Assembly (NCBI GenBank): GCA_027488755.1
Contig: JAIYAZ010000086.1
Span: 1-34,232, forward strand
DNA: 34,232 bases
Direction: 5' to 3'
DNA from: Verrucomicrobiaceae bacterium
GTDB lineage: Bacteria; Verrucomicrobiota; Verrucomicrobiia; Chthoniobacterales; JAATET01
The position numbers and the translations under genes are program-made. Under the pieces are notes generated by a model, which searched no databases, was not told the DNA's origin, and saw only the letters and a program-made list of their open reading frames with translations. Positions 1-34,232 of the stretch are shown one piece after another; positions within the stretch are counted from its first letter, which is position 1, and each line of letters begins with the position of its first letter.

Positions 1-810
1 GTCCCGCTCCTCGACGACGACGGCGACGAGGTCGTCGGCCAGGCCGTCATCCTGCGCGACACCACGGAATCCCGCCGTTCCACCGAGGAGACCATTGAGA
101 GCGAACGCTTCTCCGCCCTCACGCTCCTCGCCGCCGGCGTCGCCCACGAAATCGGCAACCCGCTCAACTCCCTCAACATCCACCTCCAGCTCCTCGAACG
201 CCGCGCCCGCAAACTCCCCGCCAAACAGCGCGCCCAGTTCGAGGAAAGCCTCGCCGTCACGCGCGGTGAAGTCACCCGGCTCGACCACATCATCATGCAG
301 TTCCTGCGCGCCATCCGGCCGCAGCCCCTGGAAACGCGCCGCGAGGATCTCAACGCCCTCGTCGGTGAGTCCCTCGCCTTCCTCGAGCCCGAACTGCGCG
401 ACCGCGACATCCTCGTCGACAGTCACTTCGCCGAACACCTGCCGCCCGCCGAGGTCGACCGCGAGCAGCTCAAACAGGCCTTCTACAACGTCATCCGCAA
501 CGCCCTCCAGGCCATGAAAGCCGGCGGCATCCTTCGCGTCTGCACCGGACTCGACGAGACCCATTTCTGGATCTCCTTCACCGACAACGGCGGCGGCATT
601 TCCGCGGAAAACATGAGCCGCATTTTTCAACCCTACTTCACCACGAAGTCCGGCGGCACCGGCCTCGGACTCCTCATCGTGCGCCGCATCGTTCGCGCCC
701 ACGGCGGCGAGGTCGCCATCGAAAGCGCCGACGGCAAAGGCCTCACCTTCACCATCCGCCTGCCCCGCCTCGACCAGCGCGTCCGCTTCCTCGAAGCCGG
801 CGCCCCGTAA
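1..810 (+). CDS. Sensor histidine kinase, C-terminal part (5' end cut by window)
   Basis: The frame is open from base 1 to a TAA at 808-810, giving 269 residues of a longer protein. The first residues look like the end of a PAS-type domain (a VILRDTTE stretch). A HisKA dimerisation domain follows, with an H-box AGVAHEIGNPLNSL whose phospho-accepting His is residue 49. Next comes a complete HATPase domain: N-box around YNVIRNALQAM, G1 box DNGGGI, F-box FQPYFTTKSGG and G2 box TGLGLLIV. The HEIGNPL form of the H-box is typical of NtrB/AtoS/ZraS-type kinases, which usually partner with sigma-54 activators. It should autophosphorylate and pass phosphate to a response regulator that is not in this window. 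The downstream neighbour is an unrelated oxidase operon, 173 bases away. The sensed signal cannot be told because the N-terminus is missing. Confidence 0.93.
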   Translation, partial: VPLLDDDGDEVVGQAVILRDTTESRRSTEETIESERFSALTLLAAGVAHEIGNPLNSLNIHLQLLERRARKLPAKQRAQFEESLAVTRGEVTRLDHIIMQFLRAIRPQPLETRREDLNALVGESLAFLEPELRDRDILVDSHFAEHLPPAEVDREQLKQAFYNVIRNALQAMKAGGILRVCTGLDETHFWISFTDNGGGISAENMSRIFQPYFTTKSGGTGLGLLIVRRIVRAHGGEVAIESADGKGLTFTIRLPRLDQRVRFLEAGAP

Positions 811-945
811 CGACCCGCGGACGCCCGAAATTTTCGATGGTAATTTCTCCCCACCCCGGCATCATCCGCCCACCGGCGGAGGCCCATTGCATCAGCTTTC
901 CGCGTTCCGTCGCATCCAACCCGGGCGATAAGACGAACTAATATA

Positions 946-959
946 TTGATTTCTCTCAA
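946..959. promoter_or_regulatory. FNR/FixK-like box before the caa3 oxidase operon
   Basis: The sequence TTGAT-TTCT-CTCAA matches nine of ten positions of the FNR-family consensus TTGAT-N4-ATCAA. It also fits the looser TTGA-N6-TCAA form. It lies 24 bases before the GTG of ctaC. A TAATAT at 939-944 could be a -10 element, which would put the box over the transcription start, a position expected for repression. I see no good -35. The rest of the 173-base gap (811-983) holds nothing else recognisable. The assignment rests on motif match and position only. Confidence 0.4.
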
Positions 960-983
960 CGCGCTCGATAACTCCCTGCCACA

Positions 984-2123
984 GTGATCCGAAGGCTGTT
1001 TTCTCCAACCCGTCCGAATTCCCGACCCGCGCTTTCGGGAAGTTTGCTCCGGTCGTCTTTTCCCCTCGCCCTCCTGGCGGCACTGCTCCCCGCGGGCATG
1101 CTCTCCGCCGCCGAGCCCGAGCGGAAATTCACGGACATGTTTTCCCCGCTCTCGGTGCCGGCCGAGATCATCCACGACTCCGCGATCGTCGTCTCGCTCA
1201 TCTGCCTGGCCATCTTCCTCGTGGTGGTCTTCATGCTCTGCTACGTCATCTTCAAGTTCCCCAGCAAGGGCCCCGAGGATGACAAAAAGGAGCCGCCGCA
1301 GATCTACGGCAGCTCCCAGATCGAGCTCGCCTGGACCGTCATCCCGATCCTCATCACCGTCGTCCTCATCCTCGTCACCGTCCGCACGATCATCGACATC
1401 CAGGACCGCGAAATGCCCGAGGACACCGTCCACGTCCGCATCATCGGCCACCAGTTCTGGTGGGAAATCCACTACCTCAAACCCGACGGCGTCGACGCCA
1501 ACGGCAAGACCAAATGGGTCACCGACTTCGTCACCGCGAACGAACTCCACATCCCCGTCAGCTCCCGCGAGAACCCCCGCCCCACCGCGCTCCAGCTCGA
1601 ATCCGCCGACGTCATCCACAGCTACTGGGTGCCCCAGCTCAACGGCAAAACCGACCTCATCCCGAACCACACGAACCGCATGTGGCTCGAGCCCCTCGCC
1701 ACCGGCACCTACTACGGCAACTGCGCCGAGTATTGCGGCACCCAGCACGCCAACATGCTCATTCGCGTGATGGTGCAGACGCAGGAGGAATTCGACAAAT
1801 GGGCCGCCAACCAGCGCAAAAAGCCCGTGGACAGCACCGACCCCATCGCCGTCGCCGGCCATGAGGTCTTCTACAAATACTCCTGCGTAAGCTGCCATCG
1901 CATCGACGGATCGCCCGAGCCCCTGGCCATCTTCGGCCCCGACCTCACCCACTTCGCCTCCCGCCGCTGGCTCGGCTCCGGCGTCGCGCTCAACAACACC
2001 GAAAACCTTCTCAGCTGGATGCGCGACCCGCACGTCCTCAAACCCGGCGTGCTCATGCCCAACATGCAGCTCTCCGAAACCGAGGTCGAGCAGGTCACCG
2101 CCTTCCTCCAAACGCTCAAGTAG
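984..2123 (+). CDS. ctaC: Cytochrome c oxidase subunit II with fused cytochrome c domain (caa3 type)
   Basis: This is the electron-entry subunit of a heme-copper oxidase, anchored in the inner membrane with its CuA and heme c domains outside. The 379 residues show an N-terminal signal sequence ending near LSAAEPE, two membrane helices (about 68-92 and 110-135), then the CuA cupredoxin domain. Its ligands are visible: H212 (VIHSYWVP), C247, C251 and H255 (CAEYCGTQH), with M258. A class I cytochrome c domain follows, with CVSCH at 301-305. The start is GTG at 984. No ATG gives a full signal peptide, and later ATGs at 1099 and 1138 would remove it. There is no clear Shine-Dalgarno. It is the first gene of the operon, and ctaD begins 9 bases after its stop. 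The fused heme c shows that the enzyme takes electrons from cytochrome c-like donors encoded downstream. Confidence 0.96.
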   Translation: MIRRLFSPTRPNSRPALSGSLLRSSFPLALLAALLPAGMLSAAEPERKFTDMFSPLSVPAEIIHDSAIVVSLICLAIFLVVVFMLCYVIFKFPSKGPEDDKKEPPQIYGSSQIELAWTVIPILITVVLILVTVRTIIDIQDREMPEDTVHVRIIGHQFWWEIHYLKPDGVDANGKTKWVTDFVTANELHIPVSSRENPRPTALQLESADVIHSYWVPQLNGKTDLIPNHTNRMWLEPLATGTYYGNCAEYCGTQHANMLIRVMVQTQEEFDKWAANQRKKPVDSTDPIAVAGHEVFYKYSCVSCHRIDGSPEPLAIFGPDLTHFASRRWLGSGVALNNTENLLSWMRDPHVLKPGVLMPNMQLSETEVEQVTAFLQTLK

Positions 2124-2132
2124 TCAACCACC

Positions 2133-3833
2133 ATGGCTCACGGCACCACCACCGCACCCTCCGAGGATTTCGTCATCACGCCCGTTCGCCCCGGCGAAGA
2201 AAAGGGCACCTGGTCGTCCTGGATTCAGGACCTCTTCTTTACGGTCGACCATAAAAAGCTCGGCCTCATGTATATCGCCGTCGGGCTGTTCTTCTTCGTG
2301 ATCGCCGGCCTCATGGCCGCCGCCATCCGCATCCAGCTCGCCATCCCGAACAACGACTTCCTTCACCCCGACGTCTACAACCGCTTCTTCACGATGCACG
2401 GCACCGCGATGGTCTTCCTCGTGGGCATGCCGATCATCTTCGGGTTCGCCAACTACCTCGTGCCCATCATGATCGGCGCGCGCGACATGGCCTTCCCGCG
2501 CATGAACGCGTTCGGGTTCTGGATCACCTTCTTCAGCGGCATCCTGCTCTACATGAGCTATTTCACCGCCCCCAGCCTCTACAACGCCGGCAGCGCGCCC
2601 GACGTCGGCTGGTTCGCCTACTCCCCCCTCACCGCCAAGGCCTTCTCCACCGGCCACAGCACCGATTATTGGACGCTGAGCATCCTCATGGGCGGCATCG
2701 GTTCGGTCGCGACCTCGATCAACATCATCGTCACGACGATCTGCATGCGCTGCAAGGGCATGACCCTCGGCCGCATGCCGCTTTTCGTCTGGACCTGGCT
2801 CGTCGTCGCCTTCCTCGTCGTCATCGCCATCCCGCCGCTCTCCGCCTGCCAGATCATGCTCACGCTCGACCGGTATCTCGGCGCGACCTTCTTCGACACC
2901 CAGGCCGGCGGCTCCGCCATCCTCTGGCAGCACTTCTTCTGGATCTTCGGCCACCCCGAAGTCTACATCCTCATCCTCCCCGGCTTCGCCATCATGAACG
3001 AAGTCATCCCCGTCTTCTCGCGGAAGCCGATCTTCGGCTACCCGGTGATGGTCGGCGCGACGGTCATGATCGCCTTCATCTCCCTCGGCGTGTGGGCCCA
3101 CCACATGTTCACCGTTGGGATGACCTCGCTCGGCAACTCCTTCTTCGCGATCTCCACGATGCTCGTGGCCGTGCCCACCGGCATCAAACTCTTCAACTGG
3201 ATCGGCACCATGTATGGCGGCAAAATCCGCTTCGAGCTGCCGATGATGTTCTCCATCGGCTTCCTCTTCCAGTTCCTCATCGCCGGCCTCACCGGCGTGA
3301 TGCTCGCCGTCGCCCCGTTTGACTGGCAGCTGCACGACTCCTACTTTGTCGTCGCCCACTTCCACTACGTCCTCATCGGCGGCCTGCTCTACGCGATCTT
3401 CGCCGGCATCTACCACTGGTATCCGAAGGCCTTCGGTCGCCTGATGGATAAAAAACTCGGACTCTGGCACTTCTGGCTCTTCACCATCGGTTTCCACCTC
3501 ACCTTCTTCCCGCAGCACATCGCCGGCTTCTGGGGCATGCCCCGCCGCATCTACACCTACGAGGCCGGCCGCGGCTGGGAGGAAATGAACCTCATCTCCT
3601 CCGTCGGCGTCGTCTTCCAGGCCATCGGCATCCTCCTCTTCGTCGTCAACCTCCTCTACTCCCTCAAGAAGGGCAAAGTCGCTGGCGACGATCCGTGGGA
3701 TGCGTGGACCCTCGAATGGGCCACCACTTCGCCCCCGGCGGATTACAATTTCGAAAAGGAGCCCGTCGTGCGCAGCCGCCGCCCGCTCTGGGATCTCAAG
3801 CACCCGAAAGATCCGGACTGGAAATACGAATAG
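2133..3833 (+). CDS. ctaD: Cytochrome c oxidase subunit I
   Basis: Catalytic subunit that reduces oxygen to water and pumps protons. It is 566 residues with about 12 membrane helices, a normal length. Visible landmarks are the low-spin heme His in FTMHGTAMVF, HPEVY at 274-278 (CuB His, proton-gating Glu and the Tyr cross-link site), the CuB pair H323-H324 in WAHHMF, and HFHYV with heme ligands H409 and H411. The D-channel entrance pattern N-x10-D-x6-N is present in NYLVPIMIGARDMAFPRMN. These features place it in the A1 class of heme-copper oxidases. It sits between ctaC and ctaE in the usual order, with a 48-base gap to ctaE. The ATG at 2133 follows the ctaC stop by 9 bases. Confidence 0.98.
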   Translation: MAHGTTTAPSEDFVITPVRPGEEKGTWSSWIQDLFFTVDHKKLGLMYIAVGLFFFVIAGLMAAAIRIQLAIPNNDFLHPDVYNRFFTMHGTAMVFLVGMPIIFGFANYLVPIMIGARDMAFPRMNAFGFWITFFSGILLYMSYFTAPSLYNAGSAPDVGWFAYSPLTAKAFSTGHSTDYWTLSILMGGIGSVATSINIIVTTICMRCKGMTLGRMPLFVWTWLVVAFLVVIAIPPLSACQIMLTLDRYLGATFFDTQAGGSAILWQHFFWIFGHPEVYILILPGFAIMNEVIPVFSRKPIFGYPVMVGATVMIAFISLGVWAHHMFTVGMTSLGNSFFAISTMLVAVPTGIKLFNWIGTMYGGKIRFELPMMFSIGFLFQFLIAGLTGVMLAVAPFDWQLHDSYFVVAHFHYVLIGGLLYAIFAGIYHWYPKAFGRLMDKKLGLWHFWLFTIGFHLTFFPQHIAGFWGMPRRIYTYEAGRGWEEMNLISSVGVVFQAIGILLFVVNLLYSLKKGKVAGDDPWDAWTLEWATTSPPADYNFEKEPVVRSRRPLWDLKHPKDPDWKYE

Positions 3834-3881
3834 TCCGCCCACCCGCGATCCCGCTCCACCCACCGCCTTTAGCCACCACCC

Positions 3882-4490
3882 ATGGATAACGCCATCAACC
3901 AGACCCTTCCGGTCGAAGAAGAGACGCCCTGGCGCCTCCCGTCGATCCGCAAGGTCGCGATGATCTGTCTGATCACGACGGAAACCGCGCTCTTCACGAT
4001 CTTCGTCGTCGCCTACCTCTTCTACATCGGGAAGAGCCTCAACGGCCCCTACCCCTACGAGGTCCTCCACTTCCCCTGGTGGGCCAGCGCCGCCCTCTTC
4101 GGCAGCTCCGGCACGATCATGATCGCCGAGCACTACCTCAAAAAAGGCAAACACGGCCTCTTCAACCTCTGGTGGTTCATCACCATCGCCCTCGGCACCT
4201 ACTTCCTCGGCTTCACCGCCTACGAGTGGTATGTCCTCATCTACAAGGAAGGCCTCACCATCAGCACGAACGTGTTCGGTTCAACGTTCTATTCGCTCGT
4301 CGGCCTCCACGCCAGCCACGTCATCGTCGGCCTCTTCCTGCTCACGATCATCCTCATCTCCAGCTTCCGGAAAAAAATCGACCACGAGCACCACGAACAC
4401 GTCGAAATGATCTCCTGGTATTGGCACTTCGTCGACGCCATCTGGGTCGTCGTGCTCCTCGTCGTCTACGTCCTCAGCATGAACTACTGA
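3882..4490 (+). CDS. ctaE: Cytochrome c oxidase subunit III
   Basis: A 202-residue membrane protein with five predicted helices, the short bacterial form of subunit III. The family signature region YSLVGLHASHVIVGLFLL and the C-terminal WYWHFVDAIWVVV segment are both clear. Subunit III stabilises subunit I and supports sustained proton uptake and turnover. It follows ctaD after 48 bases and is 4 bases ahead of the next gene, consistent with one transcript. Nothing is unusual apart from the short, compact N-terminus. Confidence 0.96.
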   Translation: MDNAINQTLPVEEETPWRLPSIRKVAMICLITTETALFTIFVVAYLFYIGKSLNGPYPYEVLHFPWWASAALFGSSGTIMIAEHYLKKGKHGLFNLWWFITIALGTYFLGFTAYEWYVLIYKEGLTISTNVFGSTFYSLVGLHASHVIVGLFLLTIILISSFRKKIDHEHHEHVEMISWYWHFVDAIWVVVLLVVYVLSMNY

Positions 4491-4494
4491 TCGC

Positions 4495-5337
4495 ATGGCC
4501 CACGATCCGCACTCCCACTCCGACGAAAACTCCGTCGAGCTGCCCACGCCCACCGCCTGGCCGCTCATCACGGCCTTCGGCATCTTCCTGCTCTTCTTCG
4601 GCCTCGTGACCACCGTGGTCATCAGCCTGCTCGGCCTCCTCTGCGCCACGATCGGCGGCATCGGCTGGTTCAGCGACGTCTTCCCGCACCCCAAGCACGA
4701 GCCCTTCCCCATCCGCCCGAAGGATCAATGGCCACAGCCGATCTCCCCCGAGGGGCGCAGCGTCAGCCACCTCCACGTGGGCGAACACGGCCACCGCGAG
4801 CAATACCCCGCCGCCGCCCACCCCTACGCGGCCGGCTTCGTCGGCGGCATCCTCGGCGCCCTCGTCATGGCCGCCATCGCCTGCGCCTGGGGCGTGCTCG
4901 TGGACAAGAGCATCTGGTATCCCATCAACCTCCTCGCCGCCGTGGGCGTGCCCAGCCTCGCCGCCGCCGATGTCGAGACCCTCAAGGTCTTCAGCATGGT
5001 CGGCCTCGTGGTCGCCGTCATCACCCACTTCACGACCGCCGTCCTCGTCGGCCTCCTCTACACCGTCATCCTCCCGATGCTGCCCGCCAAGCGTGAGTGG
5101 ATCTGGGGCGGCATCATCATTCCGATCATCTGGACCGGCCTCATGTGGGCGACCCTCGGCCTCATCAGCCCCGCCATGAACGCCAAAATCGAGTGGCTAC
5201 CCTTCCTCCTCAGCCAGCTCGGCTTCGGCCTCGTCTGCGGCCTCTACGTCGCCCGCTCCGTCCGTATCTCCACCCAACGCACCTGGTCCGTCGCCGCCCG
5301 CCTCGGCGTGGAAGCCCAGCACCCCGGAGAGAAATGA
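4495..5337 (+). CDS. Cytochrome c oxidase subunit IV-like N-terminus joined to a multi-helix membrane domain
   Basis: 280 residues. The first 70 contain a His-rich leader (MAHDPHSHS) and a hydrophobic stretch PTAWPLITAFGIFLLFFGLV. This resembles the small subunit IV-like proteins found in bacterial oxidase operons. After a His-rich loop comes a second part (about 105-265) with four or five membrane helices, including a GFVGGILGALVMA segment, SIWYPINLLAA, and a conserved-looking WGGIIIPIIWTGLMWATLG stretch. I recall proteins like this second part next to cox genes in other bacteria, but I cannot assign a reaction. The gene lies 4 bases after ctaE, and its stop overlaps the next start (ATGA). 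A structural or assembly role in the oxidase or supercomplex is inference. Confidence 0.8.
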   Translation: MAHDPHSHSDENSVELPTPTAWPLITAFGIFLLFFGLVTTVVISLLGLLCATIGGIGWFSDVFPHPKHEPFPIRPKDQWPQPISPEGRSVSHLHVGEHGHREQYPAAAHPYAAGFVGGILGALVMAAIACAWGVLVDKSIWYPINLLAAVGVPSLAAADVETLKVFSMVGLVVAVITHFTTAVLVGLLYTVILPMLPAKREWIWGGIIIPIIWTGLMWATLGLISPAMNAKIEWLPFLLSQLGFGLVCGLYVARSVRISTQRTWSVAARLGVEAQHPGEK

Positions 5338-6044
5338 TCATGATCCGTCCCGCGTTTCTCGTCGCCTCCGCCGGCGTGGTTGCCAGCCTGGCCCTCACCG
5401 CCTGCGAGCCCCCCGGCAAGCCGCCCATCACCAAAAAGTGGAAGGCCCCCACGGAAGTCACCGACTTCACCAAGCTCTACTCGCAGAACTGCCTCGGTTG
5501 CCACAGCCTCGGGGAAACCTCGGGCCCCTCGCTTTCGATGGCCAACCCGATCTACCTCGCGTCGATCACCCGCGAAGACCTCGTCAACGTCATCGCCAAC
5601 GGCGTCCCCGGCTCCCGCATGCCGGCCTTCGCCGAGGTCAACGGCGGCAGCCTCACCGACGCCCAGATCGGCATCATCGCCGACGGCATCCTCGCCAAAC
5701 GCCAGCCCGTTGAGGGCCCCGTCCCCGCGTGGAGCGCCCCCCTCGGCAATCCCGCCGCCGGCCAGGCCGTCTACGCCGCCGTCGTTGAAAGCCTCAAAAA
5801 GACCCTGCCCGCCAGCGTCTTCCGCGACGGCTTCCTCACCAACCGCGACTTCCTCGGTCTCGTCACCGACCAATATCTCCGCAGCCTCGTCATCGGCGGC
5901 TCCGCGGAACTCGGCATCCCCAACTACCGCGAAGTCCTTCCCGGCCGCGCCCTCACCGACGCCGAGATCGCCGACCTCGTAGCCTATCTTTCCTCCCAGC
6001 GCCCGGCCGACTACGGGAAACCACCCACCAACAGCAATCCGTAA
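5334..6044 (+). CDS. Lipoprotein cytochrome c with one heme site and a degenerate second cytochrome domain
   Basis: 236 residues. The start is ATG at 5334, overlapping the previous stop as ATGA; a second in-frame ATG lies at 5340. The signal sequence ends in the lipobox LTAC with C24 as the lipidated residue, so the protein should be tethered to the outer face of the inner membrane. A single heme c site, CLGCH, occupies 53-57, with a possible Met ligand in SRMPAF. The second half (from about 137) begins GNPAAGQAVY and ends LTDAEIADLVAYLSSQRP. It has the outline of another cytochrome c domain but no CxxCH. Placed between oxidase and bc genes, it probably carries electrons from the cytochrome b/Rieske complex to the CuA/heme c subunit. 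Confidence 0.92.
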   Translation: MIMIRPAFLVASAGVVASLALTACEPPGKPPITKKWKAPTEVTDFTKLYSQNCLGCHSLGETSGPSLSMANPIYLASITREDLVNVIANGVPGSRMPAFAEVNGGSLTDAQIGIIADGILAKRQPVEGPVPAWSAPLGNPAAGQAVYAAVVESLKKTLPASVFRDGFLTNRDFLGLVTDQYLRSLVIGGSAELGIPNYREVLPGRALTDAEIADLVAYLSSQRPADYGKPPTNSNP

Positions 6045-6058
6045 ATTTTTTTGAGAAA

Positions 6059-6697
6059 ATGAGTTCCGACGCTCCCAACAAGGAAGCCTGCTCCCCCGCC
6101 AACGGCGGTTGCGGCTGCTCGGGCGGCACCCCCGCCTCCGGCGCCCTCCCCCCCGGCGTGGTCACCGTCGAGGCCCCCGCCCCCACCACCCGCCGCAACT
6201 TCCTCTTCCAGATCGGCATCGCGCTGAACCTTCTGGCCGGCGCCCTCATCAGCATCCCGCTCATCGGCTTCGTCCTCTCCACCTTCATCCAGAAGTTCCC
6301 GCTCCAGTGGATCTCCCTCGGCTCGCTTGAGAAATTCCCCGTCGGCCAGGTCCGCCTCGCCCAATATCTCAATCCCTACCGCCGCACCTGGGACGGTGAA
6401 ACCGCCCACATTCCCTGCTGGGTGCGCCGCATCGACGAAGCCGAATTCCAGGTCTTCGCCATCAACTGCACCCACCTCGGCTGCCCCGTCCGCTGGTTCG
6501 CGGAGTCGAAGCTCTTCATGTGCCCCTGCCACGGCGGTGCCTTCTACGAAAACGGCGACCACGCCGCCGGCCCGCCCCCGCGCGGCCTCTTCACCTACGA
6601 ATACCGTGTCCTCAACGGTAATCTCGAGATTAAGGGCGGCATCCTGCCCACCCTCGCGAACCCCGGAAACCCCACCGAAAAGGTCAAGGAAGCCTAA
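6059..6697 (+). CDS. Rieske [2Fe-2S] iron-sulfur protein of a bc-type complex
   Basis: 212 residues. The N-terminus is Cys/Gly-rich and cytoplasmic. A TTRRNFLFQIG segment then leads into one membrane helix (about 46-72), as in Tat-exported Rieske proteins. The cluster-binding boxes are intact: C137-T-H139-L-G-C142 and C155-P-C157-H158, giving two Cys and two His ligands and the usual C142-C157 disulfide. The protein takes the first electron from menaquinol or ubiquinol and passes it to cytochrome c. Its TAA is followed directly by the ATG of the cytochrome b gene, so translation is probably coupled. The extra Cys in the leader (C11, C18, C20) are unusual and their use is unknown. Confidence 0.96.
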   Translation: MSSDAPNKEACSPANGGCGCSGGTPASGALPPGVVTVEAPAPTTRRNFLFQIGIALNLLAGALISIPLIGFVLSTFIQKFPLQWISLGSLEKFPVGQVRLAQYLNPYRRTWDGETAHIPCWVRRIDEAEFQVFAINCTHLGCPVRWFAESKLFMCPCHGGAFYENGDHAAGPPPRGLFTYEYRVLNGNLEIKGGILPTLANPGNPTEKVKEA

Positions 6698-8230
6698 ATG
6701 ATCGCCAACGCGAAAAAGAAGCTCATCGACGCCGGCCTCGGCGTCTACGGCTGGATCGACGATCGTCTCCACGTCACGGAGATTTTCGAACACACCGCCG
6801 GTCACCACATCCCGAAGAGCACCAGCAGCTGGTTCTACGTCTTTGGCAGCGCCACCCTGCTCTGCCTCATCATCCAGCTCGTCACCGGCACGATGCTGGC
6901 CCTCACCTACGTCCCCTCCGGCGCCGAGGCCTACACGACGCTGGAATACATGACCTACGAGCAACCGCTCGGCTGGCTCATCCGCGCCATCCACTACTGG
7001 GGCTCGAACTTCATGGTCGCCATCATGATCCTGCACATCACGCAGGTTTACCTCTTCGGCGCCTACAAGTATCCCCGCGAGATCACCTGGATCTCCGGCG
7101 TGTTCCTCGGCCTCATCACCCTCGGCCTCGCCTTCACCGGCCAGGTCATGCGCTTCGACGAGGACGCCTACTGGGGCATCGGCATCGGCGCCTCCATCAC
7201 CGGCCGCTCGCCCGTCTTCGGCGCGGAGCTCGTCCAGATGCTCCTCGGCGGACCGATCATCAACTCCGACACCCTCTCGCGCTTCTTCGCGCTTCACGTG
7301 TTCGTGCTCCCCGGGGCCATCCTCGCCTTCATCGCCCTCCACCTCCGCATGGTGCTGCTGAAGGGCATCAACGAATGGCCCGAGCCCGGCGTCCTCGTCA
7401 ACCGCGAGACCTACGACAAACACTACGCCGCCATCATCCGCCGCGAAGGCATCCCCTTCACCCCGCACGGCATCGGCAAGGACCTCGTCGCCGGCGCCAT
7501 CGTCATCATCGCCATCCTCGGCTGCGCGCTCATCTTCGGCCCGAAAGGCCCGCTCGGCCCGCCGGACCCCACCGAAATCGCCGTCCACCCCCGCCCCGAC
7601 TGGGCCTTTATGTGGATCTTCGCCGTCGCCGCGCTCATGCCCGAATGGGCCGAGGTTCCTGCCTTCCTCATCGCGCCGCCCATCGTCATCGGCTTCCTCA
7701 TTCTTCTCCCGTTCATCAACAACACCGGCGAGAAGCACTGGAGCCGCCGCCCCGTGGCCGTGCTCTCCGTCTTCGCGATCTACCTCTCGCTCGGCATCCT
7801 CACCTGGTTCGGCATCACCGGCCCGTGGTCTCCGCCCATGCTGGCATGGAGCGGCGCCGTCACGCCCAAGGACTTCGTCGTCAACCGCACCCCGCTTGAG
7901 CTCCAGGGCCTCGTCGTCTTCCAGCAGAAGCAGTGTCGTAACTGCCACGCCATCGACGGCATCGGCGGCCATCGCGGCCCCGACCTCTGGAACGTCGGCG
8001 ATCGCATGACACATCCCCAGCTCGTCCGCCAGGTCATCCAGGGCGGCGGCAACATGCCCGCCTACGGCAAAAACCTCACCCCGCACGAAGTGGAAGCCGT
8101 CGTCCAATACATGGTCTCCCTCCGTCCCCCGGGCAACGTGCCGGCGCTCGATTCCGCCAAACCGGCCGAGCCGCCCGCTGAGAACCGCAAGCAGGCCGCC
8201 AAGGAGCCTGCTCACGGGGACCGTGGCTAG
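6698..8230 (+). CDS. Cytochrome b (b6 plus subunit IV) fused to a C-terminal cytochrome c domain
   Basis: 510 residues. The four-helix heme-binding part carries the two His pairs H99/H113 and H200/H215. The second pair has 14 residues between, as in cytochrome b6. The subunit IV-like part follows in the same chain, so the usual b6 + IV split is absent. The quinol-site motif normally written PEWY reads P-D-W-A at 300-303. A cytochrome c domain follows the last helices, with CRNCH at 413-417 and a likely Met ligand in GNMPAYG. The C-terminus is a charged, Pro/Ala-rich tail. With the Rieske protein it forms a quinol:cytochrome c oxidoreductase in the inner membrane. Bacillus-type complexes carry a c domain on subunit IV; here the whole chain is a single protein. 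Confidence 0.95.
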   Translation: MIANAKKKLIDAGLGVYGWIDDRLHVTEIFEHTAGHHIPKSTSSWFYVFGSATLLCLIIQLVTGTMLALTYVPSGAEAYTTLEYMTYEQPLGWLIRAIHYWGSNFMVAIMILHITQVYLFGAYKYPREITWISGVFLGLITLGLAFTGQVMRFDEDAYWGIGIGASITGRSPVFGAELVQMLLGGPIINSDTLSRFFALHVFVLPGAILAFIALHLRMVLLKGINEWPEPGVLVNRETYDKHYAAIIRREGIPFTPHGIGKDLVAGAIVIIAILGCALIFGPKGPLGPPDPTEIAVHPRPDWAFMWIFAVAALMPEWAEVPAFLIAPPIVIGFLILLPFINNTGEKHWSRRPVAVLSVFAIYLSLGILTWFGITGPWSPPMLAWSGAVTPKDFVVNRTPLELQGLVVFQQKQCRNCHAIDGIGGHRGPDLWNVGDRMTHPQLVRQVIQGGGNMPAYGKNLTPHEVEAVVQYMVSLRPPGNVPALDSAKPAEPPAENRKQAAKEPAHGDRG

Positions 8231-8247
8231 ACCCGCCCTGGGTCTCA

Positions 8248-8286
8248 CCGGGATCGTCCCGGGGCGGTGCGCCGCGCGCACCGCCC
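8248..8286 (+). other. Tandem perfect hairpins directly before the ctaG-fusion start codon
   Basis: Two hairpins lie back to back in the short gap. The first, 8248-8262, pairs CCGGGA with TCCCGG around a TCG loop. The second, 8262-8286, pairs GGGCGGTGCGC with GCGCACCGCCC around a CGC triloop, a perfect 11-bp stem. The second ends 4 bases before the ATG at 8291. No U-tract follows, so this is not a standard terminator. It could limit ribosome access or mark an mRNA processing boundary between the structural and assembly genes. Confidence 0.6.
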
Positions 8287-8290
8287 ACGC

Positions 8291-10528
8291 ATGAACGCCG
8301 ACGCCGCCAGCGCGGCCTTCCTCTCCTGGCGGTTCGAGCCCTTCGTCCTCGTCGGGCTCGCCCTCTCCGCGATTCTCTACGTCCGCGGCTGGCTCCGCCT
8401 CCAGCGCACCGCGCCCCACCGTTTTCCCGCCTGGCGCCTCCAGTGCTTCCTCGCCGGGCTCGCCACCCTCTTTCTCGCCCTCGCCTCCCCCCTCGACGCC
8501 TTCGCGAGTTTCCTCCTCAGCGTCCACATGGTGCAGCACCTCCTGCTCACCATGGTCGCCCCCCCGCTCCTCCTCCTCGGCGCGCCCTACCTGCCCATCC
8601 TCCTCGGCCTCCCCCGCCGCTTCGCGTCCGAAGCCCTCGGCCCCTTCCTCAAATGGCCCGCACTCAAGGCCCTCGGCGGCTTCCTCACCCACCCCGTCGT
8701 CGCGTGGAGCCTCTTCTGCCTCTCGAACGTCGCCTGGCACTTCCCCGCCTTCTACGAACTCGCCCTCCGCTCGCCGTTCTGGCACCGCGTCGAGCACGCC
8801 TGCTTCCTCGGCACCGCCCTGCTGTTCTGGTGGAACGTCGTCCTCCCCTTCCCCGCCCGCGCCCGGTTCCCCCGCTGGACCGTCATCCCCTACCTCCTCC
8901 TCGCCGACTTCCAAAACACCGCCCTCGCCGCGTTCTTCTCCTTCTACGACCGCGTCATCTACCCCACCTACGCCACCGCCCCGCGCGTCTCCGGGTTGAG
9001 CGCCCTCGCCGACCAGTCCGCCGCCGGCGCCATCATGTGGGTCCCCGGCTCCATCGCCTTCCTCTTCCCCTGCGGCCTCATCGCCGTCGAATTCCTCTCC
9101 CGCAAAAAGTCCGCCCCCGCCCCGCCCCCCAGGCGCCCAACCCCGCCGCCCGCCACTGTCCCCGCATCTCCGGCTCCCCGGTTCTCACTCAACCGCGCCC
9201 TCCCCACCCTCCGCCTCACCCTGCAGCTTCTCCTTCTTGCGCTTGCCACCCTCGTCATCTGGGACGGCCTCACCGGCCCGCAGGTCAGCGCCATGAATGC
9301 CGCCGGCGTCCTGCCCTGGACCCATTGGCGCGCCCTCTCCGTGCTCGCGCTCCTCTTCGTCGGCAACCTCTTCTGCTTCGGCTGCCCCTTCATGCTCGTG
9401 CGCGACACCGCCCGCCGCGTCCTCACCCTCCTGCGCCTCCCCCACGCCCGCCTCGGTTGGCCCCTCGCCCTCCGCAACAAATGGCTGCCCGTCGCCCTCA
9501 TCGTCACCTACCTCTGGGCCTACGAAAGCTTCAGCCTCTGGGACCGCCCCGCCGCCACCGCCCTCATCATCCTCGCCTACTTCCTCGGAGCCGTGCTCGT
9601 CGACGTCACCTTCAAGGGCGCCAGCTTCTGCAAATACGTCTGCCCCATCGGCCAGTTCCACTTCGTCCAATCCCTCGCCTCCCCCGCGGAAATCCGCATT
9701 CGCGAACCCGACGTCTGCCGCACCTGCCGCACCTTCGACTGCATCAAGGGCAACGCCACCCACCGCGGCTGCGAACTCCAGCTCTTCCAGCCCAAAAAGT
9801 CCGGTAACATGGACTGCACCTTCTGCCTCGACTGCGTCACCGCCTGCCCGCAGGACAACGTCGCCCTCCAGCCCGCCATCCCCGGCCACGACCTCTGGAA
9901 CCCCGCGCCCCACTCCTCCGTCGGCCGCTGGGAATCCCGACCCGACCTCGCCGCCCTCGTCCTCGTCCTCACCTTCGGCGCCTTCGCCAACGCCGCCGGC
10001 ATGATCGCCCCCGTCCAGGCCCTCGCCCCCGCCCTCGGCCTCAGCCACCTCGCCTTCACCACCCTCTTCCTCGCCCTCACCCTCCTCCTCCTCCCGCTCC
10101 TCACCACCTTCGGCGCCGCCGCCCTCACCCGCCCCCACGAACGCCACCCCGCCCCGCTCCCCCGCACCCTCTCCGCCTACGCCATCGCCCTCGCCCCCCT
10201 CGGCTTCGGCATGTGGCTCGCCCACTTCGTCTTCCACCTCGGCACCGCCTCCCACACCCCCATCCCCGTCTTCCAGCGCCTCCTCGGCCTCACGCCCGAC
10301 TGGACCATCGCCTCCTGGGCCTCCCCCGCCCTCGTCGCCCTCGAAATCCTCCTCCTCGACGCCGGCTTCCTCGCCACCCTCTACGCCCTCTGGCGCATCG
10401 CCAAAAACCGCGCCCACCACCCCGGCCGCGCCGCCCTCCCCTGGCTCCTCCTCGCCACCGCCCTTTACGCCTTCGGCATCTGGATTATCTTCCAGCCCAT
10501 GCAAATGCGCGGAACCCTCACGCCATGA
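8291..10528 (+). CDS. CtaG-like oxidase assembly protein fused to a NapH/CcoG-like iron-sulfur membrane protein
   Basis: 745 residues from the ATG at 8291. A GTG at 8267 is in frame but lies inside a strong hairpin and would add only a basic octapeptide. Residues about 10-270 match the CtaG family of caa3 oxidase assembly factors (LSVHMVQHLLLTMVAPPLLLLG), which help copper insertion. A Pro-rich linker (about 272-298) joins this to a second membrane module. That module has a C-x2-CP pair at C362/C365, a C-x3-CP pair at C447/C451, then a ferredoxin motif with C509, C512, C515 and C519 and further Cys in CRTCRTFDC. This layout resembles NapH, NosR C-termini and CcoG/RdxA. A redox step in copper delivery (reduction of Cu(II), as known for CcoG) is a reasonable inference. 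The stop overlaps the next start. Confidence 0.9.
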   Translation: MNADAASAAFLSWRFEPFVLVGLALSAILYVRGWLRLQRTAPHRFPAWRLQCFLAGLATLFLALASPLDAFASFLLSVHMVQHLLLTMVAPPLLLLGAPYLPILLGLPRRFASEALGPFLKWPALKALGGFLTHPVVAWSLFCLSNVAWHFPAFYELALRSPFWHRVEHACFLGTALLFWWNVVLPFPARARFPRWTVIPYLLLADFQNTALAAFFSFYDRVIYPTYATAPRVSGLSALADQSAAGAIMWVPGSIAFLFPCGLIAVEFLSRKKSAPAPPPRRPTPPPATVPASPAPRFSLNRALPTLRLTLQLLLLALATLVIWDGLTGPQVSAMNAAGVLPWTHWRALSVLALLFVGNLFCFGCPFMLVRDTARRVLTLLRLPHARLGWPLALRNKWLPVALIVTYLWAYESFSLWDRPAATALIILAYFLGAVLVDVTFKGASFCKYVCPIGQFHFVQSLASPAEIRIREPDVCRTCRTFDCIKGNATHRGCELQLFQPKKSGNMDCTFCLDCVTACPQDNVALQPAIPGHDLWNPAPHSSVGRWESRPDLAALVLVLTFGAFANAAGMIAPVQALAPALGLSHLAFTTLFLALTLLLLPLLTTFGAAALTRPHERHPAPLPRTLSAYAIALAPLGFGMWLAHFVFHLGTASHTPIPVFQRLLGLTPDWTIASWASPALVALEILLLDAGFLATLYALWRIAKNRAHHPGRAALPWLLLATALYAFGIWIIFQPMQMRGTLTP

Positions 10529-11169
10529 TGTTTTTCCCGCGGAAAAAGAGAAAAGGGGAAATCCTCCACCCGGCCCCTCGCCTCCCGGGATTCGCCGGTC
10601 CGCATCCCTTTCCCCTTTTCCTCCTTTTCCTCGTCCTCTTTTCCCCCTCCGCCTTTGCGGACGGCGGCACCGTCCTCGCCCAGCAGACCGTCGGCCCTTA
10701 CCGCATCACCCTCTTCGGGGACCCCACCCCCCTCCGCGCCGGCCCCGCCGACCTCAGCGTCCTCGTGCAGGACGCCAAAACCCTCGCCCCCGTCCTGAAC
10801 CAACGCGTCGAAATCACCGTCTCCGCCCCCGCCGTCACCGACCCGAAAGCCGAAGCCTGGGTGCCCCCCTGCTGCTCGATGAAAAAATCGGTCACCACCG
10901 CCGAGGCCACCCACGCCGCCGCGCAGAACAAACTCCTCTCCGCCGCCAACCTCGTCCTCCCCGCCAGCGGCCCGCACGAACTCACCGTCGCCCTCCGCCC
11001 CGCCAACGCGCCCGCCGCCGAGCCGACCCTCCTCACCGCCCGCGTCGAGATCGCCCCGCCCACGCCGCCCGCCTCCGCCTACTGGCCCTACCTCGCCCTC
11101 CCCCCCTTCCTCATCGGCGGCTTCGTCCTCCACCAGCGCCTCCGCCGCCGCGACGACCATCGCGCCTAG
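10525..11169 (+). CDS. Exported protein of unknown function with a YtkA/FixH-like domain, membrane-anchored at the C-terminus
   Basis: 214 residues. The ATG at 10525 overlaps the previous stop (ATGATG; 10528 is also possible). A basic leader precedes a hydrophobic core FPLFLLFLVLFSPSAFA, a likely signal peptide. The middle (about 48-180) looks like a beta-sandwich of the YtkA/FixH type, with GPYRITLFGDPTPLRAGPADLSVLVQD. A vicinal Cys pair C116-C117 followed by SMKKS could bind metal. A C-terminal helix (about 190-208) and basic tail anchor it. It closes the respiratory operon directly after the CtaG fusion, which suggests a part in copper or oxidase assembly. No catalytic motif is visible, so this is only context. 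The first 35 codons overlap an imperfect purine/pyrimidine inverted repeat (10541-10630). Confidence 0.78.
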   Translation: MMFFPRKKRKGEILHPAPRLPGFAGPHPFPLFLLFLVLFSPSAFADGGTVLAQQTVGPYRITLFGDPTPLRAGPADLSVLVQDAKTLAPVLNQRVEITVSAPAVTDPKAEAWVPPCCSMKKSVTTAEATHAAAQNKLLSAANLVLPASGPHELTVALRPANAPAAEPTLLTARVEIAPPTPPASAYWPYLALPPFLIGGFVLHQRLRRRDDHRA

Positions 11170-11184
11170 ACCGCACGCCCCGCG

Positions 11185-11736
11185 CTACCGCTGCAGCCAC
11201 CCGCGCAGCCAGCGCGTCACCACCGGCAGCACCAGCCAGGTCAGAATCGCAACCACGGCCCCGCTCACCAGCGCGCCCAGCAGCAGCCGCGGCCAATGCG
11301 CCGACCACGGAGCCAAGGCCGCATAGAGCAACTGCGAGGTCACAAACACCCCCGCCCACACCACCAGCGCCATCTTCCAGCGCGGTCCCGCCTGACCCGA
11401 GAGCACCTCCCAACCCTCCAGGTGCCGCAACTCCCGCACCACCGGCTCTCCCATCGAATGGAGGGCAAACCGCGCCATCCACTCCGCATAGAACGCCGAA
11501 GCCTTGAACGCCCGCCGCCCCTCCAGCGAATCAAAGTGCACGATCAGCGTGTATTCGCCCGCCTGCTCGCCCTCCACCGGACGCAGCACCTGCGTCCCCC
11601 GGTAGCCGGCCTGCCCCCGCGACGCCTCGGCAAACTCCCGCGACAACCGCTCAAACTCCCCCTCGCTCCCCGGGCGGATCCACCGCGTCACCACCACCGT
11701 CACCCCCGGTCCCGTCTTCTCCGCCCGCGCACTCAT
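11185..11736 (-). CDS. Antibiotic-biosynthesis-monooxygenase (ABM) domain protein with two C-terminal membrane helices
   Basis: 183 residues. Residues about 10-110 form an ABM-type dimeric ferredoxin-like fold: VTVVVTRWIRPGSEGEFERL, then a GYRGTQVLRP strand, YTLIVHFDSLEGRRAF and a WMARF helix. Two membrane helices follow (about 118-138 and 146-170), then a basic tail. Membrane-anchored ABM proteins of this kind are common and mostly uncharacterised. The ABM fold occurs in heme-degrading enzymes and small-molecule oxygenases, but no active-site signature lets me pick a substrate. It converges on the respiratory operon with a 15-base gap and is probably transcribed alone. Confidence 0.88.
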   Translation of the reverse strand: MSARAEKTGPGVTVVVTRWIRPGSEGEFERLSREFAEASRGQAGYRGTQVLRPVEGEQAGEYTLIVHFDSLEGRRAFKASAFYAEWMARFALHSMGEPVVRELRHLEGWEVLSGQAGPRWKMALVVWAGVFVTSQLLYAALAPWSAHWPRLLLGALVSGAVVAILTWLVLPVVTRWLRGWLQR

Positions 11737-11779
11737 TGCCCCGCAGCCTAGGCCAGAGCCCCCGCCCCCGCCAACCGCA

Positions 11780-11815
11780 GAAACCCCCCATCAACCATCA
11801 ACCAACAACCCAGAA
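11780..11815. repeat. Low-complexity short-word repeat (ATCAACC words)
   Basis: The gap between the ABM gene and the next minus-strand gene ends in a run built from ATCAACC/ATCAACCA/ACAACCC words. Read on the minus strand these are repeated GTTGATG, GTTGTTG and GTTCTGG units. The same style of string appears in three other gaps nearby. Confidence 0.55.
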
Positions 11816-11819
11816 CGCT

Positions 11820-12146
11820 TCACCGCGCCGCTGCGCCATGCTCCTCGTGCCAGCGGCCCGCCCACGCTTTGAGGTGCCGGCACATCCGCAGCCGCGCCTG
11901 CCGCTGCTCATGCCAGAACGACACCGCCAGCAGGGCGACCACCGCCGTCCACGGAAACACGAGCACCCCCGGCCGCGGCACCCACATCGCCAGCGCCAGC
12001 GTCACCGCGCAAAAAGCCACGAGCACCCACCGCACCTGCTCATACCGTCGCCGCTCCGCATCGGCCGGCGCGCAGCGGTGATTCGATTTCCAGTTCCGCG
12101 CGTCACATTTCGCGCACACATCCGAGGAGCAGGTTCGCGTTTTCAT
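11820..12146 (-). CDS. Small Cys-rich membrane protein of unknown function
   Basis: 108 residues from the ATG at 12146. The frame opens further upstream, but this start has a strong Shine-Dalgarno, GGAGG, 8 bases before it, one of the few in the window. The soluble N-terminus carries four Cys (C6, C11, C14, C25) in a CSSDVCAKC context, which could bind a metal. It is followed by two membrane helices (WVLVAFCAVTLALAMWV and LVFPWTAVVALLAVSFW) and a basic amphipathic tail. I do not recognise the family. Low-complexity repeats flank it on both sides, suggesting single-gene transcription. Confidence 0.72.
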   Translation of the reverse strand: MKTRTCSSDVCAKCDARNWKSNHRCAPADAERRRYEQVRWVLVAFCAVTLALAMWVPRPGVLVFPWTAVVALLAVSFWHEQRQARLRMCRHLKAWAGRWHEEHGAAAR

Positions 12147-12222
12147 CCCCCGAAGCCTCCGCCCCCACCCGCACCCCGCCAAGCCCCAGCCGCGAAAACC
12201 CTTGCCCCCGGTCAAACCCCAC

Positions 12223-12264
12223 GGGCCCCATCAACCATCAACTCTCAACCAACAACTCTTCCCC
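12223..12264. repeat. Low-complexity short-word repeat (ATCAACC / CTCAACC words)
   Basis: The string consists of CCATCAACC, ATCAACTCTC and AACCAACAACTC words between two small minus-strand genes. It closely resembles the run at 11780-11815. Just before it lies CCCCCGGTCAAACCCCACGGG (12194-12214), which looks like a decayed relative of the TTTGAC/GTCAAA hairpin found upstream of cydA. Confidence 0.55.
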
Positions 12265-12268
12265 ACCC

Positions 12269-12565
12269 CTATCCCGCCGTCGGCAAAAACGTCACCGTCG
12301 CGAGGAATAAAAAGCAAAGCACCGCCAGCGCCACGCCCACCACCTTCGCCACCTTGGGCCGCAGCGGCCCGCGATTGAGGTGAAAGCACACGCTCGCAAA
12401 CGCGATCCACGCCAGCGGCAGCAGGAAGAGCCACAGCGCCACGCCATCGAGCCGTTGCAGCCACGGCGAGGCGAGCTCGCGCCCATTGGCCTGAATCATA
12501 ATCTTCAGCGCCACGATCCCCAGCGAAAGAAACGCAAACTGCGTGAGCGCGAGGACGTTGGTCAT
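12269..12565 (-). CDS. Small three-helix membrane protein of unknown function
   Basis: 98 residues, ATG at 12565. Three hydrophobic helices are visible: about 5-25 (LTQFAFLSLGIVALKIMI), 42-62 (VALWLFLLPLAWIAFASV) and 74-94 (VVGVALAVLCFLFLATVTF). The loops are short and basic. I recognise no family signature. It is divergent from cydA, and the two share a 186-base gap holding a short-word repeat and a long hairpin. Codon use matches its neighbours, and the hydrophobic pattern supports a real gene. Confidence 0.68.
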   Translation of the reverse strand: MTNVLALTQFAFLSLGIVALKIMIQANGRELASPWLQRLDGVALWLFLLPLAWIAFASVCFHLNRGPLRPKVAKVVGVALAVLCFLFLATVTFLPTAG

Positions 12566-12663
12566 AACCGTCAGCGAGTGGAGAGTGAGGAAACGCCGTC
12601 AACCTGCCGCGCCCCCCGCCCCAAGGCAAGCCCCACTTCGCCCCCCACATCAAAACGCCGCCA

Positions 12664-12701
12664 CAAACGCACCAGGAACCAGGAACAAAGAACCAGGAAC
12701 A
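12664..12701. repeat. Low-complexity short-word repeat (ACCAGGA words)
   Basis: The words are ACCAGGA, ACCAGGAAC, AAAGA and ACCAGGAAC. On the minus strand they are GTTCCTG, GTTCTTT, GTTCCTG and GTTCCTG, a seven-base period with the same GTT start as the two repeats further left. It directly abuts the 15-bp palindrome upstream of cydA. Confidence 0.55.
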
Positions 12702-12735
12702 CCCCCACGCTTTGACCCCCGTCAAAGCGTGGGGG
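12702..12735. promoter_or_regulatory. Perfect 15-bp inverted repeat before cydA containing a TTGAC-N4-GTCAA box
   Basis: CCCCCACGCTTTGAC (12702-12716) is the exact reverse complement of GTCAAAGCGTGGGGG (12721-12735), separated by CCCC. The centre, TTGAC-N4-GTCAA at 12712-12725, has the shape of an FNR/FixK-family operator and matches eight of ten consensus positions. It ends 16 bases before the GTG of cydA. As RNA it would be a very stable hairpin. No U-tract follows. It could be a protein operator, a leader hairpin or a palindromic repeat element; the sequence alone does not decide. Confidence 0.6.
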
Positions 12736-12751
12736 CCGTCCTTCTGGTGCA

Positions 12752-14284
12752 GTGCCCGCCGTGGATGCCGAGATTCTTGCCCGGGTGCAGTTCGCCTTTA
12801 CCGTGATGTTTCATTACATCTACCCGCCCCTCTCCATCGGGCTGGGCATCGCCCTCGTGCTCATGGAGGGCATCTGGCTGAAAACCGGAAACATCCTCTT
12901 CCACAACATGGCGCGCTTCTGGACGCGCATCTTCGCCCTCACCTTCGCCATCGGCGTTGCCACGGGCATCGTGATGGAATTCGAATTCGGCACCAACTGG
13001 GCCACCTACTCCCGCTTCGTCGGCGACATCTTCGGCAGCGCCCTCGCCGCGGAGGGCATCTTCGCCTTCTTCCTCGAAAGCGGCTTCCTCGCCGTGCTCC
13101 TCTTCGGCTGGAACAAGGTCGGGCCGCGCGTGCACTTCTTTTCGACCTGCATGGTCGCGCTCGGCGCGCACTTCAGCGCGGTGTGGATCGTCGTGGCGAA
13201 TTCCTGGATGCAGACGCCCGCCGGATACCACCTCGAGCGCATGGTGGATGGCAAACCCGTGCGCCTCCCGCTCGACCACGCCGTCACCCCCGCCGACCTC
13301 GGCTCGGTGCGCGCGGTCGTCGACGACTTCTGGGCCATGGTGCTCAATCCATCGACCATCGACCGCCTCACCCACGTCGTCCTCGGCGCGTGGTTGGCCG
13401 GCGCGTTTCTCGTCGTCAGCATCAGCGCCTTCTACCTTCTGCGCCGCCGCCACGAGGAATTCGCCCGCGCCTCGCTCAAGGTCGGCCTCGGCTTCGCCAT
13501 CGTCGCCACCCTCCTCCAAATGGTCAGCGGCGACCTCACCGCCGTCGGCGTCTCCCGCAACCAACCCGTGAAGCTCGCCGCCATGGAGGGCCTCTGGGAC
13601 ACCCAACCCTACGCCCCCCTCACCCTCGCGGGCTGGGTGGACGCGAAAGCCGAACAAACCCACGGCCCCGCCATCCCCGGCCTGCTCAGCTTCCTCACCT
13701 GGCACGACGCCGCGAAACCCGTCGCCGGCCTGCGCCAGCTCCCGCCCGACGACTTCCTCCGCCGTTTTCACCCCGAGGCCACCACGCCCGAGCAGCTCGC
13801 CACCGTCCGCCGCAACTACTGGCCAAACGTCCCCGCCGTCTTCCAGTTCTACCACCTCATGATCACCGTCGGCGTGCTCCTCCTTGGGCTCGTCCTCGTA
13901 TCGGCCTTCTTCTGGTGGCGCGGCTGGCTCTGGCGCACCGATTGGAGGCCCACCCGCCTCCTGCTGGGCGCGCTCGTGCTCTCCGTGCTCGGCCCGCAGA
14001 TCGCCAACCAGGCCGGCTGGTTCGCCGCGGAAATGGGCCGCCAGCCCTGGATCGTCTGGGAGCTCCTCAAAACCTCGCAGGCCCTCTCCAAGGTCGTCAC
14101 CGCCCACCAGATCCTCGCCTCCATGCTCATGTTCACCGCCGTCTACGCGCTGCTCTTCGTGATGTTCATCTTCCTGCTCACCCGCAAAATCCAGCACGGC
14201 CCCGACACCGAGGAGGAATCCGAGGAACTCCCCGACAGCTGGAAAGCCATCCTCCGCCTCGACGACCAATCCTCCCGCGCCTAG
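12752..14284 (+). CDS. cydA: Cytochrome bd-type quinol oxidase subunit I
   Basis: 510 residues from the GTG at 12752 (a GTG at 12761 is also possible; no in-frame ATG fits). The protein oxidises quinol and reduces oxygen with hemes b558, b595 and d, without pumping protons. Visible are the heme ligand H21 in HYIYPPLSIG, a second His in LTHVVLGAWLAGAF, a Met in FYHLMITVG, and the diagnostic GRQPW in AAEMGRQPWIVW. The Q-loop is short, as in the cyanide-insensitive-like branch, and there is no long Q-loop insertion. It is cotranscribed with cydB (39-base gap made of CCCATCT-type words). The upstream palindrome suggests control by oxygen or redox state. Confidence 0.97.
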   Translation: MPAVDAEILARVQFAFTVMFHYIYPPLSIGLGIALVLMEGIWLKTGNILFHNMARFWTRIFALTFAIGVATGIVMEFEFGTNWATYSRFVGDIFGSALAAEGIFAFFLESGFLAVLLFGWNKVGPRVHFFSTCMVALGAHFSAVWIVVANSWMQTPAGYHLERMVDGKPVRLPLDHAVTPADLGSVRAVVDDFWAMVLNPSTIDRLTHVVLGAWLAGAFLVVSISAFYLLRRRHEEFARASLKVGLGFAIVATLLQMVSGDLTAVGVSRNQPVKLAAMEGLWDTQPYAPLTLAGWVDAKAEQTHGPAIPGLLSFLTWHDAAKPVAGLRQLPPDDFLRRFHPEATTPEQLATVRRNYWPNVPAVFQFYHLMITVGVLLLGLVLVSAFFWWRGWLWRTDWRPTRLLLGALVLSVLGPQIANQAGWFAAEMGRQPWIVWELLKTSQALSKVVTAHQILASMLMFTAVYALLFVMFIFLLTRKIQHGPDTEEESEELPDSWKAILRLDDQSSRA

Positions 14285-14323
14285 CCCCCCCCATCTCCCA
14301 TCTTCCAACTCCCATCTCCCACC

Positions 14324-15340
14324 ATGGATCTCAACCTCATCTGGTTCGTTCTCGTCGGTGTGCTGCTCACCGGCTACGCCGTGCTCGACGGCTTTGATCT
14401 CGGCGTGGGCATTCTTCAACCCTTCGTGCGCAAGGATGAACACCGCCGGCTGTTCCTCAATGCCATCGGCCCGGTGTGGGACGGCAACGAAGTCTGGCTC
14501 GTCACCGGCGGCGGCGCGCTCTTCGCCGCCTTCCCCGAGGCCTACGCCACCGTCTTCTCCGGCTTCTACCTGCCCTTCATGCTCCTGCTCTGCGCGCTCA
14601 TCTTCCGCGCCGTCGCCATCGAATTCCGCAGCAAGGAACCCTGGCCCTGGTGGCGCGCCATGTGGGACTGGGCCTTCTGCCTCGGCAGCTTCGTCTCCGC
14701 CCTGCTCATCGGCGTCGCCATGGGCAACATCGTCCGCGGCATCCCGCTCGACGCCCACCACGAATTCGCCGGCACCCTCCTAGGCCTGCTCAACCCCTAC
14801 GCCCTCCTCATGGGCATCACCGTCGTCCTCCTCTTCGCCATGCACGGCGCCATCTACCTCGTCATGAAAACCGAGGGCGAACTCCACGACCTCGTCCGCG
14901 GCTGGGTGCCCCGCCTCATTGGCCTCTTCCTCGCCGCTTACATCCTCTTCAATTTCTACACCCTCATCGACCTCCCCCACATCTACGTCACCGTGCGCAC
15001 CCGGCCGTGGATCCTCCTCGTCATCGCCGCCGCCGTCCTCACCATCCTCAACATCCCGCGCGAATTCTCCAAGGGCCGCGACTTCGCCGCCTTCGCCTCC
15101 TCCTGCGCCGGCATGGCCCTCATGATGGCCGCCTTCGGCCTCACCTATTTTCCGAACATGGTGCTCTCCAGCCCCGCCCCGGAAAACAGCCTCACCATCT
15201 GGAACGCCGCCTCCTCCCCGAAAACCCTCGGCATCATGCTCATCATCGCCGTCATCGGCGTCCCCCTCGTGCTCACCTACACGGCCTGCATCTACTACAT
15301 CTTCCGCGGCAAAACCACGCTCACCAAGCACAGCTACTAG
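14324..15340 (+). CDS. cydB: Cytochrome bd-type quinol oxidase subunit II
   Basis: 338 residues with eight or nine predicted helices. The family start is clear: MDLNLIWFVLVGVLLTGYAVLDGFDLGVG, followed by the GPVWDGNEVWLV motif and FPEAYATVFSGFYLPF. CydB stabilises the heme-carrying subunit and contributes to proton access. It is the second gene of a two-gene operon and is followed 29 bases later by an intrinsic terminator. I see no small CydX-like gene downstream. Alternative assignment is unlikely. Confidence 0.97.
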   Translation: MDLNLIWFVLVGVLLTGYAVLDGFDLGVGILQPFVRKDEHRRLFLNAIGPVWDGNEVWLVTGGGALFAAFPEAYATVFSGFYLPFMLLLCALIFRAVAIEFRSKEPWPWWRAMWDWAFCLGSFVSALLIGVAMGNIVRGIPLDAHHEFAGTLLGLLNPYALLMGITVVLLFAMHGAIYLVMKTEGELHDLVRGWVPRLIGLFLAAYILFNFYTLIDLPHIYVTVRTRPWILLVIAAAVLTILNIPREFSKGRDFAAFASSCAGMALMMAAFGLTYFPNMVLSSPAPENSLTIWNAASSPKTLGIMLIIAVIGVPLVLTYTACIYYIFRGKTTLTKHSY

Positions 15341-15369
15341 CCGCCCGCGCCCAACGCCCCGCCCCCACC

Positions 15370-15402
15370 GCCCCGGAGATTTCCCTCCGGGGCTTTTTCT
15401 TT
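15370..15402 (+). terminator. Intrinsic terminator after cydAB
   Basis: GCCCCGGAG (15370-15378) pairs perfectly with CTCCGGGGC (15385-15393) around a six-base loop. TTTTTCTTT follows. The stem, loop and U-tract are all standard, so cydAB transcription should end here. It isolates cydAB from the next operon. Confidence 0.9.
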
Positions 15403-15438
15403 CCCCTTTGCGCCAAAACCCCCGCCCCGCGCGGTGAC

Positions 15439-15453
15439 TGGCACGTGCGTTGC
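15439..15453 (+). promoter_or_regulatory. Sigma-54 (RpoN) promoter of the ABC importer operon
   Basis: TGGCACG-TGCG-TTGC matches the -24/-12 consensus TGGCACG-N4-TTGC at every defined position. The GG lies at 15440-15441 and the GC at 15452-15453, at the required spacing. The expected transcription start is near 15465, about 38 bases before the ATG of the binding-protein gene. RpoN promoters need an activator ATPase of the NtrC type, and none is encoded in this window. The position after a terminator and before a nitrogen-type transporter supports a real promoter. Confidence 0.82.
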
Positions 15454-15460
15454 TTAATAA

Positions 15461-15488
15461 GTATTACGAGTTCACAAACTCGTAATAC
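15461..15488. promoter_or_regulatory. 28-bp palindrome, copy 1 of the GTATTA-N16-TAATAC dyad
   Basis: GTATTACGAGTT (15461-15472) is the exact reverse complement of AACTCGTAATAC (15477-15488), with a four-base centre. It overlaps the predicted sigma-54 start site (about -4 to +24) and ends 14 bases before the start codon. The outer GTATTA/TAATAC arms and their 16-base spacing recur before the glutamine synthetase-like gene at 18550-18577. The position suits a repressor operator or a leader hairpin. Confidence 0.75.
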
Positions 15489-15502
15489 CCAACACTCGCC
15501 TC

Positions 15503-16486
15503 ATGAAACTCACCCATCGCATGAAATTCCTCGCCGCCCCCGTTGCGGCCCTCGCGAGCGCGCTCCTGCCGATCCAGGCGGCCGAGCCGCTCAAAATCGG
15601 TTACTCCGACTGGCCCGGCTGGGTCGCCTGGGAGGTCGCCGTCCAAAAAGGCTGGTTCAAGGAAGCCGGCGTCGACGTCGAGTTCGAATGGTTCGAATAC
15701 GTCCCGTCCATGGAAGCCTTCGCCGCCGGCAAACTCGACGCCGTCTGCATGACCAATGGCGACGCCCTCGTCACCGGAGCCACCGGCGCCCCGAGCAAAA
15801 CCATCATCCTCAACGACTACTCCAACGGCAACGACATGATCGTCGCCAAGCCCGGCATCGAGTCCCTCAAGGACCTCAAGGGCAAAAAAATCGGCGTCGA
15901 AGTCGGCTTCGTCGACCACCTCCTCCTGCTCAAGGGCCTCGAGTCCGTCGGCATGAAGGAAAGCGACGTCGAACTCGTCAACGTCCCGACCAACGAAACC
16001 CCGAAGGCCCTCGCCTCCGGCGACGTGGACGCCATCGGCGCCTGGCAGCCCAGCTCCGGCCAGGCCCTCAAGGCCGTCCCCGGCTCCAAGGCCATCTATA
16101 CCAGCAAGGACGTTCCCGGCCTCATCTACGACGTGCTCGCGGTCAACCCCGCCAGCCTCTCCGCCCGCCCCGACGATTGGAAAAAGGTCGCCCAGGTCTG
16201 GTATAAGGTTGTCGATTACTTCAACGACCCGAAGACCCGCCCCGAAGCCATCAAGATCATGGCCGCCCGCGTAAACCTCAGCCCCGAGGAATACGCCAGC
16301 TTCGTCGAAGGCACCAAAATCCTCACCCTCGAAGAAGCCAAGGCCGCCTTCAAGGTCGGCCCCGGCCTCGACTCCGTCTTCGGCTCCAACAAGGTGGTCG
16401 ACGACTTCAATGTCGCCAACAAGGTCTACGAAAAGGCCCAGCCCACGGCGGATTACATCGACCCCGCCATCACCAACTCGCTCTAA
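15503..16486 (+). CDS. ABC importer periplasmic substrate-binding protein (NMT1/TauA/SsuA-like)
   Basis: 327 residues with a signal peptide that ends near LLPIQAAEP. The mature protein begins with [23 protein letters not shown], the usual opening of the SsuA/THI5/NMT1-type binding proteins. [24 protein letters not shown] and [17 protein letters not shown] follow. This family delivers nitrate, taurine, sulfonates, pyrimidine precursors or other small nitrogen/sulfur compounds to an inner-membrane permease. The substrate cannot be read from sequence. The neighbouring synthetase and the sigma-54 promoter point to a nitrogenous compound, by inference. It is the first gene of the operon and is followed by a stable hairpin that may protect its mRNA. 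Confidence 0.93.
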
Positions 16487-16500
16487 CCCTTCGCCGGCCC

Positions 16501-16529
16501 GGAGCGGCGTCCCCCGCGGACGCCGCTCC
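16501..16529 (+). other. Perfect 12-bp hairpin between binding-protein and permease genes
   Basis: GGAGCGGCGTCC (16501-16512) pairs exactly with GGACGCCGCTCC (16518-16529) around CCCGC. It starts 14 bases after the binding-protein stop and is not followed by a U-tract. Such 3' hairpins often stabilise the upstream message in transporter operons, giving excess binding protein over permease. That role is inferred here. Confidence 0.65.
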
Positions 16530-16575
16530 CCGCCGCCACCCAAAACCACCGCCCCCGCCCATCGCAAAAACCCGC

Positions 16576-17583
16576 ATGGCCGAGCCCGCCGCCGCCGCTG
16601 CCGCCCCCACCCGTCGCCGGGTCTGGCTCAAACCGTTTTCCGACCAATCCGTCCCCGGCCAGGCTCTCTTCGTCTGGCTCTCCTTCCTCCTCCCGCTCGT
16701 CGTCTGGGCCGCCGTCAGCTACGTGCCCTTCCTCTGGCACCCGCTCGTTAAGATTCAGGACCCCGCCAGCGTCAGCTACTTCCGTCCCGACACCCTCGTC
16801 GAACGATCCGTTTTCCGCGCCGAAAACGCCAAACTCGCTGCCGCCGGCAAGCCCCTCGCCACCGGCACGCCCGCCAACCCCGTTTTCCTCCCCGCCCCCC
16901 ACGAAGTCGCCCAGGCCTTCCACAAAAGCTTCACCACCCCGCCCCGCCGCAAGGGCGAGAAATGGCTCCACGAAAGCCTCTGGCAGAGTATCCAGGTCAT
17001 CTTCTGGGGCTTCACCATCAGCTCGCTCATCGGCGTCCCCCTCGGCATCCTCTGCGGCACCTTCCAGCCCATCGCGAAGCTCACCGAGCCCTTCGTCGAC
17101 TTCACCCGCTACATGCCCGCCCCCGCCTTCGGCGCCCTCGCCGTCGCCGTGCTCGGCATCTACGACCCGCCCAAGATCGCCATCATCTTCCTCGGCACCT
17201 TCTTCCAGCAGGTGCTCGTGATCGCGAACACCACCCGCAAGCTCGATCCCGCCCTCATCGAGGCCGCGCAAACCCTCGGCGCCCGTCGCCCCCAGCTCCT
17301 CTTCCGCGTCATCGTCCCCGGCTGCGCCTTCGACCTCTACAACGACATGCGCATCCTCCTCGGCTGGGCCTGGACCTACCTCATCGTCGCGGAATACATC
17401 GGCGCCAGCTCCGGCATCACCTTCTTCATCAACCAGCAGGCCAAATACCGCATCTACGACAACGTCTTCGCCGCCATCATCATCATCGGCATCCTCGGCT
17501 TCACCACCGACCGCTTCCTCGCCTGGCTCGGCGTCCACCTCTTCCCCTGGAAACGCCGCCGCTCCTCCGCGCCCGCCACCTAA
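16576..17583 (+). CDS. ABC importer permease (TauC/SsuC-like)
   Basis: 335 residues. After an Ala/Arg-rich start there is a first helix (about 30-55, FVWLSFLLPLVVWAAVSYVPF), a periplasmic segment of some 60 residues, then the core BPD_transp_1 domain with five helices. The coupling motif EAAQTLGARRPQLLFRVIVPG contacts the ATPase. The long segment between the first helix and the core (about 55-130) is larger than in the usual TauC/SsuC proteins and seems to be periplasmic. It lies between the binding protein and the ATPase (21-base gap to the latter) and should form the membrane channel as a homodimer. Confidence 0.93.
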   Translation: MAEPAAAAAAPTRRRVWLKPFSDQSVPGQALFVWLSFLLPLVVWAAVSYVPFLWHPLVKIQDPASVSYFRPDTLVERSVFRAENAKLAAAGKPLATGTPANPVFLPAPHEVAQAFHKSFTTPPRRKGEKWLHESLWQSIQVIFWGFTISSLIGVPLGILCGTFQPIAKLTEPFVDFTRYMPAPAFGALAVAVLGIYDPPKIAIIFLGTFFQQVLVIANTTRKLDPALIEAAQTLGARRPQLLFRVIVPGCAFDLYNDMRILLGWAWTYLIVAEYIGASSGITFFINQQAKYRIYDNVFAAIIIIGILGFTTDRFLAWLGVHLFPWKRRRSSAPAT

Positions 17584-17604
17584 ACCACCGCCCACCGCCG
17601 CGCC

Positions 17605-18504
17605 ATGACCACCGTCGCCCTGCCCGACTACCGCCAGCAATCGCCCGAGGTCGCCGCCCGCTTCCAACGCATCCGCGAACGCCCCGTCATCCTCCAGGTG
17701 CGCGACCTGGAAAAGGCCTACGGCGCCGGCCCCAGCCGCCACGTCGTCTTCGACCACGTCACCCTCGACATCCACCGCCGCGAATTCATCACCGTCATCG
17801 GACCATCCGGTTGCGGCAAATCCACCTTCGTCCGCATCGTCGCCGGCCTCGACGAAGCCACCTCCGGCCAGATCCTCCTCGACAACCACCCGGTGAGCGA
17901 ACCCGGACCCGACCGCGGCATGGTCTTCCAGGGCTATACGCTCTTCCCCTGGCTCACCGTCAAACGCAACGTCATGTTCGGCCTCGAAATGCGCGGCCGC
18001 GCCCGCTCCACCGCCGAAACCGAAGCCCGCCAATGGATCGATATGGTCGGGCTCGCGAAGTTTGAGAACTCCTACCCGCACGAGCTCTCCGGCGGCATGA
18101 AGCAGCGCGTCGCCATCGCCCGCGCCCTCGCCAACGAGCCCCGCATCCTCCTCATGGATGAACCTTTTGGTGCGCTTGATGCTCAGACCCGCTGGAAGAT
18201 GCAGAAGTATTTACTGCAAATCTGGAAAAAGGTCGACGTCACCATTCTCTTCATCACCCACGATCTGGACGAGGCCATTTTCCTCTCCGACCGCATCCTC
18301 GTCCTCGGCACCAACCCCGGCGGCGTCCGCGAGATCATCGAAAACCCCGTCCCCCGCCCCCGCACGCTTGAGCAGTTCCTCTCCCCCGAGTTCCTCGCGC
18401 TCAAGGCCCGCCTCGACCACCTCATCCACGGCGACGAACCGCCCGATGAGGAGGACAAACTCCCCCTCGGCCGCATGACCACGGCCGGCGACGACGCCGA
18501 ATAA
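17605..18504 (+). CDS. ABC importer ATPase (TauB/SsuB-like)
   Basis: 299 residues. The Walker A GPSGCGKST, Q-loop VFQGYTLFPWLTV, signature LSGGMKQRVAIARAL, Walker B RILLMDEPF and switch-His ITHDLDEA are all intact, so it should be an active ATPase. It belongs to the nitrate/sulfonate/taurine transporter class. There is an N-terminal extension of about 30 residues and a C-terminal acidic tail of about 40 residues (DEPPDEEDKLPLG). It is the last gene of the importer unit, and the synthetase begins 79 bases later behind its own copy of the shared dyad. Confidence 0.95.
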   Translation: MTTVALPDYRQQSPEVAARFQRIRERPVILQVRDLEKAYGAGPSRHVVFDHVTLDIHRREFITVIGPSGCGKSTFVRIVAGLDEATSGQILLDNHPVSEPGPDRGMVFQGYTLFPWLTVKRNVMFGLEMRGRARSTAETEARQWIDMVGLAKFENSYPHELSGGMKQRVAIARALANEPRILLMDEPFGALDAQTRWKMQKYLLQIWKKVDVTILFITHDLDEAIFLSDRILVLGTNPGGVREIIENPVPRPRTLEQFLSPEFLALKARLDHLIHGDEPPDEEDKLPLGRMTTAGDDAE

Positions 18505-18522
18505 GCCCCCCACCCCGCCCAA

Positions 18523-18545
18523 GCGCGTAAAAAAATTTTGCGCGC
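18523..18545. other. Imperfect AT-centred palindrome flanked by GCGC before the synthetase gene
   Basis: GCGCGTAAAA and TTTTGCGCGC face each other around AAA, with one mismatch. It sits 4 bases before copy 2 of the shared dyad. The TTTTGC inside it lies about where a sigma-54 -12 element would be relative to the dyad, but no -24 GG is present. It may be a weak promoter part, an intrinsic bendable segment or another protein site. Confidence 0.4.
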
Positions 18546-18549
18546 ACCA

Positions 18550-18577
18550 GTATTAACAAAACCACATCCCGTAATAC
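18550..18577. promoter_or_regulatory. 28-bp GTATTA-N16-TAATAC dyad, copy 2
   Basis: GTATTA (18550-18555) and TAATAC (18572-18577) are inverted arms with exactly 16 bases between, as in copy 1 at 15461-15488. Both are followed by CCA. The inner 16 bases are not palindromic here, unlike copy 1, so only the outer arms are conserved. This is what one expects of a protein operator rather than a conserved RNA hairpin. The site ends 6 bases before the synthetase ATG. Confidence 0.72.
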
Positions 18578-18583
18578 CCACCC

Positions 18584-19945
18584 ATGAAATCTGACGCGGA
18601 AATCTTGCAACTCCAGACCGACCTCGCCGCCAAGGGCGTAAAATACTGCATCGGCGCCTACGTCGACCTGCACGGCGTGCCGAAGGGCAAGGTCGTCCCC
18701 CTCTCCCACTTCGCGCATTTCGCGCACGGGAGCGAACTTTACACCGGCTACGCCCTCGACGGCCTCGGCCAGAGCCCGAACGACGACGAAATCAGCTCCG
18801 TGCCCGACCTCGACCGCGGCTTCCCGCTGCCCTGGAACCCTGAGATCGCCTGGTTCCCCGCCGACAACGAATTCCACGGCCAGCCCTACGAGATCAACGC
18901 CCGCGTCGCCCTCAAAAAGCAGCTCGCCGAGGCCGCGAAGATGGGCTTTGCGTTCAACCTCGGCATCGAGTGCGAGGTCTTCGTCGTGCGTCAGACGCCC
19001 GACGGCCGCCTGGAAATCCCGAACCCCGACGACGACCTCGTCAAATCCTGCTACGACGTCAAACGCTTCCTCGACCGCTACCCCTGGCTCGACAAGGTCG
19101 CCACCGCCATCGACACCCTCGGCTGGGAGCTCTACTCCTTTGACCACGAGGACGCGAACTCACAGTTCGAATTCGACTTCAAATACGCCGACGGCCTCAC
19201 CATGTGCGACCGCTACACGTTCTTCCGCTTCATGGCGAAGCACTACGCCGCCGAGGAGGGCCTGCTCGCCACGTTCATGCCTAAGCCGTTTGCGGACAAA
19301 ACCGGCACCGGCGCGCACTTCAACATGTCCCTCGCCGACGCGAAAACCGGCGCGAACCTCTTCGCCCGTGACCCGCAGGACGACCCCCGCGGCCTCGGCC
19401 TCACCGACCTCGGCTACCAGTTCATCGCCGGGATCCTCCGCCACGGCCCCGCCCTCTGCGCCACCTTCGCCCCCACCGTGAACAGCTACAAGCGCCTCGT
19501 CCGCCGCGGCCTCATGGCCTACTACTCCTGGGCCCCCGTCTTCAACAGCTACGGCCGCAACAACCGCACGAACTCCGTCCGCGTCCCCATGGGCGGCGGC
19601 CGCGTGGAATCCCGCAACGCCGACGGCTCCTGCAACCCCTACCTCGCCGCCACCCTCGCCCTCGCCGCCGGCCTCGAGGGCATCCGCGAAGGCCTCGACC
19701 CCGGCGCCAGCAACGAGGAAAACCTCTACGAATTCACCCCCCCGCAACTCGCCGAACGCGGCATCCAGGAACTGCCCCGCACCCTCGCCGAGGCCGTGGA
19801 CGCCTTTGCCGCCGATTCCTTCGTCGAACGCGTGCTCGGCCCCGAGCTTCGCCAGGAGTTCATCACCTACAAAGCCGAGGAATGGCGCCAATACCACCAG
19901 TCCATCAGCCAGTGGGAGATCGACCGCTACGCCCGGCTCTATTGA
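18584..19945 (+). CDS. glnT: Glutamine synthetase-family enzyme, GlnT type (glutamine or gamma-glutamyl-amide synthetase)
   Basis: 453 residues of the GS-I fold. The GlnT-like opening reads [18 protein letters not shown], then [15 protein letters not shown]. Metal and substrate motifs are visible: [41 protein letters not shown], the NSYKRL loop and [10 protein letters not shown]. The family joins glutamate to ammonia or to an amine such as methylamine with ATP, making glutamine or a gamma-glutamylamide. GlnT/GmaS-type proteins lack the adenylylation control known from GlnA. It has its own dyad-type operator and follows the importer, so it probably assimilates what the importer brings in. Which amine or ammonia source it uses cannot be read here. 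The regulator gene begins 54 bases after the stop. Confidence 0.9.
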
Positions 19946-19946
19946 A

Positions 19947-19975
19947 AATCCCGCCAACCATCCGGCGGCGGGATT
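19947..19975 (+). other. 9-bp hairpin between the synthetase and LuxR-type regulator genes
   Basis: AATCCCGCC (19947-19955) pairs perfectly with GGCGGGATT (19967-19975) around an 11-base loop. It starts 2 bases after the synthetase stop. No U-tract follows, so it may only partly terminate or may protect the upstream message. Confidence 0.55.
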
Positions 19976-19999
19976 CGTAACTCGCGGTAAGTCACCGCC

Positions 20000-20719
20000 A
20001 TGCCCACCCTCGTCGAACGCCTCGCCTCCTCGCTCTCCGGCCTCCACCGCTCGGGGGTGACCGAACGCACCCTCTACGCCGAAATCCTCCGCCAAACCCT
20101 CGCGGCCAACGACGATTACTACTGCGTCTGGACGGTCTGGGAGCCCGATGCCCTTGACGCCCGCGACGCCGAGCACCGCGACAAACCCCACCACGACGCC
20201 ACCGGCCGCTTCGTCACTTCCTGGCACCGCGCCGGCCGCCAGATCACCCGCCACTCCGTCGAAGACTACGACCGCCCCGGCCGTGACGACTGGTATCACG
20301 TGCCGCGCAAAACCGGGGAACTCTGCGTCATGGAGGCCGGCGTCGTCCGCATCGGCGGTCAGGACGTCCGCGTCAGCCGCGAAATCGCGCCCATCCTCCT
20401 CGCCGGCCGCGTGCTCGGCGTCGTCGGCACCGACCGACTCGCCCCGCCCGCGAATCCCCCCGTGCCCCTCCGCCGCGCGCCGCTCTCGGTCCGCCCCATC
20501 GCCGCGACCAACGGCTCCGCCGGCCTCCAGCGCCTCACCCGGCGCGAACGCGAGGTCCACTACTGGATCTGCCAGGGCAAGTCGAACGACGACATCTCCC
20601 GCATCCTCGAGGTCAGCCCACACACGATCAAAAACCACGTCGACCACATCTTCCAAAAGCTCGGCGTGGAAAACCGCTACGCCGCCGCCCTGCTCCACCC
20701 GAGCCGCGCCGCCGCGTAG
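20000..20719 (+). CDS. Soluble LuxR-type one-component regulator with a chemoreceptor-like PDC/Cache sensor domain
   Basis: 239 residues with no signal peptide or membrane helix. The N-terminal part (about 20-150) resembles the PDC/Cache ligand-binding segment of methyl-accepting chemotaxis proteins. It has LYAEILRQTLAAND, VWTVWEPDALDARD, HDATGRFVTSW, a DDWYHVPRKTGE strand and VGTDRL. In chemoreceptors this domain is normally outside the cell; here it appears to be cytoplasmic. The C-terminus (about 173-228) is a GerE/LuxR helix-turn-helix: LTRREREVHYWICQGKSNDDISRILEVSPHTIKNHV. It follows the synthetase with a 54-base gap and is probably cotranscribed or nearby-controlled. By inference it senses an imported or assimilated small molecule and acts on the dyads at 15461 and 18550. 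Binding is not shown. Confidence 0.85.
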   Translation: MPTLVERLASSLSGLHRSGVTERTLYAEILRQTLAANDDYYCVWTVWEPDALDARDAEHRDKPHHDATGRFVTSWHRAGRQITRHSVEDYDRPGRDDWYHVPRKTGELCVMEAGVVRIGGQDVRVSREIAPILLAGRVLGVVGTDRLAPPANPPVPLRRAPLSVRPIAATNGSAGLQRLTRREREVHYWICQGKSNDDISRILEVSPHTIKNHVDHIFQKLGVENRYAAALLHPSRAAA

Positions 20720-20732
20720 AGCGCCGCCCGCT

Positions 20733-21959
20733 TCAATTCCCCGCCAGCAACCGCGCCAGGGCCCGCGCGTTGAGCAGCGTCTTCGGCCCCAGCGAGGCCG
20801 CGTCCACCCACTCCGGCACCTTCGAGCCGTCCGCGCTCCGCTCGGAGCAGTGCTCGTCCCCGCCCCGCGGCCCCAGCCCGTCCAGCGTCGGAAAACGCTC
20901 CCACAGCACGTTCCCGTCGCTCAACCCGCCGCGCTCCTGCGCCACCACCGCCGCGCCCGTCTCCGCCGCCGCGCGCCACACCGCCACCAACGCCTCCGTT
21001 CCCGCGTTGCGCGGCCACGGCCCGCAAGCGTCGTCCTCGGTGATGACCACGCGGCACGCGTGCCCATCCGCCGCGCTCCGCTCCTCGCCCTCGCCCGCCA
21101 GCGCGAGAATGGCCGCCCGCGCCGCGGCAAACCGCCCCGGATCAAACGCCCGCAGCTCCAGCGTCGCCTCGGCCGCATGCGGCACCCGGTTGTTCACCGT
21201 GCCGCCGCGAATCGTGCCCACATTCACCGTCACCCCCGCCGCGTAATCCGTCAGCGCCGCCACGCGCGGCAGCACCCGCGCCAGTTGCACGATCGCGTTC
21301 GCGCCGAACGCATGCCGCCCGCCCGCGTGCGCGCCCCGGCCTTCGACCCGCACGGTGAACGTCGCCCGACCCTTGCGCGCCGCGACCAGCCCCCAACCTT
21401 GGTCCAACGTGCCGTCCGCCTCAAAAATCAGCACCGCCCGCGTGTCGGCGGGAAACCGCTCCACGCACCGAGCGCCGAATTCCCGGGAATCCACCTCCTC
21501 CCGTGCGTTCAACGCGACGATCCAGTTCGCCGCCGCAAACACCCCCGGCGCCGCGTCGCGCAACGCCGCCAGCAGCAGCCAGATCGCCACCGTGCCGCCC
21601 TTGATGTCACTCGTGCCCGGCCCATAAATCCGCGCCCCCTCCTCCCGCCACGCAAAGCCGTTCGCCCGCTCCTCCTCCGGCGGATACACCGTGTCGAGAT
21701 GCGAAAGCAGCGCCACCGCCCGCCGGCCGGGCGGCTGCGGTCCGCGCAGAAACAAATGGCTCCCCGCCCCCGGCGCGGCCGAGGGCACGAACTCCGGCGC
21801 GAACCCCAGCGGCGCAAACGCCTCCGCCACCCGCCGCGCGTTCGCGTTCACTCCCGCCGCGTTCGCCGAAAAGCTGTTCAACGCCACCAGCTCGCGCAGC
21901 AGCCCCAGCGCCTCGGGCCGCCGCCTTTCGATCGCCTCCGGCAAGGTTTCGCTTTCCAT
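20733..21959 (-). CDS. M20-family metallopeptidase (carboxypeptidase G2-like)
   Basis: 408 residues from the ATG at 21959; a GTG at 21989 would add ten residues with no recognisable function. Zinc and catalytic residues appear in order: HLDT (metal His and catalytic Asp), the bridging Asp in GTSDIKGG, the catalytic Glu pair in NAREEVDSREFG, EADG, and a late His in GGDEHCSER. A lid/dimerisation domain lies in the middle (about 175-290, starting KGRATFTVRVEGRGAHAGG). The family hydrolyses C-terminal glutamate from folates or peptides, or N-acyl amino acids. The protein has no signal peptide. It converges on the LuxR-type gene with a 13-base gap. A link to glutamyl compounds made by the synthetase is possible but not shown. 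Confidence 0.92.
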   Translation of the reverse strand: MESETLPEAIERRRPEALGLLRELVALNSFSANAAGVNANARRVAEAFAPLGFAPEFVPSAAPGAGSHLFLRGPQPPGRRAVALLSHLDTVYPPEEERANGFAWREEGARIYGPGTSDIKGGTVAIWLLLAALRDAAPGVFAAANWIVALNAREEVDSREFGARCVERFPADTRAVLIFEADGTLDQGWGLVAARKGRATFTVRVEGRGAHAGGRHAFGANAIVQLARVLPRVAALTDYAAGVTVNVGTIRGGTVNNRVPHAAEATLELRAFDPGRFAAARAAILALAGEGEERSAADGHACRVVITEDDACGPWPRNAGTEALVAVWRAAAETGAAVVAQERGGLSDGNVLWERFPTLDGLGPRGGDEHCSERSADGSKVPEWVDAASLGPKTLLNARALARLLAGN

Positions 21960-22012
21960 AACGGGTCTTCGCGTCGACGGTAGGACCACCGCGACCTTCC
22001 GGCAACCCTCCC

Positions 22013-22927
22013 ATGCAGGAAGCTCCCCCCACCCCCGCCCCGCTCGACCTCACCGTGCGCGTCGGCTGCTCGATCACCTACGAATGTGCCGCCGCCACGC
22101 CGGCCCTCATCACGCTGCAACCGGCTTCCACCGACACGCAACGCGTCATCGCCCAGCAGCTCACCCTCGGCCCCGGCCTGTCCTCCGCGCCGTTCACCGA
22201 CGACCACGGCAACGTGGTTTCCCGCACCTGCTTCCGCGCCGGCGCGAACACCCTGCACTACGACGCCATCGTCCACGTGCCCTCCCGCCGCGAAGACGTC
22301 ACCCACGCCGACGGGACCGCCTCCCTCCTCGACCTGCCCCCCTCGCTCCTCCGCTACACGCTCCCCTCGCGGTATTGCGACTCCGACAAACTCCTCGACT
22401 TCGCCTGGCGGGAGTTCGGCCACCTCCCCCACGGCCTGCCCCGCGTGCTCGGCATCCGCGACTGGCTCCACCGCCACATCGCCTACCGCACCGGCTCCGG
22501 CAGCCCGAACCTCTCCGCGCATGACATCCTCCAGCGCCGCTACGGCGTCTGCCGCGACCTCGCGCACGGCCTCGTCGCCCTCTGCCGCACCTTCAATCTC
22601 CCCGCCCGCTACGTCAGCGGATTCGTGCCCGACATCGGCTGGCCCGACCCCGGCACGCCGCAGGATTTCCACGCCTACGCCGAGGTCTACCTCGCCGGCC
22701 GCTGGCAGGTCTTCGACGCCCGCTTCCTCACCCCCCGCGTCGGCCGCATCCGCATCTCCGCCGGCTGCGACGCCGTTGGCAGCGCGTTTGCCACGATCTA
22801 CGGCGCCGCGACGCTCACGCACTTTGAGGTCTGGACCTACCAGATCAACCCCGCCGAAGTCCGCCTCGGCGACCCCATTGACCTCTCCCGCCGCCTCTGC
22901 GGCACGTCGGAAATCCGCCGCGCCTAG
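22013..22927 (+). CDS. Transglutaminase-like cysteine protease-fold protein
   Basis: 304 residues. An N-terminal beta-rich part (about 1-150) resembles the bacterial transglutaminase-like N-terminal domain. The core domain has the catalytic triad in order: Cys in YGVCRDLAHGLVAL, His in DFHAYAEVYL and Asp in WQVFDARF. Members act as peptidases, amidases or transglutaminases and the substrate is unknown. There is no signal peptide. It is divergent from the M20 peptidase with a 53-base gap, so the two may share a promoter region and possibly a pathway. The stop overlaps that of the next convergent gene through a single CTAG (22924-22927). Confidence 0.92.
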   Translation: MQEAPPTPAPLDLTVRVGCSITYECAAATPALITLQPASTDTQRVIAQQLTLGPGLSSAPFTDDHGNVVSRTCFRAGANTLHYDAIVHVPSRREDVTHADGTASLLDLPPSLLRYTLPSRYCDSDKLLDFAWREFGHLPHGLPRVLGIRDWLHRHIAYRTGSGSPNLSAHDILQRRYGVCRDLAHGLVALCRTFNLPARYVSGFVPDIGWPDPGTPQDFHAYAEVYLAGRWQVFDARFLTPRVGRIRISAGCDAVGSAFATIYGAATLTHFEVWTYQINPAEVRLGDPIDLSRRLCGTSEIRRA

Positions 22928-23937
22928 CCGCCCGCCGCGAGGCCCGCATCGCGCAACGCCATCGGCGCATCGTGATCAAGATGCACCGCGCACACCGCAA
23001 ACAACGCCTCCCGCTCCGTCACCCGCCGCATCGCGTGGAGAAACTCCGGCCCCACGCCGGCCCCGAGGAAGTTCAGGTATTTTTTGATCTTCTGCACCTG
23101 CAGCCGCTCCTCTCCGTCCGGCGGAAACGTCGCCGCGTAAAGCGCGTGCACGTAGGCCAGCACCTCCCGCCCCGTCGGCAGCACCGGCTCCAGCCCCGCC
23201 GCCAGCTCCCGCGTCTGCGCGAAAATCCACGGATTCCGAATCGCCCCGCGCCCGATCATCACGCCCCGCGCGCCGCGGGAACGCGTCACCTCCAGCGCCC
23301 GCGCCGCGTCGTCAACGTCGCCATTCGCAATCACCGGACACCGCAGCACCTCCGCCGCGCGCGCCACAAATTCCAAATGCACCCCGGGCCGATACATCTC
23401 CAGCACCGTGCGCGCATGCACCGTTACAAGATCCACCGCATGCTTCGTGAACAGCCCGAGCAGCGCGTCAAAATCCCGCCCCGAGTCGAACCCGATTCGC
23501 GTCTTCACGGTAAACGGAATCGTCACCGCCTCGCGCAACGCACCGAGGATGCGGTCCACCCGCGCCAGATCGCGCAGCAGCCCGCCGCCCGCGCACTTGC
23601 GGTAAACCACCGGCGCCGGACAGCCGAGATTCAAATCCACCGCCACCACCGGATGCCGCTGCAGCTCCCGCGCCGCCCGCGCCAGCGCCACGGGATCATT
23701 GCCAATCAACTGCCCGCTCGCCGGCCGTCCGGTCGGATTTTCGTCGATGGACCGCAGAATGTGCCGGTCCAGCCGCGACGTCTCCGTCACCCGGAAATAC
23801 TCCGTCACGTAAAGATCCGCGCCGCCGTAGCGCGTCATCAGATTCCAGAACGCCCAGTCCGTCACGTCCTGCATCGGCGCCAAAGCGAGCACCGGGCCGG
23901 GCTGCGCCCAAAGTTCCGACCAGCCGATCCCGCTCAT
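22924..23937 (-). CDS. tRNA-dihydrouridine synthase
   Basis: 337 residues from the ATG at 23937, which overlaps the upstream stop as ATGA. The TIM-barrel FMN enzyme reduces uridines in the tRNA D-loop. Visible are APMQDVTD (FMN site), the NLGCPAP motif with catalytic C106, FTVKTRIG with the conserved Lys, VTVHART, VIANGDV, and MIGRGAIRNPW for phosphate binding. The C-terminal helical domain for tRNA binding is present (about 250-330). Which Dus subgroup it belongs to is not clear from motifs; the length and layout are between DusB and DusC. It is the last gene of the minus-strand operon. Confidence 0.95.
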   Translation of the reverse strand: MSGIGWSELWAQPGPVLALAPMQDVTDWAFWNLMTRYGGADLYVTEYFRVTETSRLDRHILRSIDENPTGRPASGQLIGNDPVALARAARELQRHPVVAVDLNLGCPAPVVYRKCAGGGLLRDLARVDRILGALREAVTIPFTVKTRIGFDSGRDFDALLGLFTKHAVDLVTVHARTVLEMYRPGVHLEFVARAAEVLRCPVIANGDVDDAARALEVTRSRGARGVMIGRGAIRNPWIFAQTRELAAGLEPVLPTGREVLAYVHALYAATFPPDGEERLQVQKIKKYLNFLGAGVGPEFLHAMRRVTEREALFAVCAVHLDHDAPMALRDAGLAAGG

Positions 23938-25151
23938 GATCCCAGGACATAGCGGGCCGCCGCCGCTCCCGCCAGCGCGCCCGTGACAAAGCACCCGTGC
24001 AGCAAATAGCCGCCCGTCGGCGCCTCCCAATCCAGCATCTCGCCCGCGAGAAAAACCCCGGGCTGACGCCGCAGCATCAGCGTCCCCGCGTCCACCTCAT
24101 CCCAGGCCACGCCGCCCGCCGAGGAAATCGCCTCCGCCAGCGGCCGCGGACCCCGCAGCCGCACGGGAAAATTCTTCACCCGCACCGCGAGCCCGGCCAC
24201 GTCGCCGCCCCCCGACGCCGCCAGCAGCGCCGCCACCGCCGGCCCGAGCCGCCAGCGCCGCGCCGCCTCCACGGCCAACTCCGCCTCCACGCGCCCCCGC
24301 GGCACCGCGCCGAACCGCCGCACCAACGTCGCCGCCTCCACCGCCGGCTTGAAATCCACCCGCATCTCCGGCTCGGCCATCGCGCGCAGCGCCGCGCCCA
24401 CCGCGTAAATCACCCCGCCCTCCAGCCCGTAATCTGTCAGCAACAACTCCCCCGCCGCCCGCTGCGCCCCGGCCGTCACCGCGAGATTCTTCAACGGCGT
24501 GCCCGCCCACGCCCGAACCGCCTCAGGCCAGTCCGCCTCCCAGCCGCAATTCGCCGCCGCGAGCGGTTCCACGCGCACCCCCACCGCCGCCAGCGGCGCG
24601 ATCCACGCCGCATCCGAGCCCGTCTCCGGCCACGAGCCCCCGCCCAGCGCGAGCACGGTCGCCGTCGGCGTCACCAACCGCTCGCCCGAGGGAGTCGCAA
24701 ACCGCAGCCCCTCCGCCGCGAAACCCGACCAGCGATGACGCACCGCAAACGTCACGCCCCGCTCGCGCAGCCGCCGCACCCACGCCCGCAGGAGCGGCGC
24801 ACCCTTCATCGAGCGCGGATACACCCGCCCCGTCGTCGCGGCAAAGGTCTCCACGCCCAAATCCGCCGCCCACGCCCGCAAATCCTCCGGCCCGAACTCC
24901 GCAATCCGCTCCGCCCAGAACCCCGCCGGCCCGCCCAGGTATTGCGCCGCAAACCGTTCCCCCGGCACCGACTTGGTCAAATTCAACCCACCGCTGCCCG
25001 CGACGAGAAACTTCCGTCCGACCGAAGGCTGCGCGTCAAACACGGTCACCCGCACGCCCGCCGCCACGGCCACCTCCGCCGCCCGCAGACCCGCCGGCCC
25101 GGCGCCAATCACCGCCAGCCAGGGCGAACGGGGGTCGGGATAAGCTTCCAT
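23934..25151 (-). CDS. FAD-dependent flavoprotein of the HI0933/PP_4765 family
   Basis: 405 residues. The N-terminal dinucleotide fold reads VIGAGPAGLRAAEVA, followed by GRKFLVAGSGGLNLTKS, a signature of the HI0933-like (BaiN-related) flavoproteins. A second nucleotide loop is TVLALGGGSWPETGSD. The C-terminus GEMLDWEAPTGGYLLHGCFVTG closes the FAD site. The shape and ending fit the PP_4765-type branch. The physiological reaction of this branch is not settled. It overlaps the dus gene by 4 bases and follows the glycosyltransferase-like gene by 42 bases. Confidence 0.93.
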   Translation of the reverse strand: MEAYPDPRSPWLAVIGAGPAGLRAAEVAVAAGVRVTVFDAQPSVGRKFLVAGSGGLNLTKSVPGERFAAQYLGGPAGFWAERIAEFGPEDLRAWAADLGVETFAATTGRVYPRSMKGAPLLRAWVRRLRERGVTFAVRHRWSGFAAEGLRFATPSGERLVTPTATVLALGGGSWPETGSDAAWIAPLAAVGVRVEPLAAANCGWEADWPEAVRAWAGTPLKNLAVTAGAQRAAGELLLTDYGLEGGVIYAVGAALRAMAEPEMRVDFKPAVEAATLVRRFGAVPRGRVEAELAVEAARRWRLGPAVAALLAASGGGDVAGLAVRVKNFPVRLRGPRPLAEAISSAGGVAWDEVDAGTLMLRRQPGVFLAGEMLDWEAPTGGYLLHGCFVTGALAGAAAARYVLGS

Positions 25152-25193
25152 GAAAACAAAAAACCGCGCCCGCCATTCCTTCGCGCCCCGCGC

Positions 25194-26834
25194 TCAAAGA
25201 TCAATCAGATACGCCCGGCCCGCCCCGGGGAACTCCGCCACGCCCTCCGCGCCCGCCGGCAAGCTCACCGCCGCGCAGCCCTGACTCGCCACCACCAGCC
25301 AGCGCCCCCGCGCCCCCGGCGGAAGCCACGCCGCCAGCTCCGCCCGCGAAAACCCCGCGCGCCCCTGCCAGTTTGGCACCAGCGCCCACGTCCGCCGCGC
25401 GTCCTGCAAATACGGCAACGCCCAGTCGTCCCGCCCGAGAATCACCGCGCAACCCGCCGGCCGCGTCTCCGCCGCCACCCGCTGCACCCCGCGCCATTCC
25501 TCAAGCAACGGCAGCCGCTCCCGCAGCGAAGCCGCCTCCCGATCCCGCACCGCCGCCACCAGCGACGCCGGCCCGCGGTTCCACGACGCCACCGGCACCG
25601 CCAGCGCCAGCGCTAGCAAAACCGCCGAAACCCCCAGCCGCCAGCCCGGCCGCGCCTCCAGTCCGCGCGCCGCAACCAATCCCCCCGCCACCAGCAGCGG
25701 CACCGCCGCCGGCAGCAGCAACCGCATCCCGAACCGCTGCCAGCCCGCCCCCAGACTAAGCGCAGCAAGCGCAACCAGACCCAGCACCGTCAACCCAACC
25801 ACCGCGTCCCCCGGCCGCCTCCGCACGAGCCCCAGCAGCGCCAACGGCAGCGCCAACGGCAGCGCCAGCCACGCCACCACCCCATAACTGCTCGCCACCT
25901 CATGCGCGCCGAGCAGAAACCGCGTGTCACTCGCCGTAATCGGCGCAAATCCCGCGCCCCCCAGCCCGACCCGGGCCAGCGCCTCCGCGCACGTCGCGCT
26001 CAGCGCGTTCCGGTAACCCCGCACGCCCGCCTCGCTCTCCAGACCCGTGGAAAGCGTGTTGAACCCATGCCGCACAAGGTTCGCCGCGCCGCCCCGCAGA
26101 CCGTCGGGATTCGCATGCGCCCGCACGAAATCCGGCGGCCCGAGCGGATGCCCGAACAGGCGCTGATTGTTCGTATAAATCTCCCCGCTGCCCCACAGCG
26201 CCATCCCGAGCACCGCCACGCCCGCAAACTGCCACCGCGCCCGCCCGCCCTGCCGCCACGCGACCACGCCGCCCGCCGCCAGCAGCACCGCCGCCAGCAC
26301 GAGCCCCGTGCTTTTCGCGCCGGCCGTCATCCCCACCGCCACGCCAAACGCCAGCAACCACCGCCCCGCCCCCGGCTCCCGCGCCCAGCGCCGCAGCGCG
26401 TAAAACGCCGCCAGCGCAAAAAACGCCACGGCCAGATCGTTCTTGCTCGTCGAGGCCTGAAAAACCACGAGCGGACTCGCCAGCAGCCCCAGCAGGATCA
26501 CCGGAGTCGACGCCGGCGTGCCCTGCTCGCGCGCCAGCAGCGTGGCGATCAGCCCGATTCCCACGAGGCACAAATAGCTCGGCAGACTCGTCGCCAGCCC
26601 GAGCTTGAGGAACGGCCCATGCACAGCGTCGAAGCTCCACGGAAACACGATCTGATGCAGGTTCGTCCACGCCGCGTCCCCAAACAACCCGCCCCGCTCC
26701 GCCACCAGCAGCCGCGCGAGGTTGTAAATCTGGCAGTCCGCCGTCGTCACCGGCGCCACCAACACGTAAAGCAGCCAGTAACCCGCCGCCGCGACCACCG
26801 CCGCCCAGCCAAACCACGAGGCCGCGCGGTTCAT
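25194..26834 (-). CDS. Multi-spanning membrane protein, glycosyltransferase-39/GT-C-like
   Basis: 546 residues with about 12 predicted helices. The first luminal loop carries VTTADCQIYNLARLLVAERG with an acidic residue and a later STSKNDLAVAFFALAAFYAL helix, as in GT-C enzymes that use lipid-linked sugars. The C-terminal soluble part (about 430-546) is Arg/Ala-rich with GCAVILGRDDWALPYLQDARR. Sequence motifs are too loose to name a donor or acceptor. The protein would act in the inner membrane on cell-envelope glycans. Its start overlaps the stop of a tiny upstream ORF (ATGA). Confidence 0.8.
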   Translation of the reverse strand: MNRAASWFGWAAVVAAAGYWLLYVLVAPVTTADCQIYNLARLLVAERGGLFGDAAWTNLHQIVFPWSFDAVHGPFLKLGLATSLPSYLCLVGIGLIATLLAREQGTPASTPVILLGLLASPLVVFQASTSKNDLAVAFFALAAFYALRRWAREPGAGRWLLAFGVAVGMTAGAKSTGLVLAAVLLAAGGVVAWRQGGRARWQFAGVAVLGMALWGSGEIYTNNQRLFGHPLGPPDFVRAHANPDGLRGGAANLVRHGFNTLSTGLESEAGVRGYRNALSATCAEALARVGLGGAGFAPITASDTRFLLGAHEVASSYGVVAWLALPLALPLALLGLVRRRPGDAVVGLTVLGLVALAALSLGAGWQRFGMRLLLPAAVPLLVAGGLVAARGLEARPGWRLGVSAVLLALALAVPVASWNRGPASLVAAVRDREAASLRERLPLLEEWRGVQRVAAETRPAGCAVILGRDDWALPYLQDARRTWALVPNWQGRAGFSRAELAAWLPPGARGRWLVVASQGCAAVSLPAGAEGVAEFPGAGRAYLIDL

Positions 26835-26938
26835 GGCAGCACGAGCCAGATCCGCACCGCCAGGGATAGCCCGGCCAGACCGAACACAATCGCGAGCAGC
26901 GCCCCTTCAAGCCCGCGCCGGGAGATCGGATTTCTCAC
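26831..26938 (-). CDS. Candidate 35-residue single-helix membrane peptide
   Basis: Starting at GTG 26938 with a GAGG 8 bases upstream, the frame codes a basic start (RNPISRRGLEG), one helix (ALLAIVFGLAGLSLAVRIWLVL) and a TGA. The stop overlaps the ATG of the GT-C-like gene as ATGA. The overlap and the helix pattern argue for translational coupling and a real peptide. No family is recognisable, and a random open stretch remains possible because it is so short. Confidence 0.5.
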   Translation of the reverse strand: MRNPISRRGLEGALLAIVFGLAGLSLAVRIWLVLP

Positions 26939-26999
26939 TCCGCGAGCCTCGCGCTCCCGCGCCCGCTTGACAACGGCATTCCCTCCGCACCGCAGGGAT

Positions 27000-27036
27000 T
27001 GATTTGAATCTGCGCAAATCTGCGTAATCTCCGATC
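27000..27036. repeat. Short-word repeat with AATCTGCG units before the ABC-F gene
   Basis: The stretch contains AATCTGCGC, AAATCTGCGT and AATCTCCG, three near-identical words in a row. It lies in the 107-base gap between the divergent membrane-peptide ORF and the ABC-F gene. It may reflect the same word-repeat process seen before cydA, with a different word. No clear promoter is visible in the gap. Confidence 0.5.
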
Positions 27037-27045
27037 ACCTTTTCC

Positions 27046-28656
27046 ATGCTCACGATCCGCAAACTCAAAAAGACCCTCGGCGGTCGCACGCTGTTTGAAA
27101 ACGCCGACCTCCAGGTGAACTACGGCGAACGCGTCGCCCTCGTCGGCCCGAACGGCGCCGGCAAGTCCACCCTCTTCGGCCTCATCCTCAAGCGCGACGA
27201 ACCCGACGCCGGCTCCATCGACCGCGACGAATGGACCATGGTCGGCCACCTCGCGCAGGAGGGCGAAGCCACCGGCGAGGAGACCGTGCTCGACGTCGCC
27301 ACCGGCCGCGCCGGGGATTTGGAGTCCCTCGAAAAACGCCTCGCGGAACTCGAAGCCGCCGGCGACGTCGCCAGCGCGGAATACCAGGAAGCCACCAACA
27401 AACACACCGCCCTCTCCGATCCCAAGGTCGAGGCCCGCGCGAAAAAAATCCTCACCGGCCTCGGTTACAAGGAGGAGGACTACCTCCGCAAGGCGAAGGA
27501 ACTCTCCGGCGGTTGGGTCATGCGCGCCCACCTCGCCCGCCTCCTCGTCATGGAGCCCGACCTCCTCCTGCTCGACGAACCGACGAACCACCTCGACCTC
27601 GTCTCGCTCCTCTGGCTCCAGACCTACCTCAAGACCTACTCCGGCGCCGTGCTCCTCATCTCGCACGACCGCGAGTTCATGGATGAAATCATCGAGACGG
27701 TCTACGAAATCGCCGACCAGAAACTCATCCAATACACCGGCAACTACACCGCCTTCCTCGAGCAGCGCGAGCAGCGCTACGAGCAGCAGAACGCCGCCTA
27801 CAAAAACCAGCAGAAGCAGATCGCCCACCTCCAGGAATTCGTCGACCGCTTCCGCAACGTCACCTCCAAGGCCGCCCAGGCCCAGAGCAAGCTCAAGGAA
27901 ATCGAGCGCATGGAGCTCGTGGAAAAACCCACTCCGCCCCGCAAACCCTTCCGCTTCCAGATTCCCCAGCCGCCCCGCGGCGGCCAGCGCGTGATCTCCC
28001 TCGAAGGCATCCACATGGCCTACGGCGACCGCGTCGTCTACCGCGGCCTCGACCTCACCGTCGAACGCGGCGAACGCACCGTCCTCGTCGGCCCGAACGG
28101 CGCCGGCAAATCCACCCTCCTCAAAATCCTCGCCGGCGTCCTCGAATTCCAGCAGGGCAAACGCAACGAAGGCCACCAGCTCAAGCTCGGCTACTTCAGC
28201 CAGCACCGCGCAGCCACCCTCGACGCGAACAAAACCGTCCTCGAGGAAGTCATGGCCAGCAACGGCGAACTCACCGAAAACGACGCCCGCGCGATCCTCG
28301 GCTCCTTCCTCTTCCGCAAGGACGAGATCTACAAAAAAACCGGCGTCCTCAGCGGCGGCGAAAAAACCCGCCTCAACCTCATCAAGTTCCTCGTCGACCC
28401 GCCGAACCTCCTCCTCATGGACGAGCCGACGACCCACCTCGACATCCTCACCGTCGAGTCCCTCATCCTCGCGCTCGAGAAATACGAGGGCACCCTCGTC
28501 TTCATCTCCCACGACGTCCACTTCATCAGAAAGCTCGCCACGAAGGTCCTCCACGTGAACGCCGGCACCGTCACCGGCTACCCCGGCGGTTACGACTACT
28601 TCCTCGAAAAAACCGGCGGCTTCGCCAACGAACGCGCCGCCCTCACCGCGGACTGA
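27046..28656 (+). CDS. ABC-F family ATPase (ribosome-associated translation factor type)
   Basis: 536 residues with two ABC domains in one chain and no membrane part. Domain 1 has Walker A GPNGAGKST at 34-42, signature LSGGWVMRAHLA and Walker B LLLLDEPTNHLD. A charged linker of the tRNA-interaction type (about 230-300, YEQQNAAYKNQQKQIAHL) follows. Domain 2 has Walker A from residue 349, signature LSGGEKTRLNLIK and LLLMDEPTTHLD, in which the usual Asn of TNHLD is Thr. ABC-F proteins bind the ribosomal E-site and regulate translation or give antibiotic resistance. The protein has no C-terminal extension like Uup. A housekeeping role is more likely than resistance. It stands alone on the plus strand. 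Confidence 0.95.
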   Translation: MLTIRKLKKTLGGRTLFENADLQVNYGERVALVGPNGAGKSTLFGLILKRDEPDAGSIDRDEWTMVGHLAQEGEATGEETVLDVATGRAGDLESLEKRLAELEAAGDVASAEYQEATNKHTALSDPKVEARAKKILTGLGYKEEDYLRKAKELSGGWVMRAHLARLLVMEPDLLLLDEPTNHLDLVSLLWLQTYLKTYSGAVLLISHDREFMDEIIETVYEIADQKLIQYTGNYTAFLEQREQRYEQQNAAYKNQQKQIAHLQEFVDRFRNVTSKAAQAQSKLKEIERMELVEKPTPPRKPFRFQIPQPPRGGQRVISLEGIHMAYGDRVVYRGLDLTVERGERTVLVGPNGAGKSTLLKILAGVLEFQQGKRNEGHQLKLGYFSQHRAATLDANKTVLEEVMASNGELTENDARAILGSFLFRKDEIYKKTGVLSGGEKTRLNLIKFLVDPPNLLLMDEPTTHLDILTVESLILALEKYEGTLVFISHDVHFIRKLATKVLHVNAGTVTGYPGGYDYFLEKTGGFANERAALTAD

Positions 28657-28672
28657 GGGCGAAGGAAAACCT

Positions 28673-28750
28673 GGAAAGCGGAAAGGCTGAAAGCGGAAAC
28701 AAGCCCGCCCCCATTTTCCGCATTTCCGCTTTCCCAATTTCAGCTTTTCC
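28673..28750. repeat. Imperfect inverted repeat of purine-rich words
   Basis: The left arm (28673-28700) is GGAAAGCGGAAA, GGCTGAAAGCGGAAA. The right arm (28713-28750) holds the complements TTTCCGCTTTCC and TTTCAGCTTTTCC. At least 12 consecutive bases are exact complements. It fills the gap between the ABC-F gene and the YheT-like gene. It could terminate the ABC-F transcript in part, but there is no clean U-tract. Confidence 0.5.
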
Positions 28751-28753
28751 AAA

Positions 28754-29704
28754 GTGCCCCTCGTCGCCTCCGCCTTCCGCCCGCCCTGGGCCCTGCGCAA
28801 CGGGCACGTGCAGACCATCCTCGCCGCCCTGCGCCACCGGCCGGAGGCCCCGCCGGGCACGCGCCAGCGCCTTGAACTCCCCGACGGTGACTTCCTCGAT
28901 CTCGACTGGCACCGCGCCGGCCACCCCCGCGCGGTCATCCTCTCCCACGGACTCGAAGGCAGCTCTCGCGATCCCTCAACGCGCGGTCTCGCCGCCGCGC
29001 TGAACGCCGCCGGCTGGGACGCCCTCGCCTGGAACTTCCGTGGCTGTAGCGGCGAACTCAACCGCCTCCCCCGCTTCTACCACAGCGGGGAGACCGGCGA
29101 CCTCGCCGCCGTCATCGCCCACGCCGCCCCCCGCTACGACCACCTCGCCCTCGTCGGCTTCAGCCTCGGTGGAAACATGCTCCTCAAGTATCTCGCCGAA
29201 GCGCCGCCCCACCCCGCCGTGCGCGCGGCCATCGCCGTCTCCGCGCCGATTGACCTCGCCGCCAGCGCCCGCGAACTCGACCGCCACCCCGCCAACCGCC
29301 TCTACCTCGCCCGCTTCATGCGCCGCCTCACCGCCAAGGTCGCCGCCAAGGCCATCCGCTTCCCGGGCGCGTTCGACCTCGCCGGCCTGCGGCGCGTGCG
29401 GACCTTCGCCGAATTCGACGACCGCTTCACCGCGCGCATCCACGGCTTCCGCGACGCCGCGGATTACTGGCGGCAATCCAGCGCCCTCCCCCTGCTCCCG
29501 CGCCTCACCGTCCCCACGCTGCTCCTCCAGGCGCGGAACGACCCCTTTCTTCCGCCCGCCTGCTTCCCCTTCGCCGTCGCGGAGTCCCACCCCGCGCTCT
29601 CCCTCGAAACGCCGGCCTCGGGCGGCCACCTCGGCTTCCTCGACGCCCGCGGTTCCTGGCTCGAACGCCGCGGGCCGGAATTCCTCAACGCCCTGCGCCC
29701 CTAG
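28754..29704 (+). CDS. Alpha/beta hydrolase of the YheT family
   Basis: 316 residues from GTG 28754. The family start PPWALRNGHVQTILAAL and the oxyanion segment ILSHGLEGSSRDPSTRGLAAAL are clear. The nucleophile is S137 in GFSLGGN, the acid is the Asp in ARNDPFLPP, and the His is in SGGHLGF. YheT-like esterases are cytosolic; their natural substrates are poorly known. The gene is 97 bases after the ABC-F gene, and its stop shares a CTAG with the convergent dnaJ-like gene. A GTG start is chosen because no ATG keeps the conserved opening. Confidence 0.94.
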   Translation: MPLVASAFRPPWALRNGHVQTILAALRHRPEAPPGTRQRLELPDGDFLDLDWHRAGHPRAVILSHGLEGSSRDPSTRGLAAALNAAGWDALAWNFRGCSGELNRLPRFYHSGETGDLAAVIAHAAPRYDHLALVGFSLGGNMLLKYLAEAPPHPAVRAAIAVSAPIDLAASARELDRHPANRLYLARFMRRLTAKVAAKAIRFPGAFDLAGLRRVRTFAEFDDRFTARIHGFRDAADYWRQSSALPLLPRLTVPTLLLQARNDPFLPPACFPFAVAESHPALSLETPASGGHLGFLDARGSWLERRGPEFLNALRP

Positions 29705-30462
29705 CGCAACCGCCGCAGCCCGACCACGCGCGCAGGCGCGCCCCGGCGAATGTCCACCTCCGGCTGGTAGGTGATCCGCACCAGCAAATCCCCGCGCCCG
29801 CCCCGCGCCCGCGGCAACCCCTCGCCGGGCACACGCACCACCGCGTTCCGCGCAACCCCGGCCGGAATGTCCACGCGCACCCGGCCACCCGCCGGCCCGG
29901 ACAACCATTCGCCGCCGCCGCTCGCCGCCCGCGCCGCCGTGATGCGCAGATCGGTGCGCAGATCCGCGCCCCGCGCCGTGAACCGCCCCGGCGCGAGCCG
30001 CAGCCGCACCACGACCCAGCCGCCCGCCATCGCCCCCTCGCGCGGGACCCGCAGCCGCGCGCCCGGCGCGGTGCCCGCCGGCACCTCCAGCGCGTAGATT
30101 TCCTCGCCGTCGGGATTCGCGGGGTCCTTCACCCGCACCTCGAGACTCGTGCCGCGCAGAAACTCCTCGACCCGCAGCCGCGCCTCGCGGGCCACGTTTC
30201 GCTCAATGCGCCGCGCGGCCACCGGCGGCGGCGCGGTCACAACCGCGGGATGCGCCTCGTCATACCGCGCCCGCCGCACCGGATCGCTGAGCTCCTCGTA
30301 GGCGGCGTTCAAAGCCTGCGCGCGCGCCGTGGCCTCGGGCGAATCGCCGTTCACGTCCGGATGCCAGCGCTTGGCCAGCCGGCGGTAGGCGGAGCGAATC
30401 TGCGCCGCCGTGCAATCACGCCCCAGCCCCAGAGTTTCGTAGGGATCAACCTCGCCGTTCAT
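29701..30462 (-). CDS. DnaJ-family (CbpA-like) chaperone with a J domain and a C-terminal substrate-binding domain
   Basis: 253 residues from ATG 30462. The J domain occupies about 6-65 with HPD at 34-36, so it should stimulate a DnaK ATPase. A short linker follows, then two beta-rich repeats (about 120-245) with ALEVPAGTAPGARLRVPREG and RVDIPAGVARNAVVRVPGEG, the DnaJ-C fold. There is no Cys-rich zinc finger and only a short Gly/Phe region, as in CbpA. The open frame extends upstream by 39 residues, but that extension has no J-domain similarity. It converges with the YheT-like gene through a shared CTAG. Confidence 0.93.
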   Translation of the reverse strand: MNGEVDPYETLGLGRDCTAAQIRSAYRRLAKRWHPDVNGDSPEATARAQALNAAYEELSDPVRRARYDEAHPAVVTAPPPVAARRIERNVAREARLRVEEFLRGTSLEVRVKDPANPDGEEIYALEVPAGTAPGARLRVPREGAMAGGWVVVRLRLAPGRFTARGADLRTDLRITAARAASGGGEWLSGPAGGRVRVDIPAGVARNAVVRVPGEGLPRARGGRGDLLVRITYQPEVDIRRGAPARVVGLRRLR

Positions 30463-30588
30463 CCGGTCGGAAATCGGTTTGTCGGGTTCGCGCCATGCAC
30501 GCGGCGATGCTTCCGCACCCCTCCCGCCGGCACAAGCCCGATTCCCCGCGCCTTGCCCCCGCGCAATGCCGGGGCCCATAATCCCACC

Positions 30589-30777
30589 GTGCCCCCTTCC
30601 TCCCCCCGCCGCGAAGACCAGGCCTGGAAACGCCAGGCCGCCCTCTTTGCCGCCGGGGCCTCCGCCTTGATCGGGATCGGCACCGTCATCAGCGTGCTCA
30701 TGCTGGCCCGCCCGCCCGCGCCAAAAGCACCGCTCCCGCCAGCTTCCCCCTCTCCCGCCGCGGCGTCAAATCGCTAG
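30589..30777 (+). CDS. Small single-helix membrane protein, Pro-rich tail
   Basis: 62 residues from GTG 30589. A charged start (PPSSPRREDQAWKRQ) precedes one helix (AALFAAGASALIGIGTVISVLML) and a Pro/Ala-rich tail. No family is recognised. It sits alone, divergent from the dnaJ-like gene (126-base gap) and 63 bases before the next gene. The hydrophobic pattern is convincing, but the start codon is uncertain because the frame is open further upstream. Confidence 0.55.
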   Translation: MPPSSPRREDQAWKRQAALFAAGASALIGIGTVISVLMLARPPAPKAPLPPASPSPAAASNR

Positions 30778-30783
30778 CCGCCC

Positions 30784-30824
30784 GCGCGAAAATCCCGGCA
30801 TCACCCTTGCCGAGCGCGGGCCGG
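30784..30824 (+). other. Two-part stem between the small membrane protein and the next gene
   Basis: CCCGCGC (from 30784) pairs with GCGCGGG near 30818-30824, enclosing an inner stem CGGCA/TGCCG. There is no U-tract. It lies in the 63-base gap and could act as a weak terminator or as a leader structure for the gene pair that follows. Confidence 0.4.
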
Positions 30825-30840
30825 CATCCGATGCTCGGGC

Positions 30841-31146
30841 ATGAGTCAATTGATCCTGGTCCAGGGCGGCGAATTCATCGCCTGCGAGGACATCATCTAC
30901 ACCCCCGCCCCCACGGAGGTCGCCAGCTCGCTGCTCGCCACCGCCCTTCTCCCTATCAATACGATGCGCCCCGTCGCCGTGCGCCTGGACAACGAGCTCA
31001 TCCCCCTGCCCGCCCTCCGCAGCCAGGACCGCAAGGTCATCAGCCGCCGCGTGCGCGTCGACGGCCCCCTCGCCACCCGCATCGCCCGTGCCCTCAACCT
31101 CGTCACCCCGACCGCTCCGGTCGTTCCCGCCCTGCCGCCGGCATGA
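30841..31146 (+). CDS. Conserved hypothetical protein, 101 residues
   Basis: A soluble protein with alternating strands: MSQLILVQGGEFIACEDIIYTP, then a hydrophobic helix (VASSLLATALLPI) and a basic middle (RSQDRKVISRRVRVDGPLATRIARAL). No motif is recognisable. Its stop overlaps the start of the Gre-like gene by ATGA, so the two are probably translated together. Codon use matches the rest of the window. A partner role for the Gre-like protein is possible but only from context. Confidence 0.72.
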   Translation: MSQLILVQGGEFIACEDIIYTPAPTEVASSLLATALLPINTMRPVAVRLDNELIPLPALRSQDRKVISRRVRVDGPLATRIARALNLVTPTAPVVPALPPA

Positions 31147-31598
31147 AACCCAAAATCGTCCAGGCCATCCTCGAAGTCCTGCGCGACGAATTCGACCAGC
31201 GCACCCGCGCCTCCCGCGAGACCCGCGCCGCCGGCAACGACGCCGAAAGCAAGGCCGAGAACAAATACGACACCCTCTCCATCGAGGAGAACTACCTCGC
31301 CGACGGCCTCGCCCGCCAGGCCGCCACCGCCCTCGCCGCCGCCAAGGCCCTCGAAAAGCTCTCGCTCCACGACTTTGCCCCCGACGAGCCCATTGACCTC
31401 GGGGCCCTCGTGGAACTGGAATTCCCCGACGGCCGCGAACACTTCTTCCTCGCTCCCGCCGCCGGCGGCATCGAGGTCCGCGTCCACGACCGCACCATCA
31501 CCGTGATCACCCCTGATTCCCCTTTGGGCGGCCAATTACTCGACCGCCACGCCGGGGAAATTCTGCCCGGCAAGGCCCGGATTCTCTCCGTCGCGTAA
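31143..31598 (+). CDS. GreA/GreB-like transcription factor family protein
   Basis: 151 residues from ATG 31143. The N-terminal half is helical, with ESKAENKYDTLSIEENYLADGLARQAA, a segment seen in GreAB-like proteins that lack the canonical Gre coiled-coil length. The C-terminal half has LGALVELEFPDGREHFFLAP and ITVITPDSPLGGQLL, matching the GreA/GreB C-terminal domain (TPDSPLG core) that binds RNA polymerase. Gre factors rescue backtracked polymerase. The acidic tip residues of canonical Gre are not obvious, so this may bind polymerase with another effect. It overlaps the preceding gene and is followed by terminator-like structures. Confidence 0.8.
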   Translation: MKPKIVQAILEVLRDEFDQRTRASRETRAAGNDAESKAENKYDTLSIEENYLADGLARQAATALAAAKALEKLSLHDFAPDEPIDLGALVELEFPDGREHFFLAPAAGGIEVRVHDRTITVITPDSPLGGQLLDRHAGEILPGKARILSVA

Positions 31599-31655
31599 CG
31601 GCCCGGAAAAAAACTGTCTGCGCGCAGAAAAAATATCGACAGGAGGCCGTTTTTG
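31598..31655 (+). terminator. Terminator-like structure after the Gre-like gene
   Basis: ACGGCC (31598-31603) pairs with GGCCGT (31645-31650). An inner CTGTC (31614-31618) pairs with GACAG (31638-31642). TTTT follows the outer stem. The loop region is long and A-rich, so termination may be only partial. The inner GACAGG can also pair with a later CCTGTC (see the next entry). Confidence 0.55.
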
Positions 31656-31684
31656 TTGAAATTTCACGCCTGTCTGTTTTTTTT
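31638..31684 (+). terminator. Alternative hairpin with T8 tract directly before the secreted-protein gene
   Basis: GACAGG (31638-31643) can pair with CCTGTC (31669-31674), followed after TG by eight T at 31677-31684. The same GACAG is used in the upstream stem, so the two structures exclude one another. The tract ends 17 bases before the ATG at 31702. It may end the Gre-like transcript or attenuate the large gene. Confidence 0.45.
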
Positions 31685-31701
31685 CAGCGCCTAGACACAC
31701 C

Positions 31702-34232
31702 ATGGTCCCATCTCCGTTTTCCTTCTTCCGCAGCGCCCTTTTGCCGATCGTCGCGGCCATTTCTCTTCCCGTTACCGTCTTCGCAGGCAACGCCGTCACC
31801 GCCAACGTGACCGGCCTCACCCTGGCCACCGCCAGCGGAAACCTGAGCGCAGACTCGGTCGCCGGCGGCGGTTCCTCGGGTTTTTCGACCAACTCGACCT
31901 TCTCGATCAACTACGGCGGCACCAGCGAGCAAATCCAGGGCTACCAGTCCGGCACCTCGATCTACGTGCCCCTCGCCTACCCCGGTGACATCTCCACGAC
32001 GCTGGTCCGTGTGCCCGGGCCCTACACGAACAACAACAACATCATCTACTCGCGCGTCAGCGCACAGACCGGCTCCACCTGGGACCTCCACGCCCCCTAC
32101 CTCGGTGACGAGCAGGAGATGTTTAACTCAAACAACATCAACTCCGGCACCGATAACCTCTTCGGCAACATCGGCGACGGCAACGGCAACAACAACAACA
32201 TCGAACGCCTCGACGTGGTTTATCGCCAGGGTGTCGTGGCCACCACCTCCCTCGCCTTCGCCATCTTCGAGCGCGGCGTCACCAACGCCCACGACCCCAT
32301 CGGCATCGCCGCCATCACCGCCATCGACGCCAGCGGCCGCCCCACCGCCTACGGCCCCCTCATCCGCTTCGGCGCCGGCACCGGCTTCGGCAGCTACGGC
32401 ACCACGGACCTCATCCCCTCCACCACCGACTGGCTCGTTCTCCGCAACCTCGCCGCCAACCAGGGTGATTACGCCCGCCACCCCTCCGCCTCCGTCACGA
32501 ACCAGGCCATCGGCGGCGTCACGGTCGCCGTCGTCGGCGACACCGCCAACCACGCCCTCGGCATCGCCGCCGGCACCACGATCTACGGTTACTCTCTCTT
32601 CGGCGGCGACGTGACCGGCGACGGCGGCCAGGTCCTCACCGACCCCAGCACGTTCCCGCTCGACACCCCCGCCACCACCGGCGCCGGCGGCATCGACCTC
32701 ATCGCCTACACCGGCGTCCTCTTCCAGGACGTCACCCCCAGCCCGGCCCCTAATTTCACCTCGGACTCCGATTTTCTGAACTACCTCGACGACCATTGCG
32801 TCACCCTGCCGGATAACGAGGTCTTCGTCGCCCAGGCCCGCAGCGGCCGCCCCGGGGCCGCCGACTACGAACTCGGTCTCCACGTTCCCCCGGATTTCAC
32901 CAACGCCGGCCCCGTCTCCGGCAACCGCGAATTTGATTGGGGCACCGCCGGCGGCGCGAACGCCTGGGTGCCGTTCACTCTCACCCGGTCCGGCTCGACC
33001 GTCAGCTTCACGATGGGCAACTACACGGCCAGCTACACCTCGGCCGGTGTCGCCGAACTGAACGCCCTCGGCTTCCGCGTGCGCGGCGACCTGAACTCCT
33101 CCACCGGCGTCTCCGGCTCCACCGCCCTCCGCAACCTCACCGTCAACGGCCTGCCCCTCGCCGGCACGGACCTCCTCGCCAGCGGCAACAGCGCCGCCCT
33201 CACCGTCGTCTCCAGCCTCGTCGGCGACTTCACCCTCACCGGCGAAACAGTCCTGAACTGGACCTCCGGCTCCATCCCCGCCGGCTCCCGCCTCGGCTTC
33301 CAAATCAAGGGCATCCGCGGCTTCGACGCCTGCCACTCGGTCGTCCCGACCCCGACGCCCACTCCGACCCCTACCCCCACGCCGACTCCGACCCCGACGC
33401 CGGATCCGACCCCGACGCCCACGCCGGTGGCCACGCCCACCCCGACTCCGGTGCCGACCCCCACGCCCGTCCCGACCCCCGGCCTCAGCCTGGTGAAGAC
33501 CGGCGTCTACGTCCCCGGTTCCGATGGCGCCGTCGTCCCGAGCAACGTCTTCGGCCTCGCCCACAAGTTCAACGCCCTCATCTTCGGTGACCTCACCCAC
33601 GAAAACGGCGACACCGACGGCCGCCTCGGCGTGGCCGGCAACCTCACCGTCCTCGGCGGTTACGGCGTCGGCACCCCGGTCAAGGGCCACCCGATCCCCG
33701 TCGCCTCCGGCGGCACCGTCGACCGCCTGATCGTCGGCGGCGACTTCCGCGACGGCGACTGGGGCGTCAACGGCAACATTGTCGTCGGCGGCACCCGCTT
33801 CGGCCCCTACCGCTGGCTCACCAACGGCAACCTCCTCCGCTGGGTGAATCCGATCACCTTCGACGAAAACGCCAACGTCCCCTCGCTGCCGACCGGCACG
33901 TCCTTCGCCACCCTGCAGGCCCGCCTCACCGCCCGCGCCAACGCCCTCGGCACCCTCGCCGACCGCGGCGTGGTCACCAAGAATCTCTCGCTCCCCTACC
34001 AGGCTGACCTCGTGGGCAACGATCCGGAGTTCAACGTCTTTAACGTCTCCTCCACGGAATGGAGCCGCTCCTCCAGCTCCATCAACATCTCCGCCCCCGC
34101 CGGCGCCACCGTGCTCATCAACGTCCACGGCCCCTCGGTCACCATCGAGAACGTCGGCATCCACCTCACCGGCGTGGACCTTGAGAAGATCATCTACAAC
34201 TACGTCGACGCCACCGAGCTGCGCACCACCAA
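31702..34232 (+). CDS. Large secreted protein with a choice-of-anchor-A-like domain (3' end cut by window)
   Basis: 843 codons are open from ATG 31702 to the window end. A signal peptide covers about 1-28 (ends VTVFA, then GN). The first part (about 30-350) is rich in Asn, Thr and Gly and looks beta-stranded, with NNNNIERLDVVYRQGVV and TTIYGYSLFGGDVTGDG. A further beta domain follows (about 350-548). A 45-residue Pro-Thr linker spans 549-593. From about 594 the sequence (VFGLAHKFNALIFGDLTHENGDTDGRL, then GRLGVAGNLTVLGGYGVG) resembles the choice-of-anchor-A domain of secreted proteins that often carry a C-terminal sorting signal. The anchor itself is beyond the window. Function is probably cell-surface or matrix; no catalytic motif is visible. 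Confidence 0.85.
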   Translation, partial: MVPSPFSFFRSALLPIVAAISLPVTVFAGNAVTANVTGLTLATASGNLSADSVAGGGSSGFSTNSTFSINYGGTSEQIQGYQSGTSIYVPLAYPGDISTTLVRVPGPYTNNNNIIYSRVSAQTGSTWDLHAPYLGDEQEMFNSNNINSGTDNLFGNIGDGNGNNNNIERLDVVYRQGVVATTSLAFAIFERGVTNAHDPIGIAAITAIDASGRPTAYGPLIRFGAGTGFGSYGTTDLIPSTTDWLVLRNLAANQGDYARHPSASVTNQAIGGVTVAVVGDTANHALGIAAGTTIYGYSLFGGDVTGDGGQVLTDPSTFPLDTPATTGAGGIDLIAYTGVLFQDVTPSPAPNFTSDSDFLNYLDDHCVTLPDNEVFVAQARSGRPGAADYELGLHVPPDFTNAGPVSGNREFDWGTAGGANAWVPFTLTRSGSTVSFTMGNYTASYTSAGVAELNALGFRVRGDLNSSTGVSGSTALRNLTVNGLPLAGTDLLASGNSAALTVVSSLVGDFTLTGETVLNWTSGSIPAGSRLGFQIKGIRGFDACHSVVPTPTPTPTPTPTPTPTPTPDPTPTPTPVATPTPTPVPTPTPVPTPGLSLVKTGVYVPGSDGAVVPSNVFGLAHKFNALIFGDLTHENGDTDGRLGVAGNLTVLGGYGVGTPVKGHPIPVASGGTVDRLIVGGDFRDGDWGVNGNIVVGGTRFGPYRWLTNGNLLRWVNPITFDENANVPSLPTGTSFATLQARLTARANALGTLADRGVVTKNLSLPYQADLVGNDPEFNVFNVSSTEWSRSSSSINISAPAGATVLINVHGPSVTIENVGIHLTGVDLEKIIYNYVDATELRTT
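33346..33480 (+). repeat. Pro-Thr coding tandem repeat
   Basis: About 45 codons alternate CCN and ACN with a few Asp, Val and Ala substitutions. The DNA is a degenerate six-base repeat (CCGACC/CCGACG/CCCACG-type units). It codes the linker between two beta domains of the large secreted protein. Such repeats change length by slippage. Confidence 0.9.

Follow-up and report, generated by a model that had tools for sequence, protein, structure and literature searches.

What controls the ABC importer operon that follows a sigma-54-type promoter in a Verrucomicrobiaceae genome, and what does this importer carry? The first-pass annotation had reported an exact sigma-54 element between a terminator and a nitrate/taurine-type importer with a GlnT-like synthetase, and had held that this promoter identifies the nitrogen-scavenging role of the operon better than the protein families do. 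Our best overall explanation, to which we give a probability of roughly 0.6, would be a guanidine-type importer under dual control by sigma-54 and a nickel-blind regulator of the NikR family. The whole analysis is based on sequences, for the most part from genomes assembled out of metagenomes. The window, i.e. the complete analysed stretch of 34,232 nucleotides, and a further contig of the same genome (G000:C9) contain the following features.

15371..15398, plus strand: terminator-like hairpin and T run closing cydAB, read directly as CCCCGGAG-ATTTCC-CTCCGGGG-CTTTTT
15439..15453, plus strand: sigma-54 promoter element (-24 GG / -12 GC); exact consensus, orthologue conservation, genomic RpoN
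15461..15488, no strand: NikR-type operator GTATTACG-N12-CGTAATAC with perfect 12-bp arms; 46 copies in related loci, 0 in shuffles
15503..16486, plus strand: substrate-binding protein, NMT1/SsuA type (Pfam NMT1, 76.6 bits)
16576..17583, plus strand: ABC permease (Pfam BPD_transp_1)
17605..18504, plus strand: ABC ATPase (Pfam ABC_tran)
18550..18577, no strand: second NikR-type operator with 2 mismatches, 6 nt before the GlnT start codon (pattern search)
18584..19945, plus strand: type III glutamine-synthetase-like ligase, GlnT (TIGR03105, 606 bits; cut-off 469.6)
20000..20719, plus strand: LuxR-family (GerE) regulator (Pfam GerE, 63.9 bits)
G000:C9:8092-8550: nikR-like gene, the sole NikR homologue in the window's genome

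The sigma-54 promoter

The element TGGCACG-TGCG-TTGC (TGGCACGTGCGTTGC) matches 11 of 11 consensus bases and has its GG and GC dinucleotides 10 nt apart, as in TGGCAC-N5-TTGC. The reported terminator is present as well, with its hairpin at 15371-15392 followed by the T run; the genes in front of it encode subunits I and II of a cytochrome bd oxidase (12752-15340, cydA/cydB by Pfam) and are unrelated to the operon. The exact match is the only one in the 3.48-Mb genome (reversed control: 0), but a single exact match is weak evidence on its own, since shuffled windows contain approximately 0.017 exact matches each, so that chance alone would give a genome of this size one or two. Matches with 2 mismatches occur in the window at chance level (12 versus 13.3 expected).

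The promoter is taken as real because the motif is conserved before orthologous operons, which is the check that the first-pass annotation had itself proposed. We compared 81 upstream regions, namely that of the window and those of 80 relatives belonging to Verrucomicrobiota, Gamma-, Beta- and Alphaproteobacteria and others; as these loci were found through a search with the substrate-binding protein, counts over the 81 loci describe the importer's group. In 66 of the 81, TGGYRY-N6-TGC is found no more than 300 bp upstream, whereas the reverse strand gives 5 and shuffles give 0.9 (maximum 3); the motif is kept also in loci without a NikR-type operator. The genome encodes a full-length RpoN (PF04552, E 4.6e-60) with a glutamine-rich N-terminus and an intact RpoN box ARRTVAKYRE. 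The site at 15439-15453 is thus almost certainly a genuine sigma-54 promoter, and with the usual 12-nt spacing from the -12 element, transcription is predicted to start near 15465. Upstream of the promoter, an NtrC-like GCAC-N7-GTGC is found in 15 of the 80 relatives, with 0.2 expected; the window has no clear site of this kind, only a match with 2 mismatches.

A putative operator at the predicted transcription start

While the sigma-54 element of the control region stands, the first-pass annotation had overlooked the NikR-type operators over the start point and before GlnT. At 15461-15488, GTATTACGAGTT-CACA-AACTCGTAATAC forms a perfect 12-bp inverted repeat that occurs once in the genome, begins 7 bases past the sigma-54 element and spans about -5 to +24 of the predicted transcript. 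Most relatives have an operator at the equivalent promoter position, with the outer part GTATTACG-N12-CGTAATAC in common and with sequence and spacing conserved across phyla; in 40 of the 49 loci with a measurable distance, it starts 7 or 8 nt past the sigma-54 element. With up to 2 mismatches allowed, the related loci (923 kb in total) contain 46 copies of the pattern, all of them at pathway promoters, and shuffled and reversed sequence contains 0. Of these copies, 43 precede an importer (including L003 and L047, which have over-extended gene calls and were assigned by the same promoter position), 2 precede UAAP genes and 1 precedes the window's GlnT. Across 47 sites, the 7-bp arms are nearly invariant, the interior is variable, and positions 8 and 21 are mostly C and C and therefore unpaired, which favours a protein site over an RNA hairpin.

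Which protein might bind there? The window's genome has three good copies of the operator, before the importer, before GlnT (with a counterpart in G003) and before nikR, and in the window's genome and three others of the same genus a GG-N10-GC element lies 8 nt upstream of the copy before nikR, too. Of the 39 loci that contain a nikR-like gene, 38 have the operator before the importer; of the 42 that lack this gene in the stretch examined, 14 have it (p 2.7e-10). As the site tracks the nikR-like gene and precedes nikR itself, it very probably belongs to the NikR-like protein, and the LuxR-family protein of the operon was rejected as owner of the palindrome for the same reasons. That LuxR-family regulator (cluster 42), possibly with a cache-like N-terminal sensor, is also encoded in the guanidine-pathway loci L004 and L005, and in L181. 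In three Akkermansia-labelled assemblies (L050, L065, L081), GTGTGAA-N14-TTCAYAC is found at the same distance past the sigma-54 element, which suggests a diverged operator of the same kind.

The NikR-like regulator and its lost nickel ligands

A canonical NikR gene (G246, L135/L195) is likewise preceded by a GTATTAC-type site, and the site alone thus cannot separate nickel-blind from nickel-sensing members; the ligand residues and the gene neighbours do. The protein encoded at G000:C9:8092-8550 is clearly of NikR type, as it reaches 117.5 bits with NF003381 (cut-off 105), matches Pfam NikR_C and RHH_1, and scores 112 bits against P. horikoshii NikR (PDB 2bj1). The nickel ligands of E. coli NikR are His76, His87, His89 and Cys95 (PMC7055735), and the alignment to P. 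horikoshii NikR gives R/H/Q/R at these positions in the window's genome. In 43 locus-associated and same-genus proteins, Cys95 occurs in none and the full quartet in none; Arg/Ser/Ser of the N-terminal strand is invariant across the same 43.

A survey of 388 Verrucomicrobiota genomes, in which 70 NikR homologues were read in context, was made through the regulator and hence is independent of the importer-based set of 81 loci. All 33 homologues with an intact HHHC quartet have no importer, UAAP or carboxylase neighbours, whereas 36 of the 37 with a broken quartet have guanidine-pathway neighbours (p 3.4e-19); the one without them (L194) is a partial match. Similarity ranking puts the degenerate homologues first, but the neighbour test ignores rank. 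In the next strand, [R/K]G has become QG, and this replacement separates the two groups in almost the same way. The change at Glu30 of the potassium site was discarded as a diagnostic, since intact homologues of the phylum also carry Gln there. Because the nickel ligands are lost, the regulator should not answer to nickel, and judging from these residues it is quite likely nickel-blind. Binding of another metal is conceivable for some members, in which three histidines are retained (HHHT, HHHY). As nickel-blind proteins of this kind pass the current annotation models for nickel regulators, their annotation calls for caution.

The guanidine pathway and the substrate of the importer

UAAP1 and UAAP2 are carboxyguanidine deiminases, and ABC importers of such loci have been described for guanidine (PMC12186494, PMC9800807, PMC11410670). 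In Verrucomicrobiota, the regulator gene directly heads UAAP1-UAAP2-carboxylase. This is also the case in G000:C9, where the operator precedes nikR and UAAP1/UAAP2 (CgdAB) and the urea/guanidine carboxylase stand under the same operator type; an allophanate hydrolase follows the carboxylase in G002 and G003, and in the window's genome the contig breaks off within the carboxylase gene.

Riboswitches point in the same direction. In 12 orthologous importers, the leader contains a guanidine-I riboswitch, mostly behind a sigma-54-type element, and neither an operator nor a nikR-like gene was found in these 12 loci. The importers concerned are proteobacterial and form two groups nested within the operator-bearing part of the importer tree, which indicates that one control replaced the other at orthologous operons. 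Seven further loci (L014, L030, L044, L054, L056, L057, L076) combine an importer behind the operator with a divergent UAAP/carboxylase operon behind a guanidine-I riboswitch, and in several of them a guanidine-II riboswitch lies further inside the divergent operon. In the window itself, an Rfam scan of the importer leader gave nothing near threshold; no guanidine riboswitch was found at 15200-15700 or in G000:C9. A search of reduced sensitivity through the window's genome and the phylum sample gave no guanidine-I riboswitch either. L056, a Verrucomicrobiaceae assembly, does carry one.

The first-pass label of a nitrate/taurine importer finds no support in this genomic company, as the orthologues carry guanidine-I riboswitches or adjoin urea/guanidine carboxylase and UAAP1/UAAP2 genes, and it is these riboswitches and neighbours, rather than the promoter alone, that point to the role of the operon. 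The binding protein stays below the cut-offs of TIGR03427 (165 versus 333.9 bits), of the taurine family (53 versus 304 bits) and of the SsuA subfamily TIGR01728 (161.7 versus 163.5 bits). Its genomic relatives argue for a guanidino compound as the probable substrate. That the operon pairs a nitrogen-scavenging importer with a type III synthetase is supported; the solved structure nearest to GlnT is that of glutamate-methylamine ligase (PDB 9qur, E 2.6e-114).

Several neighbouring genes may belong to the same metabolism. A creatininase-family hydrolase and a type III glutamine-synthetase-like ligase stand directly behind the importer in L017, L043, L049, L051, L055 and L072 and in about 30 operator-bearing loci, also in operons with a guanidine-I riboswitch; the window has its GlnT at 18584-19945. 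The two enzymes may represent a second, so far undescribed way of using guanidino nitrogen, and none of the papers searched joins guanidine riboswitches with creatininase. A fatty-acid-desaturase-like protein and a xylose-isomerase-like TIM-barrel protein form another conserved pair, which lies just behind a guanidine-II riboswitch in L017 (11108-12079), L043, L018 and L021, occurs also in L013, L015 and L067, and possibly carries out an oxidative step on substituted guanidines. Upstream of nikR, positions 1-8024 of G000:C9 (L108) encode a creatininase, a second GlnT-like ligase, a second NMT1-type binding protein, a Rieske oxygenase, an EgtB/sulfatase-modifying-factor-like protein and a TIM-barrel protein; these genes may be another cluster for guanidino compounds.

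A model for dual control

Positions 15439-15488 would form a composite promoter that receives two inputs. At 15439-15453, RNA polymerase would bind with sigma-54, and when nitrogen is limiting, an activator (probably of NtrC type) would trigger opening; the regulator encoded at G000:C9:8092-8550 would bind the 28-bp operator over the start point and thereby block initiation. As the operator covers the transcription start, we consider repression more plausible than activation. The regulator would most likely be controlled by guanidine or a closely related pathway compound, with an even chance that the ligand is free guanidine, and its regulon, as marked by the operator sites, comprises the importer, GlnT and nikR-UAAP-carboxylase. 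Judging from its orthologues, the importer would supply guanidine or a related guanidino compound to the route of carboxylase, UAAP1-UAAP2 and allophanate hydrolase. In the nested proteobacterial orthologues, a guanidine-I riboswitch stands in the operator's place. The broadest version of this idea, a widespread nickel-blind NikR branch that senses guanidine, replaces the guanidine-I riboswitch at sigma-54 promoters of uptake and degradation operons and is the first known guanidine-binding transcription factor, comes out at slightly less than an even chance.

What alternatives exist for a guanidine-responsive NikR relative? The strongest would be a regulator that is nickel-blind but reads a different ligand of the pathway, such as methylguanidine or another imported guanidino compound, carboxyguanidine, allophanate, urea or a metabolite of nitrogen status. 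In the seven loci where the pathway is split into divergent operons, one with the riboswitch and one with the operator, two signals seem to be read; two guanidine sensors would be partly redundant there, which favours a different but related ligand, and operator-controlled importers often stand with creatininase-family and GlnT genes instead of a carboxylase, so that a precursor may be the substrate. Nevertheless, operator and guanidine-I riboswitch substitute for each other at orthologous importers, and in Verrucomicrobiota the regulator directly heads the deiminase and carboxylase genes, and we regard a different ligand as rather unlikely. The other alternatives appear weaker still. Ordinary nickel control, in which nickel-NikR would repress a nickel-independent nitrogen route and leave the task to nickel enzymes when nickel is available, would agree with the family membership and the operator architecture; guanidinase and urease are nickel enzymes (PMC12186494), and control of a nickel-independent isozyme by NikR has been proposed for a hydrogenase (PMC545781). 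However, all members linked to the pathway have lost the quartet and those without this link still have it, apart from the partial L194, and the only NikR of the window's genome reads R/H/Q/R. A urease was sought in this genome and is absent, and a nickel logic via urease was rejected for this reason and for the missing ligands, which makes nickel control improbable altogether.

That the importer transports nitrate, taurine or another sulfonate is suggested by its Pfam and PDB matches, all of which are binding proteins for such compounds, but these matches are remote (best PDB E 1.5e-8) and below the NCBIfam cut-offs, and orthologues with 63-83% identity lie among guanidine-pathway genes and guanidine riboswitches, so this substrate range seems very improbable. 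Nitrogen control by sigma-54 alone, with an incidental palindrome, would explain why the promoter is conserved in operator-less loci too. It is hardly credible in view of an operator that is conserved in sequence and spacing across phyla, lacks any counterpart in shuffles and is associated with nikR-like genes. A function of the inverted repeat as an RNA hairpin at the 5' end of the transcript has an equally negligible probability: the window copy can fold (-8.4 kcal/mol, z -3.5), yet it is the sequence of the arms rather than pairing that is conserved, and the site precedes nikR and GlnT as well. The hairpin was therefore rejected, and the preferred reading remains a protein operator of the nickel-blind NikR relative.

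Comparison with known systems

According to a review of 2025, no guanidine-binding regulatory protein is known. The NikR relative described here may be the first protein found to regulate genes according to guanidine, and the locus offers for such regulation a specific candidate, an exact DNA site and a clear signature of nickel loss. If true, a former metal sensor now reads a different ligand, and orthologous promoters have exchanged an RNA switch and a protein switch for one another. No literature linking NikR to guanidine, urea carboxylase or RpoN was found in a search that covered few subscription papers, and a search for guanidine together with "nickel-responsive" gave nothing relevant. 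What is new is a variant of the known NikR family joined to a known promoter class.

Known NikR operators have the sequences GTATGA-N16-TCATAC in E. coli (PMC7055735) and GTGTTAC-N13/14-GTAACAC in deltaproteobacteria (PMC545781). Like these systems, the present one combines a ribbon-helix-helix domain and a NikR C-terminal fold, recognizable by sequence, with a 27-28 bp inverted-repeat site that also precedes the regulator's own gene. Unlike them, it has lost the nickel ligands, targets genes of a guanidine-type importer and a carboxylase, and has its site on a sigma-54 start. It thus resembles a NikR-operator system in its working but falls outside the nickel-sensing group, as the nickel site that defines this group is absent. 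In comparison with NtrC-sigma-54 promoters, the GG-N10-GC core, the genomic RpoN and the NtrC-like sites in 15 of 80 relatives are shared, whereas the start in the window is overlapped by a NikR-type operator and has no clear enhancer site. The family TIGR03427, "putative urea ABC transporter substrate-binding protein", which is found beside urea carboxylase, has the broad family and the genomic company in common with the window's binding protein, which nevertheless scores below the cut-off and falls on a separate branch. The closest functional counterparts are the carboxylase operons with guanidine-I/II riboswitches of Vreelandella, Raoultella and Pseudomonas (PMC12186494, PMC12508155), which likewise comprise an ABC importer, UAAP1/UAAP2 (CgdAB), carboxylase and allophanate hydrolase, and orthologues of the window's importer carry such riboswitches; in contrast to them, the genome group of the window has a DNA site and a protein in the RNA switch's stead.
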